Part shown: positions 1-64,000 of the stretch, in pieces | Position numbering within the stretch: the stretch's first letter is position 1 | How the letters are laid out: each line of letters begins with the position of its first letter | DNA from: Sulfurovum sp. TSL1 | GTDB lineage: Bacteria; Campylobacterota; Campylobacteria; Campylobacterales; Sulfurovaceae | DNA length: 64,000 nucleotides | NCBI RefSeq assembly: GCF_019972135.1 | Contig: NZ_BPFI01000001.1 | Span: forward strand, 1,595,106 to 1,659,105 | Direction: 5' to 3' | The notes under the pieces: model-generated | What the model was told of the DNA's origin: nothing | The model's database searches: none | What the model saw: only the letters and a program-made list of their open reading frames with translations | Made by a program: the position numbers and the translations under genes

Positions 1-1519
1 CCGTCAGTCTCTCTTTTTTCAGTTCGATCTGATGTAAACCTTTGATCACTTCTATTCCAAAAGCTGTCAAACGATAGACTTTAAACTCGCCTATCTCCAC
101 GGCATTTAGTTCCAATAGCTTGTCACCTATTGTCAACCATTGTGATTTACTGTATTCCTCTCCTATACCATAGACAGAAAGGGTATCATGTCCATTTTGC
201 AGTACCCTCTGTTCTTTGCTTCCTTTCAGTACATCTATCACATAATGCAACCCAAAATTCTGATCTGTACGCAAGATGGTGGAAAGTAGCATGCGTGCTG
301 CTGTAGTAATGTCTACCTTTTCGCTTGCAGGTGCCGTACAGTTGTCACAGGTGTCTCCACACGCTTCTATGCGGTCATCAAAATAAGCAGCGATGCTCTG
401 ATGCCTGCAGTTTTCAGAATTGGCAAAACGGACCATACTGTCCAGCTTGTTGAACGCATGTTGTTTATAGGGTGTCTCCGGGAGATCTTCTATGAACATT
501 TTTTGCTGTACGATATCCTGCGCCGAGAAGAGCAAAAGTGTTTCAGAAGCCAGTCCATCCCTTCCTGCGCGTCCTATCTCCTGATAGTAGTTCTCCAGGG
601 TCTTTGGCATGGTCATATGTACCACAAAACGGATGTTACTCTTGTCGATCCCCATACCAAACGCAATGGTCGCAACCACTATCTGTACCCTGTCAGCCAC
701 AAAATCCGCATAAGTACGGTTCTTCTCTTCAGTAGAAAGTCCGGCATGGTATGCTCTGGCTTCTATGCCTTTGCTTTGCAAAAAGTGTGCGACGGCTTCT
801 GTAGACTTTCGTGAAAGCGTATAGATAATACCGGACTCATCTGTATGGAGTTTCAAGAACTCCATCAGCTGTGCCCGTCCGTCTTTGATACGGTGTCGTG
901 CATGAATGGTCAAATTCTCACGGAAAAGCGAACCTCTCACACGCTTAGGGTCCTGTAATCCCAGGTTGCTGGCGATGTCGCTTTCTACCGCATGGGTCGC
1001 AGTAGCGGTAAATGCTGCGATAGGTGTCGTGGCAAACTGCTCTTTCAGTAGAGACAGACGTCTGTAGTTCTCCCTGAATTCATGCCCCCACTCACTCACA
1101 CAGTGTGCTTCATCGATGACAAAAAAGTTGATAGGAAGCTGATGCAGCAGATTTAGAAAATAGGCATTGGTGAGGCGTTCGGGTGCCACATAAAGCAGTT
1201 TTATCTCGCCTGCCCTCAAACGTGCTTCTATCTGCTGACTCTCGTCAATATCCTGCATGGAAGAGAGCATCTCTGCAGCTATACCGTTCTCCTTCAGTGC
1301 GACTACCTGGTCATGCATGAGTGCCAGCAAAGGGGACACCACAACGGTAATGCCTTCCATCAGCAGGGTAGGCAGCTGGTAACAAAGCGACTTTCCTCCA
1401 CCCGTAGGTAGTATCATCAGTACATCCTGTTTTGCCAGGATCGCATCCACGACCTCTTCTTGCAAAGGTCTAAAAGCGCTGTGTCCGAAATAGTGTTCAA
1501 GGGTTTCTAATTTATTCAT
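1..1519 (-). CDS. recQ: ATP-dependent DNA helicase RecQ (C-terminus cut by window edge)
   Basis: RecQ unwinds DNA 3'-5' in recombination and fork repair. The reading frame, translated from the minus strand, starts at ATG 1519 and runs off the left edge after about 506 codons. Visible are Walker A PTGGGKS (residues 38-44), DEAH-box DEAHC, the helicase motifs SAT-like TATAT and GRAGRDG, and the RecQ-Ct zinc-binding cysteines (C-R-H ... CGDTCDNC). A winged-helix region follows; any HRDC domain would lie outside the window. It stands alone, convergent with nothing and divergent from nothing nearby; the next gene upstream is the response regulator. Identification by motif order is secure; only the end is unseen. 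Confidence 0.95.
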   Translation of the reverse strand, partial: MNKLETLEHYFGHSAFRPLQEEVVDAILAKQDVLMILPTGGGKSLCYQLPTLLMEGITVVVSPLLALMHDQVVALKENGIAAEMLSSMQDIDESQQIEARLRAGEIKLLYVAPERLTNAYFLNLLHQLPINFFVIDEAHCVSEWGHEFRENYRRLSLLKEQFATTPIAAFTATATHAVESDIASNLGLQDPKRVRGSLFRENLTIHARHRIKDGRAQLMEFLKLHTDESGIIYTLSRKSTEAVAHFLQSKGIEARAYHAGLSTEEKNRTYADFVADRVQIVVATIAFGMGIDKSNIRFVVHMTMPKTLENYYQEIGRAGRDGLASETLLLFSAQDIVQQKMFIEDLPETPYKQHAFNKLDSMVRFANSENCRHQSIAAYFDDRIEACGDTCDNCTAPASEKVDITTAARMLLSTILRTDQNFGLHYVIDVLKGSKEQRVLQNGHDTLSVYGIGEEYSKSQWLTIGDKLLELNAVEIGEFKVYRLTAFGIEVIKGLHQIELKKERLT

Positions 1520-1579
1520 ACTGGAAGTGTAGCGTGTCTAAGGTCAAAGAGAGGAAAAACATGTCAAATTGTCATGTTT

Positions 1580-2266
1580 TCAGGAGAACTTATACCCTAC
1601 TCCCCATACCGGATGGAAATAATTCTGCTCATTGTCAGGGTCTATTTTATTTTTGAGCCTGTTGATAGCGACATTCACCGCATTGTCATTGACTCCCTCT
1701 CCATCAGATCCCCATACCTCATCACGAAGGAAATCTCTTGTCAGTGCTTTGTCTATATTTTTCATAAAGGTATGCAGCAAATTATACTCAAGGTTGGTAA
1801 GCGGGACGCTCTGCCCGTCAACAGTAAGAGCTTTATTTTCCAGATCCATGGTAAGTGATTTATATTTGATACGTTGTTGTTTTTGCAGGACACCGGAACG
1901 CTTAAGCAGTGCTTTGACCCTGAGTGTCAGTTCTTTGGGTGAAAAAGGTTTACTCATGTAGTCATCACCGCCTGCTTCAAATCCCTCTTCAAGTTCAGAC
2001 TCTTTATCTTTGGCAGAGAGGAATATGACAGGGATATCATAGCCTATCTCTCTGAGATAGGCGACAAACTGACTCCCCTCCATTCCGGGGAGGTTACGGT
2101 CAACAAGCATCAGAGAAGGGGTTTCCTCCTCTAAGAACTGTTCAACATTCTCTGTAGAGAGAAAGCCGGTCACAGCATACCCCTCTTTACTCAAATGGTA
2201 CTCAATAAGTTCTAAGATATCTTCCTCATCTTCGATGACAACTATTTCTATATTTTGATTTTGCAT
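1580..2266 (-). CDS. OmpR/PhoB-family response regulator (paralogue 1)
   Basis: A 228-aa two-component regulator that should bind DNA when phosphorylated. The N-terminal receiver has the acidic pair in VIEDEED (about 11-14), the phospho-acceptor Asp in LMLVDRNLPG (about 56) and the conserved Lys in SKPFSPKEL. The C-terminal half is a winged-helix Trans_reg_C domain ending in VWGVGYKFS. It is very similar along its whole length to the regulator at 10203-10886, so the two arose by duplication. It lies 34 bp downstream of phoU but has its own -10 element and no Pho boxes, suggesting constitutive supply. No histidine kinase gene is adjacent. Probably the counterpart of Campylobacter PhosR or a relative; which of the three regulators is the master cannot be told from sequence. 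Confidence 0.85.
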   Translation of the reverse strand: MQNQNIEIVVIEDEEDILELIEYHLSKEGYAVTGFLSTENVEQFLEEETPSLMLVDRNLPGMEGSQFVAYLREIGYDIPVIFLSAKDKESELEEGFEAGGDDYMSKPFSPKELTLRVKALLKRSGVLQKQQRIKYKSLTMDLENKALTVDGQSVPLTNLEYNLLHTFMKNIDKALTRDFLRDEVWGSDGEGVNDNAVNVAINRLKNKIDPDNEQNYFHPVWGVGYKFS

Positions 2267-2272
2267 ACGTGC

Positions 2273-2292
2273 ATTATAGCATACACTGTATG
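2273..2292 (-). promoter_or_regulatory. -10 element and CATAC/GTATG palindrome upstream of regulator 1
   Basis: On the minus strand a perfect TATAAT (plus 2273-2278) is followed by only six bases before the ATG at 2266, which would make the transcript leaderless. Directly upstream is the inverted repeat CATAC-N3-GTATG (2280-2292), which could be an operator. No 11-bp Pho repeat is present, in contrast to the two other regulators. Confidence 0.45.
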
Positions 2293-2300
2293 GTTTCTAT

Positions 2301-2966
2301 TTAGAGTTTCCCGCCCATACGTGCAAATATGACACGTTGTGACACACTTTCCAAACGGTCTATGATCTTAAGATTCTTACGTATATGTTTCAAAAGATTA
2401 AAATACTCTTCCGCAAGCCCATCCGCACTGCCTATTTGTTGTATCACATCTTTTTCCAGCAGCGTATAGATATCATCTGTTTTACTGTACTCCACATCAA
2501 TTCTCGCAGCCAATGCTTTTACCTGCTCATTGTCATCAAATGTTTGCAACATTTCAATGGTATAATCAAAAGCATTGAGTGTACAACGATTAATGCTCAG
2601 GGAATCCTGGATAAGTTGGGTCATCTTATCATTTCTTTCCATGAGCATACTTTGCATATTTTTAAGATAACTGTTGATATTCGTACGAATACGGTTCAAA
2701 GCAGACGTAATTTTCAAATAAGAGACCAGTTCCCTTAGATCTCTTGCTTCTGGTGTATACTTTGCAAAGATAAGCACGATGTCATTGTCTATCTTCTCTG
2801 TCTCTTGACTGATGTCTTTCAGTCTGCCTCTGGCTTCTTCCAACTTCACTGCATCGATAGCCTGAAGTGCTTCAAGTCCCTCTTTATTTGCTGTGGCCAG
2901 CCCTTCCAGTACACTCAGTACGTCAGCTCTTACCGAAAGTCTTGCTTCTTGATATCCTGGTAACAT
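2301..2966 (-). CDS. phoU: PhoU-family phosphate signalling protein
   Basis: PhoU links the PstSCAB transporter to the Pho kinase and dampens the response when phosphate is plentiful. The 221-aa protein is all-helical with two PhoU-type three-helix repeats; the segment ARDLRELVSYLKI (about residues 80-92) matches the conserved PhoU stretch that follows 'P.ARDLR'. Length is typical (210-240). It lies downstream of pstB on the same strand, separated by 111 bp containing a small hairpin (3030-3048), the usual pst-phoU gene order. A more remote PhoU/DUF47 relative is possible but context favours PhoU. Confidence 0.82.
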   Translation of the reverse strand: MLPGYQEARLSVRADVLSVLEGLATANKEGLEALQAIDAVKLEEARGRLKDISQETEKIDNDIVLIFAKYTPEARDLRELVSYLKITSALNRIRTNINSYLKNMQSMLMERNDKMTQLIQDSLSINRCTLNAFDYTIEMLQTFDDNEQVKALAARIDVEYSKTDDIYTLLEKDVIQQIGSADGLAEEYFNLLKHIRKNLKIIDRLESVSQRVIFARMGGKL

Positions 2967-3029
2967 ATTTTATCCTTTATCCAAATCTTTTTTCTTTTTG
3001 CTCACTTCTAGTCCAACAGACTGATACAG

Positions 3030-3048
3030 GAAATCACGAAATGATTTC
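3030..3048. repeat. Short inverted repeat between pstB and phoU
   Basis: GAAATCA-N5-TGATTTC forms a 7-bp stem with a 5-nt loop in the 111-bp gap between pstB and phoU. There is no T-run on the minus strand, so it is more likely an mRNA processing or stability element than an intrinsic terminator. Confidence 0.35.
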
Positions 3049-3077
3049 TCGTAAAATTTTGCCTTTGGCACATAGAT

Positions 3078-3869
3078 TTATCCAAATCTACCAGTGATGT
3101 AATCTTCTGTCAACTTCTTTGAAGGGTTCAAAAAGATCTTATCCGTTTTGTCATACTCTATCAGATCGCCCAGATACATGAACGCCGTATAATCACTTAA
3201 ACGACTGGCCTGTTGCATGTTGTGTGTCACGATCACGACTGAGACATCTTTTTTCAGCTCTGCGATCAACTCTTCGATCGCTCCCGTTGAGATAGGGTCA
3301 AGTGCCGAGGTTGGTTCATCGAAAAGCAATACCTCAGGCTTCAGTGCCACAGCTCTGGCGATACAGAGTCTCTGCTGTTGCCCGCCACTGAGCCCCAGTG
3401 CACTTTTATTCAATCTATCTTTTGTCTCTTTCCAAATAGCTGCATCTTGCAATGCTTTTTCCACACGTTCCTCTATCTCGATCTTATCTTTGATACCTGA
3501 AAGCTTCAAACCATAGGCAACATTATCAAAGATACTCATAGGAAACGGTGTGGGTTTTTGAAAGATCATTCCTACTTGTTGGCGCAACTTGATGAAATCA
3601 TTCTCTTTTTTGAGATCCAGGATATTCTGTTTTTCATCATGCCCGCCATACAGGTTGATCTCACCCTCATAGCTGTTTCCGGGGTAGAGATCATGGATAC
3701 GGTTCATGGCACGCAAAAGTGTGGATTTACCGCAACCACTGGGACCGATCATCGCTGTAATTTTATTTTTCTCTATAGGAAGGTTGATCTTTTTTAATGA
3801 AGGTTCATCCACACCCGCATAGGTAAAATAAAAATCTTTAATATCCATTATAATGTTATTTTCTGCCAT
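3078..3869 (-). CDS. pstB: Phosphate ABC transporter ATPase PstB
   Basis: ATPase of the high-affinity phosphate importer, acting on the cytoplasmic face with PstA and PstC. The 263-aa protein shows Walker [10 protein letters not shown] (about 42-50), the Q-loop in [13 protein letters not shown] (typical PstB wording), the ABC signature LSGGQQQR, Walker [13 protein letters not shown] and the switch His in VTHNMQQ. Length matches the family. It lies 21 bp after pstA on the minus strand, within pstC-pstA-pstB. Confidence 0.97.
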
Positions 3870-3890
3870 GTTGTTTTCTGACCTTTTCTA

Positions 3891-4700
3891 TTATTTTTTA
3901 TTTCTTATCATATATCGACCGAGCAGGTTGATACACAACACAACCAGTGTAAGCACAAAAGATGCTGCCCATGCCAACTCTCTACTTTGTTCATCCGGAT
4001 AAGTTGCAAGGTTATAGATACTTACCGTAAGAGAGGGAAACTGTTCTGTGAGGTCCATCGTAAAGAACTGGTTATTCGCTGATGTAAAAAGCAACGGGGC
4101 CGTCTCTCCTATGATACGTGCGAATGAGAGCAGAACCCCTGTGGTGATCCCCACTTTCGCCGCCTTGATCACTATCTGTAAAATGATCTTATGTTTGCTT
4201 CCGCCCAAAGCGATACCCGCTTCTCTCAGTTCCTTAGGCACCAGTGCCAGCATATTATCCGTGGTACTGATGATGATAGGTATCATCATAATCGCCAGTG
4301 CAACGATACCTGCCCAACCGTTGTACCCACCAAAAGGGTCAACGAACAGGGCGAAGACAAAAACACCTATGACGATGGATGGCGCTGACATCATCACATC
4401 ACTTAGATTTCTAATGACAGAAGCCAGCTTGCCATTGTTGCTATACTCTCTAAGATAGATACCTGCCATCATACCAAGCGGTACAGCCAAAGCACTTGCC
4501 ATAAGCGCCATGGTAAACTGTCCCACCAGAAGGTTTCTTATCCCCCCAGCTACAAGGTCATTCGTAAAAGTCTCAAAATGTAAACTTGTCATACCTTTAT
4601 AACTCAAGGTCACAAGTATCCAAAATAAAAATCCTATACCTATGACTGCTGAGAGCGTAGAGAGGACCAAAACGACTTTATTCAGTATCAGTCTATTCAT
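3891..4700 (-). CDS. pstA: Phosphate ABC transporter permease PstA
   Basis: Inner-membrane permease subunit that pairs with PstC to form the phosphate channel. The 269-aa protein has about six hydrophobic segments and the coupling loop EAGIALGGSKHKII (about 160-173), the EAA motif that docks onto PstB. It follows pstC after 13 bp and precedes pstB. Confidence 0.95.
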   Translation of the reverse strand: MNRLILNKVVLVLSTLSAVIGIGFLFWILVTLSYKGMTSLHFETFTNDLVAGGIRNLLVGQFTMALMASALAVPLGMMAGIYLREYSNNGKLASVIRNLSDVMMSAPSIVIGVFVFALFVDPFGGYNGWAGIVALAIMMIPIIISTTDNMLALVPKELREAGIALGGSKHKIILQIVIKAAKVGITTGVLLSFARIIGETAPLLFTSANNQFFTMDLTEQFPSLTVSIYNLATYPDEQSRELAWAASFVLTLVVLCINLLGRYMIRNKK

Positions 4701-4713
4701 AATGCTGTCCTTT

Positions 4714-5568
4714 TCATACTGTTTTTCTTCCTAAGAAATAGAACTTCGCCATAGAGATAATGGCAAAACTGACGACAAATAAAATAAGTGCAAGATAATA
4801 CATACTGCTCATCTCAAGGTCTTGTGCCTCTGCAAAGTTATTTGCGAGTAAAACCGGTATGGAAGTTGTAGGATCCGTCACTCTGCTTGGAATACTCATC
4901 ACTGAACCTATAAGGAATGCAACAGCCATCGTCTCGCCCAATGCACGACCAAGTGCCAGGATAATAGAACCGATGATCCCGCCTTTTGCATAAGGCATCA
5001 CCACATCCTTGATCACTTCAAATTTTGTTGCTCCCATAGCATACGCTGATTCTTTGAGCACTGAAGGTGCGGTATTCATCGCATCTCTGGTGATCGCTGC
5101 CATAAAAGGGATGATCATGATCGCCAGTACGATACCCGCGGTCAATAACCCTACACCGTTCCCTCCTACTGTTGCCTGAACAATAGGGGCAAAGTAAAAA
5201 AGTCCCCACATACCATAAATGATGCTTGGAATGGCTGCCAGTAATTCGATGGCTATTGAAACAGGTTTTACCAGTTTTTCAGTAGCGATCTCTGTCAAAA
5301 ATATAGCAATCCCCATCGCCAGAGGCGTGGCAATAGCCATAGCAATCAGTGTACTGAGCAAAGTACCGACGATAGGTACATATCCACCAAAGATACCGCC
5401 TTCATCATCTTCATCCGCTTCCCACGTTTCATTGTAGAGGAAATCAAAGCCAAATTCATGCAATGCATCCTGTGCATATGAAAAAAGTACCGCAAAGATC
5501 CCTACCAAGATAAAAAAGGAGAGCGTTGCAGAGAAAAAAGAAAAATTCTTAAAGAGTTTACCACTCAT
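4714..5568 (-). CDS. pstC: Phosphate ABC transporter permease PstC
   Basis: Second permease subunit of the Pst importer, 284 aa, with about six membrane segments and the EAA-type loop ESAYAMGATKFEVI (about 173-186). First gene of pstC-pstA-pstB. It has its own two-box Pho promoter (5596-5628), so the permease/ATPase operon can be induced separately from pstS, which lies upstream with its own promoter. Confidence 0.95.
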   Translation of the reverse strand: MSGKLFKNFSFFSATLSFFILVGIFAVLFSYAQDALHEFGFDFLYNETWEADEDDEGGIFGGYVPIVGTLLSTLIAMAIATPLAMGIAIFLTEIATEKLVKPVSIAIELLAAIPSIIYGMWGLFYFAPIVQATVGGNGVGLLTAGIVLAIMIIPFMAAITRDAMNTAPSVLKESAYAMGATKFEVIKDVVMPYAKGGIIGSIILALGRALGETMAVAFLIGSVMSIPSRVTDPTTSIPVLLANNFAEAQDLEMSSMYYLALILFVVSFAIISMAKFYFLGRKTV

Positions 5569-5595
5569 GTATCGCCTTCGTAATTAATTGAAAGG

Positions 5596-5628
5596 ATTGT
5601 AATAAAAGTTGGTTACATTTTAGTTACA
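5596..5628 (-). promoter_or_regulatory. Pho-box promoter of pstCAB
   Basis: Minus-strand reading gives TGTAACT-N4-TGTAACC-N9-TACAAT. The two 7-mers (5622-5628 and 5611-5617) are exactly 11 bp apart and the -10 (5596-5601) follows after nine bases. The same layout recurs at the other Pho genes here and resembles the Campylobacter PhosR box as I recall it (GTTTC repeats 11 bp apart). Confidence 0.8.
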
Positions 5629-5734
5629 AATCAAATCTTTTTTATCATGAAGGTGTCAAGAAGTAGGGGGAGAAATGTGATTTACGAAGAAGCCCCCGGG
5701 TAGAGAGCTTGTAGTTGTGTTGCTGCTAAAAGTT

Positions 5735-6736
5735 TTATTTAATTTTTTTAGCTTCCCAGTATTTTCTGATCTCATCTTTGGTTGATGCAGGAAGCGGCAC
5801 ATATCCAAGATCTGTTGCTGCTTTATCCCCATGGGTATATGCCCAGTCGATAAATGCCGTCACTTGTTTGTTTGTTTCCATTTTTTCTTCCGGAAGCAGG
5901 ATAAATGTTGCTGCTACGATAGGGTACGAAGTTGCACCTGCAGGGTCACCGATCACTGCATAGAAATCATTCTCAGCTGTCCAGCTTGCATATTTAGCTG
6001 CATCCTGGAACGATTGTAGCGTTGGGTTGATATATTGACCTTCTTTGTTTTCGATCTGCGCTGCTGCCAATCCTAACTTCTCTTTATAGGAGTATTCAAT
6101 GTACCCGATAGAGTTTTTGATCTGCTGGATATTTGCCGATACACCTGAGTTTGATTTACCTGCAACTAATTTTGCTGCTTTCCATGTAGGTTTTTTGCTT
6201 ACTTTGATGTTTGCATCCAGTTTGTTCAAGAAGTAGGTAAAGTTAAATGTTGTACCTGATTTGTCAGCTCGTACGGCTACCGTGATAGGCTCATGCGGTA
6301 ATTTTAAACCGGCATTTTGTGCCATGATCGCCTGATCATCCCAGTGCGTAATGCTTCCACTGAAGATACCTGCGATCGCGGCACGGCTCAGTTTAAGTTC
6401 TCCGTCTTTTACCCCATCGATGTTATACGCCAGAACCACTGAACCTACGACAGTAGGGAACATATAAAGCTTGTCTTTTTTAAGTGCTTTTGGCTTAAGC
6501 GGTTTGTCTGAACCGGCAAAGTCAACCATTCTTTTGGTAATGGATTTGACACCGTCACCAGAACCTGTTGGTGTGTAGTTCACCTGGTTTTTTGTTGCAG
6601 CATAATACTCTGCTGTCCAAGCTTTATATACAGGTCCAGGGAATGATGCCCCTCTCCCTTTAAGTTCATCAGCATTGACTGCTGAGAGTGCTACTGAAGC
6701 TGCCACTGCCGCCGTAAGAATTTTTTTCAATGTCAT
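5735..6736 (-). CDS. pstS: Periplasmic phosphate-binding protein PstS
   Basis: Captures phosphate in the periplasm and delivers it to PstCAB. The 333-aa protein has a signal peptide (KK near the N-terminus, hydrophobic core, cleavage after VNA-DE at about 22-23). Ligand-binding motifs of the family are visible: GASFPGPVYKAW, TGSGDGVKSI, FAGSDKPL, and RADKSGTTFNFTYFL, which contacts phosphate. It has its own Pho promoter and is separated from pstC by 166 bp, allowing PstS to be made in excess of the permease. Confidence 0.97.
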   Translation of the reverse strand: MTLKKILTAAVAASVALSAVNADELKGRGASFPGPVYKAWTAEYYAATKNQVNYTPTGSGDGVKSITKRMVDFAGSDKPLKPKALKKDKLYMFPTVVGSVVLAYNIDGVKDGELKLSRAAIAGIFSGSITHWDDQAIMAQNAGLKLPHEPITVAVRADKSGTTFNFTYFLNKLDANIKVSKKPTWKAAKLVAGKSNSGVSANIQQIKNSIGYIEYSYKEKLGLAAAQIENKEGQYINPTLQSFQDAAKYASWTAENDFYAVIGDPAGATSYPIVAATFILLPEEKMETNKQVTAFIDWAYTHGDKAATDLGYVPLPASTKDEIRKYWEAKKIK

Positions 6737-6795
6737 GGTTTGTTTCCTTGAGAAATAAATTGCCCTCTATGTCCATTAGACTTAGGATTGGACGA

Positions 6796-6828
6796 AGTAT
6801 AAAACAACTTGGAAACATTTTGGTTACA
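6796..6828 (-). promoter_or_regulatory. Pho-box promoter of pstS
   Basis: Minus strand: TGTAACC-N4-TGTTTCC-N9-TATACT. Boxes lie at 6822-6828 and 6811-6817, the -10 at 6796-6801, about 60 bp upstream of the pstS ATG. A degenerate third 7-mer (TGATGAC) sits 11 bp further out at 6833-6839. Confidence 0.83.
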
Positions 6829-6836
6829 GAATGTCA

Positions 6837-8552
6837 TCAGTGGGAAAAGTAGCGCTTCCTTTTTGTCTCTTTGAGTAACTTGAGGTCTGTAATGATAAAA
6901 CCATCTATACAATGGTTAAAGTCTTTGTCATATCCAAAATCCAAGAACTCTACACCACCCTCTTCACAAAGTTCAGAGTATTGTTTGAACAATGTAGGTA
7001 CCGTATACCCCATGAATCCCAACTCTTCTTTTAGGCTTCTCATATCCGTTCTGTAGTCAGAACCTGAAAATATATTTTCACAATGCTCCTGCACCCATGA
7101 CGATTGGATATAAGGTACTTTATGTTTGGCTAAATGCTCTTTTGAACTAAAATATGTTTGATAAAAGTAGATGATCATCCCCTGGGCTTTTTGGTTAAAG
7201 GCATTACTCAAACTCACTGCACCAAAAAGATACTGTATATCAGGACGACTTTTTATATAGGCACCTATCCCCTGCCAAAGATAGTCCAATGCCCTTGAGT
7301 TCCAGTATTTTGGCTGTACAAAACTTCTGCCCAGTTCTACTCCTTTTTCCAGATACGGTGCGAACTTTTCATCAAATTGAAACAAGGTACTTGTATAAAG
7401 CCCCTCCATATCAAAGTCATTGATGATCTCCCTACATATCCCCAGACGATAGGCACCAGCTATCTCCAGTGCCTCATCATCCCATATGATCAAATGCTTA
7501 TAGTAAAAATCATAGCTGTCTATATCACGTTTCTTACCGCTGCCTTCCCCTACATGACGAAAACTGATCTCACGTAATCGTCCTATCTCTTTAATGACAC
7601 AATTCTCTTTCTCAGATTCATACACCATAATATGTTTGCCATCTGTTGTCTTCCCCAAAAGTATGCCGCGCTTCAATTCCTTTTTCAATTCACTTTTTTC
7701 TTCTGGTACAGAAATCTCATTATAGGTTGAGAAGATCGGTTTGTGATTTTTAGCCACTTTATAGAGATGTTTTCTAAGAAGCTTCACGCTCTCTTTACGT
7801 GAAATGTTTGGTACATTATAGGCATCAAAAGGAATGGTTTTGCCTATAGTAAATTCAATATTTTTTCCTTTTGCTTTAAACATCTCATGTGGAAGTGTTG
7901 CCGTCGCCAAAGAACGATTCAGCATAGAGAGCAGATAAAAGTTCTTAGAGTTCTTCGCTTTGATATAAATAGGAAGGATAGGTGCCTGCATCTTGGATGC
8001 GATCTTTAAAAATCCGCTTTTCCATGGTGTGTCTTTTATGCCATTGGGCTTTGCACGACTGACTTCTCCCGAAGGGAATATGATCACTGCCTGTTCAGCT
8101 TTCAAAGCATCATAGATATTTTTAACGGTCTCTTTATCCATTTTCCCGTTAATATTGTCTACAGGGATGATGATATCTTTCAGGTTGTCAAACTGCGATA
8201 AAAAAGAGTTTGCAACGATCTTGATATCTTTTCGTACATTTTTAAGCAGATGCAGCAATGCCATGGCATCCAGCGCACCCAATGGATGGTTTGCAATGAT
8301 AACGGTACGCCCGTAGGCAGGGATACGGGTCAGTTCATTGGTCTTCAACCCGATAGAGATATCAAAATAATCTATAATTGCTTCTACATAAGAGAACGTA
8401 TCTTTATGTGTATTCTCTGAGATAAACGTATTGATCTCATTTTCATGAAAGAACTTTTTCATACTGCTAAACAATACTTTTTTTGCAATATGCGGGAAGG
8501 TTTCAATTTCTGGATAATGGTGTACCAGATAATTTTCTACACTGATCTGCAT
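6837..8552 (-). CDS. olsF: OlsF-like bifunctional acyltransferase (PlsC-like + GNAT/OlsB-like)
   Basis: A 571-aa two-domain protein. Residues about 60-260 form a lysophospholipid-acyltransferase (PlsC-like) domain with ANHPLGALDA (catalytic His; spacing H-x5-D) and the glycerol-site wording FPSGEVSR. Residues about 300-560 match the OlsB/hemolysin-type N-acyltransferase (GNAT) family, including ELGRSFVQPKYW. Fusion of these two is the architecture of OlsF, which makes phosphorus-free ornithine lipids by N- and then O-acylation. The gene is translationally coupled (1-base overlap) to the small gene upstream and is read from a Pho promoter (8789-8821), fitting replacement of phospholipids when phosphate is scarce. 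The product lipid is inferred; another amino acid could be the acyl acceptor. Confidence 0.75.
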   Translation of the reverse strand: MQISVENYLVHHYPEIETFPHIAKKVLFSSMKKFFHENEINTFISENTHKDTFSYVEAIIDYFDISIGLKTNELTRIPAYGRTVIIANHPLGALDAMALLHLLKNVRKDIKIVANSFLSQFDNLKDIIIPVDNINGKMDKETVKNIYDALKAEQAVIIFPSGEVSRAKPNGIKDTPWKSGFLKIASKMQAPILPIYIKAKNSKNFYLLSMLNRSLATATLPHEMFKAKGKNIEFTIGKTIPFDAYNVPNISRKESVKLLRKHLYKVAKNHKPIFSTYNEISVPEEKSELKKELKRGILLGKTTDGKHIMVYESEKENCVIKEIGRLREISFRHVGEGSGKKRDIDSYDFYYKHLIIWDDEALEIAGAYRLGICREIINDFDMEGLYTSTLFQFDEKFAPYLEKGVELGRSFVQPKYWNSRALDYLWQGIGAYIKSRPDIQYLFGAVSLSNAFNQKAQGMIIYFYQTYFSSKEHLAKHKVPYIQSSWVQEHCENIFSGSDYRTDMRSLKEELGFMGYTVPTLFKQYSELCEEGGVEFLDFGYDKDFNHCIDGFIITDLKLLKETKRKRYFSH

Positions 8553-8761
8553 TAGGCTATCCTATAGGCATGATTGATCTCATCAACAAAATGACGATGT
8601 ACGGCTTTTACTTTTGTATGTGCATGAAAAAGTGCTTCAACCAGATCCCACTCTTCATAGATAGTACTTGTAGCCTCCTCTTCATCGATCGAAAAAGTTT
8701 TTGCAACACTTTTAGCAAGTTTCGCTATTTTTTTATCTGATATGAATATTTCATCTTTCAT
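8552..8761 (-). CDS. Small conserved-looking protein coupled to the OlsF-like gene
   Basis: I do not recognise this family. It is about 69 aa, soluble, mixed-charge and predicted helical (ISDKKIAKLAKSVAKTFSIDEEEA ... in outline), with no membrane segment or cysteine. An ATG at 8773 is in frame, but the one at 8761 has GGAG six bases upstream and is preferred. Its stop overlaps the acyltransferase start by one base, implying translational coupling. It is the first gene behind the Pho promoter at 8789-8821, so it is presumably made with the acyltransferase and could be an acyl-carrier-interacting or regulatory partner; that is speculation. Confidence 0.7.
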   Translation of the reverse strand: MKDEIFISDKKIAKLAKSVAKTFSIDEEEATSTIYEEWDLVEALFHAHTKVKAVHRHFVDEINHAYRIA

Positions 8762-8788
8762 ATTTTTCTCCATTCAAACTTATAGTTA

Positions 8789-8821
8789 ACAATAAGATAT
8801 AGTGATAACATATTTATAACA
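8789..8821 (-). promoter_or_regulatory. Pho-box promoter of the small gene / OlsF-like operon
   Basis: Minus strand: TGTTATA-N4-TGTTATC-N9-TATTGT. Boxes at 8815-8821 and 8804-8810 (11 bp apart), -10 at 8789-8794, about 28 bp before the preferred ATG at 8761. The boxes carry T at position 5 (TTAT) instead of the TNAC form but keep both spacings exactly. Confidence 0.72.
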
Positions 8822-8982
8822 TGCCATTACTATAAGGAAGTATTAAAAAAACTGTAATGAGACATCATGGATGAAGGAGATACACTGTCTCACTCGTGGG
8901 TCTGAGAAAAGATGCCTCTTCCAAGAGTAAAAGAAAACGTTTTCATTTCAGTAATATGCAACCAGTCAATATGTAGTAGTCG

Positions 8983-9651
8983 CTATTGAAACTTATACCC
9001 TATGCCTCGCACTGGTACGATATACTCTTTTTTTTCATGGGGATCGATCTTTTTCTTCAAACGGTTAATCGTGACATTCACCGTACGTTTTTGGATATCT
9101 TCATTCCCATTCCAGATATTCTGAAGCAGATATTCTCTGTCGAGTGCTCTATTGTTATTTTTGATGAACAGACCCAAGAGTTCAAACTCTAACCTAGTAA
9201 GTTCAACCTCTTCATTTCCTATATATGTTTTTCTGGTGTTGAAATCCATGACGATATCTCTGGCCATCAATCTCTCGGCTTCTATAGGAATGGTACGTCT
9301 AAGTATCGCTTTGACACGATAAAGCAGTTCTTTCATGTTAAAGGGTTTTCTTAAGTAATCATCCCCTCCACGCAAGAACCCCTCTTCTATCTCCTCATCT
9401 CTGTCCTTCGCAGAAACGAACATTACAGGTGTCGTCACCCCTTTGTCACGCAGATAGCTTACAAACTCACTGCCTTCAACTAGAGGAAGCGTACGGTCCA
9501 CGAGCATAAGATCTACGTTCTCTTGTTCCAGTATAGACTCCACCCCTTTTGTTGAAGTAGATCCAATGACCTTATACCCCTCTTTTACAAGATGAAAGGT
9601 TTCCAACTCCAGTAGATCTTCATTGTCTTCAATACTTAAAATTATTGCCAT
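8983..9651 (-). CDS. OmpR/PhoB-family response regulator (paralogue 2, divergent)
   Basis: A two-component regulator of about 222 aa: receiver with IEDNED, phospho-Asp in LMLVDRTLPL and Lys in RKPFNMKEL, then a winged-helix domain ending PVRGIGYKFQ. It is more divergent from the other two regulators than they are from each other. An upstream in-frame ATG at 9705 exists, but the ATG at 9651 has AAGGA nine bases before it and begins directly with the receiver strand (MAIILSIEDNE), so I chose 9651. It is read from its own Pho promoter (9742-9774), back to back with psiE. No kinase is adjacent. Confidence 0.85.
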   Translation of the reverse strand: MAIILSIEDNEDLLELETFHLVKEGYKVIGSTSTKGVESILEQENVDLMLVDRTLPLVEGSEFVSYLRDKGVTTPVMFVSAKDRDEEIEEGFLRGGDDYLRKPFNMKELLYRVKAILRRTIPIEAERLMARDIVMDFNTRKTYIGNEEVELTRLEFELLGLFIKNNNRALDREYLLQNIWNGNEDIQKRTVNVTINRLKKKIDPHEKKEYIVPVRGIGYKFQ

Positions 9652-9741
9652 AGGATCCATTCCTTTTACCATGAACAAGCCTTTTTTATCTCTATTGATC
9701 TTCATATGACGTCAACGTACCTATTGAAGATTCATGAAGCA

Positions 9742-9774
9742 ATAGTATAAAAAACCGGTTTCATTTCGGTAACA
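9742..9774 (-). promoter_or_regulatory. Pho-box promoter of response regulator 2
   Basis: Minus strand: TGTTACC-N4-TGAAACC-N9-TACTAT. Boxes at 9768-9774 and 9757-9763, -10 at 9742-9747 (an overlapping TATACT would give a 7-nt spacer). The element faces away from the psiE promoter, so two Pho promoters share this intergenic space. Confidence 0.75.
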
Positions 9775-9802
9775 TTTTCTCTACGAAGCGATCTATACTT
9801 CC

Positions 9803-9835
9803 GGTTATCGTGTTGTTATCATTTATCACTACACT
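9803..9835 (+). promoter_or_regulatory. Pho-box promoter of psiE
   Basis: Plus strand: GGTTATC-N4-TGTTATC-N9-TACACT, with boxes at 9803-9809 and 9814-9820 and the -10 at 9830-9835. The -10 ends five bases before the ATG at 9841, so transcription should begin at or next to the start codon (leaderless mRNA). Confidence 0.75.
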
Positions 9836-9840
9836 TTCAC

Positions 9841-10206
9841 ATGAACTTTATAAAACAACACTACGAACTACTGTGCGCTTCAGTTATATTCGTTGCCATA
9901 CTAAGTACACACTATCCCTTTTATAAAGCTATCATTTTGATGCTGGAGTTTGTTGTGATCATAGAGGTGGTAAAAATGATCTCGGAGTTTATAGACAAGA
10001 AAAGATTACGACTGAGGTATGTGATCGATGTATTTATTATCTTTTTGACACGGGATGTGATCATATTGACAACACACCCAGACAAAGACCGCCAAGAGAT
10101 ACTCTTTTTACTTTTAGTGATCTTTGTCTTTTTTCTCTTTAGGATTCTAGCCGTACTCTTTTCGCCTGCACTGTCCAGAAAGAAAAAAGCACAGAAGCCG
10201 TTTTAG
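9841..10206 (+). CDS. psiE: PsiE-like phosphate-starvation-inducible membrane protein
   Basis: A 121-aa inner-membrane protein with four hydrophobic segments (about 9-27, 29-48, 60-78, 88-108) and the PsiE-family pattern LRYVIDVFIIFLTRDVI between segments 2 and 3. PsiE is induced by phosphate starvation in enterobacteria; its biochemical role is unknown. Here it is the only plus-strand gene in the locus and has a Pho promoter ending just before its ATG. Its 3' end overlaps the convergent regulator gene by 4 bp. Assignment rests on the topology, the short motif and the context. Confidence 0.75.
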   Translation: MNFIKQHYELLCASVIFVAILSTHYPFYKAIILMLEFVVIIEVVKMISEFIDKKRLRLRYVIDVFIIFLTRDVIILTTHPDKDRQEILFLLLVIFVFFLFRILAVLFSPALSRKKKAQKPF

Positions 10207-10886
10207 AGCAATTTATATCCAACACCCCATACCGGAGCAAAATACTCTTTCACGCCTTCAGGGTCGATCTTCTTTTTAAGTCTGTTCATCGCAACATTGA
10301 TGGTTTTATCATGAAAGTTTGTACTGTCATCACCCCAGACTTCATCACGCAAATAATCTCTGTCTAATGGCTGATGCGGATTTTTGACAAAGGTATGAAG
10401 AAGTTTAAATTCCAGGTTGGTCAACTCTATGCGTCTCTCCTCTATGAAAAGTTCACGTTTTTGCAGATCCAATATAAGGTCTCTGTATTTTACCTTATCG
10501 CTGGATGTCGCACCACTGCGTTTCAATAGTGCGGCTATTCTCAAAAGAAGTTCTTTACTGCTGAAAGGCTTTGTCATATAGTCATCACCTCCGGAGTGGA
10601 AACCTTCTTCCAGGTCACTCTCTTTATCTCTTGCTGTCAGGAACAACACGGGAATATCATATCCCAAGTCCCGTATTTTTGAAACAAATTCACTTCCCTC
10701 TACACCAGGAAGATTTCTGTCAACGATCATCAGGGAAGGATTTTCTTCTTCCAGGAACTGTTCTACATTTTCTGTAGAGACGAACCCTGTAACAGTGTAT
10801 CCTTCTTTTTCAAGATGATATTCAAGAAGTTCTAAAATATCCGGTTCGTCTTCAATAACGATGATTTCTATATCTCTATTTTGCAT
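10203..10886 (-). CDS. OmpR/PhoB-family response regulator (paralogue 3)
   Basis: A 227-aa regulator almost colinear with that at 1580-2266 (shared wording such as STENVEQFLEEE, VDRNLPG, RDKES and PVWGVGYK). Receiver residues: VIEDEPD, phospho-Asp in MIVDRNLPG and Lys in TKPFSSKEL. The winged helix carries DDSTNFHDKTINVAMNRL in the recognition-helix region. Unlike its twin it has a two-box Pho promoter, so it may amplify the response after the constitutive copy starts it. Its end overlaps psiE by 4 bp in the opposite direction. Confidence 0.87.
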   Translation of the reverse strand: MQNRDIEIIVIEDEPDILELLEYHLEKEGYTVTGFVSTENVEQFLEEENPSLMIVDRNLPGVEGSEFVSKIRDLGYDIPVLFLTARDKESDLEEGFHSGGDDYMTKPFSSKELLLRIAALLKRSGATSSDKVKYRDLILDLQKRELFIEERRIELTNLEFKLLHTFVKNPHQPLDRDYLRDEVWGDDSTNFHDKTINVAMNRLKKKIDPEGVKEYFAPVWGVGYKLL

Positions 10887-10891
10887 TCTAT

Positions 10892-10924
10892 AGCATAGTA
10901 TATCTTGATAACAATTTGATTACA
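10892..10924 (-). promoter_or_regulatory. Pho-box promoter of response regulator 3
   Basis: Minus strand: TGTAATC-N4-TGTTATC-N9-TATGCT. Boxes at 10918-10924 and 10907-10913, -10 at 10892-10897. Only five bases separate the -10 from the ATG at 10886, so the transcript is predicted to be leaderless, as for psiE. Confidence 0.75.
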
Positions 10925-10963
10925 GATGAGGGAGAAGGGTAAAGGGGAGGGGTTTCTAAAAGG

Positions 10964-10987
10964 AACGCAGATATCTCTACCTGCGTT
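10964..10987 (-). terminator. Candidate terminator after the PiT transporter gene
   Basis: AACGCAG-N10-CTGCGTT gives a 7-bp perfect stem 50 bp downstream of the transporter stop codon. On the minus strand it is followed by CCTTTT, a short T-run, so termination is plausible but not strong. Confidence 0.45.
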
Positions 10988-11037
10988 ACAACGGTATATG
11001 ATTGTTGTGCAAGCTGATGCTGCACATCAAATGATGT

Positions 11038-12579
11038 CTAGCTCGCTACACCTTTAAGTATGAAGAAAATAATGGCAGATAGTACTGCTGCGGCCGGTAC
11101 AGTGATCACCCATGCCGCTACGATCTTTTTCACCATACCGCGTTTTACGTAATTCTCACGCAATGAACGCTTCAAGCTTTTGACTTTTTTCTTTTGGACT
11201 TTAGCCGCTTCGATTAATTCGACTTGTCTCTTATAATCTCCTGCAGCTTTCAATTCTGCAAGTTCTGACTTAAGGGCATTGTGCTTTTCCATTTCGATAT
11301 GAAGTCTCTCCTGCTTCACACTCATATCTTTGCTGTCAAGCCACTCTCTAAGAAAACCGACCCCAAAGATCGCACCTACAGCAATGTGTGTAGAAGAGAC
11401 CGGTAAACCAAGCTGAGAAGCAATAACCACTGTGATCGCCGCAGCCATCATAATGGAAAATGCCCTCATCTGATCAAGCTCAGTGATCTCAGACCCTACC
11501 GTTCTTATGAGTCTTGGTCCAAACAGTGCAAGACCTACAGAGATACCCACACCACCGATAACCATGACCCATAAAGGGATCGCTGCTTTTTCAGAAACAG
11601 CAAGTGTGGTCAATGCATCATTTACCGCTGCCAAAGGGCCAACCGCATTGGCAACGTCATTTGCGCCATGTGCAAAGCTCAGAAGTGCCGCTGCAAAAAT
11701 AAGAGGAATCGTAAAAAGCATATTGACCGCTTCTCTAGAGTTATCCAGACCAACGACTTTTTTTGCTACTCTAGGCTTAACGATCAAGAAAGTGATCACT
11801 CCTCCGATCACACCTAAGATCAATGCCACAGAAAAAGATGGCTTCTTGGTTTGAGGCAAGAAACTCAATATCTCAGTGATCGTTCCCCAGATATGTTTAA
11901 AGCCTTTAAGCGTCAAATAGGTGATAAATGCTGCTGACATGATAGCCACGAGTGCAGGTATGACTCTTTTAGCCGCCGTTAACCTATCTGTTTTATAGAT
12001 CACCTGTGATTTGATGACATAAAGGAATGTCGCTGAAATCACTCCACCCAGTACAGGTGAGATCACCCATGAAGCAGCGATCTTACCCATGGTTCCCCAA
12101 GAAACGATAGCAAAACCACCTGCAGCGATACCGCCGCCAAGGACACCGCCCACGATTGAGTGTGTGGTTGAAACCGGTGCTTTAAGCCATGTTGCAAGAT
12201 TCAGCCATAGTGCTGCGGCAAGCAGTGCAGCAGACATACCATAGACAAATAGCATAGGGTCATTACCAAAAGCAGCTGGAGAAATGATCCCTTTTTTAAT
12301 GGTTCCTACCACATCACCGCCAGCGATGAGTGCACCGCCCGCTTCAAAAATAGATGCGATAAGTACAGCACCACCTATGGTCAATGCGCCTGAACCAACG
12401 GCTGGGCCTACGTTATTGGCAACATCATTCGCACCGATATTCATCGCCATATAGGCACCAAATACCGCTGCTAGTACTAAAAATCCTCCGTGTGTTGCCT
12501 GTCCCATAACGCTGTTTGCATAAAACGCTACGGCTACAGCAAAACCTGCACCCAGTATTATTTTTAATGTATTGTTCAT
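11038..12579 (-). CDS. pit: PiT-family inorganic phosphate transporter
   Basis: A 513-aa inner-membrane transporter of the PiT (Pfam PHO4) family, which moves phosphate with H+, Na+ or as a metal-phosphate complex. Both inverted family signatures are present: GANDVANNVGPAVGSG near residue 50 and GANDVANAVGPLAA near residue 305; about ten to twelve membrane segments surround them. A charged helical insert (about 420-475, rich in K and E) lies before the last membrane segment. The gene stands alone between a candidate terminator and a promoter whose Pho boxes point the opposite way. PiT carriers are usually low-affinity, so this may be the transporter used when phosphate is plentiful. Confidence 0.93.
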   Translation of the reverse strand: MNNTLKIILGAGFAVAVAFYANSVMGQATHGGFLVLAAVFGAYMAMNIGANDVANNVGPAVGSGALTIGGAVLIASIFEAGGALIAGGDVVGTIKKGIISPAAFGNDPMLFVYGMSAALLAAALWLNLATWLKAPVSTTHSIVGGVLGGGIAAGGFAIVSWGTMGKIAASWVISPVLGGVISATFLYVIKSQVIYKTDRLTAAKRVIPALVAIMSAAFITYLTLKGFKHIWGTITEILSFLPQTKKPSFSVALILGVIGGVITFLIVKPRVAKKVVGLDNSREAVNMLFTIPLIFAAALLSFAHGANDVANAVGPLAAVNDALTTLAVSEKAAIPLWVMVIGGVGISVGLALFGPRLIRTVGSEITELDQMRAFSIMMAAAITVVIASQLGLPVSSTHIAVGAIFGVGFLREWLDSKDMSVKQERLHIEMEKHNALKSELAELKAAGDYKRQVELIEAAKVQKKKVKSLKRSLRENYVKRGMVKKIVAAWVITVPAAAVLSAIIFFILKGVAS

Positions 12580-12611
12580 CTACATTCCTTCATTTGTGTA
12601 TTAGTGGCGGG

Positions 12612-12655
12612 ATTATAGAAAAAAAGTATTACAATTCTGTTACCAAAATGTAACC
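12612..12655 (-). promoter_or_regulatory. Promoter of PiT gene with reversed Pho boxes
   Basis: The minus-strand -10 is TATAAT (plus 12612-12617). Twenty bases upstream lie two Pho 7-mers, TGTTACC (12638-12644) and TGTAACC (12649-12655), 11 bp apart but written on the plus strand. There is no plus-strand gene for them to drive. GTTAC-N6-GTAAC within the site is also a perfect inverted repeat. A regulator bound in this orientation could repress; this is inference. Confidence 0.6.
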
Positions 12656-12692
12656 AAATGCAAGTAAAAGAAAATTGGGAGTTGAAAAAGTC

Positions 12693-12717
12693 AAGATGGG
12701 CAGAGTATGCCCATCTT
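12693..12717 (-). terminator. Terminator after the porin gene
   Basis: AAGATGGGCA-N5-TGCCCATCTT is a perfect 10-bp stem with a 5-nt loop 25 bp beyond the porin stop. On the minus strand it is followed by GACTTTTT, a good intrinsic terminator form. Confidence 0.65.
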
Positions 12718-12741
12718 TAGGAGTTTACATGATATTTTGGA

Positions 12742-13926
12742 CTAGAATGTAATAATCGCGTCTAACTGCACACGCTCATAGTCTGCATCTGCAGGATCGC
12801 CAACTTTGCTTCCATAGAGTGTATTGAAGAAGAAAGTACCGGCAAGATATGTGTTTTCGCCAAATTTATATTTTGTTCTGATAGCATGACCTTTGGCAGC
12901 TGTACCACCACCGAAGTTATCTGAGTCAGAGTGCGCACCAAGCACCGCATCTTCTTGGATATCTGTATAAGAGTATTTTACTTGCCAATCACCAACTTCT
13001 TTAGCCTTACCGAGTTGAAATGCCAAATCGTATCCAAAGTTATTGTCATCTGCAGCTGTGTTATATGCTACACCAGCAGCGATTGAAAATGGTTTACCAA
13101 GTACATTTTTAAACTCGAGTTCTCCAAATCCTTCTACGATATGATAATCATTAGCAAACACACCATCTACCGTTAAAGTGTTACCCATACCTGTACCTTT
13201 ATTGTCACTATAAAGTGATGTATTACCTTTGACACCATCATAATAGTAAATACCCGCACCCACATTCAGTGTTGAGCTTTCTAACTTTGTTTTTTGTACA
13301 TATTGTGCTAAAAAGAGATTTACATCATCCTTTGCAATAATATTTTCCGCATAACTTGGTTGGTTAATACCTGCAGTGATGATCTTTGTATCATCTTGGT
13401 ACTGATAGTTAATACCATCTAATGAAAGATCGTTATCCCAAACAAGTTGTGATTTAATAGGTCTATACATCATGTATGGTGATCTACCAACTTTCCAAGT
13501 AGAGTTACCATATGTATAATCAAGAGCTAAAGCATTGAATCTAAGCGACTGGAAAAAGTAATCTGACAGAGCTTCAGTATCCTTATTCGCCTCAACAAAA
13601 GTTTGGTTACCTGAAGTCGGGTTACCAAAACCACTTCTCATACCAACTTCAAATTGAAGATGATCTGTGATATCAATATGTGCGCCTAGTCTTAAACGAT
13701 ATCGACCAAGATACTTATTACTTTCAGTACCGTCATAATAGTCAGTCTCTTTACTCTCATAACGTAGTCTTAAGTCACCTTTGAAATGAATTCTATCGAA
13801 GATACTTTTTTCAGTTGTTGCAGTTGTGTCTTTCGCTTCTTCTATTCGTTCAATTGGGTGACTAATGTCCGATTCAGCCATTGCTACTGTCGCTAGTGCG
13901 GCCATGGATAGTACAATTTTTTTCAT
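12742..13926 (-). CDS. Outer-membrane porin-like beta-barrel under Pho control
   Basis: A 394-aa protein with a signal peptide (cleavage after VAMA, about residue 17), a short acidic linker and then about 330 residues of alternating amphipathic strands typical of a 16-18-strand barrel (FKGDLRLRYES, GRYRLRLGAHIDI, ending in the outer-membrane signature VQLDAIITF with terminal Phe). The three-box Pho promoter upstream and the phosphate locus suggest a channel that raises outer-membrane permeability to phosphate, functionally like OprP/PhoE. Sequence homology to OprP is not evident by eye. A terminator follows, so it is monocistronic. Confidence 0.8.
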   Translation of the reverse strand: MKKIVLSMAALATVAMAESDISHPIERIEEAKDTTATTEKSIFDRIHFKGDLRLRYESKETDYYDGTESNKYLGRYRLRLGAHIDITDHLQFEVGMRSGFGNPTSGNQTFVEANKDTEALSDYFFQSLRFNALALDYTYGNSTWKVGRSPYMMYRPIKSQLVWDNDLSLDGINYQYQDDTKIITAGINQPSYAENIIAKDDVNLFLAQYVQKTKLESSTLNVGAGIYYYDGVKGNTSLYSDNKGTGMGNTLTVDGVFANDYHIVEGFGELEFKNVLGKPFSIAAGVAYNTAADDNNFGYDLAFQLGKAKEVGDWQVKYSYTDIQEDAVLGAHSDSDNFGGGTAAKGHAIRTKYKFGENTYLAGTFFFNTLYGSKVGDPADADYERVQLDAIITF

Positions 13927-13957
13927 TTGTATAATTCCTTGTTATTTTTGATGCGGA

Positions 13958-14001
13958 AGTATAAAACAAATTGGTTACAAATTGATTACCATATGGTTAC
14001 A
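13958..14001 (-). promoter_or_regulatory. Three-box Pho promoter of the porin gene
   Basis: Minus strand: TGTAACC, GGTAATC and TGTAACC at 13995-14001, 13984-13990 and 13973-13979, each exactly 11 bp apart, then nine bases and TATACT (13958-13963). The box-to--10 segment is nearly identical to that of pstS. Confidence 0.83.
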
Positions 14002-14014
14002 AGTATCAGACCCT

Positions 14015-17000
14015 TTAGAATTTAGCGGAAATTTTCAGGTCTAGTGTCGGTCCTGTTTTGTAATATCGTGTAATACCATCACCCTCTTTCCATACAGTTT
14101 CATCATCCAGTAAATTTCCTGCTTTCACCTTCAACTCTAACGGATATCCATAATCAAACTTCTCGATCCATACAAGGTCCAAAAGTGTTGGCGGTGTTTC
14201 ATACTGATCTTCTAGTCCCAATCCAAATGCGATAATACCTACTTTTCGAATACGTTCAGACATATAGTTTGCATTAAGAGATACTGAGCGATCATCATCC
14301 TCGTATCCCACTGTTAAGTTTGCAACATATGGTGAAAGCCCCTGCAGCGTTCTGTGGTTGGTTGTAAACTGTGTTTGCTGTTCTTCACTCAAAGACACAT
14401 CCGACTCATTGTAGGAAAAGTTCCCCGATACATAATAGTTTTGCCACATTTGTCCAAGAAAATCCAGGTTCTTTCTACCATCTATCTCTATGCCATAAAG
14501 TGTTGCAGTGTCAGTATTGGCAAACGAATAGATAGGTAATGATGTAGAATACTGTAGTACATCTTCAATGGGCTTATCCATATATTTGTAAAACAATCCC
14601 AACTTGACAAACTCTGCCTCAGAGAAGAAGTAGCTATATTTAAGATCAAGATTATACATAATAGTATTGACCAAATCAGGATTACCGATAATCGTTGCTG
14701 GTTCAAATGGATGATTATATACACCACTAAGCTCTCTTAGGTCAGGCATAATATACGTTTTTGATGCCGCTATATCAAAAATATTTTTGTCATCATATGT
14801 ATATTTCACGCTGAACGAAGGGAAGAACTCTTTGACTTCCGTACTGCTCGATGTGGTTGTGATAGTGTTTCTTAATGACATATCCGGATTGGAGGTGTCT
14901 TTCACATATTCATCTATTGTTTGGGTTAGATTTACATATCGTAGACCGAAAACTGCTTCAATTTTCTCCGTAGGCCGCAACATCAAAGAAACATATGGAC
15001 TCTTTTCATCAACATATCCGTCGAATGCATCTGCAGGCTTGTTAAATGAGGTCAAAAGAAATGGACGGTAATCGTATGGATAATCAGGTATGACATACAA
15101 CCCATAAATCGTATCAATACCTTGCGTCATCATTTGATCCTCTATCAGTGATGTAGGGCTTGTAGACAATTTAAATCTTCTTTGTCGTGAAACTCTCTCT
15201 TTGGAAGAGACAGTGATACCATATTCAATAGATTCATCCGGATTAAATATTTCTATTTGGTGTTTATTTTTTAGATATAAAGACTTCAGTACATCATCAG
15301 ACTCTACTCTTGTAGCTGCATTGTTAGCTGAATTTTTGTTGTAAAGATATGCAAAATCCGCTGTATTATAGTAGATATATTCGTAATTGTTAGGCTGATA
15401 AAAATTTGCCGTGCTGTGTTGTAGACCAAAACTAAATGTGGAAGCAGAATTAAATACTCTATAATCGATCTCTCCACTTAACTGGTCAGCATTCATTTCT
15501 CTCTCTTCCCAGTCAAGATTATAGATGGTTAAATGCTCATCATTTGAACCTAAAATACCATCAGTGATCCTGGTTTTTTTACTTGCATCCTTTGTATACA
15601 GCTTCGTATACTTAAGTTTGAATACATCCAAAAAGTTATAACCGATATTCAACATACCTCCATGGGATATAGTCATTTCTCTTTGATCAATCGTACCTGA
15701 CTGCGTAGGGGTATCATACTGATTCCCATACATGTCGTAGTCGTAATTAAAGTATTGTTCTTGTCTAAATCTATTCTCTTGCGTATATCCATAGGTTGCA
15801 AAGACAGACAATTCATGATCATCATTCACTGTAAAATTTTTACCAGCCTCGATAGATCCACTTACTCCTGGTAACACAGTGGTCTTGTTGACGGCATATA
15901 TACGATTGATAAACATTCTGGTAAAGTCAGAAAGTTGTTCCTTTGTAAAATAATCTGTTGTCAATAGTGGTGTAGTTTCACCGATATGCATCTCTGTCGC
16001 ATCAAGAATAGGCTGTGGAATATCACGGTACGAAAAGTCATATCCGGTCCAGTCTGTTGCAGATCCGACATAGTCTATCTGTGCCGTACCGGTATCTCTG
16101 TTAAATTTTGTTCCTAAAGAGATCTTGATGAAATCCTCATCAACATTTCCTCTGGTTCTGATATCTATATATCCACCACCAAAATTGCTTGGGATGTCAG
16201 CGGATGCACTTTTTTGTACTTTCATCGAACCGATAACCGAAGTAGGGAAAATGTCAAGAGGCACAGATCGCTTCATAGGGTCCGGGGAAGGCAATGGCAT
16301 AGAGTTCATCTCTACATTAGAGTATCTCTCCCCAAGTCCACGAACATAGATATTTTTCCCATCGACCAAAGTAACACCGGTGACTCTTTTCAGTGCAGCA
16401 GCTGCATCAGAGTCTCCTTTTTTTGATATCTCTTGAGAACCCAGAATGTTCGCTACTGCATTGCTATTTTTCTCTTCTGCGATAACATCTGCGATACTAC
16501 CTTCGATCTTCGGAGCAAGGACAACAAACTCTTCAAGCTCCATACTTGCCGGAGTCAATTTGACTGTTCTAGAAGTCGTTGCATCTTTTTTAACCACGAT
16601 CCCTCCGATCGTCTGTGCACTGTAAGCCGAGTGTACTACAGAGATACTTAACGTTTTTCCGGATGGTACTTTTGCAGAGAAACGACCATTCCCATCCGTT
16701 CTTACATCTACCGACGTACCTCGTACAAAGACTCTAGCACCTGAAACAGGGGTATTTCCTTCTGAAGAGAGTACCTGCCCTCTCAGTATCCCCTCTCCGG
16801 TGACTTTTTCCTCTTTTCTTTCCACTGATGCAGCCACCGCCACGGGGGTATCTATGTCTATACTGTCTGTCCCGCTTTTAGAGAGTGTCGCAATAACTTC
16901 TGTGTCTCTTCCCTCTTTGATAGAAACAGGTTTTTTAAAATACCCCAGGTTCTCGCCTGCAGCATTTTTACCAAAGATCTCTATCTGGTGTTTTCCTGCA

Positions 17001-17191
17001 ACGAGAGCTATCTTTACGGCACCATCTTTATCTGTATGAAAAACCTTTTTGCCATCGACTTTTATCTCATTCTTCGCAAGGGGGCTCCCCTCACTGAAAA
17101 GCAACACTGAAAGTGTACCCTCTTTTAACTCACTGGCCATGACAACCAGTGGCAGTGTCATTAAAAGCAATAATTGCGCCAACTTCTTCAT
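14015..17191 (-). CDS. TonB-dependent outer-membrane receptor with carboxypeptidase-like N-domain
   Basis: A 1058-aa receptor that should import a substrate across the outer membrane using TonB energy. In order: signal peptide (cleavage after VMA, about 19); a small beta domain (about 22-110); a carboxypeptidase-regulatory-like domain (about 133-215, ILRGQVLSSEGNTPVSGARV); a candidate TonB box around MELEEFVVLAP (about 216-226); the plug (about 235-350, with LKRVTGVTLVDGKNIYVRGLGERYS in outline); and a 22-strand barrel ending in TLDLKISAKF with terminal Phe. It is the last gene of the operon that starts with DUF3450 and encodes its own ExbB-ExbD-TonB, so the energiser is probably dedicated. 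Pho control points to a phosphorus-containing ligand; identity is unknown. Confidence 0.88.
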   Translation of the reverse strand: MKKLAQLLLLMTLPLVVMASELKEGTLSVLLFSEGSPLAKNEIKVDGKKVFHTDKDGAVKIALVAGKHQIEIFGKNAAGENLGYFKKPVSIKEGRDTEVIATLSKSGTDSIDIDTPVAVAASVERKEEKVTGEGILRGQVLSSEGNTPVSGARVFVRGTSVDVRTDGNGRFSAKVPSGKTLSISVVHSAYSAQTIGGIVVKKDATTSRTVKLTPASMELEEFVVLAPKIEGSIADVIAEEKNSNAVANILGSQEISKKGDSDAAAALKRVTGVTLVDGKNIYVRGLGERYSNVEMNSMPLPSPDPMKRSVPLDIFPTSVIGSMKVQKSASADIPSNFGGGYIDIRTRGNVDEDFIKISLGTKFNRDTGTAQIDYVGSATDWTGYDFSYRDIPQPILDATEMHIGETTPLLTTDYFTKEQLSDFTRMFINRIYAVNKTTVLPGVSGSIEAGKNFTVNDDHELSVFATYGYTQENRFRQEQYFNYDYDMYGNQYDTPTQSGTIDQREMTISHGGMLNIGYNFLDVFKLKYTKLYTKDASKKTRITDGILGSNDEHLTIYNLDWEEREMNADQLSGEIDYRVFNSASTFSFGLQHSTANFYQPNNYEYIYYNTADFAYLYNKNSANNAATRVESDDVLKSLYLKNKHQIEIFNPDESIEYGITVSSKERVSRQRRFKLSTSPTSLIEDQMMTQGIDTIYGLYVIPDYPYDYRPFLLTSFNKPADAFDGYVDEKSPYVSLMLRPTEKIEAVFGLRYVNLTQTIDEYVKDTSNPDMSLRNTITTTSSSTEVKEFFPSFSVKYTYDDKNIFDIAASKTYIMPDLRELSGVYNHPFEPATIIGNPDLVNTIMYNLDLKYSYFFSEAEFVKLGLFYKYMDKPIEDVLQYSTSLPIYSFANTDTATLYGIEIDGRKNLDFLGQMWQNYYVSGNFSYNESDVSLSEEQQTQFTTNHRTLQGLSPYVANLTVGYEDDDRSVSLNANYMSERIRKVGIIAFGLGLEDQYETPPTLLDLVWIEKFDYGYPLELKVKAGNLLDDETVWKEGDGITRYYKTGPTLDLKISAKF

Positions 17192-18475
17192 TTATATACA
17201 CTCCAGACTGTTACTTCTACATTTTTCAATATTCTTACGGATCACCGTCGCTTTAGAGAAGAGCTCATCATCTTCAATCTTTTTAAGATGTTCTTCTGCA
17301 CTCTCATAATCTTTGACCATATAGTATGCATACGCCAATGCATAACGCATATTGTCATTTTTCAAAAGACCGTATCTATCAAGCGCGTCTTTGACTCCTA
17401 TGATCTTCTCAAACTCACCTTTACCGATATAGATCGCTACTTTCTGTTTGGTCTTTTCTTCTTTATCTGTCATCATTGAATTGAGATACAGCGCATGTGC
17501 AAGTTCACCGTTTCTTCTGTACATCTCTGCAGCTTCTTTCAGATATTTCGCATCATAAAAAGAACCCTTTTCAAAAAGATCCGCAGTAACATGAGGCATC
17601 TCTTTTTGGTTATAGTAATGCCCCAGTAAAATGTGTACTTTTGCCGAAGACGGGGACTTCAGCTTCGCCTCTTCAAGTACCTTGATCGCCTCTTCTGATT
17701 CACCCCCGCTTTGAAGCATCTGTGCCAAGGAGATATACTCCTGTGCATTTGCAGGCATCTTCTGCATATAGGCTTTTGCCGCAGCGATGGCAGCCTGATA
17801 GAGCTTTAATTCTGCAAAATAATAAAACTTCTGTTTCAGCAATGTTGCATCTTTAGGGAAAATCTTTGCCCCTCTGCTCAGTGCATCGATCGCAGCACCT
17901 TTTTGATCCGCTTTCCAGTAACACTCTGCTCTAAGTGTGAATAGAGATGCACTGGCACGCCCTTTTTCTCCTGCTGCATCGAGTGCATGTACGGCATTGA
18001 GATACTGCTCTGCTTTATAATATGCCTGGGAAAGATAGATGTTGATCTCCTCTATCTGATCTTTTCTTACTTTCTCCGGATCAAACACCGGCTTTTTTAC
18101 TATAGGCTCTTCTACTTTTTTCTTTTCAGAAAAAACACTGAAAAGATACTCTCTTTTAGGCTTCTCTTCCACCGGTGGCTCATAACTCTTTTGCTTGGTT
18201 GCAATGATCGCTTTTTTAAATGCATCAATAGATGCCTGATAATTCTCATTTTTCAGAAAGATCAATCCTCTCATATTATGATATTTATCCCATTCGATCT
18301 TCGTATGGGAATCTTTAGCTTGCTGAAGTTCTTCAAGTGCTTTATCGTACTTCCCGTCATAGTACATAATCGTAGCGATCTCCATATGATTGATCGTTTG
18401 TTCTTCAGCTTCATTCGCCTGCAGTGAATATGTCAAGAAAAGGACAAATGATAGTGTAATAATTTTTTTCAACAT
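17192..18475 (-). CDS. Periplasmic TPR protein of the TonB operon
   Basis: A 427-aa protein with an N-terminal signal peptide (cleaved after SLQA, about 20) and tandem tetratricopeptide repeats throughout (for example YDGKYDKALEELQQAK, NENYQASIDAFKKAI, YYKAEQYLNAVHAL). It ends with three cysteines in its last 20 residues. TPR proteins sit at this position in TonB2-type operons (DUF3450-TtpC-ExbB-ExbD-TonB-TPR) and may scaffold the complex in the periplasm. Its stop abuts the receptor start (0-bp gap). Confidence 0.8.
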   Translation of the reverse strand: MLKKIITLSFVLFLTYSLQANEAEEQTINHMEIATIMYYDGKYDKALEELQQAKDSHTKIEWDKYHNMRGLIFLKNENYQASIDAFKKAIIATKQKSYEPPVEEKPKREYLFSVFSEKKKVEEPIVKKPVFDPEKVRKDQIEEINIYLSQAYYKAEQYLNAVHALDAAGEKGRASASLFTLRAECYWKADQKGAAIDALSRGAKIFPKDATLLKQKFYYFAELKLYQAAIAAAKAYMQKMPANAQEYISLAQMLQSGGESEEAIKVLEEAKLKSPSSAKVHILLGHYYNQKEMPHVTADLFEKGSFYDAKYLKEAAEMYRRNGELAHALYLNSMMTDKEEKTKQKVAIYIGKGEFEKIIGVKDALDRYGLLKNDNMRYALAYAYYMVKDYESAEEHLKKIEDDELFSKATVIRKNIEKCRSNSLECI

Positions 18476-18484
18476 GACTTCACC

Positions 18485-19123
18485 TTAATTAAAATCGAAG
18501 CGTACTTTTTGCTTCGCCCATACTTTGACCGGGTTGCCTTTATATTTTGCCGGAGCAAAACGCCAGCTTCTGACACCTCTCAGTGCCGCCTGATCAAACA
18601 CACCTGCCGGACTTGAAGCGATCACTTTTGCCAGCTCTACACTTCCATCCTTACCGATAAGCAAGTTCACGACCACATATCCTTTGATACGTTTTTTAGC
18701 TGCTGCAGGAGGGTACTCCAATGGACTACGTGAAACCACCCTTGGTTTACTGTCAACAGTACCTTCACTCATTGCTGCATCTGCTGCCATATCGCCCAAA
18801 AGACTTCTACCGTCACCGATGATATCCCCTGTAGCGAATTCAGGAATGTTCATCGCGATCCCGCCAAGCATTGCTCCAAGGTCCGGCATCGGTGCTTTTG
18901 GCTGTGCTTTAGGTTTTGGTTTTGGCTTCGGTTTTGGTTTTTCCACTTTCGGCGGCTGTTTTGCCATCTTCATATAACGCATAGGGTCTTTGACTTTTTT
19001 CTCTTTCTTCTCGACCTTTGCATTAAATGATACAACCAGTACCATCATCAAAAAAGCACCCATTCCCATCGCCAATAAGGCAAAGGTTTTGGCACGATCT
19101 CTATTAAACTTTGTAGTGTCCAT
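18485..19123 (-). CDS. tonB: TonB energy transducer
   Basis: A 212-aa TonB family protein linking ExbB-ExbD to the receptor. It has an N-terminal membrane anchor (about 14-34), a Pro-Lys periplasmic spacer (about 56-78, KPKPKPKPKPKAQ) and a C-terminal TonB domain (about 128-212) with SPLEYPPAAAKKRIKGYVVV and the conserved RSWRFAPAKYKGNPV. It lies 6 bp after exbD and 9 bp before the TPR gene. Confidence 0.93.
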   Translation of the reverse strand: MDTTKFNRDRAKTFALLAMGMGAFLMMVLVVSFNAKVEKKEKKVKDPMRYMKMAKQPPKVEKPKPKPKPKPKAQPKAPMPDLGAMLGGIAMNIPEFATGDIIGDGRSLLGDMAADAAMSEGTVDSKPRVVSRSPLEYPPAAAKKRIKGYVVVNLLIGKDGSVELAKVIASSPAGVFDQAALRGVRSWRFAPAKYKGNPVKVWAKQKVRFDFN

Positions 19124-19129
19124 AATAGA

Positions 19130-19534
19130 TTATCCCATCTCTTTTGATGTGGATACAGCTACATCCTTTGCCCCTGACATACGACACTCATCCACTACAT
19201 CGATCAATGTCTCTACAGGGATCGTATCATCAGAGATGACCAAAACTGACTTCTCAGAAGCAGTACGCAACAGGTCTCTGAGTTTACTCTGTATCGCCCA
19301 TAGTTGTACCGGCTGGTTATCGATATACACTTGCGACGTATTATCGATATAGACACGTACCACTTTTGCATCTGACTTACTGGCACTTGCGGCAGACGGA
19401 CGCTCAAGGTCCAGCTTCATATCTTTTACAAACGTAGTGGTTACCATAAAAAAGATCAATAGGATAAAAACCATATCGATCAATGGGGATACATCTACAT
19501 TGTCTACTTCTTGTTTCTTTGGTCTAATTCTCAT
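19130..19534 (-). CDS. exbD: ExbD-type biopolymer transport protein
   Basis: A 134-aa proton-channel subunit: cytoplasmic tail, one membrane helix (about 16-36) carrying the essential Asp in VSPLIDMVFILLIFF, and a periplasmic domain. It overlaps exbB by 4 bp at its start, implying coupled translation and fixed stoichiometry. Confidence 0.94.
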   Translation of the reverse strand: MRIRPKKQEVDNVDVSPLIDMVFILLIFFMVTTTFVKDMKLDLERPSAASASKSDAKVVRVYIDNTSQVYIDNQPVQLWAIQSKLRDLLRTASEKSVLVISDDTIPVETLIDVVDECRMSGAKDVAVSTSKEMG

Positions 19535-20145
19535 TCTGCATCCTTCGTGGATATAATATCTGTGATCTGTTCAAATTCAAGTTCATAACGTTCTGCTTTT
19601 CTGTCAAGTACACGTCCTATGATCAGCCCGGGAACGGCAACCACCAACCCGAGTTCGGTAGTAAAAAGCGCTTTGGAGATACCTCCTGAGATACTGGCTC
19701 CCTGTGCAAACATAGAACTGCTTTGCAGTGCATCGAATGTCTCGATCATCCCCATAACGGTTCCAAGCAGACCTACCAGTGGTGCAAGTACAACGATCGT
19801 CTTGATCATGATCCTGTAACTGTTTACATCACTATAATACGGGAGCAAGACACCGTTGATGTGTTTTCTTACGTTTGCCCCGATCGCTTTGGCCTCTTGT
19901 GCAGCTTGGAGGGCATCCGCAACAGCATAGTCAAGCATCCCTCGCATCGCTTGTGCTTCACCTCTTGTTTCATGCTTAGTGATCAAACGGCGGACATTCC
20001 CTTTGGTTCCCCTCTTCAGGATAAAATAACGATATCCCAAACCATACCAGAGAAAGAAGTTCAGTACAAAAAGTACCCACATGACCACTCCTCCGGTATT
20101 CATAAGATCGACAAATCTGCCGATTAACTCAAATGGCGAAAGCAT
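19531..20145 (-). CDS. exbB: ExbB/TolQ-type proton channel protein
   Basis: A 204-aa MotA/TolQ/ExbB protein with three membrane segments (about 16-38, 110-133, 155-178) and the family stretch PLVGLLGTVMGMIETFDAL. With ExbD it converts the proton gradient into TonB movement. It follows the larger TtpC-type protein by 1 bp. Confidence 0.93.
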   Translation of the reverse strand: MLSPFELIGRFVDLMNTGGVVMWVLFVLNFFLWYGLGYRYFILKRGTKGNVRRLITKHETRGEAQAMRGMLDYAVADALQAAQEAKAIGANVRKHINGVLLPYYSDVNSYRIMIKTIVVLAPLVGLLGTVMGMIETFDALQSSSMFAQGASISGGISKALFTTELGLVVAVPGLIIGRVLDRKAERYELEFEQITDIISTKDAE

Positions 20146-20146
20146 C

Positions 20147-21484
20147 TTAGCCTCTATACTTCTCGTAAAGATTTACGATATGTAAAGCACTTTGCTCCAT
20201 AGAGTCTTTAATGCTTTGTGCCCAACCGGAAAGCAGGTTTCCGATCAACAGAAGCGGGATCGCTACAATAAGACCTTGCATCGTTGTCACCAGTGCTGCA
20301 GAGATACCGCCTGAAAGCAATTTCGGATCACCTGTACCAAACTCTGTGATCACTTCAAATGTCTCGATCATTCCTGTGACCGTACCCAAGAGCCCCATCA
20401 ACGGTGCAACCGCAGCGATGACCAGTACAAAACTGCCAAATCTGTCGATCTGTGTACTTTCATTCAGGATATTTTCCATAATGACATCCTCAACGTGTGC
20501 TCTCTCTTTTTTGATATTTCTCAACGTCGCTTTGATGACTCTTGCCGTTGAGCCTTTATATCCTTTAAGCTTCTCAAGAGAAACTGTGCTGCCCTCACCG
20601 GATTCCAATGTATCTACCACGATCTGAGTGATCTCATTCACATTTGTTTTTGCCCCCATCAGGTTGATCACTCTCAGTCCCAAAAGGACCAGACCAAAGA
20701 GGCCAAGTGCAAAGATGATATAGCCGATGATACCACCGTCTTCCATCGTATCCATAAAGGTTTTCTCCGTCACATAATCCACCTCTTTATCAAGGTTCTC
20801 ATAGACAAAGATATCGATCGTTTCTGTCTTCTCTTTGGCAAACATTGCTTTGGCATCATCAGATGAACCCACGGCATTCCATAGTTTATAGTTACCGTCT
20901 CCTGCAGGGGAAAGTGCTCCGGCTGCTTCCTTGGCGATACCATATGCAGCCACATTTCCTACTTTTACGATATCACCTTCTGCTTTCTTCCCATCCGGAA
21001 GATAGAACGCACCTTTTTCATTTCTCAAAGAAGAGAGTTCGCTGTACAATTTCATAGAACTGCCGAATGCCTGCTGGATCTTCTCTACATCATTGGTTTT
21101 ATTATCATCTGAAACTTTCACACCATAGGGTTCAAGTGCCAAACGTGCCTGATTGACCACATTACCTGTAAGACCGCCCGTATCCTCTTTCTCAGCCAAC
21201 ATCTTGGAGAGTTTTTCCAGTTTTTCACTGCTTACTTTTGCCTTTGCAGATACTTCAAGAAGTTTTGCCTGAAGTGCTTCTACCTTCTCTTTAGATGCAT
21301 GAAGTTCATTTGCCTGTTGTACTGTATCTGTTTCAAGTCTCTTTTCAAGTTCTGCTTTTTGTGCTTTAAGGAATGCATACTCTTTTTGATACGCTCTTTC
21401 AAGTTCCCCTGCCTGGACAGTTGCCGAAAGCGAAACAAGTGTTGCGATCGCGAAAAATAGTTTAGTGATTGATAATGCCTTCAT
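20147..21484 (-). CDS. ttpC: TtpC-like MotA/TolQ/ExbB protein with long periplasmic N-domain
   Basis: A 445-aa protein: signal-like N-terminus, a periplasmic coiled coil (about 25-100), a globular segment, one membrane helix (about 250-272) and a C-terminal TolQ/ExbB domain with PLMGLLGTVTGMIETFEVITEF. This matches TtpC, the extra ExbB-like component needed by TonB2 systems of vibrios. It overlaps the DUF3450 gene by one base. Confidence 0.85.
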   Translation of the reverse strand: MKALSITKLFFAIATLVSLSATVQAGELERAYQKEYAFLKAQKAELEKRLETDTVQQANELHASKEKVEALQAKLLEVSAKAKVSSEKLEKLSKMLAEKEDTGGLTGNVVNQARLALEPYGVKVSDDNKTNDVEKIQQAFGSSMKLYSELSSLRNEKGAFYLPDGKKAEGDIVKVGNVAAYGIAKEAAGALSPAGDGNYKLWNAVGSSDDAKAMFAKEKTETIDIFVYENLDKEVDYVTEKTFMDTMEDGGIIGYIIFALGLFGLVLLGLRVINLMGAKTNVNEITQIVVDTLESGEGSTVSLEKLKGYKGSTARVIKATLRNIKKERAHVEDVIMENILNESTQIDRFGSFVLVIAAVAPLMGLLGTVTGMIETFEVITEFGTGDPKLLSGGISAALVTTMQGLIVAIPLLLIGNLLSGWAQSIKDSMEQSALHIVNLYEKYRG

Positions 21485-22251
21485 TAGTTAGCTCCTCTAA
21501 GTAGTAATGCATTGGGCAGAGTAAAGTATCCTGTACGGATCTGTTTTTGCACGGCATCAAAAAGATCAATGATCTGATCACGCTCAGTGCTGTCTTTTGC
21601 TACTACATAGCTGTACTTCTTGCCCTCTTGTTTCACATACCCGACTCTGTCATCCGGTGTTGCGAAGAACATCATCACTGAACCCACTTTGGCTATCTTT
21701 GCTATGGTGTCTTTTCCATCCAGCGTGATCTCCTGCTTGAACTGTCCGATCTCTTTGGTCAAACGCAATGCATCATCATAGCTTGCCCATGTCAGTGCAA
21801 GCGCTTTCTCTTGTGAGATGTTCCCGTTTTTAAGATCCTCTTTGATCTGATGAAGTGCTGCGACTCTCTCTTCCCTTCTGAAAGGGATACCGGCTTGGAT
21901 CTCTTTTTCAAGTGCATCAAGTGCATTGGTCACAACAGGCTTAAGGTCCACTGTGGCGCTTCCCATCACTTCAAGCTTTTTTTGCGTTTTTTCAATGTTC
22001 TGTTGTGTCAGCTTCAACGCAGTTTCTTGTCTGTTGATCTGTGCTTCATTGTCGGAAGTTTGAAGTGCATAAGACTTCATTTGAGCTCTGTACGCCTCTT
22101 TGTTATCATCAATTTGTGTATAGAGCGACTCTACCTGCGATCTGAGTTCCATGATCGATTTGATCATGCTGTCATCATTTGCTGCATGAAGCATCGTACC
22201 TGAAACTGATAGCGCTGCTGATATGGAGATCAATCTTCTGAATGTGACCAT
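21484..22251 (-). CDS. DUF3450-family periplasmic coiled-coil protein
   Basis: About 255 aa; first gene of the TonB operon. Signal peptide (cleavage after LHAA region, about residue 24), then a long coiled coil (about 30-105, MRSQVESLYTQIDDNKEAY in outline) and a C-terminal domain with AKIAKVGSVMMFF. DUF3450 proteins regularly precede ttpC-exbB-exbD-tonB; the role is unknown, probably periplasmic assembly. An in-frame ATG at 22311 lies upstream of the predicted -10, so I chose ATG 22251, which has AAGGA seven bases before it and begins the signal peptide. Confidence 0.82.
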   Translation of the reverse strand: MVTFRRLISISAALSVSGTMLHAANDDSMIKSIMELRSQVESLYTQIDDNKEAYRAQMKSYALQTSDNEAQINRQETALKLTQQNIEKTQKKLEVMGSATVDLKPVVTNALDALEKEIQAGIPFRREERVAALHQIKEDLKNGNISQEKALALTWASYDDALRLTKEIGQFKQEITLDGKDTIAKIAKVGSVMMFFATPDDRVGYVKQEGKKYSYVVAKDSTERDQIIDLFDAVQKQIRTGYFTLPNALLLRGAN

Positions 22252-22301
22252 TGTCTTTCCTTGTGAAAAATTAAAAATCTGTGTTGATTTTAGTGTGCGC
22301 A

Positions 22302-22334
22302 ATATTTCCATAAATTAATAACAAAGTGGAAACA
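22302..22334 (-). promoter_or_regulatory. Probable Pho-box promoter of the TonB operon
   Basis: Minus strand: TGTTTCC-N4-TGTTATT-N9-AAATAT. Boxes at 22328-22334 and 22317-22323, 11 bp apart. The -10 (22302-22307) keeps only A at position 2 and T at position 6, so this is weaker than the other sites, though it lies in the right place. Confidence 0.6.
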
Positions 22335-22361
22335 TTGTATGTAATGGATTTGTAATGGAAT

Positions 22362-22381
22362 AGACAGGCCGAAACCTGTCT
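22362..22381 (-). terminator. Hairpin after the beta-helix lipoprotein gene
   Basis: AGACAGG-N6-CCTGTCT forms a 7-bp GC-rich stem 13 bp past the lipoprotein stop. It lacks a T-run on the minus strand, so termination efficiency is uncertain. Confidence 0.4.
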
Positions 22382-22393
22382 GATAGGGGTACC

Positions 22394-24562
22394 TTAGAGG
22401 TAATTTATTGTATTGCTTGTATTCGCATCAAAGATTGCTCTAATCTCATCAGCTCCATCTGTAGTAGGATCCGTTTGATCTTCGAAATCACCTGATACTG
22501 TATTAATAGTAACGTTGCCAAAATCAATATTAGTAAGCTTAGGTATTTTCGCGGAATAAATGGCTGCACCGTCTATACTGTTATAATTGATCGTACCATT
22601 GTAGAATTTACCTCCAACTCCTGCTTTTTTGAAGTAGATACCCCCTTCAAACTCACCGACACCGGCAGCATAACTATCATGATTAATCGTAAACCCATCA
22701 AGTGTCAATACTGTGTCTGTACCTGACATTTCGATACCTGCATAACCCATAGTAGCATTGATGACAAGGTTTTTAACCGTACCCTGGTACATACTGTCAA
22801 CATCCAGGTGGTCATCTGTACAGTGGGAGATCGTTACATTGGTCATGTTCACTGTACCGCCCCAGATCTCTATACCATCATCATTGGAATAGTCCACTGT
22901 AATATCCTCAACCACTGTACCGGAACCTACACCTACCATTGAAAGACCATTGGTTTCTTGACTCAGTCCTGTTTCTGTTGCTGAGTTGAGGATCTTCACA
23001 TGTCTCAAAATACCAGAACTGTCATCCGATACTCCCGTCCCTGCCGTATAACTTCCGTTTACCGTCACTTCGTATGTAAGTGGTGTACTGGACATATTCG
23101 CATTACCGATAAGTGTTAAACCACCCCAAAGTCCTTCTTGTGCATTTGTTTTTGCTTTATCGGTAAATGTAATCGGTGCTGTTTCTGTACCAAGTGCATA
23201 TATTTTTGAATCTTTGTTGATTTGTAAATATGAGTTTGCATCATTACCACCAATAGTCGTACCATCCTGAATTCTTATAGATGCACCTGCTGCAGTATCT
23301 GCAAATTGGTCGATTACCCATGACTTGCCTCTTGTAAGTACATTACATCCTGCAATTTTTCCAGTAATTGTCGTAGAAGGAATCACGCAGGCATCATCGT
23401 TGTTACCACTGCCTGTCGTCGTAAAAATATTTTTGATTTCATCTGCAGAGTCTGTTGCCGCATCTGTTTTGTTCACAAATGTATTACCTATATCTGTGTA
23501 GATACCCACGTTGTTGAAATCAATATTTGAAAGCTTGGCATCTTGTTGTGAATAAATTGCCCCTGCTGAAGCACTTCTATAAATGATCGTACCATTGTAG
23601 AATTTACCTCCAACTCCTGACTTCTTGAAGAAGATACCACCTTCTGCTGAATCAGGTATAGCAAACCCATCCACGGTGATAGTAAAGCCATCCACAGTTA
23701 AAACTGTGTCTGTACCTGACATTTCGATACCTGCATAACCCATAGTAGCATTGATGACAAGGTTTTTAACCGTACCCTGGTACATACTGTCAACATCCAG
23801 GTGGTCATCTGTACAGTGGGAGATCGTTACATTGGTCATGTTCACTGTACCGCCCCAGATCTCTATACCATCATCATTGGAATAGTCCACTGTAATATCC
23901 TCAACCACTGTACCGGAACCTACACCTACCATTGAAAGACCATTGGTTTCTTGACTCAGTCCTGTTTCTGTTGCTGAGTTGAGGATCTTCACATGTCTCA
24001 AAATACCAGAACTGTCATCCGATACTCCCGTCCCTGCCGTATAACTTCCGTTTACCGTCACTTCGTATGTAAGTGGTGTACTAGACATGTTCGCATTACC
24101 GATAAGTGTTACCCCACCCCATTTACCTACAGTTGTGTCAGTGCCACTCAATCCATCCACTGAGGAAAATATAATCGGTTTTTCAGCTGTACCATCTGCT
24201 ATGATCTTAGCGTTCTTATCAATGAGAAGATATGAGTCTGAATTTTTACCGGCGATGCGGGTTCCAGGCTCGATAGTAAGTGTAGCACCGTTCGTTACAG
24301 AAACATATCCGTCCAAGATCCATGCCTTATCAGCTGTCCATGTGGTGTCTGTTGTAATATTTCCTATTACTGTTTCTTGTGTTGATGGTGCTGGTGGTGT
24401 AGTAGTACCTGTAGTACCACCTGTAGTACCAGTAGTAAGAGTATCCCCAGTGATAGCCACCGTTGAATCACCATAATTAATCGATGTATCACCACATCCT
24501 GTCATAGCAGCAATAGCTGCGAGCGAAAGTGCCATTTTAGTCAAGTTAGTCAAGTTAGTCAT
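22394..24562 (-). CDS. Beta-helix surface lipoprotein with internal duplication
   Basis: About 722 aa. The N-terminus is a lipoprotein signal (ALSLAAIAAMTGC, lipidated Cys about 22), then a Thr/Gly linker and two large halves of right-handed beta-helix type with parallel-strand repeats (GTVVEDITVDYSNDDGIEIW, GTVNMTNVTISHC). Each half starts with a TWTADKAWILDG- or KSWVIDQFAD-like strand. Residues 161-287 and 492-618 are encoded by two identical 380-bp segments. The ATG at 24562 has AGGA eight bases upstream; longer starts are excluded because the -10 lies at 24605-24610. It carries the densest Pho array here and lies next to the TonB operon, so it may be a surface ligand-binding partner of the receptor. 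Substrate and function unknown. Confidence 0.82.
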   Translation of the reverse strand: MTNLTNLTKMALSLAAIAAMTGCGDTSINYGDSTVAITGDTLTTGTTGGTTGTTTPPAPSTQETVIGNITTDTTWTADKAWILDGYVSVTNGATLTIEPGTRIAGKNSDSYLLIDKNAKIIADGTAEKPIIFSSVDGLSGTDTTVGKWGGVTLIGNANMSSTPLTYEVTVNGSYTAGTGVSDDSSGILRHVKILNSATETGLSQETNGLSMVGVGSGTVVEDITVDYSNDDGIEIWGGTVNMTNVTISHCTDDHLDVDSMYQGTVKNLVINATMGYAGIEMSGTDTVLTVDGFTITVDGFAIPDSAEGGIFFKKSGVGGKFYNGTIIYRSASAGAIYSQQDAKLSNIDFNNVGIYTDIGNTFVNKTDAATDSADEIKNIFTTTGSGNNDDACVIPSTTITGKIAGCNVLTRGKSWVIDQFADTAAGASIRIQDGTTIGGNDANSYLQINKDSKIYALGTETAPITFTDKAKTNAQEGLWGGLTLIGNANMSSTPLTYEVTVNGSYTAGTGVSDDSSGILRHVKILNSATETGLSQETNGLSMVGVGSGTVVEDITVDYSNDDGIEIWGGTVNMTNVTISHCTDDHLDVDSMYQGTVKNLVINATMGYAGIEMSGTDTVLTLDGFTINHDSYAAGVGEFEGGIYFKKAGVGGKFYNGTINYNSIDGAAIYSAKIPKLTNIDFGNVTINTVSGDFEDQTDPTTDGADEIRAIFDANTSNTINYL
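22710..23089. repeat. Intragenic direct repeat, copy A (380 bp)
   Basis: Identical by eye over 380 bp to 23703-24082, offset 993 bp (331 codons), so the reading frame is kept. The match ends at a G/A difference at 23090 versus 24083. Confidence 0.9.
23703..24082. repeat. Intragenic direct repeat, copy B (380 bp)
   Basis: Second copy of the segment at 22710-23089, in the same orientation. Flanking sequence diverges clearly on both sides, while the core shows no silent differences. Confidence 0.9.
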
Positions 24563-24604
24563 TTCTGTCATCCTATTTCCACCGTATACGGTTTTGTTTG
24601 CAGA

Positions 24605-24670
24605 ATAGTGACGAAAAATGGAAACAGAGTGGAAACAGAGTGGTAACATTTATGTTATCAAATGGTTATC
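24605..24670 (-). promoter_or_regulatory. Five-box Pho promoter of the beta-helix lipoprotein
   Basis: Minus strand 7-mers GATAACC, GATAACA, TGTTACC, TGTTTCC and TGTTTCC begin at plus 24664, 24653, 24642, 24631 and 24620, every 11 bp without slip. Nine bases after the last is CACTAT (24605-24610), a near-match to TANNNT. This is the longest Pho array in the window. Confidence 0.83.
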
Positions 24671-24803
24671 TCATGTTTGAATAGAAAAAAGAGGAAAAAT
24701 ATCTGCTTATGCATACTGCAAATCAATTAAAGTGTCATAGAAGGGTCAGGAAGAAAATCTACCTTAGTGGACTTTTCAATAAACAATATAAATAGTGTCC
24801 TTA

Positions 24804-24836
24804 TGTTACCACTTTGTTATAACTATCATATACTAT
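24804..24836 (+). promoter_or_regulatory. Pho-box promoter of the 41-aa gene
   Basis: Plus strand: TGTTACC-N4-TGTTATA-N9-TACTAT. Boxes at 24804-24810 and 24815-24821, -10 at 24831-24836. The predicted transcript starts about 40 bases before the ATG at 24882. Confidence 0.75.
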
Positions 24837-24881
24837 TATTCATCTCATAAGAGAAATATCAATTGAAAGAAAGGAGAAAAC

Positions 24882-25007
24882 ATGAAAATAAGTAAAATAC
24901 TTCAAAAAGCAGTGAAAGAAGAAGGAAAACATTCACTGACTTGTAAGACGATCGTAAAACTGAAGCACTCAAAAGAGTTCAGCTATCTTGTTGACAAGAA
25001 CCGCTAA
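24882..25007 (+). CDS. 41-aa basic protein, predicted phosphate-starvation gene
   Basis: A short gene of 41 codons that I do not recognise. The start ATG is preceded by AAGGAG at seven-base spacing, and a Pho promoter with exact spacings lies upstream. The product is lysine-rich (10 K, 1 R), soluble, with one Cys (about 21) and no signal or membrane segment; the sequence starts MKISKILQKAV and ends LVDKNR. It sits on the plus strand between the lipoprotein and ybaB. Possible roles are a small regulator of a kinase or transporter; none is demonstrated. Confidence 0.68.
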   Translation: MKISKILQKAVKEEGKHSLTCKTIVKLKHSKEFSYLVDKNR

Positions 25008-25013
25008 ATAACC

Positions 25014-25325
25014 TTAAGACCCGAACGGGTTCATCCCGCCCATCATACCCATCGCCTGAGACTTTTTATTGTCTTCTATCATTTTATTGACATCATTCAT
25101 CGCTGAGATGAGCAGTATCTGTAAAGACTCTTTGTCTTCCAACAAAGAATCATCTATCGTGAGATCTATCACTTCGCCCGCACCGTTTGCGGTCAGTTCA
25201 ATAAGGCCTCCGCCTGCTTTAGCGGTAAAGTGTATATTTTTAGCCTGTTCCTGTATCTCTTTCGCTTTTTCCTGCATCTGCTCCATTATCTTACCCATGT
25301 TGCCCAAGTCAAAGCCTTCAAACAT
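25014..25325 (-). CDS. ybaB: YbaB/EbfC nucleoid-associated protein
   Basis: A 103-aa DNA-binding dimer family protein. The N-terminal helix (QMQEKAKEIQEQAKN) and the signature strand GGGLIELTANGAGEVIDLTI are typical; the C-terminus is Met/Gly-rich (GMMGGMNPFGS). It overlaps the panD stop by one base and is cotranscribed with panD. Confidence 0.93.
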   Translation of the reverse strand: MFEGFDLGNMGKIMEQMQEKAKEIQEQAKNIHFTAKAGGGLIELTANGAGEVIDLTIDDSLLEDKESLQILLISAMNDVNKMIEDNKKSQAMGMMGGMNPFGS

Positions 25326-25693
25326 TATTCTAAGCCCTCAAACTCTTCGGCGATGCTATTGTCATCATCCAGTATGACGATTTTTGGCAGATGCGCATCT
25401 GCTTCTTCTTCATTCATCGTTGCATAGGCAATAATGATGATCTTATCGCCTTTATGTACTTTTCTCGCCGCTGCCCCATTCAGACAGATATCTTTTTTGC
25501 CTGGTTCACCCGGGATGATATAGGTAGAAAAACGCTCACCGTTATTGACATTCACGATATCGATCTTTTGTCCGACACGCATATTGGCTGCATCTAAAAG
25601 TTCCTGATCAATGGTAATTGAGCCTACATAATTCAAGTTTGCATCTGTTACGGTAGCTCTATGTATTTTAGAATAAAGCATTGTAATATTCAT
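25325..25693 (-). CDS. panD: Aspartate 1-decarboxylase PanD
   Basis: Makes beta-alanine from aspartate for pantothenate/CoA. The 122-aa proenzyme shows the self-cleavage site Gly-Ser in YVGSITID (about 24-25), which generates the pyruvoyl group, and the downstream GERFSTYII and [12 protein letters not shown] motifs. Length is typical. Start ATG 25693. Confidence 0.95.
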
Positions 25694-25831
25694 AATTATT
25701 CCTATTTATTTCATAAAAATTATTGGGATTATACCAAAATCCCCTATATAGTTATATTATACTGAAATTGTGGGGAAATTGGAAAGCCGCACTATGAAGT
25801 CGTGCGACCCTAAAAAGATGGGTATAGAGAA

Positions 25832-26212
25832 TTAACGAGCCAGACTTGCAGGTGAAAGAGGTTCTCCCCACATTTCAGCCGGGATCACATACTCTTCTAC
25901 AACTGTTCCACCGATGATATGCTCATCGATAATTCTATCTATCTTCTCTTTTGTCAAACCTACATACATTGTATGCCCCGGTTCTACTAGCATTACCGGA
26001 CCTTGTTGACAACGGTTAAGACAACCGGTCTGAATAGGTGTAACTGCAGGCATGATCCCTTTTTGCATCAATTTCTGTGCAAGGTACTGAAAAAGTTCTT
26101 GTGACTCTTGATCATCTGCTTTTACACAAGATGGTTTTGGCATCCCCGGAGGTGCAGACTGCTGACATTTGAAGATATAAAACGCTGGTTGTGGTATAGT
26201 ACCTGGTACCAT
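25832..26212 (-). CDS. Thioredoxin-fold [2Fe-2S] ferredoxin-like protein
   Basis: A 126-aa protein with the four-Cys arrangement of thioredoxin-like ferredoxins: C16 and C29, then C64 and C68 in TGCLNRCQQGP. Such proteins carry electrons or act as Fe-S modules (Pfam 2Fe-2S_thioredx, Shethna-type). It stands between murE and panD with its own gaps of about 110-140 bp. Partner unknown. Confidence 0.85.
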   Translation of the reverse strand: MVPGTIPQPAFYIFKCQQSAPPGMPKPSCVKADDQESQELFQYLAQKLMQKGIMPAVTPIQTGCLNRCQQGPVMLVEPGHTMYVGLTKEKIDRIIDEHIIGGTVVEEYVIPAEMWGEPLSPASLAR

Positions 26213-26318
26213 GAGAATCCTTTAAAGTTTAATTGGGAGTATTTTACTCCGATTTACTTAATTGAAGTTTAAATGTACCATTTAAAGGCGCTTGATACCT
26301 CATACCATAAGAAGAGCA

Positions 26319-27614
26319 TTACGCTCTCTCATCTAGAAGTTCCCGTACCACTTCCCTGTCATCAAAAGGATGCTTCACCCCTTTGATCTCCTGATAGTCC
26401 TCATCCCCCTTGCCGAGTATGAGCAGTACTTCATTCTCTCCCAATGCATCAAGTGCCATTTTTATGGCGAGTCTTCTGTCTGGAGTCGCAGTGACATGGT
26501 CCTTTCCGTGCAAGCCCAGTAAGATATCTTCAAGTATCATTTCGGGTACTTCATCCCGAGGGTTGTCACTGGTCACATAGATCTTGTTTGCATACCTGCC
26601 GGCAACTGCTCCCATGCGGGGACGTTTCTCTTTATCTCTGTTCCCGCCTGCTCCAAAGACCACCGAGATGTCTCTGTCTTTCATCGACTCAAGCACTTGA
26701 TACATACCATCATCGGTATGTGCAAAATCCACGATCACAAGCGGGTCTCTGCTCACCACTTCCATACGCCCTGAGACCCCTGCAAAATACTCTACCACTT
26801 CACATATCTCTTCTATGCTTCTTCCCGTTAACATCTGTACCGAACCTATGGCTGCCATCAGGTTAAAAAGGTTAAAGAGGCCTACCATGGGTGAGTGGAA
26901 GGTTGCTTCGGTCCGCAAATGTTTGATCCCTGCCGTGATACCATTCAGCAAAGAGAACGCCTGCACTTTGAAGGTTGCCGGCTCATCCACTCCGTAACTC
27001 TGTGCCCCTATGGGGTTATACGTAATGTTTTTAATGTCATCTTTATTGAGCAGCTTGGGTGATTCATCTGCAAAAAAGAGACTCTTCACACGTCTGTACT
27101 CTTCAACGGTACCATGATAATCCAAATGGTCAGAGGTGACATTGGTATGGACCTTAAGGGCAAAGCTTAACCCCTCTATCCGGTTTTGATCTATCGCATG
27201 GGAGCTGACTTCCATGATGAAGTAGTTACATCCCATATCCATCGTCTGTTTCATATTGTGCAGTGTTTCGAGGATAGAAGGCGTGGTCATGCTCTTCTCT
27301 TCTATCCGCTTTTCCTGCGCAAATAAACCGCGCGTACCCTGCAGTGCCGGCTTCTCATCCAGATCAAGCAAAAAAGAGTAAATGGCTGCGGTTACCGTCG
27401 TTTTACCGTTCGTTCCGGTCACACCTACCACTTTCATCTTTTCGAGTCCCCAAAAAGAGATCAGCTCACCCACTGTAAGTGTTTCCGGTTTCGACGCCAA
27501 TGTTTCGTAATAGCGGCTATTTTGTGTCGTTTTTAAAAAGATCGTATCTTTATCGAGTTTGCTTGTATCATCTGTCAGAAAAAGATAACCATCTTTTTGG
27601 AAATCCAATTTCAC
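26319..27614 (-). CDS. murE: UDP-MurNAc-tripeptide ligase MurE
   Basis: Adds meso-diaminopimelate to UDP-MurNAc-L-Ala-D-Glu in peptidoglycan synthesis. The 431-aa protein is shorter than many MurE (about 480) at the N-terminus, as in other Campylobacterota. It has the ATP loop GVTGTNGKTTV, the central ligase domain, and the DAP-specifying DNPR motif in VTSDNPRDEVPE. Its ATG overlaps the stop of the preceding gene (ATGA). Confidence 0.94.
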   Translation of the reverse strand: MKLDFQKDGYLFLTDDTSKLDKDTIFLKTTQNSRYYETLASKPETLTVGELISFWGLEKMKVVGVTGTNGKTTVTAAIYSFLLDLDEKPALQGTRGLFAQEKRIEEKSMTTPSILETLHNMKQTMDMGCNYFIMEVSSHAIDQNRIEGLSFALKVHTNVTSDHLDYHGTVEEYRRVKSLFFADESPKLLNKDDIKNITYNPIGAQSYGVDEPATFKVQAFSLLNGITAGIKHLRTEATFHSPMVGLFNLFNLMAAIGSVQMLTGRSIEEICEVVEYFAGVSGRMEVVSRDPLVIVDFAHTDDGMYQVLESMKDRDISVVFGAGGNRDKEKRPRMGAVAGRYANKIYVTSDNPRDEVPEMILEDILLGLHGKDHVTATPDRRLAIKMALDALGENEVLLILGKGDEDYQEIKGVKHPFDDREVVRELLDERA

Positions 27615-28192
27615 TATTTTTGCCCTCTAACCACATGGTAAAGTGCGAGTATCTCCTGATCATTCCCAAAGAGGCTCGATGAAGCATCCAGGTATCCCAG
27701 TGCCATCTCATCAAATCCTTCGTTTGCAAGCTGTGTAACAAAATCTATAAACTCTTCCTTATTCGTGATCACTACCTTGGTCGAAAACATAATATCTTCA
27801 AATGTCTTTTTGAAGCTGCCCCTGCTCTTTACAAGTTCCAGGAAATCACTATAACGTATACCATCGCCATATTCTATCTGTTCTTCCAAGGGCTCAATCA
27901 AAAGTTCTTGTAACTTATGTTTTGAGCTGTCTAGATTCTCAATAAGTCCATCGATGATATCCACAGCATTCTCCTTCTCGTTCTTGATCATCTGATAGTA
28001 GTCAAACAAAGCTTGTGCTTCCTCTTGACTCTCTATCCCCAGATCACTCAAGTAGACGCCTATTTTTGCTTCATCTAACGTAGGATAATCCCTTAAGATC
28101 AAACCGTAACTTCGAAGTGCCTTGGCATAGTCTCCCTGTAGAAACTCGCTTTCGGCTCTTTTCAGCAATAAATCTTGACTTATTTTGCTCAT
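27614..28192 (-). CDS. Conserved TPR-like protein between nfu and murE
   Basis: A 192-aa cytoplasmic helical protein. The N-terminal segment (LLKRAESEFLQGDYAKALRS) reads as a TPR hairpin; the rest is helical without recognised catalytic motifs. It lies 6 bp after the Nfu-like gene and overlaps murE by 4 bases, so the three are one operon. Function unknown. Confidence 0.75.
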   Translation of the reverse strand: MSKISQDLLLKRAESEFLQGDYAKALRSYGLILRDYPTLDEAKIGVYLSDLGIESQEEAQALFDYYQMIKNEKENAVDIIDGLIENLDSSKHKLQELLIEPLEEQIEYGDGIRYSDFLELVKSRGSFKKTFEDIMFSTKVVITNKEEFIDFVTQLANEGFDEMALGYLDASSSLFGNDQEILALYHVVRGQK

Positions 28193-28198
28193 CTTAAA

Positions 28199-28474
28199 TT
28201 ACAATTGATCCAATTTGTCTTCAAACCCCGCAGGTACATTGACTACTGTGATCTCAGGGTGAATAAGGGTTTGCATCTGTCTCTCCACACCGAACTTGAT
28301 CGTTGTACCTGAACTACCGCAACCGACACATGCACCTTGAAGCTGGACAAAGACTTTTCCATCTTTAATGGCAATGAGTGTGATATCCCCTCCATCAAGT
28401 TTAATAGAAGGTCTCACCTTGTCTATGACGTTCATTACGGCAGGTTCTAATTCTTCATCTGTAAATGGTATCAA
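28199..28474 (-). CDS. NifU C-terminal (Nfu) Fe-S cluster protein
   Basis: A 91-aa Fe-S scaffold or carrier consisting of the Nfu domain alone, with the CxxC motif in GACVGCGSSGTTIKFGVE (Cys about 51 and 54). It delivers [4Fe-4S] clusters to apo-enzymes in related bacteria. First gene of a small operon with the TPR-like gene and murE. Confidence 0.92.
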   Translation of the reverse strand: MIPFTDEELEPAVMNVIDKVRPSIKLDGGDITLIAIKDGKVFVQLQGACVGCGSSGTTIKFGVERQMQTLIHPEITVVNVPAGFEDKLDQL

Positions 28475-28644
28475 TGTTTCTCCTTAGTTTGCATCTCTAT
28501 ACTAGAGACATCTCATAAAATTATTATAACAAAATCATAGTAAAATCTTTGTTACTATGTTCTTTAAGTGTGTTATACACTAAAAGTATTACTTTGTCAA
28601 TGGGTGTTTGAATGGTTTAATGATTAAATGATGTAGTGCATCGT

Positions 28645-28665
28645 ATTCAAGGCAAAGCCTTGAAT
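28645..28665. repeat. Perfect inverted repeat downstream of rplQ
   Basis: ATTCAAGGC-N3-GCCTTGAAT, a 9-bp stem 20 bp after the rplQ stop. No T-run follows on the minus strand, so it may protect the 3' end of the ribosomal transcript rather than terminate it. The rest of the 210-bp gap to the Nfu gene shows nothing I can name. Confidence 0.45.
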
Positions 28666-28684
28666 AGTGAAGTTTCAGAGGGAA

Positions 28685-29035
28685 TTATACGAGTTCGATA
28701 ATTGCCATAGGTGCTGAATCACCTTTTCTCATACGTGTTTTAATAATTCTTGTATATCCACCGTTTCTGTCTGCATACTTTGGTGCGATCTCGTTTACAA
28801 GCGTATTTGTACACTCTTTGTGTTGTAACATTGCAAAAATTGCTCTGTGTGCGTTAAAATCACCAGAAGCAGCTTTAGTGATAAGCTTTTCAAAATAACT
28901 TCTAAGCTCTTTAGCTTTTGGCAATGTAGTCTCAATTCTACCCTCTTTTGTCAAAGCAATTGATAGGTTTTTAAGAAGCGCCGCTCTATGAGAAGACGTT
29001 CTGTTTAATTTACGGTAACCATGCTTATGTCTCAT
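28685..29035 (-). CDS. rplQ: 50S ribosomal protein L17
   Basis: 116-aa large-subunit protein near the exit tunnel. The opening [20 protein letters not shown] is diagnostic. Last gene of the alpha-type operon, 21 bp after rpoA. Confidence 0.97.
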
Positions 29036-29056
29036 AATATTCCTTTACTGTAACAA

Positions 29057-30058
29057 CTATGCTTTAAGTTGTTCTATTTTCTTTACAAGATTCACTCTTG
29101 TAACATCTGAAAGTTCAAAATCTGGACCAAATCCGTGCTCTACGAGACACTCAGAGATTTCATCTAAAGATTTTTTACCAAGATTTTTGATATTTTTAAT
29201 CTCATTTTCACTCATCAATACCAACTCACCGAGGAACTTTAATCCAGCTCTGTCAAGTGAATTGAATGATCTTGCACTAAGCCCAAGGCTATCGACAGTT
29301 TGCATGAAAGGTTTGAGTTCGCTATCATCACTGTTTCTTTTTACCGGTGCTACAGAGATATCTAGATCCAGTACCGTATTAAAAACAGAAAGTTGCTTAT
29401 TCATAACTTCCAATGCATTTGTAAATGCTTCAACCGGACCGATCTGACCATCTGTTTCGATATCGAATGTGATCTTTTCAAAATTAGGATTGTCCTCTAC
29501 AAGTACAGGATCAATCTTATAATTCGCTTTTCTTACCGGAGTAAAGAAAGCATCAAGTGCAATGCTGTCACTTTCAACATCATCTCTAAGGTCTTCACTT
29601 GGTACATAACCAATACCTTTTGAGATCACTACTGTAAAGTTAAGCTCCGCATCTTCATTCAATGTTGCAAGCGGCAGATCACCGTTCACCACTTCGATTT
29701 GATCATTGTTCAGGTCTTGCGCTGTCACTTCTTTGTGCCCAGAAAAACTGTATTTTAATTCAACTCTGTCACTCTCGTCTTTAATTTTCAAACGAATGTT
29801 CTTGAGGTTGATAATAAATACAGCAACATCTTCGTGCATACCTCTGATGTTATCGAACTCATGTGCAGCACCTTCGATCTTGATCGAAATAGGTGCATAA
29901 CCGATAGAAGAACCTAAGATCAGTCTTCTTAGTGGATGTGCAAGTGTAACAGCATAACCGCTCTCAAAAGGATAAGCAACGATCTCAGCACGATTTGCAC
30001 TGATCTCATTTACTTCTACTTCCGTTGGCATAAATGGTGCAATTTTAATTTTTCTCAT
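29057..30058 (-). CDS. rpoA: RNA polymerase alpha subunit
   Basis: 333 aa. The N-terminal dimerisation domain carries GYAVTLAHPLRRLILGSS (residues about 34-51) and the C-terminal domain (about 255-325), which contacts UP elements and activators such as OmpR-family regulators, carries LGLSARSFNSLDRAGLKFLGEL. Order rpsD-rpoA-rplQ is standard. Confidence 0.97.
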   Translation of the reverse strand: MRKIKIAPFMPTEVEVNEISANRAEIVAYPFESGYAVTLAHPLRRLILGSSIGYAPISIKIEGAAHEFDNIRGMHEDVAVFIINLKNIRLKIKDESDRVELKYSFSGHKEVTAQDLNNDQIEVVNGDLPLATLNEDAELNFTVVISKGIGYVPSEDLRDDVESDSIALDAFFTPVRKANYKIDPVLVEDNPNFEKITFDIETDGQIGPVEAFTNALEVMNKQLSVFNTVLDLDISVAPVKRNSDDSELKPFMQTVDSLGLSARSFNSLDRAGLKFLGELVLMSENEIKNIKNLGKKSLDEISECLVEHGFGPDFELSDVTRVNLVKKIEQLKA

Positions 30059-30082
30059 TAATAGCCTTTACTTATGTATGTA

Positions 30083-30709
30083 TTATTTAGAGTATAGCTC
30101 AACGATTAGACGCTCTTCCACTGGGATTGCGATCTCTTCTCTCTCCGGAATTCTTGTGAATAGACCAAAAAGTTTTTCTTTGTCCATATCAACCCAATCA
30201 ACCATACCTGTTTGATTAGTCAGTTCGATTGATCTAAGGATCTGAGGATTCGTTTTACTTTTCTCTCTGATCTCGATTTTTTGACCTGCTTTTACTCTAA
30301 AAGAAGGGATATCTACTCTTTTCCCATCCACCAATACATGTCCGTGGTTTACGAATTGTCTTGCTGACGCTCTAGTTGTAGCGAATCCCATTCTGTAAAC
30401 AACATTATCAAGTCTTTGCTCAAGAAGTTGGATAAGGATAGAACCTGTGTTCCCTTCTTTAGCGTTTGCTTCTTTATAAAGTGCTCTAAATTGTTTTTCA
30501 CTTACACCATACATAAATTTAGCTTTTTGCTTCTCTTGAAGTTGAAGACCGTATTCACTGATCTTTGCTCTTCTTTGTCCATGTTGTCCTGGTGCATATG
30601 GTCTTTTTTCCAATGCACTTTTACCAGCGAGTCTTCTCTCACCTTTTAACCCAAGATCAACACCAAGTCTTCTTTCTAGTCTTTCAACTGGACCTCTATA
30701 TCTTGCCAT
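30083..30709 (-). CDS. rpsD: 30S ribosomal protein S4
   Basis: 208-aa primary 16S rRNA-binding protein; starts [16 protein letters not shown] and has the S4 RNA-binding domain (about 97-160, [20 protein letters not shown]). S4 is a known translational autoregulator of the alpha operon in E. coli. It lies 2 bp after rpsK. Confidence 0.97.
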
Positions 30710-30711
30710 GC

Positions 30712-31086
30712 TTATACCCTTCTCTTCTTAGGTGGTCTACAACCATTATGTGGAAGTGGTGTAATATCTTTTAAGAATGTTACACGAATACCTTCTGTTG
30801 CACCAATTGCTTTCACTGCAGTATCTCTACCTGAACCAGGACCCTGAACTTTGATCCCCACTTCTTTGATACCGTTCTCCATTGCTTTTGCCATTGCATC
30901 CGCTACAGCTTCAGTAGCAGCAAAAGGAGTTGATTTTTTGCTACCTTTGAAACCTAGTGCACCTGCACTGCTCCAAGAGATAACATTTCCCATTTCGTCA
31001 GTCACTGTAATCACAGTGTTATTGAAAGTTGCAGCTACGTACACTACACCTTTAGCAATACTTTTTTTTGCTTTTTTCTTAGCCAT
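30712..31086 (-). CDS. rpsK: 30S ribosomal protein S11
   Basis: 124-aa platform protein with the signature [18 protein letters not shown] and the C-terminal CRPPKKRRV. It lies 12 bp after rpsM. Confidence 0.97.
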
Positions 31087-31098
31087 CTAACCTACTCC

Positions 31099-31461
31099 TT
31101 ATGCCGCACCGACAGTTTTACGCTTACCTTTACGAGTACGCGCATTTGTCTTTGTTTTTTGTCCACGCACAGGCAGACCTCTTCTGTGTCTAAGACCTCT
31201 ATATGAACCTAGATCCATAAGTGCTTTGATATCTAAAGTCACTTTTTTTCTAAGATCACCTTCAACCATAACATTTTCTTGAATATCATTACGGATCGTT
31301 GCTGCTTCAGCATCTGTAAGTTCATGTACTCTTTTGTTATAATCAACACCTGTTCTGTCAAGAATTTTTCTTGAAGTCGTCAACCCAATTCCGTAAATGT
31401 AAGTAAGTGCATACTCCATTCTTTTCTTTTGTGGTAAATCAACACCTGCAATACGTGCCAT
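31099..31461 (-). CDS. rpsM: 30S ribosomal protein S13
   Basis: 120-aa head protein contacting the P-site tRNA and L5. Starts [20 protein letters not shown] and ends in the basic tail ([11 protein letters not shown]-like). It starts 2 bp after the rpmJ stop. Confidence 0.97.
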
Positions 31462-31463
31462 GT

Positions 31464-31577
31464 TTATCCTTGTCTTTGTTTATGTTTTGGATTTTTACAA
31501 ATCACGCGTACGATACCCTTGCGTTTAATAACTTTACAGTCATCACACATTTTTTTCACTGATGGTCTAACCTTCAT
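31464..31577 (-). CDS. rpmJ: 50S ribosomal protein L36
   Basis: A 37-aa protein that is easily missed: [20 protein letters not shown] followed by a zinc-binding C-x2-C...C...H set ending [10 protein letters not shown]. This is the Zn-containing type. It is the first gene of the rpmJ-rpsM-rpsK-rpsD-rpoA-rplQ unit behind the promoter and leader at 31578-31745. GGAG lies seven bases before its ATG. Confidence 0.95.
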
Positions 31578-31745
31578 TGGTTACTCCTACGATATATTTG
31601 TGCACCTAGAGTGTTTGACAACACCCCTGTTTTGCGTGGATTATTGATGTATCATAATCCAACCCTTGAGTAATCGGTGCGGCTTAATCAAAGATTCTTC
31701 GCGCAGATTCCTAAAAGCCTAATGGTAATAGGGAGGAGGATTATA
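31578..31745 (-). promoter_or_regulatory. Promoter and long leader of the alpha-type ribosomal operon
   Basis: A minus-strand TATAAT with TGGG before it (-10 at plus 31740-31745) leaves a leader of about 155 nt before rpmJ. The leader can fold; for example GGATTAT-N9-ATAATCC near 31635-31660 is a perfect 7-bp stem. In E. coli S4 represses the alpha operon through a structured leader, so an equivalent is plausible here. No direct sequence match to the E. coli element is visible. Confidence 0.5.
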
Positions 31746-31800
31746 CCCAGATTTGCATTAATTTTTTCTTATACATATAATATGTATATATTCTAGATAT

Positions 31801-33327
31801 CTAGAAATGAGATACTACTCTATTTTTACCCTCTTTTTTTGCTTTGTACAGATATCTGTCGGCTCTGGCAATCAGACTATCAAGGTCCTCTGCATCCCTA
31901 TATGTGGCTACCCCAAAACTACAAGTCAACTCTCTAGGCATTGCATAGTCGCCCATGGAAATCACTTCCCGTAATTTTTCTGCGACCAATACCGCCTCCT
32001 CTTCATCTGTTTCTGGCAACATTACAAGGAATTCTTCGCCGCCCCATCGCCCTAAACGGTCACTCTTTCTGAGTTTCTGTAGCATAAGTTCAACGACTTT
32101 TTTCAAAACAAAGTCACCCTTTTCATGTCCATACTTATCATTGACTGGTTTGAAATCGTCTATATCAATGTAAAGAATTGAGAGTGGCTTCTGTTTACGT
32201 TCAATGCGTTCAAGTTCATATTCCAAGAGTTCATTCATTGTATTTCTATTGTAAGTTCCGGTAAGACTATCATACGTAGCAATCTCATTGATCTTTGAAA
32301 TTTTTTGCAATACTACAAAAATAAGCATTGATAAAATCAATAGAATGAGGGTAGATATCACCAATAGGGTCAAAGCATCTTTTTCAATGCTGCTTATCTC
32401 TTCACAATTTTCATAACTTATGAGATACGCTGCATTTTTATCCCCCTCAACATTACTGATGGGGATAAAGGTGACGGTTGTTTTCTCTTTAGAAATGCAA
32501 AACCCTTTCTGGTTTTGCATTTTTTGTGTGACTTCTTTCGAGATAGATTGATTGATCTGTTGATATTTGTACATGATAGGAATATATTCATCTCCTTTTT
32601 CATGCATATAGCTATGGTTGATATGGCTCATGATATAGTGACTTTTTTCATCTTCCCATACTTTTCTTTCGACAATTGACTTTTTAAGGATAAAGTCTAT
32701 TTCATCACCGAGTGTCTCTTCTATATCATTGCTTAATGCTTTGAAGGAGAGAGAAGTTTCAACACTGCCTATATGTCTCTTTTCTTCGTCAAAGAGCGGA
32801 TAGACATAACGAAAACCGTTATAGATTCTTCCTTCTTCAAACCCTTCCACATATCTCTTCTCTTTATTGACAATTTCAAGAGAGTGACGTATGCCTACAA
32901 GTGAGTCCCCATATTTCTCAGGTTTATGAAAACGTAAAAAACTGCTTACGTTGGGTAAGTGAAAGTGTAACTGTCTTATATTGATCGATTTTAGACTTTC
33001 ATACGTAGGGATCAGTAGTTTATATAAAGAAAGACGTATGTTTTTCTGCTTTTCGGGGCCGGCATCTTTTGCCTGTTTGAACTGATCAATGACCCCGGGG
33101 GTGTTAATAATTTCATCATACAGTAGTTTTGTGATCTTAGAGTAGGATTTACGTGTGTTCTTGTAGACATCGTTAAAAACTTTTACTTTTCTCTCAAAAA
33201 CTGCAGCCCGTTTATCTTCATACATTTTCCATATGATCAAAGAAGCAAATAGTTCTAAAAAAATAAAAATAAAAGAGGAAAGAAGGATAATTTTCAAAAA
33301 AGAGGTGTTTAGAATAATTTTTCGCAT
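31801..33327 (-). CDS. Membrane-anchored diguanylate cyclase with periplasmic sensor
   Basis: A 508-aa protein making cyclic di-GMP. N-terminal membrane helix (about 11-32), a periplasmic sensor region (about 33-315) and a second helix (about 317-342) precede a GGDEF domain (about 350-505). The active site is intact, GRWGGEEF (GGEEF at 429-433), with an RKSD I-site five residues upstream for product inhibition. It lies unusually between infA and rpmJ, inside the ribosomal cluster, on the same strand and 66 bp after infA. The sensor ligand is unknown. Confidence 0.88.
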   Translation of the reverse strand: MRKIILNTSFLKIILLSSFIFIFLELFASLIIWKMYEDKRAAVFERKVKVFNDVYKNTRKSYSKITKLLYDEIINTPGVIDQFKQAKDAGPEKQKNIRLSLYKLLIPTYESLKSINIRQLHFHLPNVSSFLRFHKPEKYGDSLVGIRHSLEIVNKEKRYVEGFEEGRIYNGFRYVYPLFDEEKRHIGSVETSLSFKALSNDIEETLGDEIDFILKKSIVERKVWEDEKSHYIMSHINHSYMHEKGDEYIPIMYKYQQINQSISKEVTQKMQNQKGFCISKEKTTVTFIPISNVEGDKNAAYLISYENCEEISSIEKDALTLLVISTLILLILSMLIFVVLQKISKINEIATYDSLTGTYNRNTMNELLEYELERIERKQKPLSILYIDIDDFKPVNDKYGHEKGDFVLKKVVELMLQKLRKSDRLGRWGGEEFLVMLPETDEEEAVLVAEKLREVISMGDYAMPRELTCSFGVATYRDAEDLDSLIARADRYLYKAKKEGKNRVVSHF

Positions 33328-33393
33328 TGCTATAGTATAGTCTATAAAGAGTAACAGTGATCTCTAAATAGTTTGGAGATCACTGTTTATTAA

Positions 33394-33612
33394 TTATTTG
33401 TATCTAAATGTGATACGACCTTTATCAAGGCTGTAAGGTGTAAGTTCTACTTTTACTTTGTCACCCGGAAGAATTTTAATGTAGTGCATTCTCATCTTAC
33501 CGGCAATATGACAAAGGACAATGTGACCATTATCCAACTCAACTCTAAATGTCGCATTTGGTAATGCTTCAACCACTTTACCGTCAATCTCTATAACATC
33601 ATCTTTAGCCAT
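33394..33612 (-). CDS. infA: Translation initiation factor IF-1
   Basis: 72-aa OB-fold protein binding the ribosomal A site. [20 protein letters not shown] and the C-terminal [10 protein letters not shown] are diagnostic. It lies 56 bp after map, the last gene of the contiguous spc part before the GGDEF insertion. Confidence 0.97.
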
Positions 33613-33668
33613 TGTATTCCTTTATTCATTTTCTACTTTATATTCTTAATTGTGTCAAATGATGAAGC

Positions 33669-34424
33669 TTACGCTTCAGTCAATATGATAGCTTTACCGT
33701 CTACCACTGCAACCGTATGTTCATAGTGTGCTGATCTGAGTTGATCTTCACTTATAACTGACCATTTGTCCTCAAGCAGTACTGGTTGCCCGCTTTTTTG
33801 ACATACCATAGGCTCCAAACAGAAGACCATACCGTTTTTAATTTTAGGTCCCTGGTTTGTTTTACCCTCAAGATAGTTGGGGATATTTGGTTCATCATGC
33901 GGTTTCGTACCGATACCGTGGCCGCAATAATCACGCAATGGTACATAACCTGCAGAAACGATATAATCTTCAAGAATTTTTGACAATTCTTTAAAGCGCA
34001 TACCTTCTCTGATAGAATCGATCGCATGATAAAGTGCGCCTTTTGCACACTCGATAAGCGCATCGTCTTCTGCAGATAGTTTACCTACTGCCATTGTGAT
34101 CGCAGCATCACCAAAATAGCCATCCAGTTTTGTCCCGATATCTAAACCGAGCACATCACCTTCTTCTATCACTCTATCTGTAGGGATACCATGAATACAT
34201 ACTTCATTGACCGAAGTACATACAGAACCGGTAAAACCATACAATCCTTTAAACGACGGTACTGCACCGTGTTCACGGATATAGGCTTCACCTAAAGCAT
34301 CGATTTCTTTCAGTGTCATACCTGGTTTGATGATATTTTGAAGATATTGAAGTGTTTTTCCAACGATCTCGCCAGCTCTTTTAAGCTTGGCGATCTCATC
34401 TGGTTTTCTGATAGCAATAGCCAT
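33669..34424 (-). CDS. map: Type I methionine aminopeptidase
   Basis: 251-aa metalloprotease removing initiator Met. Metal-ligand motifs: LDIGTKLDGYFGDAAI (two Asp), YCGHGIGTKPHDEPNI (His), FCLEPM (Glu) and SAHYEHTV (Glu). Its start overlaps the secY stop by one base. Confidence 0.96.
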   Translation of the reverse strand: MAIAIRKPDEIAKLKRAGEIVGKTLQYLQNIIKPGMTLKEIDALGEAYIREHGAVPSFKGLYGFTGSVCTSVNEVCIHGIPTDRVIEEGDVLGLDIGTKLDGYFGDAAITMAVGKLSAEDDALIECAKGALYHAIDSIREGMRFKELSKILEDYIVSAGYVPLRDYCGHGIGTKPHDEPNIPNYLEGKTNQGPKIKNGMVFCLEPMVCQKSGQPVLLEDKWSVISEDQLRSAHYEHTVAVVDGKAIILTEA

Positions 34425-35686
34425 TATAGACCTACATTACCCAATGTATCATATTGATTCATAGTTCTTTGTGCTTCGATCTTTCTCATGGTATCGAGTG
34501 CAACCTGAACGATAATAAGTACGGCAACCCCACCAAAATAGAAAGATGCACCCATTCCGGAGATGATCAAGAACGGCACTGTCGAAATGATCGCAAGATA
34601 CACTGCACCTGAACCGGTCAGTCTGCTTGCCACTTCATTCAGGAATTCTTTTGTATGTTCACCTGGTCTCACGCCAGGAATGAACCCGCCTTGTCTTTTC
34701 AGGTTGTCTGCTATATCTTTCGCATTAAATGCAATCGATGCATAGAAGAATGCAAAGAACATGACAAGCAGGAAAGTGACCACATTGAATGTGATACCAC
34801 CTGGTGCCAATGAGTCAGCAATCGCTACAAGAAATGGCGTAGTACTTGACTGAAGCATAGTCAGAGGAAACATCAATACCGCTGAAGCAAAGATAGGAGG
34901 AATGACACCTGAAAGGTTTACTTTTACAGGAATGTAGTTCATGACTCTCTTTGTTTGATTCTGCATGATCGTCTTTCTTGAATAAGAGATAGGTACCCTT
35001 CTCTCACCAAGTTCAACATAGATAATGGCCAGGATAGTGATCAGCATAATTGCCAAAATACCAAGTACCACTAAAAAGTTCATCTCGCCGGCATTTACTG
35101 CTCTCACTGTATTTCCGATCGCAGATGGTAGCCCAGAGACAATACCCGCAAAGATGATCAGTGAAATACCGTTACCGATACCTTTTTGTGTGATCTGTTC
35201 ACCGATCCACATCAACAACATCGTACCTGCCAGCATAGAGAAAGTCGTAATAATTGTAAACATCATAGGATCGATCATCACTGCACTCTGTCCCGCTCTA
35301 CCTGTCATACTCTGAAGTCCCATAGATACACCGATAGCTTGTACTACCGTAATAAATATAGTGAAATAACGAATGATCTGCATATATTTTTGCATGCCGT
35401 CACGTTCTTTTTTCATTTGACCAAGTGCGGGGAAAGTAGCTGCGAGAAGTTCCATAACGATGGAAGCAGTAATATAAGGCATGATACCTAAAGAGATGAT
35501 ACTTAAACGTTCAACGGCATTACCAGAGAACATATTCATTAGCCCAAGGGCGTTGTTTGTATTGCTATCAAAGAACTCTTTGATCACATTCAAATCAACA
35601 CCTGGAGTTGGGATATAGGCTAAAACTCTGTACGCAAAAAGGAATCCTAGTGTGATAAGGATTTTTTGAGTTAAAGCATTGCCCAT
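34424..35686 (-). CDS. secY: Protein translocase subunit SecY
   Basis: 420-aa inner-membrane channel with ten membrane segments. Plug-region and signature wording are visible: FDSNTNNALGLMNMFSGNA, then LGIMPYITASIVMELL and the cytoplasmic loop ERRVPISYSRKTI. It lies 2 bp after rplO. Confidence 0.97.
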   Translation of the reverse strand: MGNALTQKILITLGFLFAYRVLAYIPTPGVDLNVIKEFFDSNTNNALGLMNMFSGNAVERLSIISLGIMPYITASIVMELLAATFPALGQMKKERDGMQKYMQIIRYFTIFITVVQAIGVSMGLQSMTGRAGQSAVMIDPMMFTIITTFSMLAGTMLLMWIGEQITQKGIGNGISLIIFAGIVSGLPSAIGNTVRAVNAGEMNFLVVLGILAIMLITILAIIYVELGERRVPISYSRKTIMQNQTKRVMNYIPVKVNLSGVIPPIFASAVLMFPLTMLQSSTTPFLVAIADSLAPGGITFNVVTFLLVMFFAFFYASIAFNAKDIADNLKRQGGFIPGVRPGEHTKEFLNEVASRLTGSGAVYLAIISTVPFLIISGMGASFYFGGVAVLIIVQVALDTMRKIEAQRTMNQYDTLGNVGL

Positions 35687-35688
35687 AA

Positions 35689-36087
35689 TTATTTTCCGCT
35701 TGTTGTAACAGCGTCGTCTTTGATCTTAGATGCAAGATCTCTTGCACTTGCACCGATCAACTTCACTTTCGTTACATTCTTTTGCAATTTATGCACTGAC
35801 TTGATCGTCTCAAGTGTAATTTCAGAAAGCTCAGCGATTGCTTTGATCTTTTCTACATTGATCACATATGGTTTTTCAACGCTAGAAGTGAAACCGATTT
35901 TAGGCAATCTTTTGTAAAGTGGCTGTTGACCACCTTCAAAACCTCTTTTTCTTTTGTAACCAGATCTAGCTTTTTGACCTTTTTGACCACGTCCAGCTGT
36001 TTTACCTGTTCCTGAACCTTGACCACGACCAACTCTTTTTCTGTTACGAGTTGAACCTGGAGCAGGTTGTAAATTATGTAAACCCAT
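35689..36087 (-). CDS. rplO: 50S ribosomal protein L15
   Basis: 132-aa protein starting [20 protein letters not shown] with the Gly-rich [20 protein letters not shown]. It directly follows rpsE after 10 bp; rpmD (L30), usually between them, is absent, which is normal for Campylobacterota. Confidence 0.97.
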
Positions 36088-36097
36088 ACTTTACCCC

Positions 36098-36541
36098 TTA
36101 CGCTTTGATTCTAGTAAGTGCTTGGATTGTCGCTCTTACTAGGTTATTTGGGTTGTTTGAACCGATTGATTTTGAAAGGACATCTTTTACCCCTGCAAGC
36201 TCAAGTACTGGTCTGGCAGCACCACCGGCAATAACACCTGTACCTTCACTCGCTGGTCTAAGCACGATTCTACTTGCGTTGAATTTGTGCTCGATATCAT
36301 GTGCGAGTGTTGTACCTTTGATGTTTACTTTCACAAGGTTTTTGTGAGCATCATCAACCGCTTTTTTGATCGCATCAGGAACTTCTTTGGCTTTACCAAA
36401 TCCGTATCCAACAGTACCGTTTCTGTCACCGATCACTACGAGCGCAGTAAATCTAAATCTTCTACCACCCTTAACAACTTTGGTAACACGACCGATATTA
36501 ACGATTACTTCTTCAAATTCTTTTTCTATTTCTTCCATCAT
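36098..36541 (-). CDS. rpsE: 30S ribosomal protein S5
   Basis: 147-aa protein with the S5 double-stranded-RNA-binding-like domain: [16 protein letters not shown]-type wording ([16 protein letters not shown]) and [17 protein letters not shown]. It lies 6 bp after rplR. Confidence 0.97.
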
Positions 36542-36547
36542 GATTCC

Positions 36548-36904
36548 TTAAAACTTGATTCCGGCTTCTCTAAGTGCATCAGCAAATGACGCAACAACAC
36601 CGTGGTAAAGGTAACCATTTCTGTCGAAAACAACAGTTTCAATGTTTTTAGAAGCAAGGTTTTTAGCCATCTCAGCAGCTACTTTTTTTACATCTTCCTG
36701 GTTTACTTTAAGACCAAGCTTTCTGCCGTCAACAGAAGCAAGTGTAGTCCCAGTAGTGTCATTGATCGCTTGAGCATAAAAGTGCTTGTTTGACTTGAAT
36801 ACAGTCAATCTCGGATTTGTATCTGTACCGAAGATTTTACCTCTTACTCTAGCTTTTCTTTGAGCGCGAAGTTTATTTTTTCTTTTTTGAATACTTTTTA
36901 ACAT
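36548..36904 (-). CDS. rplR: 50S ribosomal protein L18
   Basis: 118-aa 5S rRNA-binding protein; [20 protein letters not shown] and the C-terminal [18 protein letters not shown] are family marks. It lies 10 bp after rplF. Confidence 0.97.
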
Positions 36905-36914
36905 CTACCGCTCC

Positions 36915-37451
36915 TTACTTACCAGCTGCTTTACCAGCTTTTCTGATGATCACTTCATCTGTATACTTCACACCTTTGCCTTTATACGGTTCTGGTGGTC
37001 TGAAATCTCTAATCTCAGCAGCAGCTTGACCCACTGCTTGCTTATCTGTACCTTTTACAGTGATCACGTTTTTTTCAACTGTGATTTCAAGTCCCTCAGG
37101 GATATCATAGTTAATATCATGTGAGTGTCCCAATTGAAGGTTAAGTACTTTACCTTGAACGGCTGCTCTGTAACCAACACCATTGATCTCTAAAGATTTA
37201 CTGTAACCTTGGTCTAAACCAATGATAATATTGTTGAAGAGTGCTCTGTATGTTCCCCAGAACGCTGCATCTTGTTTTTCATCACCTTTTCTTTCAAAAG
37301 TCACTTCTGAACCATCAATGCTGATCCCAACTCTACCATGAGTTTCAAGTCTCTTTTCAAGATTGCCTTTTTTAGCCACGAGAGTCGTACCGTCTAGTGA
37401 TACTTCAATACCACTTGCCACAGTTACTGGTCTTTTTCCTATTCTTGACAT
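36915..37451 (-). CDS. rplF: 50S ribosomal protein L6
   Basis: 178-aa two-domain protein; starts [20 protein letters not shown] and has the C-terminal [20 protein letters not shown]. It lies 10 bp after rpsH. Confidence 0.97.
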
Positions 37452-37461
37452 CTTTTATTCC

Positions 37462-37857
37462 TTACCAAATACTACAGATTACTTCACCACCGATTCCACG
37501 TTTAAACGCTTCATCGTTAGCAAGAACACCTTGGCTTGTTGAAACAACCAAAGTACCGTAACCATTTTTAAATGTTCTAATATCATCTTTACCTTGGTGT
37601 ACACGTCTACCAGGCTTAGAGATTTTTTTGATCTCGTTGATCACGCTTTTTTCATCCTCGTCATATTTAAGAACTACTTTTATTGTTTTTTTGTTTCCAT
37701 CTTCTTTTACTTTGTAACTCTCAAGGTAACCTTTGTCTACAAAAATAGATACGGTTGCTTCAATCGTCTTTGAGTGAAGAAGTGTTGTTACGTCTAGTCT
37801 TCTTTGCGCAGCATTTCTTATACGAGTAAGAGAGTCTGCAATTATGTCTGTCATCAT
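37462..37857 (-). CDS. rpsH: 30S ribosomal protein S8
   Basis: 131-aa protein binding helix 21 of 16S r[17 protein letters not shown] and the C-terminal [20 protein letters not shown] are diagnostic. Two adjacent ATGs; AAGGAG nine bases upstream fits the first. S8 is the spc-operon autoregulator in E. coli. Confidence 0.97.
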
Positions 37858-37870
37858 CTTTTAATTCTCC

Positions 37871-38056
37871 TTACCAGCTTGCTTTGCGCATGCCAGGGAT
37901 AAGACCTTCATTGGCCATTTTTCTTAAACACACACGACAAAGACCGAAATCTCTGTATACTGAGTGAGGTCTACCACAAATGTTACATCTTGTATATGCT
38001 TGCGTAGAGAATTTTGCTTTTCTCTGTTGCTTAGCTATCATTGATTTCTTAGCCAT
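37871..38056 (-). CDS. rpsN: 30S ribosomal protein S14, zinc type
   Basis: 61-aa short (type Z) S14 with the zinc motif [20 protein letters not shown] (C-x2-C ... C-x2-C). Its ATG overlaps the rplE stop by one base. Confidence 0.97.
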
Positions 38057-38601
38057 TAGTTTCTCCCTTTAGCGAAAGGCATACCAAGCTTTTCTAAAAG
38101 CGTGAATGCTTGTTTATCATCTTCAGTGCTCGTTACGATAGTGATATTCATACCGTGTGTCTTGATCACTTTATCAAATTCGACTTCCGGGAACATCAAT
38201 TGCTCTTGAAGACCGAAGTTATAGTTACCGCGTCCGTCAAAACCTTTTCTTGGTGTACCTCTAAAGTCTTTTACTCTTGGAAGTGCGATTGATACAAGTT
38301 TGTCAAAGAAGTTATACATGTTTTCACCTCTAAGTGTTACTCTGATACCAGATGGAGCACCTTCTCTTGCTTTAAAACCAGCAACTGATTTTTTAGCATT
38401 TACTATTACTGCTTTTTGACCAGCAATTAGTGAAATTGTGTCTGCCATATTAGCGATGAGTTTAGTATCTTTACCTTCTTCACCGGCACCAACAGAGATA
38501 ACAATTTTCTCAAGCTTCGGAGTCTGCATCGTATTTATAACCCCGCACTCTTCTCTAAGTGCAGGAACGATGTCATTGTACTTTTGCTTCATTCTACTCA
38601 T
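38056..38601 (-). CDS. rplE: 50S ribosomal protein L5
   Basis: 181-aa 5S rRNA-binding protein; [24 protein letters not shown] and [20 protein letters not shown] match the family. It lies 4 bp after rplX. Confidence 0.97.
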
Positions 38602-38605
38602 AGGA

Positions 38606-38839
38606 TTAACCCTCTACTTTTTTTACATTTGAGATGTGGATAGGCATTTCTTTGCTCACAAATCCACCCTCTTTGTTCTGCTCGCTTGGTTTTACAGCTT
38701 TTTTAGCTGTTTTACAACCTGCAACGATTACTGCATCTTTTTTAGTAAGCACTTGAAGAACTTCTCCAACTGTACCTTTGTCATCACCAGCGATAACCAT
38801 TACCTGGTCACCTTTTTTGATCTTGAATGTTTTAGCCAT
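38606..38839 (-). CDS. rplX: 50S ribosomal protein L24
   Basis: 77-aa assembly initiator with a KOW motif ([20 protein letters not shown]). An ATG at 38845 is in frame, but the ATG at 38839 overlaps the rplN stop as TAATG and gives the usual [11 protein letters not shown] start, so I chose it. Confidence 0.95.
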
Positions 38840-39207
38840 TACCATACCTCCGGTGCAAGTGATACAATTTTCATAAAACCTGCATATCTTGTTTCACGAC
38901 TTACAGGACCAAAGATACGTGTACCTATCGGTTCTCTTTTGTCATCGATAATTACTGCTGCATTGTCGTCGAATCTAATCAGTGATCCATTTTCTCTCTG
39001 GATCTCTTTTTTTGTTCTAACAACGACTGCTTTAACAACTTTACCTTTTTTCACTTTTCCAGTTGGAAGTGCTTTTTTCACAGAAGCAACGATCACGTCA
39101 CCTACTGATGCATATCTTCTTTTAGATCCGCCAAGAACCTTGATACACATGATCTCTTTGGCACCAGAGTTATCTGCTACATTTAATCTTGTAAAACCTT
39201 GGATCAT
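38839..39207 (-). CDS. rplN: 50S ribosomal protein L14
   Basis: 122-aa protein; [20 protein letters not shown] and [20 protein letters not shown] are diagnostic. It overlaps both neighbours by one base. Confidence 0.97.
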
Positions 39208-39455
39208 TACACTTCTCCTCTCTTCACGATTTCAAGAAGTCTGAAGCTTTTTGTTTTTGAAAGTGGTCTACATTCGATAGCGCTCACTGTATCTCCAACA
39301 TTGATGTCGTTCTTCTCATCGTGAATAAGATATTTTTTAAATCTTTTTACAGTCTTGTGATATCTTGGGTGAAGTACTCTTCTTTCAACTAAAACAGTCG
39401 CAGTTTTTTCTCCAGCCTTTTTGATCACAGTACCTTGTATTTGTCTTTTTGGCAT
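39207..39455 (-). CDS. rpsQ: 30S ribosomal protein S17
   Basis: 82-aa OB-fold protein; [20 protein letters not shown] and [19 protein letters not shown] are typical. It lies 10 bp after rpmC. Confidence 0.97.
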
Positions 39456-39465
39456 GTCTGACCCT

Positions 39466-39657
39466 TTACTTCGATCTAGCAGCAGTTAGTGCTGTTTGAA
39501 TTCTAGCGATATCTTTTTTCGCTACTCTCAACTCTGAAGTGTTTGTTAATTGCATCGTTTTTTGCTTTGCATTCAATGTAAACAATTCAAGTTTTTTCTC
39601 TTTAAGCATCGCCGTAAGTTCTGCTTCATTTTTATCTTTTAAATCAATATAGTTCAT
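39466..39657 (-). CDS. rpmC: 50S ribosomal protein L29
   Basis: 63-aa two-helix protein at the tunnel exit; the C-terminal [15 protein letters not shown] is the L29 signature. It overlaps the end of rplP by 14 bp, so translation is coupled. Confidence 0.95.
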
Positions 39658-40069
39658 TACTATCCTTTAAAGTGATAATTTTACACTTAAATGGCATTTT
39701 ATGAATCGCAAGTGTCAATGCTGCTCTTGCAAGTGTCTCTTCAACGCCTGCCATTTCGAAAATAATTCTACCTGGCTTAATGTTCATTACCCATTTATCA
39801 ACACCACCTTTACCTTTACCCATTCTTGTTTCGAGTGGTTTAGCAGTCAATGGCTTATCTGGGAAAACTCTGATCCAAGTTTTACCTGTTCTTGAAATTT
39901 TTCTCGTCATAGTAATACGCGCTGCTTCGATCTGTCTAGAATCGATTCTACCAGCTTCAGTTGCTTTGATCGCGATATCACCAAACTCAATTTTGTTACC
40001 TCTGAAAGATTTACCGCGGTTGCGGCCTTTCATCTGCTTTCTCCATTTAGTTCTTTTAGGCATTAGCAT
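39644..40069 (-). CDS. rplP: 50S ribosomal protein L16
   Basis: 141-aa protein beside the A-site tRNA elbow; [19 protein letters not shown] aligns with the usual L16 start, supporting the first ATG at 40069. [20 protein letters not shown] is present. It lies 2 bp after rpsC. Confidence 0.97.
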
Positions 40070-40071
40070 GA

Positions 40072-40770
40072 TTATTCACCTCTTTTTCTAGATGGCTTTC
40101 TACCACCTTTTTTCTCTTCTGCTGGCTCAGCTTGGATACCTTTAGCAAGAACTTCACCTTTGAAGATCCAAACTTTAATACCAATGATCCCATACGTCGT
40201 ATGTGCTTCAGCAAAACCGTAATCGATCTTCGCTCTAAGCGTATGAAGAGGCACTCTACCCTCTAGGTACCACTCAGTTCTTGCCATTTCAGCACCACCA
40301 AGACGACCAGATACAGAGATCTTGATCCCTTTTGCACCTGATTTAAGTGCACCTTGGATCACTTTTTTCATTGCACGTCTAAACGCAACTCTTCTTTCAA
40401 GTTGTGTTGCAACGTTTTCAGCTGCTAATTGACCTGAAGCCTGAGGACGCTTCTCTTCTTTAATATTGATCGCTACATCTTTACCAAGCATTTTGATAAG
40501 TGTTGCTTTCAATTTTTCAATATCTGCACCTTTTTTCCCGATAATGATACCAGGTCTAGCAGTCACGATATTTACTCTTAATTTTTTCACTGTTCTTTCG
40601 ATGATGATGTTAGAAACACCCGCATAGAAAAGTTCTTTTTTAAGGTATTTTCTGATTTTATGGTCTTCTGCGATAAATTCAGGCGCTCTACCTTTTGCAG
40701 GGAACCATCTTGATTCCCAGTTTCTGTTGATTCCAAGTCTAAGACCTATAGGATTTACTTTTTGACCCAT
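40072..40770 (-). CDS. rpsC: 30S ribosomal protein S3
   Basis: 232-aa mRNA-entry protein; starts [20 protein letters not shown] and has the KH-domain loop [13 protein letters not shown]. The C-terminus has a basic extension ([13 protein letters not shown]). Confidence 0.97.
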
Positions 40771-40771
40771 A

Positions 40772-41110
40772 TTATGCGTCCTCCCCAGTTTTTTCAGCTA
40801 CGCCAACTTCAACAAGAATGTGTGCTGTTGGTTTTATGATTCTAGAAGCAGTACCTCTAGCTCTTGGTCTCCATCTTTTCATTACCGCTGCTTTATCCAC
40901 TCTACAAGAAGTGATTGTTACTTCTTCTGGTTCAAAATCACCGTTCGCAACTGCAGATGCAATTACTTTAGAAATGATACCCGCTGCTTTGTTAGGCATA
41001 AACTCTAATGATGCAAGAGCAAGTTCAGCATTCATACCCTGAACTTCTCTAGCGATAAGTCTAGCTTTAGTAGGTGATACTCTTACGAATTTTAATAATG
41101 CTCTACTCAT
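40772..41110 (-). CDS. rplV: 50S ribosomal protein L22
   Basis: 112-aa tunnel protein; [20 protein letters not shown] and the tunnel hairpin [14 protein letters not shown]. It lies 1 bp upstream of rpsC. Confidence 0.97.
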
Positions 41111-41112
41111 AA

Positions 41113-41391
41113 TTAGCCTACCTTCTTCTGTACAGAACCTTTGTGGCCCTTAAATGTTCTTGTCGGTGCGAATTCACCCAGTTTATATCCTACGTGGTTT
41201 TCAGTTACAAATACCGGTACGAATTGTCTACCATTGTGAACGTTAATTGTCAAACCGATAAACTCAGGGAAGATCACTGATCTTCTTGACCAAGTTTTGA
41301 TTGGTTTATTTGAACCTTCTTCTTTTGCTTTAAGCACTTTTTTCATTAGGTGACCATCGATGAATGGACCTTTTTTTGTCGATCTTGCCAT
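41113..41391 (-). CDS. rpsS: 30S ribosomal protein S19
   Basis: 92-aa head protein; [20 protein letters not shown] and [13 protein letters not shown]-type wording ([17 protein letters not shown]). It lies 2 bp upstream of rplV. Confidence 0.97.
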
Positions 41392-41402
41392 ATCTTAGCC
41401 CC

Positions 41403-42230
41403 TTACTTCTTACGCTTAGAGATAATTAACTTATCACTAGCTTTTTTCTTACGTGTTTTAAACCCTTTAGCCGGAGTACCCCATGGAGATACTGGATGAC
41501 GTCCTGAGTTTGTCTTACCTTCACCACCACCGTGCGGGTGATCGATCGGGTTCATCGCAGAACCACGTGTTTGCGGTCTGATACCAAGGTGTCTGCTTCT
41601 ACCAGCTTTACCGATAACGATATTTGAGAAATCTTCGTTACCTACTGTACCGATCGTAGCAAGGCATGTACCTAGTACATATCTCATTTCACCAGATGGA
41701 AGTCTCAATGAAACGTATTTACCATCTCTACCCATGATCTGTGCATAACCACCCGCTGAACGTGCGATCTGACCACCATGACCAGGATTCAATTCAATGT
41801 TGTGAACCAATGTACCTACAGGAATATTCATCAATTTCATTGCATTACCGGTCTTGATATCAAGGCCTGACTCCGCTGACATGATCTTATCACCTACTTT
41901 AAGGCCTTTTGGTTGAAGTACATATCTTCTGTCTCCATCAACATACTTGATAAGACAGATTCTACAGTTTCTGTACGGATCGTATTCAACAGTTGCTACT
42001 GTACCTTCGATGTTAAATTTATTTCTTTTAAAATCGATGATTCTGTATAGTTTTTTAGCCCCCGCTTCTCTGTGACGAGAAGTGATTCTACCGTTACTGT
42101 TTCTACCTGCGGATCTCGGAAGATTCTTAAGTAGAGCTCTAACGCTTGCTTTGGCAGTGATATCACCACTGTCAAGGTTAGTCATATAACGACGTGAAGG
42201 TGTGGTTGGTTTATATGTTTTAATTGCCAT
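41403..42230 (-). CDS. rplB: 50S ribosomal protein L2
   Basis: 275-aa peptidyl-transferase-centre protein; [19 protein letters not shown] near the N-terminus and the conserved His region [15 protein letters not shown]. It lies 11 bp upstream of rpsS. Confidence 0.97.
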
Positions 42231-42239
42231 CTTCTATCC

Positions 42240-42521
42240 TTATACCGCTAAGCTTTCGATTTTTGCATCTTCTGGAAGCTTCACATAGAACTTTTTCAAG
42301 TCTGCTCTTTTTCCTTCAACACCTCTAAATCTTTTCACTTTTCCGTCTACTCTCATTGAGTTTACTCTAAGTGGATTGATCCCGAAGAATTCTTTAAATA
42401 CTTCTTTAAGACCATTTTTAGTCATTCTTGGAGTCGTTTGAACTACGATGACACCATCTTCTTGAAGAGCCAAACTCTTCTCTGTATACATAATTGATTT
42501 AATATCTGTAATATCTGCCAT
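42240..42521 (-). CDS. rplW: 50S ribosomal protein L23
   Basis: 93-aa tunnel-exit protein that docks trigger factor and [22 protein letters not shown] and the [19 protein letters not shown] segment. It lies 9 bp upstream of rplB. Confidence 0.95.
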
Positions 42522-42522
42522 C

Positions 42523-43113
42523 TTAAGCCTCTTTCGTCAATTTATCAAATAGTGCTTTTTCAATCACGATTGAGTGATATGCAGCCGCAAGATAAGCATT
42601 AAGCTCATTTGATTCAATGAGGTATGCGTTCTGAAGATTTCTGAATGCTAAGAAAGTCTTATCATCGATCATCTCTTTCACTACAAGTACATCTCTTTGC
42701 TCAAGCCCGTTTACAAATGCCATTGCATCTTTTGTTTTACCTGATGCAATTTCAATATTGTCAACCACAAAAAGTCTCTCGTTCGCTGCCATCTCTGCCA
42801 ATGCATGGTAGAGCGCAAGTTTCTTTTGCTTTTTGTTCACTTTTTGGTCATAGTTCTTGTTCGTACTTGGACCAAATGCAACACCACCGCCAACAAAAAC
42901 AGGTGATCTCAATGAACCCGCTCTTGCACGTCCGCCACCTTTTTGAGCCCATGGTTTCTTACCACCACCACGTACATCAGATCTTGTTTTAGTCTGTGCA
43001 GTGTTGGCTCTAAGACCAGCAGCATACGCTTTACAATAGAGGTAAAGGTTATGCGGGTGAACTTCCAGAAACGATTGTGGAAGGTCTGTTGTTTTAATTA
43101 CTGTTGTTTTCAT
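42523..43113 (-). CDS. rplD: 50S ribosomal protein L4
   Basis: 196-aa protein (L4 autoregulates the S10 operon in E. coli); [20 protein letters not shown] and [19 protein letters not shown] form its tunnel loop. It overlaps rplC by one base. Confidence 0.97.
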
Positions 43114-43694
43114 TATTTAACTATCCTTACCAATCCTCTAGCCCCATTGTGACCAGGAATTGAACCTTTTAATACTAAGATACCGTTTTCAGCATCAAAC
43201 GACATGACGTCATTTTTCACAGTAACTTGTGTGTTACCGTATTGTCCAGGCATTTTTTTACCAGGCATAACACGACCAGGCCACTCAGCGTTACCGATCG
43301 AACCGATTCTTCTACCAAATCTGTGTCCGTGTGAACCAGGTCCACCACCGAAACCGTGACGCTTCATACCACCTTGGAAACCTCTACCCTTAGTGTCAAG
43401 AGAAGTTTTCACTACAGATGTTTCAGCCAATGCCGCTGTGCTTAGATCACCAGCTTCAGTACCTTCAGCAACTTTAATAGTCATGAATTTGTTAAACTCT
43501 TTAGATACACCGTATTTAGTCTGCTGACCTTCGATGCTCTTATTCAGTTTTTTACTAGAGTTATACGCAACAAGTGCTTTCCCGTCTTCTCTCACTTCAC
43601 AAACTTTCGTTTCAATAACTTTAAGAAGTGTAACTGGAACACTTGGTACATCAACAGTTCTGCTCATACCAATTTTTTCTACAATAAATTCCAT
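43113..43694 (-). CDS. rplC: 50S ribosomal protein L3
   Basis: 193-aa protein; the central loop [20 protein letters not shown] and [15 protein letters not shown] are L3 marks. It lies 9 bp after rpsJ. Confidence 0.97.
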
Positions 43695-43703
43695 TCTCTA
43701 CTC

Positions 43704-44015
43704 CTACTTGTCCATTGATCTGATTTCAACTTCTATTTCAGGTGCTAGATCCAACTTCATAAGTGAATCGATAGTATCTGAAGTAGCCGAAACGATGTCG
43801 ATCATTCTTCCGTGAATTCTGATCTCAAATTGCTCACGTGCGTCTTTGTTGACGTGTGGTGATTTAAGAACCGTATAACGCTTAAGTTTAGTTGGCATTG
43901 GAATCGGCCCTCTAATCTCTGCACCTGTACGTTTAACTGCATCTATGATAGCAGCAACTGATCTGTCTAATACTCTGTGATCGTAAGCTTTAAGCTTTAA
44001 TCTAATTTTTTCCAT
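43704..44015 (-). CDS. rpsJ: 30S ribosomal protein S10 (NusE)
   Basis: 103-aa protein, also the antitermination factor Nus[21 protein letters not shown] and [20 protein letters not shown] are diagnostic. First gene of the ribosomal cluster behind the promoter at 44094-44122. Confidence 0.97.
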
Positions 44016-44093
44016 ATTTTACCTTTAAAAGAACTCGTTAGTACGTGCCTAAACACAGGGGGTTAACCCTCTAACATAAATTTAGGAACGCGA

Positions 44094-44122
44094 ATTATAC
44101 CCAAAGTTTTTGAAAGGTGCAA
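44094..44122 (-). promoter_or_regulatory. Promoter of the S10-spc ribosomal operon
   Basis: On the minus strand TTGCAC (44117-44122), a 17-bp spacer ending TGGG, and TATAAT (44094-44099) precede rpsJ by about 80 bp. The same GGGTATAAT form occurs before rpmJ. Confidence 0.65.
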
Positions 44123-44186
44123 TGTTTTTTAGTCTAAAAACGCTACAATATTGAAAAAAGTTTCCTTATAAAAAGGAAACCATAGG

Positions 44187-45275
44187 ATGGACACTGTCAT
44201 GGAATTACTTGAATATTACCAAAATCAACGTTATGCCACTGTAAATTATGTGCCAAGAAAGTGCCAATTACCCCTCAAAGGAGACATCAACCTCTACGGT
44301 GCACGGGGTGCAGGAAAAACGACCATGATCCTTGATCTGATACAAGAAGAGGAGGAAGAGACGACACTCTACATAGATATGGAAGATCCCAATTTGATAT
44401 TCAATAGGCTCACTACCCTCGCTCTTCAGCAGTACATAGACCGTGTGGGCATTGTTCTGCTCATACTGGATCATTATACGGAAGGCTATCTTCCGTCTTT
44501 CCCGAATGTTGAAAGACTCATTGTTCTCTCACGACTACCGCTTCATCATAAAGACCTCATCCCCGTTGAGCTTTTTCCTCTGGATTATGAAGAATTTCTT
44601 GCCTTTGAGAGCACCACTTCTCAGAGCAGCGGGTTTAACCACTTCTTGCGCTCTGGTACCCTGCCGATGATGGCAAGGTCACAAAAAAACCATATACACG
44701 TGATGAAAAACTTTTTCAAAAGTGCTTTCGATACCAATGAGCAGAAGTTGCTTCTCGTGCTCGCACAACACCATACCAAACATCTCACTACCCATCAGAT
44801 CTATACATTTGCAAAGGAAAAATTCAAAGTCTCCAAGGATTGGCTTTATAGAACGATGAAGCTCTTTACAGAAGAAAAACTCGTTTTATTCATCGAGGAC
44901 AGATATCAAAAATCCGGGAAGAAGATGTTGATTTTTGACTTTGCCTTTGCGAAATACCTTACCCTGGGACAGCCTTTTATCTTGCAGTTTGAGACGATGA
45001 TAGCCTTGGCCCTTATGAAACACGGCATTGAGGTAGAGACACTCGGGATACATGGATATGTCACAAAAAACAATGAACTGATCATCCCTGCGCCTTTTGA
45101 GAGCGAAGAGAGTCTCTGGGTAAAATCCCAAAGCAAGTTTTCTATCTACAAAAAGTACGGGATCAAAAAAGTGACCATTGTCACAGTGGCCAATACCTAC
45201 GAATATCATATAGAAAAACTCTATTTTGAAGCGATCCCTTTTAATGAATGGAGTGTCATCAATGCTGAAGAGTAA
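44187..45275 (+). CDS. AAA-type ATP-binding protein
   Basis: A 362-aa ATPase with Walker A GARGAGKTT (38-46) and a likely Walker B around IVLLILDHY (about 87-95). The region after it (LIPVELFPLDYEEFLAF) matches the 'DUF4143-type' AAA ATPases, and the C-terminal half has a winged-helix-like part and a PD-(D/E)XK-like fold region in those proteins. It lacks a visible arginine-finger motif. It is divergent from rpsJ. Cellular role unknown; such genes are often single and core in Campylobacterota. Confidence 0.72.
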   Translation: MDTVMELLEYYQNQRYATVNYVPRKCQLPLKGDINLYGARGAGKTTMILDLIQEEEEETTLYIDMEDPNLIFNRLTTLALQQYIDRVGIVLLILDHYTEGYLPSFPNVERLIVLSRLPLHHKDLIPVELFPLDYEEFLAFESTTSQSSGFNHFLRSGTLPMMARSQKNHIHVMKNFFKSAFDTNEQKLLLVLAQHHTKHLTTHQIYTFAKEKFKVSKDWLYRTMKLFTEEKLVLFIEDRYQKSGKKMLIFDFAFAKYLTLGQPFILQFETMIALALMKHGIEVETLGIHGYVTKNNELIIPAPFESEESLWVKSQSKFSIYKKYGIKKVTIVTVANTYEYHIEKLYFEAIPFNEWSVINAEE

Positions 45276-45303
45276 TATAAGCTTGCTTTGGCTAAAATTC
45301 CGA

Positions 45304-45412
45304 TGCCTCTTTTCAGACCTGTGCAATGGTTCTGAGAGACAACGGGTCAGGACGGGAACGTAGCAGCCCACCTTTCTTTACTGTGTGCCGCAGGGATCTG
45401 GGGAGGGGTACT
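45304..45412 (+). ncRNA. ffs: Signal recognition particle RNA (small bacterial type)
   Basis: The conserved domain IV core GGTCAGGACGGGAACG-TAGCAGCC (about 45345-45368), which binds Ffh, is exact. The flanking arms GCCTCTTTTCAGACC and GGATCTGGGGAGGGG pair to close the hairpin. A likely -10 (CTAAAAT at about 45294-45300) precedes it. End points are approximate to about 5 nt. Confidence 0.9.
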
Positions 45413-45513
45413 AGCTTCTTTTACATGAAATAATCTCCATTCACCATAAAACTAAACCCATTGTTTTAGGAAGATGAATGAACCATGAGACTTATGACAC
45501 TGTAAACCATGAT

Positions 45514-45601
45514 AGAGAGGTGGCCGAGTGGTCGAAGGCGCACGACTGGAACTCGTGTATGGGGCAACTCATCGAGGGTTCGAATCCCTTCCTCTCTGCC
45601 A
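45514..45601 (+). tRNA. tRNA-Ser (GGA)
   Basis: An 88-nt class II tRNA: acceptor AGAGAGG pairs with CCTCTCT, discriminator G, encoded CCA. Anticodon stem CACGA/TCGTG encloses CTGGAAC, giving anticodon GGA (reads UCC/UCU). The long variable arm (TATGGGGCAACTCATC) is typical of serine tRNA. Confidence 0.95.
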
Positions 45602-45798
45602 TATATTGCATAGACTTTCCCCTTTATTTATCATATCCTGTAAAATATAGATACATGGGTTACCTACTGGCTTTTTTTGATTCACTCCCGTCTTTGTTTT
45701 TTAACATACACTGCACTATAATATATAATTGTAGTGGCAGACAGAAAGTAACCAATATGTAATATGGCACTCTTATCTATACATGAAAGTAAAACAGT

Positions 45799-48700
45799 AT
45801 GAAAAGTTTTAATACATATTACATGAACAAAGAACAATTAGGCTCGTTTATCCACGATAAAAAGATTTACAACTCCTCCTCGCTTTTGATCCAGGTCTAT
45901 TCTGCCGTTGTTGACAAAACATTTATATCCTCTCTAATCTCTGAGCTCACATACTTCTTGCCTGATGCGGCTATTATAGGGGCTACGACCGATGGTGAGA
46001 TCATGGATGGAAAAGTCTCTTCAGGGAAAGTCGTTCTTAGTTTCAGTCAGTTTGAGTATACGACACTGAAAGTAGCATCTGTAGAACATAAGGTCAACGG
46101 CTATGATAGTGGGCAATACTTGGCAAAAGCGTTGATCACCGATGAGACTAAGCTGCTCATTGCTTTTACCAATGGTCTGCATACCAATGGAGAAGAGTTC
46201 CTCAATGGCATCACCTCTATAGATGCGAACGTGATTGTTGCAGGAGGTCATGCCGGGGACAACAGTCACTTTACACAGACCTATGTTTTCACCAAAGAAC
46301 AGGTCATCTCAAAAGGTGCTGTTGGAGTTACGCTGAACAGCCGGCACTTACATGTACATACAGACTATAGCTTTCACTGGCACCCTATCGGAAATGAATT
46401 GACCATTACAAAAGCTGAAGGCAACCGCGTCTATACCATCAATGGGAAAAGTGCCGTAGATACCTATGCCTATTATCTGGGAGAAGATATCGCCAAAGGT
46501 CTGCCCGGTATCGGTGTCGAATTTCCCCTGATCGTCAATCGTAACGGTTCCAATGTGTCACGTGCATGTATAGCAAAAGAGAATGATGGATCATTGATCG
46601 TTGGAGGTAATTTGTACACAGGAGACAAAGTACGGATCGGATACGGAAATGTCAAAGAGATCTTGCAACAGTCACAAACCATTCTCAACCGTACTGCCCG
46701 TAAACCCTCTGAAGGCATTTTTATCTACTCATACATGACACGCAGACACTTTATGGGTGACGAAGTCGAGTCTGAAATATTCCCGCTTCAACAGATCTCT
46801 CCCGTATCCGGTTTTTTCACGTATGGAGCGTTTTTTAGTGCAGATCACAAAAATCTCTTTAAACAAACCATGACCCTGGTATCGTTAAGTGAAAATGATC
46901 AGATCCCTAAATCTATGCCGGATTGTCAACCGCAGCACGTTGCTATCAATACGACTTCTATAGAAGCATTGATCCATCTGATCCATGTGACCAGCGAAGA
47001 GGCACGGGAGCAAACCAGAGCACTCCAACAGAGCAATCAAACCAACCAGGAACTGAAAGAGCGTATGGAATTGGCCCTTATGGGAAGCAATGACGGGGTT
47101 TGGGATTGGAATATTCTTGAGGATACCGTCTATTTTTCTCCTCGTTGGAAAGAGATCATTGGCTATGCAGACAATGAGCTTCCCAATGAAGTGTCGACCT
47201 GGGATGACCGTATTCACCCTGATGACGCTGAAAAGGCATGGAAAGATGTCTATAAAAATGTCAATCGAGAAACAGAATATTATGAAAATATCCATAGACT
47301 GAAACATAAAGACGGACATTGGGTATGGATCCATGACAGAGGGAAAGTACAGTTTGATGCAGAGGGTAAAGCTGTCCGCATGATAGGTACCCATACAGAC
47401 ATTACAGAACAAAAAGAGAATGAACTTCAGCTATTGCATCAGGCGCAGATGATCCAACAGACACATGAAGCGATCAACACCACAGACCTGAAAGGATACA
47501 TTAATGAATGGAATAAAGGGTCTGAACTTCTTTTTGGCTATACCGCAGAGGAAGTACTGGGCAAACATATATCTCTGTTATTCCCGGATGACACCTATGA
47601 GCCATTTGTCAAACATATTCCTGAACTGATGGAGAAGGAAGAGTACCTCACTACCTTGACACTTATGAAAAAATCTCACGAGAAAGTTCTCATAGACCTC
47701 TCACTTTCCCTTCTTAAGGATACTAACGGTTCGGATATAGGTATCGTAGGATACCTTCGAGATATCACCGAGCGTAAAAAAACGGAGGAAGCCCTACACT
47801 ACCAGGCACACCATGATGCCCTTACGGGTCTTCCAAACCGTGTACTGTTCATGGACCGTCTGGAACAAGGGATCCAAAAAGCAAAACGGCACAAAGAGGG
47901 ACTGGCGGTCTTTTTTATTGATCTGGACAAATTTAAACATATTAATGATTCACTGGGACATAGCGTAGGAGACGAGGTGCTAAAGATCATTGCAAAACGC
48001 CTCCAGGATATTATTCGGAAAGAAGATACTTTGGCCCGATTGAGCGGTGATGAATTCACCATTATTATGGAGGAGTTAAGAGATCCGAATGATACATCCC
48101 TTTTGGGAGAAAAAATTCTCAAAACATTGGCTGAGGCTATCCTGATACATGATCAAAAACTCTATGTTTCGGGAAGTGTGGGTATCAGTTTTTATCCGCA
48201 GGATGCCACAGATGCCCAGTCTCTTCTCAAATATGCCGATACTGCTATGTACAGAGCAAAAGAAGAAGGCAGGAACAACTACCAGTACTATGCACCACAG
48301 ATGACCGAACTCGCCTTGAAACGTATACTGATGCAGACGAGCCTGCGTCAAGCCATCGATAATGAAGAGTTTATGATCTATTATCAGCCCCAGATCAAGG
48401 CATCTACAAATATATTGATAGGTGTAGAGGTCCTTATACGATGGAACCACCCGACCCTGGGGGTTCTCATGCCCGATGACTTCATCCCTACGGCCGAAGA
48501 GAGCGGGATGATAGCGGAAATCGATCAGTGGGTCATGAAAACTGCCATGCCGCAGATCTCTCAATGGTATAAAGAGGGATTGAACCCGGGGGTACTTGGA
48601 CTGAACATTTCTATCATGCAGCTAGATAAAATCAATTTTCTTCAACAGGTCGAAGCATCACTTCAAAGCAATGATTTTGATCCAGCCTGGTTGGAATTGG

Positions 48701-49092
48701 AGATCACTGAAAGCCAGATGATCAAAAGACCTGATGAGGTCATTACCAAACTGCATCAGATCAATGCTTTGGGTATAGGGATCTCTATTGATGATTTTGG
48801 AACAGGGTACTCCTCTTTGTCATTATTGAAACGTTTACCGATCAACAGGCTCAAAATTGACCGCTCTTTTGTCAGAGATATCCCGGAGGATGAAGAAGAT
48901 GTCGCGATTGTCAAAGCCATTATTGCACTGGCAAAAAGTCTTAAACTTGATCTTATCGCTGAAGGGGTAGAAACATCTGAACAAAAAGCGTTCCTGATCG
49001 ACCATGGATGTACCAATATCCAAGGCCACTATTTCAGTCGCCCACTCACAACAGAAGAGATGCATGCCCTGCTTTTAACACACAAAGAATGA
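45799..49092 (+). CDS. FIST-PAS-PAS-GGDEF-EAL sensor for cyclic di-GMP
   Basis: A 1097-aa cytoplasmic protein. Order: FIST N and C domains (about 25-370), which in other proteins bind small ligands such as amino acids; a short coiled coil (about 395-415); PAS 1 with PAC (about 417-535); PAS 2 (about 545-660); GGDEF (about 675-835) with the active-site variant SGDEF (749-753) and an RKED I-site; EAL (about 845-1090) with EVL at 877-879, LELEITES, IDDFGTGYSSLSLLKRLP and IAEGVETSEQ intact. Both catalytic domains look usable, so it may make or cleave c-di-GMP depending on ligand. No membrane segment. Weak Pho-like repeats lie upstream (45747-45779). Confidence 0.92.
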   Translation: MKSFNTYYMNKEQLGSFIHDKKIYNSSSLLIQVYSAVVDKTFISSLISELTYFLPDAAIIGATTDGEIMDGKVSSGKVVLSFSQFEYTTLKVASVEHKVNGYDSGQYLAKALITDETKLLIAFTNGLHTNGEEFLNGITSIDANVIVAGGHAGDNSHFTQTYVFTKEQVISKGAVGVTLNSRHLHVHTDYSFHWHPIGNELTITKAEGNRVYTINGKSAVDTYAYYLGEDIAKGLPGIGVEFPLIVNRNGSNVSRACIAKENDGSLIVGGNLYTGDKVRIGYGNVKEILQQSQTILNRTARKPSEGIFIYSYMTRRHFMGDEVESEIFPLQQISPVSGFFTYGAFFSADHKNLFKQTMTLVSLSENDQIPKSMPDCQPQHVAINTTSIEALIHLIHVTSEEAREQTRALQQSNQTNQELKERMELALMGSNDGVWDWNILEDTVYFSPRWKEIIGYADNELPNEVSTWDDRIHPDDAEKAWKDVYKNVNRETEYYENIHRLKHKDGHWVWIHDRGKVQFDAEGKAVRMIGTHTDITEQKENELQLLHQAQMIQQTHEAINTTDLKGYINEWNKGSELLFGYTAEEVLGKHISLLFPDDTYEPFVKHIPELMEKEEYLTTLTLMKKSHEKVLIDLSLSLLKDTNGSDIGIVGYLRDITERKKTEEALHYQAHHDALTGLPNRVLFMDRLEQGIQKAKRHKEGLAVFFIDLDKFKHINDSLGHSVGDEVLKIIAKRLQDIIRKEDTLARLSGDEFTIIMEELRDPNDTSLLGEKILKTLAEAILIHDQKLYVSGSVGISFYPQDATDAQSLLKYADTAMYRAKEEGRNNYQYYAPQMTELALKRILMQTSLRQAIDNEEFMIYYQPQIKASTNILIGVEVLIRWNHPTLGVLMPDDFIPTAEESGMIAEIDQWVMKTAMPQISQWYKEGLNPGVLGLNISIMQLDKINFLQQVEASLQSNDFDPAWLELEITESQMIKRPDEVITKLHQINALGIGISIDDFGTGYSSLSLLKRLPINRLKIDRSFVRDIPEDEEDVAIVKAIIALAKSLKLDLIAEGVETSEQKAFLIDHGCTNIQGHYFSRPLTTEEMHALLLTHKE

Positions 49093-49201
49093 TCCCCTTC
49101 TCTTTGGAATATCTCTCTCGCCTATAATACACTCTGGGTAAAAAGCAAAAAAAGGCAATTTATAGTATACTCATACACTATTTTAACTATCAAGGGTTTC
49201 C

Positions 49202-49651
49202 ATGAAAAAATTATCTTTCTTTCTTACTATTTTTGCACTTCTTCTTTTAAATGGCTGCCAGGGACCCGGTCTTTCAGGGGGAAAAGTACAAAAAGAATAC
49301 TATACGGGTGGGCAGATACGCTCTGAATTTATTATGAATGATAACACGGGTCAAAATGGTGTCCGTAAAGAGTATGGGTATGACGGTCATGTACTTGCGG
49401 TTATACCTATACGGAATGGTGTACCCCATGGCCTTGCAACAGGGTATGATCCAAAAGGCCGCGTACTTTCAAAAGTCAATTATATCAATGGGAAAAAAGA
49501 CGGTTTATATGAAGCATATTACCCCAATGGTGATGTGATGGTATCGTACACTTATGTGAATGGTGTCAAAGAGGGGCCGGCACAAACCTATAGCAAAGAT
49601 GGTTCTATCTATAGAAGAGTGATCTACAGTCAAGACAAAATCGTCAATTGA
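49202..49651 (+). CDS. MORN-type (YwqK-like) lipoprotein
   Basis: A 149-aa lipoprotein: signal with lipobox LLNGC (lipidated Cys about 19), then MORN_2/YwqK-type repeats with the YxxGx wording (YYTGGQIRSEF, NGVPHGLATGYDPKGRVLS, YYPNGDVMVSY). YwqK-family domains are sometimes annotated as antitoxins, but here there is no toxin neighbour and the lipobox suggests an envelope role. Function unknown. Confidence 0.8.
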   Translation: MKKLSFFLTIFALLLLNGCQGPGLSGGKVQKEYYTGGQIRSEFIMNDNTGQNGVRKEYGYDGHVLAVIPIRNGVPHGLATGYDPKGRVLSKVNYINGKKDGLYEAYYPNGDVMVSYTYVNGVKEGPAQTYSKDGSIYRRVIYSQDKIVN

Positions 49652-49660
49652 TCTTGTGAT

Positions 49661-50332
49661 ATGAGTCTTTTGCCACACTATACCCATATCGTGAACCCTA
49701 AACTCAAGCATATTTATCTTAGTTTTGATGACGAGGGGAACCTCGTGATCAAATCTCCCAAGGTCGCACAACAAAAAATAGAACAGCTCTTGCTTAAAAA
49801 GTCCTCCTGGATCAACCATGCCAGAAAGAAGATACAGCAGAAGAAAGGGAAACCCTTGGACTTTTCCAGTGGCGCAGAGGTCTATTTCATGGGGAAGGTC
49901 TATCCTCTGACACTGGTACAACATCATAAAAAAAGAACGCATCTTGATTTTGACGGGGAAGTATTTACGCTTTTCTACCATGCCTATGATGAAAAACTAT
50001 TTCAAACACATCTCGATAGATTCTACAAAACAGAGGCACAGAAACATATTCCATCTCATGTAGCATTCTGGGCAGAAAAGATGTGCCTTTCCCCCGCAAA
50101 TGTACGGTTTCGAAAAACCAAACGTCAGTGGGGAAGCTGCAGCGGGAAAAATGTTTTGAGTTTTAACACGATGATGATGAAACTTCCCCATGATGTGATA
50201 CAATACATCATTGTACACGAACTGGCACATATCAGGCACAAACACCATCAAAAAGCTTTTTGGCAACTGGTTGAAAACTATCTGCCTGAGTATAAGCAAC
50301 AGGTCGCTGAACTCAAAAACTATATGACGTAA
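49661..50332 (+). CDS. YgjP-like zinc metallopeptidase domain protein
   Basis: A 223-aa protein of the DUF45/YgjP (gluzincin-like) family. Zinc motif HELAH in IIVHELAHIRHKHH (about 185-189) with a third ligand His at HHQKAFW, and the family stretch RQWGSCSGKNVLSFN upstream. Length is typical. Begins 9 bp after the lipoprotein gene. Substrate unknown. Confidence 0.87.
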   Translation: MSLLPHYTHIVNPKLKHIYLSFDDEGNLVIKSPKVAQQKIEQLLLKKSSWINHARKKIQQKKGKPLDFSSGAEVYFMGKVYPLTLVQHHKKRTHLDFDGEVFTLFYHAYDEKLFQTHLDRFYKTEAQKHIPSHVAFWAEKMCLSPANVRFRKTKRQWGSCSGKNVLSFNTMMMKLPHDVIQYIIVHELAHIRHKHHQKAFWQLVENYLPEYKQQVAELKNYMT

Positions 50333-50369
50333 GGAGTCTAGTATCGATTCATTTTATCTTCTCGCATTT

Positions 50370-50618
50370 ATGCTGATCCTCCTTTTGGGATCAGTCTTTG
50401 TTTATATTTTCTATCTGAAAGAGAAAAAAGAACAGCTGGATGCCATCAAACGGGGGTTTTGTCCGAAGTGTCATCATAAAAGCATCGAGCTGACAGACCA
50501 AAGATCAGGTGGCTGTTCTGGACCCAAACTACTCTCTTTTGAATGTGTGGAGTGCGGATACACCAACAGCTTCGCCGTAGAGAACAGTGATAGTTGCGGA
50601 ACAGGTGGCTGTCGTTGA
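50370..50618 (+). CDS. Small membrane protein with zinc ribbon
   Basis: An N-terminal hydrophobic segment is followed by a charged stretch and a zinc-ribbon-like set of cysteines (CPKC about 27-30, CVEC about 59-62), ending in a Cys-rich tail (DSCGTGGCR). The first ATG is at 50370, but it has no ribosome site and cuts the membrane helix short. Upstream, AAGGAG (50331-50336) is six bases before an in-frame ATC at 50343, and there is no ATG, GTG or TTG in that stretch, so a rare AUC start adding nine residues is possible. I list the conservative start. Function unknown. Confidence 0.65.
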   Translation: MLILLLGSVFVYIFYLKEKKEQLDAIKRGFCPKCHHKSIELTDQRSGGCSGPKLLSFECVECGYTNSFAVENSDSCGTGGCR

Positions 50619-50700
50619 TCTTCACCTACTTGACACCTAAGTCTTTTCATGTTATAACACGGTGCAAAAACAGTCATTTTATATATAGCAAAGGCATTTT

Positions 50701-51165
50701 ATGAATTTTAGTAGCTCATCTTTAGATTTCTCTATACTCCCCTACCAGGAAGGGGTGAACCCTCCTGTCACCAAACCCAATCCTGAATTCTTAACAGACA
50801 TAGGAGAAGAAGGGATGCGTGCATTGCTTGATAGATTTTATATGGGTCTTTTTGAAAGTCCGATCAAAGATCTCTTCCCGGATGACAAAGAAGAGATGAA
50901 AAAAGCTGCACAACACTCGGCAGACTTTTTCATACAGATCTGTGGAGGCCCTACCTACTTTAACCAAAACCGTGGGGCACCGCAAATGAGGGGGAGACAT
51001 GCGCCCTTCGCGATCACGCCTAATGCAAGACTGCATTGGCTGGTTACTTTTGAAGAGGCGCTGCAGCCTATCATAGAGCAGAAGTTAAGCTCTGAAGAGA
51101 ATATACAGAGCTTCTGGAACTATATTAATGTTTTTTCTATGTGGATGATCAATACCCGAGACTAG
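50701..51165 (+). CDS. Truncated haemoglobin (group II-like)
   Basis: A 154-aa globin: helix E region with FFIQICGGPTYFNQ and the typical MRGRHAPFAITPNARLHWL, carrying the proximal His (about 100) and Trp of group II truncated globins. The first 30 residues form a non-globin extension. Such proteins bind O2 or NO; in Campylobacterota they are linked to nitrosative or oxygen stress. It overlaps the convergent msr gene by 4 bp. Confidence 0.82.
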   Translation: MNFSSSSLDFSILPYQEGVNPPVTKPNPEFLTDIGEEGMRALLDRFYMGLFESPIKDLFPDDKEEMKKAAQHSADFFIQICGGPTYFNQNRGAPQMRGRHAPFAITPNARLHWLVTFEEALQPIIEQKLSSEENIQSFWNYINVFSMWMINTRD

Positions 51166-52088
51166 AACCGCTTAATTCTTCTATGACAATAAGGCTTTGA
51201 GCCTTTACGTTCATAGTAATCCTGATGGTATGCCTCTGCACGGTAAAAAGGTGTTTTAGGCAGAACCTTCGTGGCTATATTGAAGCCTTTCTTCTCCAGG
51301 ATACCGATCAAACGTTCGATCGTTTTACGCTCTTCTGTGTTACTGACAAAGATAGCAGAGAGGTATTGATTCCCAATGTCGGGCCCCTGTCCATCCACCT
51401 GTGTAGGATCATGGATCTCAAAAAAAGTTTTTGCCAGTGTTTCATAAGAGACTTTTGAGGGATCATAGACCACTTCAACGGTTTCTAAGTGCCCGGTATC
51501 CTTACGTACCACATCATAGTAACCCGGATCTTTTACATGACCTCCCATGAAACCCGAAGTCACCTCTTTGACCCCATCGATCTTTTCAAGATAATACTCC
51601 ACGCCCCAAAAACATCCGCCGGAAAAATAGGCCTTTTTCAATGTTGTGACGGTCTCTTTCTTTTTGTCAAAGTTAAGAGCAACGGAGTTGACACAGTGAC
51701 GCACATTTTTGTCCGTAAACCCTTCACCCTGAAATACATGTCCCAAATGGGCACTGCAATTGGTACACACGATCTCCGTACGTTGACCGTCTGCATCTGG
51801 GACTTCTTTGATCGCTCCGGGTATCGCATCATCAAAACTTGGCCATCCGCAGTGAGATTCCAATTTGTCATCTGACCTGTAAAGCGGTGCGCCACATACT
51901 TTACAGGTATAGGTGCCATCCTCTATGGTATAGACATATTTTCCCGAAAAAGCACGTTCCGTGCCTTTATCTATGATCACATGTTTCTCAAAGGGTGTTA
52001 AGCTGTTTAATTTGGTGCTCCACGGCTCCAACACTTCTGCGATAAGCCCTGTTGCTACCAGACATAGCATCCATACTCTTTTTTGCAT
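51162..52088 (-). CDS. msrBA: Exported MsrB-MsrA fusion methionine sulfoxide reductase
   Basis: A 308-aa bifunctional repair enzyme. A signal peptide (cleaved about residue 18-20) suggests periplasmic location. MsrB (about 30-145) reduces Met-R-sulfoxide and has two zinc CxxC pairs (CKVC, CTNC), CGWPSFD and the catalytic Cys in RHCVNSVAL. MsrA (about 150-300) reduces Met-S-sulfoxide and has the catalytic GCFWG and the YRAEAYHQDYYER segment. Both active sites are intact; the order is B then A. Confidence 0.93.
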   Translation of the reverse strand: MQKRVWMLCLVATGLIAEVLEPWSTKLNSLTPFEKHVIIDKGTERAFSGKYVYTIEDGTYTCKVCGAPLYRSDDKLESHCGWPSFDDAIPGAIKEVPDADGQRTEIVCTNCSAHLGHVFQGEGFTDKNVRHCVNSVALNFDKKKETVTTLKKAYFSGGCFWGVEYYLEKIDGVKEVTSGFMGGHVKDPGYYDVVRKDTGHLETVEVVYDPSKVSYETLAKTFFEIHDPTQVDGQGPDIGNQYLSAIFVSNTEERKTIERLIGILEKKGFNIATKVLPKTPFYRAEAYHQDYYERKGSKPYCHRRIKRF

Positions 52089-52143
52089 ACACTGCCTTTT
52101 ACGTTTTTGGTACTATAGGTAAACAGTGTGTAATTTTAATGTA

Positions 52144-52527
52144 CTAATCTCTCATCATTGCATATTTTCCGGAGCCCAAGAGGACAATAGACAATGCACT
52201 CAAAAGATAGAGCATCGGTAATTCCAATGCCCAGGATCCTTGGTCTCCGAGTTTGAAAAACAGTCCTATTTTCGTTAAATAGACAGCCGCTGTCATATTG
52301 AGCACGATCACTCCTGCCCAAACCCTGCTTTTCCACCCCAAGATCAAAAAGATCGGTGCGAGTATCTCTCCCACATAGACACCATATACTAGTATTTCAG
52401 GTAACCCATGAGACTTCAATATCCCTTTGATAAAGTTCACTCCATGCAATGCTTTATCGATACCGTGAAAAAGCATCATTCCCCCGACCATTAAACGTAA
52501 TATGAGTTTTCCTATATTCTCTGACAT
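52144..52527 (-). CDS. DoxX-family membrane protein
   Basis: A 127-aa protein with four hydrophobic segments and the DoxX family wording LILRLMVGGMMLFHGIDKAL near the N-terminus and VYVGEILAPIFLILG in the middle. DoxX proteins are small membrane proteins associated with redox or detoxification; exact role unknown. It is the last core gene before the putative island boundary. Confidence 0.83.
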   Translation of the reverse strand: MSENIGKLILRLMVGGMMLFHGIDKALHGVNFIKGILKSHGLPEILVYGVYVGEILAPIFLILGWKSRVWAGVIVLNMTAAVYLTKIGLFFKLGDQGSWALELPMLYLLSALSIVLLGSGKYAMMRD

Positions 52528-52618
52528 ATGAAGATCCTTATTGTGTATAAAAAGTATATGATTATAGCAGGTATTTAAAAAATTATTGATTTTGATACGT
52601 ATATGGGTGAAAAATGGA
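52528..52618. other. Core flank of the island boundary
   Basis: Short AT-rich stretch upstream of doxX; I see nothing coding. Together with 52646-52879 it makes a gene-free gap of about 350 bp around the tRNA fragment. Confidence 0.5.
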
Positions 52619-52645
52619 TGGCCGGGAGAGGGGGATTCGAACCCC
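52619..52645 (-). mobile_element. tRNA 3'-end fragment, putative attachment site (att)
   Basis: On the minus strand the sequence reads a T-stem and loop (GGGG-TTCGAAT-CCCC), a 7-nt acceptor 3' strand (TCTCCCG), discriminator G and encoded CCA. It is 27 bp long and stops dead: no anticodon arm, D-arm or 5' acceptor strand precedes it in 52646-52740. This is the expected distal att site left by an integrase that targets a tRNA 3' end (probably a serine tRNA, given discriminator G and the acceptor type). Confidence 0.72.
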
Positions 52646-52879
52646 TTTCATAATTACAGTGCCCCTCTAAAATAAGGGCTTTGTAGACAATTAAAAAATA
52701 AGTGTCAGTAGATAATGGGCGTTTTTTACTGACAATTTCACTGACAGTTTTATATCAATCTATTCCAATATGTAATATTTGTTGAATAAATAGTTATACT
52801 GAGTCAAAATAAATTCATTTAAGACAAAACTAATAATAAAAAATTGTTATACTAAAAAACTTATCAACAGGGAGTAGTA
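52646..52879. other. Island-end non-coding region with TGTCAGTA/TACTGACA repeats
   Basis: No gene is visible. TGTCAGTA (52703-52710) and TACTGACA (52727-52734) form an inverted pair and CTGACA recurs at 52741-52746; such clustered repeats near att sites are often integrase arm sites. A TATACT (52848-52853) and GGAG (52871-52874) serve the following gene. Confidence 0.5.
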
Positions 52880-55684
52880 ATGTTTGAACCTATAAAAAAA
52901 CTGATCATAAAACAATTGATTGAAGAAATAAGCATCCTTGATGCAACCAATATTGAACTTGTTGGACACAATATAGTTTCATATATTGAATCAAAAAGGT
53001 TGATTCATCATGGTATCAATAAAGACTATATGCCAAGTGGTTATACGGTTGATAGTTTTTCTAATAATTCGGAGATTGTTGTTGAGTACAGTACTGAAAA
53101 AGGATATTTCAAGGATCAATCCCCAAAAGGCACTACTCCAGCAAAATATGAAAAGATTGAAAAGGATATTAATCATGCTATCGCACACAAGCCACCCACT
53201 GGACCTACAAAAATATATTTAATTAGTACGCAAGAGGAACCGCCCTCTTTTCGAGCTAAATTTAATAATACATCAATTTATCAATCTTATGGGTCTAAAA
53301 TAATTATTTATGATGCTCGTGAACTTGCAAAGTTTATATACGAACAATCTGTTGAGAGTTATGAAAATGCAGAATGCTACAAACAATTTTTTCCTACTTT
53401 TGCACAGAATCTTGATAATTACGAATACTATGGAACAGTTCCAGCACAGTGCGAAAAACATATTTCTGAACCAATTATATTACGTACGATAAAAGATCAT
53501 TTTACAGATGGAAATCAGCTATGTGTACTTAATGGAGTTAGTGGTGCAGGGAAAACACAAGCTGTTATTGACTATATCCATGCTGAAAATTCAAATTTTG
53601 AAAATATTCTCTGGATTTCTGCTGATGACTGGAAGCAGGATACTTCACTACATTCTGTTAAAAGAAGCCGAGGTGGGATTCCCATTAATATTGCAGGGTC
53701 ATTCAACACATCGAAAACTCTTCTTATAATTGACAATTTAGATAGGACTATAAATATTACACAACTTCAAGAACTTAACGAAGGTTTTACTAAAGGCAGT
53801 CTCGTACTTATTACATCACAACTATCAGATATAGGTAATAAGTCTTATTTATCAATTCCAATATTGTCTCACGATATTGCAATGCAAATCCTTGGTGAAG
53901 ACTCCTTAAATCCTTCTGAAAGATGTGAAGAGATAGTAAACGCATGTAGTTTTTCTCCTCTTATACTTTCCATAATAAGCAATATCATTAATACAGAAAA
54001 AAACCTTTCTAGAAATGATTTGTATGCAGTAGTGTTATCTGATCCTGATGCTATTACATCGAAAGATGGTTTATCAATTATGAGCAAAATATTAGGAAAG
54101 CTCAACGATAAGATATTAGAAGCACTTAAAAAAATAGCTAACTCAGGTTCATACCAGCACGATTCTAATTTTCTAAATTATTTTATTGGAATTTTACATC
54201 GACAAAATCTTCAAAAACTCTCAATATTACTCCAAACAAATATTCCAGGCATCCTCAAGGTCCATGATCTCATAGCAAAAGCTGTTCAAGACAATTTAAA
54301 CACTAATGATGTCTCTACTTCGATCGCAGAATATATTAATAAAGATAATATAGAAATGTCGCCGAGTGTTCTAAGAGAGATTCATCTTTGCTATACACAA
54401 CTTTGTGAAGAAAATAAACGTCTTGGAGATCGTGAACCTGATTGGATTACTTATGCACTACTTCAAGTTGAAGGAGAAGCTAAAGAAAATATTTACAGAA
54501 ATATCTATAAAAAAGATATATTGAAAGTAGAGAACATTGCATCTCTCTTATGTATTATAGATGCCAAAGAAACTCATGCGTATTCGATTGAAGATAAAGA
54601 TGAACGTTCTTCATATTATGAACAATGTGCGGATGAATATCAAAAAGGAATAGAAACTTTTCAAGACGAAGACTTTAAAGCTGAATTACTTCATCATCGA
54701 GGTAAGGCTTTACGAAGATATAAAAGATTTGATGAAGCTCTTGAGTGTTTTACACAAGTATTGAAGTTAAGACCAAATTGGCATGCCACTTTTGGACAAA
54801 TTGCTCACCTTGGCACTCAATATGGCGTAAAGGAATCAGTCGAAGAATGTGGTGAAGCAGCAATGCGAGATCTAGTGAATTTTATGATTGAAGATTTTTC
54901 AATTGTGCCACTGCGTGTTTCACTGGGTGCTCTTGCACGCTTGCGATCCTACCATAAACTTAAAAATGATGTTGCATCAGATGAAGAGAAGGTCATTGCA
55001 CTTGCAAATGTCATTACGATATCAGCACTTGAAGGACTAGATCAGTTTTACGAAGCATATGTTTCATTTACCTCTATGTTTGGATACCAATATCCTAAAG
55101 TTTGTGTAGAACTCGCAGAAACACTCCCAGAAATGTTCACTATGCCACCAGAAGCGATAGATAAGTATCAGTGGGTTAGTGCATGTGAAGCACTTACAAA
55201 CACTGCAATCGCAGCAAAATTTTCTGGGAAAATGGAATTATTTAACAAAATGTCCCATGCCAGTATCGTCTTTGCAGATAAAATCAGTAATAAAAAGGAA
55301 TTAAATTCATTCGTTGCACGTGCAATAGCGAAAGCCTATATCGAAGCTGAAAAACCACAGTTGGCTATTAATGCCATTGAAAAAGTATCTGAAAAGGATA
55401 TTAACCATTGGTTACTGTATCGAAAAGCTGAAGCACTTTTAAAACTAAAAGATCCTAGCGCACTCGATGTAGCCAATGATGCACTTGAATTAGCACTTGA
55501 AGATGAAAAGGCGAGAAATAATCTGTCATCCTATTATGATTTAAAGCGACAATGCTATGAGAAAGATGCAAAGATTCCAGAAGCTTTAACTGAGGCCAAA
55601 AATGCTGTCGAACACTGCAAAGATGGAAAATATAAATCGACTCTAGAAAGTACTTTAGTACGACTCGCAGGATTATCGACATAA
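52880..55684 (+). CDS. STAND-type P-loop ATPase with N-terminal effector-like domain and TPR sensor
   Basis: A 934-aa protein. Residues about 1-200 form a domain with alternating hydrophobic strands (EIVVEYSTEKGYF about 65-77; TKIYLISTQ; SKIIIYDARELAKF) that resembles a PD-(D/E)XK-like or related fold, not confirmed. Walker A GVSGAGKT at 219-226 and Walker B LLIIDNLD at 281-288 mark an NTPase, with a NACHT/AP-ATPase-like helical region after it. Residues about 590-930 contain TPRs (LLHHRGKALRRYKRFDEALE). This layout (N-terminal effector, STAND ATPase, C-terminal repeat sensor) is that of Avs-type antiphage proteins. First gene of the island. The phage target is unknown. Confidence 0.7.
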   Translation: MFEPIKKLIIKQLIEEISILDATNIELVGHNIVSYIESKRLIHHGINKDYMPSGYTVDSFSNNSEIVVEYSTEKGYFKDQSPKGTTPAKYEKIEKDINHAIAHKPPTGPTKIYLISTQEEPPSFRAKFNNTSIYQSYGSKIIIYDARELAKFIYEQSVESYENAECYKQFFPTFAQNLDNYEYYGTVPAQCEKHISEPIILRTIKDHFTDGNQLCVLNGVSGAGKTQAVIDYIHAENSNFENILWISADDWKQDTSLHSVKRSRGGIPINIAGSFNTSKTLLIIDNLDRTINITQLQELNEGFTKGSLVLITSQLSDIGNKSYLSIPILSHDIAMQILGEDSLNPSERCEEIVNACSFSPLILSIISNIINTEKNLSRNDLYAVVLSDPDAITSKDGLSIMSKILGKLNDKILEALKKIANSGSYQHDSNFLNYFIGILHRQNLQKLSILLQTNIPGILKVHDLIAKAVQDNLNTNDVSTSIAEYINKDNIEMSPSVLREIHLCYTQLCEENKRLGDREPDWITYALLQVEGEAKENIYRNIYKKDILKVENIASLLCIIDAKETHAYSIEDKDERSSYYEQCADEYQKGIETFQDEDFKAELLHHRGKALRRYKRFDEALECFTQVLKLRPNWHATFGQIAHLGTQYGVKESVEECGEAAMRDLVNFMIEDFSIVPLRVSLGALARLRSYHKLKNDVASDEEKVIALANVITISALEGLDQFYEAYVSFTSMFGYQYPKVCVELAETLPEMFTMPPEAIDKYQWVSACEALTNTAIAAKFSGKMELFNKMSHASIVFADKISNKKELNSFVARAIAKAYIEAEKPQLAINAIEKVSEKDINHWLLYRKAEALLKLKDPSALDVANDALELALEDEKARNNLSSYYDLKRQCYEKDAKIPEALTEAKNAVEHCKDGKYKSTLESTLVRLAGLST

Positions 55685-55772
55685 TGAAATATATCATGGC
55701 ATAAAAAAATCAGAGGCAACAAGTATATTCATTTTATGTATAATAAACGTACAATAAAATAAAAGGATGAAA

Positions 55773-56012
55773 ATGGAATCTTGGAAATGTAATAAATGCA
55801 GTGCTGACTTATCAACGCAGAGTTATAAAGAATGGGGAGGAGTAAATGATACTTATGTATTGATATACAGTTGTGATACATGTGATGAAAAAGGCTATAC
55901 AGTGACAAAAAACACTAGAGACATCAAAGGTGCAACAGTAATAAAAACCTTTGATAAAGAGGTTCACCCAGAAGAAGAAATTCAAAAAACTATTAATGAG
56001 CTAAATATATAA
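55773..56012 (+). CDS. Small zinc-ribbon protein
   Basis: 79 aa from the ATG at 55773, which has AAGGA five bases before it; an ATG at 55767 overlaps that site. Four cysteines in two CxxC pairs (CNKC about 6-9; CDTC about 34-37) make a zinc ribbon, followed by an acidic helix. It follows the STAND ATPase by 88 bp on the same strand and could be an accessory, but nothing proves this. The 153-bp gap after it shows no feature. Confidence 0.65.
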   Translation: MESWKCNKCSADLSTQSYKEWGGVNDTYVLIYSCDTCDEKGYTVTKNTRDIKGATVIKTFDKEVHPEEEIQKTINELNI

Positions 56013-56165
56013 TAAGTCAGTGGAAACCAATGAAAAGCCCACCACCTACAAAACTCTATAATTATTGAAAATAAATGATTTTTAAACTATTATTTTCAAT
56101 AATATTACTGAACTATGATAGATTTTGAAATAAATAAAAGTCATCAAATATTGTTTTTAAACCTT

Positions 56166-57659
56166 TCATCTTTGCTCTTTTTTATTAACTTCTTTCAATT
56201 TTTCTAAAATCTTTACCATCGCCAGTGTATCAAGCTTGCAGTATGCCAAAAGTGCCTGTCTCTTCTTCTCTTTTTCTGCCGCATCAAGCTTCGAAAGATT
56301 AGCAAATGCCTGCATGGCTTCTCCTCCGTTTTTTACTCCATCAAGTGCTTTATATGCCTGCTCCATTTCTGGCACGAGTGCAGGTAGTACGTACTTTATA
56401 GAATAGCTTCCCTTCATACTTGGTGTAACATAGTACTTTTGTTGAAATGGGATCATGAGGTCTATGATGTTCTCGTGTACCACTAACAAATGTGGACTTA
56501 ACGTTTCATACTCTTGTGCCAATTTGCGTATAACACCTTTTTCAAAGCTCATATTGTAAGCCAGTACTGTTGCATCTACGGGTATATCTTCACAAAGTTT
56601 AAGAGCGAGTAACATTCTTGGGTCACTGCCATCTCCTGCCAGAAACTCACAGTGTTCAAGTCTGCCATTTTCATGCTCTATATGCAACGAATACTGAAAA
56701 GGTATCTGCATAAAGGGACTGATACCTCTCCATTGGGGTATCGCCTGCTGAAAGGTCTCAAAGTCCAAATGGTAGATGGGGTAGCTAAGACGACTTAAAA
56801 ATGCCGCTATAGCTTCCTGATCTATGTGCATTTCTCCTGACTTGTAGTCTCTAACCGCCTGTGCTTGTTTGGCTGTCATGTCAAAATCATCGGGCATATC
56901 ATTGATATCTACGATACCTTGTTCGTAGAGTTCAACCTGTTTTTTACTTCCAAGGTTAAAGATATTAAAAATGGAGTAATCAGGGATACCCCTTTGTACT
57001 TTCCAGCAGTACTCCATCGCATCGCACACATAAGGGTTTTTACACTGTTTACCTATATCTATGTCAGGTTCATTGTATTGGTCTAACAGATAGGCAAATA
57101 TCTCTTCTATATTTTCATCTACACTACCTTGCATTTGATAGACCGTATCATTAAGTGCTTCTATGGTGAATAGCCCATCTAGATCGAGTTCATCACCCCT
57201 GACGTAATCACTGTTTATATGCATAAGATAGGTATGATTGACCGTATATCCAAGCTTTTGAAGTACATAGACCTGAAAAGCAACATCATGATAGTAAATA
57301 TCTTTCATCTCTGTAGAACTTTTCACCTCATAAAGCTCCAGTCCATCCTCTGTAACACAAAGTATATCTACCATAACCAAAAGCCCATCAGCTATAAACG
57401 TAGCTTCAAAGATGGTCTCTACCCCCTCTTCTATCCATTGTCTGGTCAAAGCTGCCATAGCTTCAAAGTTGGTATCATACTGTACTTTACAACCGTTTGG
57501 AAATAAGCCATGAGCCACTTCACCTACTTCACTACCCGTTTCTAAAATTGCCTGTACCGATGTATCTGGAAGTGTCAACACCTCTGGCTTGTATTTTTTG
57601 AGCCAAAGGGATTTTGGGCATTGGACAGCACGAGTGTATAGGGATTTGGAGAGGGTCAT
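56166..57659 (-). CDS. DUF2779 protein: Cas4-like Fe-S nuclease fused to DnaQ-like exonuclease
   Basis: A 497-aa predicted nuclease. N-terminal half: Cas4-like, with the four Cys of an Fe-S cluster (C14, then C206, C212, C218) and the PD-(D/E)XK residues D98 and E111-V-K113. C-terminal half: a DEDD exonuclease fold with DFE (299-301), YN...E (368-373) and Y473-x3-D477. It begins 14 bp downstream of the helicase gene on the same strand, so it probably belongs to the HamAB-like operon. Annotated elsewhere only as DUF2779/RecB-family nuclease. A role in trimming phage DNA unwound by the helicase is inference. Confidence 0.75.
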   Translation of the reverse strand: MTLSKSLYTRAVQCPKSLWLKKYKPEVLTLPDTSVQAILETGSEVGEVAHGLFPNGCKVQYDTNFEAMAALTRQWIEEGVETIFEATFIADGLLVMVDILCVTEDGLELYEVKSSTEMKDIYYHDVAFQVYVLQKLGYTVNHTYLMHINSDYVRGDELDLDGLFTIEALNDTVYQMQGSVDENIEEIFAYLLDQYNEPDIDIGKQCKNPYVCDAMEYCWKVQRGIPDYSIFNIFNLGSKKQVELYEQGIVDINDMPDDFDMTAKQAQAVRDYKSGEMHIDQEAIAAFLSRLSYPIYHLDFETFQQAIPQWRGISPFMQIPFQYSLHIEHENGRLEHCEFLAGDGSDPRMLLALKLCEDIPVDATVLAYNMSFEKGVIRKLAQEYETLSPHLLVVHENIIDLMIPFQQKYYVTPSMKGSYSIKYVLPALVPEMEQAYKALDGVKNGGEAMQAFANLSKLDAAEKEKKRQALLAYCKLDTLAMVKILEKLKEVNKKEQR

Positions 57660-57672
57660 GGAAAATATCCTT

Positions 57673-60600
57673 TTAATTTAATCCTTCTAAAACAGACCAC
57701 ACCTTATAATAGACTTTACCTTTTTCATTTCCCATTGTTCTCTTCCATACTTCCTGACCATTGGCTTTTAACATTTCTCTAACATTTACAACGGCATCAC
57801 TATTAATATTTACTAACTCTTTTGATAATTCATTTGAAGCAATTCTTGGTACACCTAAAAGTCTTAACATCATCGCATCATCAGTATTTACACCATAATA
57901 GACTCTTGCAGGAAGATTACTTAACTTTTGGAACTCTTCGTCTTCTACTTCACCTACAGTTGATGAAAGCAGTGCCGATAAGCCCCACGATGCAGTTTGA
58001 GTTATTCTACCATATAAACTTTGACCACATTTTGTAATTGCATCATCCATACTTATATTTTCAGTTTTAAAATAATCTTCTGCAATATTTTCTATACTTT
58101 TCCCATTTACCCAATCTTTAATTACCAATGATATTGTATTTCCATCTTGAGAATTTGTTTTCCTGACTATATCATCAAAATTATCCCGCAATTCAGGTAT
58201 TTTCAATAGTACACCTATCATTTTTTGTAACTCAATAGATGAATGGCCAAATAACTCTTGATTCCAACTATCTTTATTTATATTTTCTATCCCTGCATTT
58301 TGTAAAAGAGTATTGACACTTTGCAAAGAAAATCCAGTTGAATCAACTAAGTTTATTGGTTGCCCAGGTTTTTGCATATATGTTACATAATTGGCAACAC
58401 CTCTAATAAATTTATTTGACCAATCCCTATTTTTCTGTCTCAGTTTTTCAAATCCGAAAGTTCCCCTAAGCACCTGTTCAATTTCAGTAATAAAATTTTC
58501 AGATTCTCCCATTTGCTTATAAGTATGTGTAAGATATTGAACGAAAGCAGACCAAGTAGGTTGTTGATATACGATTTTACCTAAATCTTCAATATTCATT
58601 CTATTTGTACTTTGCATTGCCTCAGTAACCATTTCAATTAATGATGAGTTTAAAGCACCAGTTTGATTATTGATAAATGTTTTTAGCTTTTCTATTTCTG
58701 TATCATTTTTAGCTACTAGCGAAATAATACCTACGCTATCTTGACCTACTCTTCCAGCGCGACCTGCTATATTCCAAAAATCTTCGGGAGGCATTGCTAT
58801 TGGCGGAGCAGATGGAGAATAGTATTGATGAGAAGCCATAACAACTGCACCAACAGGAAAGTTCATCCCTTGAGCTATTGTTGTTGTAGCTACAAGTACA
58901 TTTATTTCTCCCTCTTCAAACAACCACTCCATCAAAGTGCGCACTTCATCTGAAAGCCCTGCATGGTGAACACCAATTTTATAATTCAAGAGATCTATAA
59001 GTTGAAAGGTTGCACCAAATTCATACGCTAAAAACTTTTGCACATATTGAATATTTTCACTTGGTGGAACTTGGCTACTTTTACTTTTAATTTCATTAGC
59101 TAATGACCATGTCCAATCAATTCGTCCATGTATCGCAATGACAGAATCTCTCTGTTTTAATTGATTTACGACCATAGTAGCTAATTTTGCGTTATTATTT
59201 ACTTGCCTAAAAGTATATGTATCATTATTTCCAAGCATCAAAATATTGTCATCAATTGAAATACTTGGTTTACTTGTATGTACTGATTTAAATTTTAAAT
59301 TGAAATTACAACCCGATGTACACCTACTATCACTTTTTTCGGCATACACAATCCCTATGGCTCTGTCATTTGGTTGCCAATCTAATGACATACTAATATC
59401 ATCTGAATTAACACCACCAAGCCAAGTCGCAATCTCTTTTGCATTTTCAATAAATGGCGTCAAGAGTAAAAACTGTGCATGTTCACACTCTTTATTGATA
59501 TTTGCTAACAATAACTCTAGTTTTAGTCCTCTATTAGCATTTTGAAGATTATGTGCTTCATCAACCACGACAAGAGTTAAAGGTCTTTCAATTTTCTTTT
59601 CCCAATTCTGTCGAAGCATCAAGTCTAACTTTTCAGGTGTAGTCACAAGAACTTTGAACTGGCTATCTTTATCCCTATTTTGTAATATACTCATCTCAAA
59701 GCCATCTACTTCAAGAGCAGGACTTACTTGTTCTACAGAAATACCTAACGGCTCAAAATCATTTCTGATTCTTCTGGTGATTTGATTAACCAATGCTCTT
59801 GTAGGTGCTAAATATGCAACCCACCCATTTTCATGATCAAATTGATTAAGAGCCTGTAATATTCTAAATTGTGAAATCATCGTTTTACCACTCGATGTAG
59901 GTAAACTAACTACGACTGCTCGTCTACTTGAACCAAGTAACCCTTCTTCTGCCAAAGTTAATCTTTGAGGAGGTAAAACATCGAATAATGCTTTATCGCC
60001 ACGCCCCTGATCAACAAGTGTTTGAACAAATTTAGTAACTCTTGAGTTTACTGCTCTTGTAACTGTCCAAATAGAATTTTCAACTAAGTTCTTTGATGTA
60101 GCTTCAAGCAGTCTGACAATAGGCTCTAGTTCAAGCATTTGTACATGCTTACAAATATCTATGACTTTATCAAAATGGGAATCCAATATTTGTTGAACTT
60201 GGAAGTTACCATTTACTTTTCCATCTGTAATATAAAGGGCCATCTTCTCTGCTGCAGATGCAAGATGATATAAAATTATTAATTCATAACCATCTTTTTT
60301 CTTTTTTGACTCTTCTATAAAGTTTTTTTCATACTCTTTTTGTGCCTGCTTTAAATTGGATATACGTTCTAAAACAATATCTCTATCATTCCATCCTTTT
60401 TTACGAATGAGCCGTAACCAAACATCCATAATAGTAACAAAGGTTCTTTCTTTCCAATTTGCACTTTCTAATAATGATGTATCCCATTCTCTTTCTTTTA
60501 ATAGCATAGATACACTAGTCGTCAAATCACCTAAAACACCAAAACAACTATATTTTAATTGAAGTTGTAAATTTTGTGATACGCAATCAGTTTCAGGCAA

Positions 60601-60837
60601 AATCCTACTCAATCTAAATAATTCTGATGCAAGTTTTTTAATTTCATCTCTCTCAACAGGAGAAGACAATAAATCAAACAATGCAAATTCTAAAATATCG
60701 ATAACTCTTCTAACCAAATCATAGTCTATATCAATAGATTCATTGTTTAACTCATAATTTAGTATGTAATTATTTACAAGAGTATTAGCTTTTTTCCTTT
60801 CTTCTGCAATCCCTTCTAGTAACCAACCATTTATCAT
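57673..60837 (-). CDS. hamB: Hachiman-like helicase (HamB type)
   Basis: A 1054-aa superfamily-2 helicase. N-terminal helical region (about 1-290), then Walker A PTSSGKT (313-319), TTPEKLD, DEAH (426-429), LLTPF, VATTTIAQGMNFP and the Ski2/HamB-like motif VI NIAGRAGRVGQ, and a helical C-terminal domain. It overlaps its nuclease partner by 4 bases (ATGA), an obligate-pair arrangement as in Hachiman (HamA-HamB) and AbpA-AbpB antiphage systems. Helicase identity is sure; the system name rests on the partner and layout. Confidence 0.72.
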   Translation of the reverse strand: MINGWLLEGIAEERKKANTLVNNYILNYELNNESIDIDYDLVRRVIDILEFALFDLLSSPVERDEIKKLASELFRLSRILPETDCVSQNLQLQLKYSCFGVLGDLTTSVSMLLKEREWDTSLLESANWKERTFVTIMDVWLRLIRKKGWNDRDIVLERISNLKQAQKEYEKNFIEESKKKKDGYELIILYHLASAAEKMALYITDGKVNGNFQVQQILDSHFDKVIDICKHVQMLELEPIVRLLEATSKNLVENSIWTVTRAVNSRVTKFVQTLVDQGRGDKALFDVLPPQRLTLAEEGLLGSSRRAVVVSLPTSSGKTMISQFRILQALNQFDHENGWVAYLAPTRALVNQITRRIRNDFEPLGISVEQVSPALEVDGFEMSILQNRDKDSQFKVLVTTPEKLDLMLRQNWEKKIERPLTLVVVDEAHNLQNANRGLKLELLLANINKECEHAQFLLLTPFIENAKEIATWLGGVNSDDISMSLDWQPNDRAIGIVYAEKSDSRCTSGCNFNLKFKSVHTSKPSISIDDNILMLGNNDTYTFRQVNNNAKLATMVVNQLKQRDSVIAIHGRIDWTWSLANEIKSKSSQVPPSENIQYVQKFLAYEFGATFQLIDLLNYKIGVHHAGLSDEVRTLMEWLFEEGEINVLVATTTIAQGMNFPVGAVVMASHQYYSPSAPPIAMPPEDFWNIAGRAGRVGQDSVGIISLVAKNDTEIEKLKTFINNQTGALNSSLIEMVTEAMQSTNRMNIEDLGKIVYQQPTWSAFVQYLTHTYKQMGESENFITEIEQVLRGTFGFEKLRQKNRDWSNKFIRGVANYVTYMQKPGQPINLVDSTGFSLQSVNTLLQNAGIENINKDSWNQELFGHSSIELQKMIGVLLKIPELRDNFDDIVRKTNSQDGNTISLVIKDWVNGKSIENIAEDYFKTENISMDDAITKCGQSLYGRITQTASWGLSALLSSTVGEVEDEEFQKLSNLPARVYYGVNTDDAMMLRLLGVPRIASNELSKELVNINSDAVVNVREMLKANGQEVWKRTMGNEKGKVYYKVWSVLEGLN

Positions 60838-61619
60838 TGATTACCTCCTACAGCTCTACTCACAAACTCTTCTGCAGTATGAGGTAAATAATATGCAAGT
60901 AATAATGCATGTGTCTCTGTATTTACAAAAGTATCACCTAAAGCTACTCCTCTGTTCTCTAAATCATCTTGATTGGCCTGAAGATTAGGTCTTATTAATA
61001 TTCCAACTAAAAACATACCTTGATTATCATGATTAAACAGGTTTTGCATAGCTTCGTTAAAACTAGTTTCATATATCGTATCTTTACATCTATGAAATAA
61101 CCATTTTACTAAGGTAAGAAGCCTAGTTAAATTCGTTCCGATTGTTTCTAACTGACTTATCATTCCTCCCCGACCATATAAGACATTAGGTGGACATCTT
61201 TCTTCTACTGATGTTTTAACTTCTCCAAACAATAACTTTTGCTGGCCATTATCATTAATTAGCCCAACAATATCAGCACCTGGTAAACTCGCATTTTCAT
61301 TTCTTAAATCTCTTGCTTGATTCCAGGGAAATTCTACATTATATTCATCTTCAAGAACTGCTTCTGCAAATGATTCACCCACTGCCCAGTCTCTTTCTTC
61401 TTGATGTTCCGCATTTAGAAGTTCATCGAGGGCAGCTACTTGAAATCCATCAGCTACCAAAAGTCTTAAATGATTTTCAACGGTTTCTCTAGCTTCTTCA
61501 TCATTAAGATGAGAACGAACATTATTCTCCATAAAAGTTTGATAATTTTGATTGTCCTGAACACTAAATCCATACCACGTAACATTGTTATGTATATTAT
61601 TGTATTCTTGAACTAACAT
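60834..61619 (-). CDS. hamA: Hachiman-like effector nuclease (HamA / DUF1837 type)
   Basis: A 261-aa protein with a PD-(D/E)XK nuclease core: E82 in GESFAE, D116 in LPGADIVGL and E133-V-K135 in LFGEVKTS. HamA proteins are DUF1837 nucleases of about this size that degrade DNA once HamB senses damaged or unwound phage DNA. The start ATG is at 61619 and the end overlaps hamB. First gene of a three-gene operon with hamB and the DUF2779 nuclease. Membership in DUF1837 is by architecture and size rather than a database match. Confidence 0.65.
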   Translation of the reverse strand: MLVQEYNNIHNNVTWYGFSVQDNQNYQTFMENNVRSHLNDEEARETVENHLRLLVADGFQVAALDELLNAEHQEERDWAVGESFAEAVLEDEYNVEFPWNQARDLRNENASLPGADIVGLINDNGQQKLLFGEVKTSVEERCPPNVLYGRGGMISQLETIGTNLTRLLTLVKWLFHRCKDTIYETSFNEAMQNLFNHDNQGMFLVGILIRPNLQANQDDLENRGVALGDTFVNTETHALLLAYYLPHTAEEFVSRAVGGNQ

Positions 61620-61739
61620 TTAACCCTACTTTTTAGTGTTATAAATTATAACTTATCTTACCTATAGTTCTGCATATTGTGATCACAATCTCACAACATC
61701 TCAAACATATCCTTTTACTTGTAATAAGTTTAACTTTAC

Positions 61740-62870
61740 TCACCCTATATCAGCAAGCTCTAAAAGCTCTATTGCTTTTTTATAAGTCGGCAAACCTTCA
61801 CTTAAAGGATTAAGTTTTTTTGCTTGCGCCTCTGCCCAATTAATCCAATCTGATAATTCTAATGGATAGTTACCATCCTTATACTGTTCTTTAGCCAAAC
61901 TGTTAACTTCTTCGATATAAGCTTTAAGTTCCCTACTTTGTATGAAATCTCTACTCTGACTCATAAGGTCATCAAGCATCTGCTTTTCATACTTTTCACA
62001 TGCTTCATTGTATTTTTGTAATTGTTTCTGCTTTGCTCTTTCCGCTGCTTCAGCTTCCAGACGCTGTTCTCTTTCCTTTTCGACCTGTGCATGTTCAAAT
62101 ATCGTAGCTACGAACTCACCAAGTTTCTCTTCTACTTTACTTGTTTTACCATCAGTCCATACTTTACGTAGTGAACATCCCCAGCAATAATTATCTATGA
62201 CCAAAGATAGTTTTTCAGTCGGAGTATATTCACGAGTATAGTATTCATAATCACCCCAACCTTTTGTCAAAGTTTTAGAAGTTAGCTTTGACTTTTCTTC
62301 AATCTTTATCCTAATACGTTGTTTATCTATTATAACCTCAGTAGTTCTACTTTCTTTAAAAGGTTGATATATTTCTATACTATTCTTTTCAAACCACTTA
62401 CATAAAGCATCAATTATAAGAAGTGCCCTTCGTTCGTTAACTTTAGATACCCGGAGATCAAAGCCTTCTTTCCAAGGCCTTTTCATACCATATTCATCAG
62501 TTTGACTTCTTTTTAAGCCATTGCGTGTTTTTATCGTAAGTGGATGTAGTTTTGTCAAGGTTTTCTTGACACTAATACTGTAAGTTTCCTTTTTGTCAAT
62601 CTTTTCATAGATTATAGGTTGAGTCTCTTTATTAAAATTAAACTTTTTTATTTTGAGTTTACATTTTTCATAAACCGGTAGAGGTGGCACTACAATTGTT
62701 TTACCAAATGCGACTTTAGACCAATGCCCTACTTTAGGCAAAGGAATTAAAAAAGTATCACATAGCTTCTTCATCTCATAAGTAGTTAGATTATATATGG
62801 GAGCAAGTTTTGTTAAAGGGGTTTTCCATACTTCTCGATAGAGTTGTTCTCGACTGATGAACCTATTCAT
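61740..62870 (-). CDS. Unrecognised coiled-coil protein with N-terminal HTH-like motif
   Basis: A 376-aa protein I do not assign to a function. Residues about 1-55 (SREQLYREVWKTPLTKLAPI ... IPLPKVGHWSKVAFGK) match a widespread hypothetical family whose first part looks like a helix-turn-helix and a zinc-free tail. A coiled coil (about 265-310, EREQRLEAEAAERAKQK) follows. It lies between the type I restriction gene and the HamAB-like operon, 120 bp upstream of hamA, so it may be an accessory or regulator of either. Confidence 0.6.
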   Translation of the reverse strand: MNRFISREQLYREVWKTPLTKLAPIYNLTTYEMKKLCDTFLIPLPKVGHWSKVAFGKTIVVPPLPVYEKCKLKIKKFNFNKETQPIIYEKIDKKETYSISVKKTLTKLHPLTIKTRNGLKRSQTDEYGMKRPWKEGFDLRVSKVNERRALLIIDALCKWFEKNSIEIYQPFKESRTTEVIIDKQRIRIKIEEKSKLTSKTLTKGWGDYEYYTREYTPTEKLSLVIDNYCWGCSLRKVWTDGKTSKVEEKLGEFVATIFEHAQVEKEREQRLEAEAAERAKQKQLQKYNEACEKYEKQMLDDLMSQSRDFIQSRELKAYIEEVNSLAKEQYKDGNYPLELSDWINWAEAQAKKLNPLSEGLPTYKKAIELLELADIG

Positions 62871-62895
62871 ACGTTAACTTTTTATCTAAAGTATT

Positions 62896-64000
62896 CTATT
62901 CATTATAAAACTTGTCAACAAAATTGACAAGCCTATCCAAAACCCTAGGAATGATTTTCTTTCTTTCTAGCAATTTTGGTTTTACTTTTAATGTCTTAGC
63001 AATATCATCTTTTAGAGGTTTGCGTTCATCATAAAGATAGGTATCAATGAGCTCTTTCACTGACTCTTTAATAAGATTCTCCTCCTCGCAGATTTCTTCA
63101 AATGCCTTGATTTTCTCTTCTTCCCAAAATTTTTCAAATTCATCATCGATACTGTCAATATCTATACCATCAAGGTTCTCATCTATAAATCGTTCAATAA
63201 GCTCGCGTTTACTTCTAAGTTGTGGATTAGAATTGAGTATATTATTGATATTCTCTCTCTGTGAATGTTTATCACTCTCTTTTGCATCCTTATACTTCGC
63301 AAGTAGTTTGAGAATGTATAATACGTTGATCTCATCTTTATGGATGAGTTCTAACTCAAAGTCCACATCCTCCAGGATAGATACCTTTTCACCACCTTCA
63401 CTCCTGTTGCTCTTTATCCTCTCATACAGGTCAAGGTATTTTGATTTGTAGTCTTCAAACTGTTGTTCGCTCATCGATAGATCAGACCATTTAAAGTCAC
63501 TAAAGCCCTCAAGGATGTTCTTGATACGCATGAGTTCCCTAAATGCCTTGATAAACTCTAACTGTTTTTCTTCATCGATAAGTTCATCTACGCTGTTTAC
63601 ACTTGGAGCGATTTTGATTAACTCCATGAATGCATCATTGAACTTTTTAACGTACTCTTCATATGGTTTCATCAAAATGATGTCTTTAGCATCTTTATTT
63701 GAAAAAAGTGCGATGGCATCATCGGTTGCTTTTTTGAGGTTTCTAAAGCATACAATATTCCCCTGGCTCTTTTGCTCATTGAGAATTCTGTTCGTTCTAC
63801 TGTAGGCTTGGATAAGTCCATGGTATTTTAGATTTTTATCCACATAAAGTGTGTTAAGTCTAGGGGAGTCAAATCCTGTGAGGAACATATTGACAACCAG
63901 CAGTATATCTAGCTCTTTTTGCTTCACTCTTTTGGAGATATCATTATAATAATTGTAAAAGCTCTGTGAGTCTTTGGTGCTAAATTTTGTACCGAACATT
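62896..64000 (-). CDS. hsdR: Type I restriction enzyme HsdR subunit (N-terminus beyond window)
   Basis: The C-terminal 368 residues of a type I restriction motor subunit, cut by the right edge. Helicase-domain motifs in IDMFLTGFDSPRLNTLYVDK-like wording (VNMFLTGFDSPRLNTLYVDK) and motif VI QAYSRTNR are typical of EcoR124-type HsdR. The rest is the helical C-terminal domain that contacts the methyltransferase. The hsdM and hsdS genes should lie to the right of the window. Confidence 0.9.
   Translation of the reverse strand, partial: MFGTKFSTKDSQSFYNYYNDISKRVKQKELDILLVVNMFLTGFDSPRLNTLYVDKNLKYHGLIQAYSRTNRILNEQKSQGNIVCFRNLKKATDDAIALFSNKDAKDIILMKPYEEYVKKFNDAFMELIKIAPSVNSVDELIDEEKQLEFIKAFRELMRIKNILEGFSDFKWSDLSMSEQQFEDYKSKYLDLYERIKSNRSEGGEKVSILEDVDFELELIHKDEINVLYILKLLAKYKDAKESDKHSQRENINNILNSNPQLRSKRELIERFIDENLDGIDIDSIDDEFEKFWEEEKIKAFEEICEEENLIKESVKELIDTYLYDERKPLKDDIAKTLKVKPKLLERKKIIPRVLDRLVNFVDKFYNE

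Follow-up and report, generated by a model that had tools for sequence, protein, structure and literature searches.

The window analysed here, a 64,000-nucleotide stretch of the genome of Sulfurovum sp. TSL1 at contig positions 1,595,106-1,659,105, contains a gene block in which a right-handed beta-helix lipoprotein of the ElpS type (BHL) and a TonB-dependent transporter (TBDT) are combined with a six-component motor of the TonB2/TonB3 type. The sequence evidence that this block is real, well conserved and Pho-controlled is strong, and the partnership between BHL and TBDT is likewise well supported by the comparison of genomes. The pair is probably an under-studied means of obtaining phosphorus from sources that ordinary pores would be too small to admit, the main rival reading being that the TBDT exports the lipoprotein.

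Gene Organization of the Block

The genes of the block and of the neighboring phosphate island are as follows, all on the minus strand:

2301-6736 (-): PstS-PstC-PstA-PstB-PhoU (Pfam)
10203-10886 (-): OmpR/PhoB-type response regulator (Pfam)
11038-12579 (-): PiT phosphate permease (PF01384, 363 bits)
12742-13926 (-): porin (Porin_5, PF16930), a separate neighboring unit
14015-17191 (-): TBDT, 1058 aa (Pfam CarboxypepD_reg and Plug)
17192-18475 (-): TtpD-like TPR protein (TPR families)
18485-19123 (-): TonB (PF03544, TonB_C, 80 bits; top among the three TonB in the genome)
19130-19534 (-): ExbD (PF02472, 100 bits)
19531-20145 (-): ExbB (PF01618)
20147-21484 (-): TtpC-like protein, 445 aa, with an N-terminal extension and a C-terminal ExbB/TolQ channel domain (PF01618, residues 313-430)
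21484-22311 (-): TtpB-like DUF3450 protein (PF11932, 90.6 bits)
22394-24571 (-): BHL, 725 aa, with two tandem beta-helix domains (open reading frame, lipobox, homologues)

In the list of open reading frames, the seven genes from DUF3450 to the TBDT (14015-22311, minus strand) either overlap or sit 0-9 nt apart, and a single transcript is therefore plausible. The DUF3450 gene probably starts at ATG 22251, giving a protein of 255 aa that matches its relatives, and the start of BHL is probably ATG 24571 rather than 24649, a choice based on the ribosome-binding site and signal peptide MTEMTNLTNLTKMALSLAAIAAMTGC. The BHL gene lies upstream of DUF3450, so that six genes separate it from the TBDT gene, and the pair is situated 3 kb from a response regulator bearing a Pho box of its own. 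The surroundings contain three OmpR-type regulators, PsiE and an acyltransferase-GNAT protein.

The first-pass annotation of this DNA had described an operon of DUF3450, TtpC, ExbB, ExbD, TonB, a TPR protein and a receptor with a TonB2-like make-up, and this description stands: every gene was found on the minus strand with the domains claimed, and Pfam places TtpB, TtpC, ExbB, ExbD, TonB and TtpD, all six, in one operon in the Vibrio order, with the receptor gene added last. The accompanying idea that these Ton genes are private to one receptor is uncertain, as the whole genome holds three TonB and six Plug matches.

Pho Boxes and Phosphate Control

GTTTC-N6-GTTTC is the consensus for PhosR of C. 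jejuni. Taken alone and in its exact form it proved too strict, its single match being equalled in 21 of 100 shuffles, and the motif was therefore learned afresh from 35 upstream regions of BHL and DUF3450 genes, all from other genomes, with the window excluded. The learned motif, TGTTACCATTTTGTTACC, is an 11-bp direct repeat, and its position weight matrix (PWM) locates the following sites in the window:

24620-24648 (-): two overlapping Pho boxes (three 11-bp repeats), BHL promoter, PWM 23.7 and 22.8
Between BHL and ybaB (+): Pho box, PWM 22.5
22317-22334 (-): Pho box, promoter of the DUF3450/Ton-TBDT operon, PWM 22.6
13962-14001: porin Pho boxes, PWM 18.3, 13.9 and 13.0
12638-12655: PiT Pho box, PWM 21.0
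10907-10924: response regulator Pho box, PWM 17.2
6800-6828 and 5611-5628: Pst Pho boxes, PWM 19.3 (PstS) and 15.4 (PstC)

The nine top-scoring sites of the window belong to BHL (two), DUF3450, the plus strand between BHL and ybaB, PiT, PstS, the porin, the regulator and PstC, while five column-permuted models peak at 12.5 to 18.1 anywhere in the window. In pattern form, the motif matches the 2.35-Mb genome at 22 places; 11 of these lie inside the 20-kb phosphate island (binomial p ~1e-17), and a reversed-pattern control gives 15 matches genome-wide. Out of sample, a score of 15 or more is reached by 42 of 96 upstream regions from genomes outside the genus used for training, compared with 2 of 324 random windows. 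A chance origin of the boxes is ruled out by these permuted-model, random-window and genome-pattern controls. The prediction that both units carry Pho boxes thus survives scoring with a motif learned without the window, and the proposed phosphate control is strengthened by the boxes common to the porin, PiT, PstS, PstC and regulator promoters. Judged from these predicted sites, Pho control of the BHL and Ton-TBDT units is well supported. In the DNA stretch examined, no sensor kinase adjoins the response regulators.

The Beta-Helix Lipoprotein and the Transporter

BHL had been annotated as a beta-helix lipoprotein beside the operon, in agreement with the lipobox found and the fold modelled. Its domain 1 is predicted to be a right-handed beta-helix (AF2 pLDDT 85.5, core >90), and its structural matches in the PDB are beta-helices, with a best Z of 24.4; they include alginate epimerases (AlgG), tailspikes, polygalacturonases (GH28) and other beta-helices, a likeness of fold only at ~10% identity. 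No relatives of BHL were found in the PDB by sequence. As for other identities, no SusD, nuclease or phosphatase family reaches threshold; BHL lacks SusD family domains and is modelled as a beta-helix instead, and YjbI, a pentapeptide beta-helix of Caulobacter, is unrelated.

All 53 sequences compared across phyla retain six acidic residues of BHL (D233, D234, E237, D255, D256 and D259), with a spacing of 21-22 residues, which corresponds to one helical turn, and each of them has K or R at position 316. In GH28, an Asp triad and a Lys are accompanied by a catalytic His. The acidic ladder and K/R316 of BHL resemble this triad and Lys, but the BHL alignment has no conserved His where the GH28 position would lead one to expect it, so that binding, perhaps of a polyanion through calcium bridges, and catalysis are equally likely roles for the ladder. 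The surface position of BHL is suggested by analogy with ElpS (CC0170) of Caulobacter crescentus, a lipoprotein of the cell surface that is produced in phosphate starvation (PMC2996285).

The TBDT consists of an N-terminal extension with CarboxypepD_reg, giving it an Oar-like N-terminus, followed by a plug and a long-stranded barrel (Pfam; AF2 pLDDT 78.1). Foldseek comparison of the model with known structures finds TBDTs (E 8e-27), and the model resembles importers, some of them complexed with a surface lipoprotein (8bmx, 9gbc, SusCD).

Conservation and Spread of the Pair

Among 150 relatives within Campylobacterota, receptor and DUF3450 occur together in 30 genomes, while three genomes have only the one and three only the other; the three DUF3450-only genomes come from a different family. 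BHL lies immediately upstream in most of the relatives' loci where the contig continues, and in several genomes apparently without BHL the contig breaks off exactly there, as a repetitive gene would lead one to expect. The order BHL-Ttp genes-TBDT-porin-PiT-regulator-Pst is kept in many relatives. In two Sulfurimonadaceae loci (L111, L121), BHL and TBDT are directly adjacent without Ton genes.

A search with the BHL alignment against 85,000 species genomes gave 77 loci, some of which are MAG contigs of doubtful binning, such as one titled Bathyarchaeota (L093) that is clearly a Sulfurovum contig; the assignment of L106 and L146 to Desulfobacterota is provisional. Where the locus exceeded 12 kb (n=48), a TBDT was nearby in 42/48 and Ttp genes were nearby in 42/48. 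The BHL family is present in 94 of 100 sampled Flavobacteriaceae genomes; many Gammaproteobacteria and Campylobacterota also have it, as do some Alphaproteobacteria, and its gene almost invariably neighbors that of the transporter. In Flavobacteriaceae, BHL adjoins a TBDT in 17 of 20 fetched loci, seven of these having a response regulator alongside; Pfam checks identified a regulator and histidine kinase (L187), PHO4 permeases (L189, L198) and a phosphate-selective porin (L199), and some BHL paralogues stand alone (L203-L205). In Gammaproteobacteria, the two genes are adjacent in all 15 fetched loci, five of which have Ttp genes and four a response regulator in the vicinity. Alteromonas macleodii has the order phoB-phoR-pstS-oxygenase-BHL-TBDT-DUF3450-TtpC-ExbB-ExbD-TonB, Pseudoalteromonas has DUF3450 through TPR and then BHL and TBDT, and one Alteromonadaceae locus (L168) has the directly adjacent pair without Ton genes. 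In the Alphaproteobacteria Sphingomonas and Indioceanicola, BHL-TBDT is followed by type II secretion system (T2SS) genes.

Profiles of the window families strongly match the Alteromonas, Pseudoalteromonas, Sphingomonas and Indioceanicola proteins; for Sphingomonas and Indioceanicola, respectively, the BHL profile scores 204 and 388 bits against the T2SS-flanked lipoproteins in the elpS position, and the TBDT profile 389 and 427 bits against the receptors. Ton genes accompany the pair in Campylobacterota and some Gammaproteobacteria. The conserved core across phyla is therefore BHL plus TBDT and not the energizer; whether a Ton motor or T2SS genes accompany the pair depends on the lineage. The proposed lipoprotein-receptor partnership is accordingly upheld by conserved neighborhood in several phyla, and the condition that the first-pass annotation set for its own refutation, homologues never lying near Pho genes, is contradicted by homologues adjoining phoB, pst, pit and phosphate-porin genes.

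Proposed Function and Alternative Explanations

The leading explanation, at about even odds, is that the block is a phosphate-starvation uptake unit importing a bulky phosphorus compound captured by BHL. Under this proposal, low Pi would lead a presumed PhoB-type regulator to switch on two transcripts through their shared boxes, one producing the beta-helix lipoprotein, which by its likeness to ElpS would be anchored on the cell surface, and the other producing the partner TBDT together with the six-component TonB2/TonB3-type motor. BHL may then capture or trim a bulky, probably polyanionic phosphorus compound along its invariant acidic helix ladder, candidate substrates being a phosphorylated polysaccharide, nucleic acid, polyphosphate or similar, and may pass it to the TBDT, through which the proton-motive force would pull the putative substrate into the periplasm. 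There a phosphatase such as PhoX could free Pi for Pst and PiT. Within the genus, PhoX is carried by 18 of the 21 genomes that have the receptor and by 8 of the 34 that lack it (p 7e-6, ignoring kinship, so that this and other p-values from relatives overstate independence), and in two genomes (G028, G029) it lies within ~6 kb of the TBDT gene; co-occurrence and proximity fit phosphoester use. No phosphatase or nuclease genes occur inside the Pho-boxed block, and the PhoX gene of the window's own genome (L234:2041-3933) has no Pho box.

Import is favored because the TBDT model resembles importers, among them surface-lipoprotein complexes, and TBDTs as a rule are importers. The direction is nevertheless open to doubt, since Oar of Myxococcus xanthus, a CarboxypepD_reg and Plug TBDT with Ton genes of its own, the same features as in the window TBDT, is required for secretion of the PopC protease (PMC6434023). 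The TBDT and its motor might thus carry BHL, or else PhoX, through the outer membrane or put BHL on display, with BHL as the cargo that would mobilize phosphorus outside. ElpS needs the T2SS for its release but gets to the surface without it, by an unexplained route (PMC2996285), and each TBDT is matched by one to three BHL genes in tandem. Export is opposed not only by the importer-like model: the alphaproteobacterial and gammaproteobacterial partner TBDTs checked gave no CarboxypepD_reg match, and a cc0171 deletion strain still makes ElpS, with its location unreported (PMC2996285). Export is unlikely, and its narrower form, in which phosphate starvation would set a private TonB2-type motor to push an ElpS-type lipoprotein, or else a phosphatase, onto the outer membrane or across it, is slightly more so; if it were true, it would explain how ElpS arrives at the surface without the T2SS, and TonB-driven protein display would be a widespread phosphate response.

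It is distinctly unlikely that the two proteins are only co-regulated, with BHL acting as a polymer-degrading or phosphatase-stimulating factor and the TBDT importing an unrelated low-Pi nutrient: such independence would suit the rise in extracellular alkaline phosphatase activity on ElpS overproduction (PMC2996285), the likeness of the BHL fold to GH28, AlgG and tailspike enzymes and the lone flavobacterial paralogues, but BHL-TBDT adjacency persists across phyla even where other neighbors differ. Many TBDTs carry metals, and the unit could in principle import iron or another metal chelate, co-regulated through a metal-phosphate linkage, as Vibrio TonB2 serves iron siderophores under Fur/iron control (PMC6957404). 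This is very unlikely, given the synteny with phosphate genes in several phyla, the precedent of Vibrio TonB3, which is not iron-regulated and is inactive in iron transport (PMC6957404), and the absence from the whole window of any Fur box within 3 mismatches of the E. coli consensus, from which the campylobacterotal Fur motif may differ. For the favored import of a phosphorus compound, as for its rivals, cargo and direction are directly testable in the operons of Sulfurovum and Sulfurimonas, which unite the pair and its motor in one Pho-controlled package.

Comparison with Known Systems

No published description was found of a BHL-TBDT pair joined to a TonB2/TonB3-type motor and preceded by Pho boxes, nor of how widely the pair occurs; a study of Caulobacter from 2024 assigns various TonB receptors to the PhoB regulon (PMC11208175), and a phosphate fitness paper on D. 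alaskensis contains no TonB data. The six-gene systems TonB2 and TonB3 of Vibrio (TtpB-TtpC-ExbB-ExbD-TonB-TtpD) are the counterparts of the motor, and TonB3, like the window, also includes a receptor gene; whereas TonB2 is Fur/iron controlled, the motor here has Pho boxes and comes with a beta-helix lipoprotein and, at its 3' end, a TBDT (PMC6957404). Oar, like the window TBDT, has Ton genes of its own and an extension with CarboxypepD_reg; it differs in being required for protease secretion, with no beta-helix lipoprotein or phosphate control described in the portion of the source used (PMC6434023). SusCD, XusAB and BtuBG of Bacteroidota resemble the window in combining a TBDT with a surface lipoprotein, although BHL and the SusD of SusCD have unrelated folds.

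Closer likenesses are found in Flavobacterium johnsoniae, in which pectin-lyase-fold lipoproteins related to ElpS (31-36% identity) lie beside TBDTs and are induced by low Pi, one pair being in the phoBR operon; FI, a flavobacterial family member, is the most abundant exoprotein under phosphate starvation (18.7%) (PMC8115612). The clusters PUSIV (Fjoh_0545 TBDT, Fjoh_0546 FII lipoprotein, phoBR) and PUSIII have a lipoprotein-TBDT pair like that of the window, and the PUSIV pair, its TBDT bearing pf13715 and pf07715, is strongly low-Pi induced beside phoBR; unlike the window, the PUSIV cluster lists no Ton motor genes (PMC8115612). A TBDT-lipoprotein pair near a phoB-like regulator, the PUSIV arrangement, is found in both the window and seven of the Flavobacteriaceae loci, although this kind is distant in sequence, its Salinimicrobium representative (L156) being ~30% identical.

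The Caulobacter ElpS-CC0171 pair, like that of the window, places lipoprotein and TBDT side by side, and the phosphate-starvation setting of ElpS is predicted for the window by its strong Pho boxes; CC0171 is reported to be constitutive, unlike elpS, and no change in intracellular phosphate was detected in Caulobacter moved to poor medium (PMC2996285). The alphaproteobacterial homologues precede T2SS genes exactly as elpS-cc0171 and its relatives do (PMC2996285), and through these elpS-position homologues of Sphingomonas and Indioceanicola the window BHL is assigned indirectly by sequence to the ElpS family and the TBDT to the CC0171 kind. The Caulobacter pair lies beside T2SS genes, whereas in the window a TonB2-type motor separates the two partners and the block contains no T2SS genes. 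A pair that is already published, with its function unsolved, is thus represented in the window as an ElpS-type pair plus a TonB2/TonB3-type engine.

A predicted Pho-regulated small protein

Divergent from the gene of the beta-helix lipoprotein (BHL) and adjoining ybaB lies a short reading frame, listed here with its Pho box.

24882-25007, + strand: 41-aa small protein, MKISKILQKAVKEEGKHSLTCKTIVKLKHSKEFSYLVDKNR; conserved, ribosome-binding site present
24804-24821, + strand: Pho box of the 41-aa protein gene

Homologues of the protein occur in at least 14 relatives, and a Pho box is located about 75-83 nt upstream on the coding strand in 8 of the 14 scanned homologous genes. On this sequence evidence, the product looks like an undescribed, predicted Pho-regulated small protein.

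Repeats within the lipoprotein gene

The lipoprotein gene itself (22394-24571) contains a near-identical internal repeat, 300 nt at 95% with a spacing of 993. Domains of one protein resemble each other more closely than they resemble those of other loci in 36 of 46 comparisons, which points to duplication or gene conversion that has happened repeatedly and that may also break draft assemblies at this gene.

Genes of the phosphate island and its relatives

The phosphate island also includes the following genes.

6837-8552: acyltransferase and GNAT protein, OlsF-like (ornithine lipid synthase)
1580-2266, 8983-9705 and 10203-10886: three OmpR-type response regulators

The OlsF-like protein probably serves phosphorus-free lipid remodelling. 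Similar genes adjoin the lipoprotein again in L099 and L101-L104, loci of other genomes. In the relative G029, a phoX gene is grouped near the block with a PlcP-Agt-like pair coding for metallophosphoesterase and glycosyltransferase (L236:5142-9036); Pho boxes there score 17-18. No histidine kinase was found beside the three regulators in the stretch read.

Comparison with related Ttp/TonB systems

Locus L093, titled Candidatus Bathyarchaeota, is a mis-binned contig: it carries a Sulfurovum-like operon copy with Ton and TBDT genes 77-98% identical. Another DUF3450-Ttp system, from a different campylobacterotal family, is present in L034, L035 and L062, with neither a window-type TBDT nor the lipoprotein in the fetched stretch around it. 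In TonB3 of V. vulnificus, the receptor gene comes first, iron regulation is absent, and TtpB3/TtpD3 are inactive in iron transport (PMC6957404). The same gene order is observed in the Alteromonas locus L230, behind phoBR. V. vulnificus TonB3 may belong with the BHL-TBDT-plus-Ttp units as another phosphate system.
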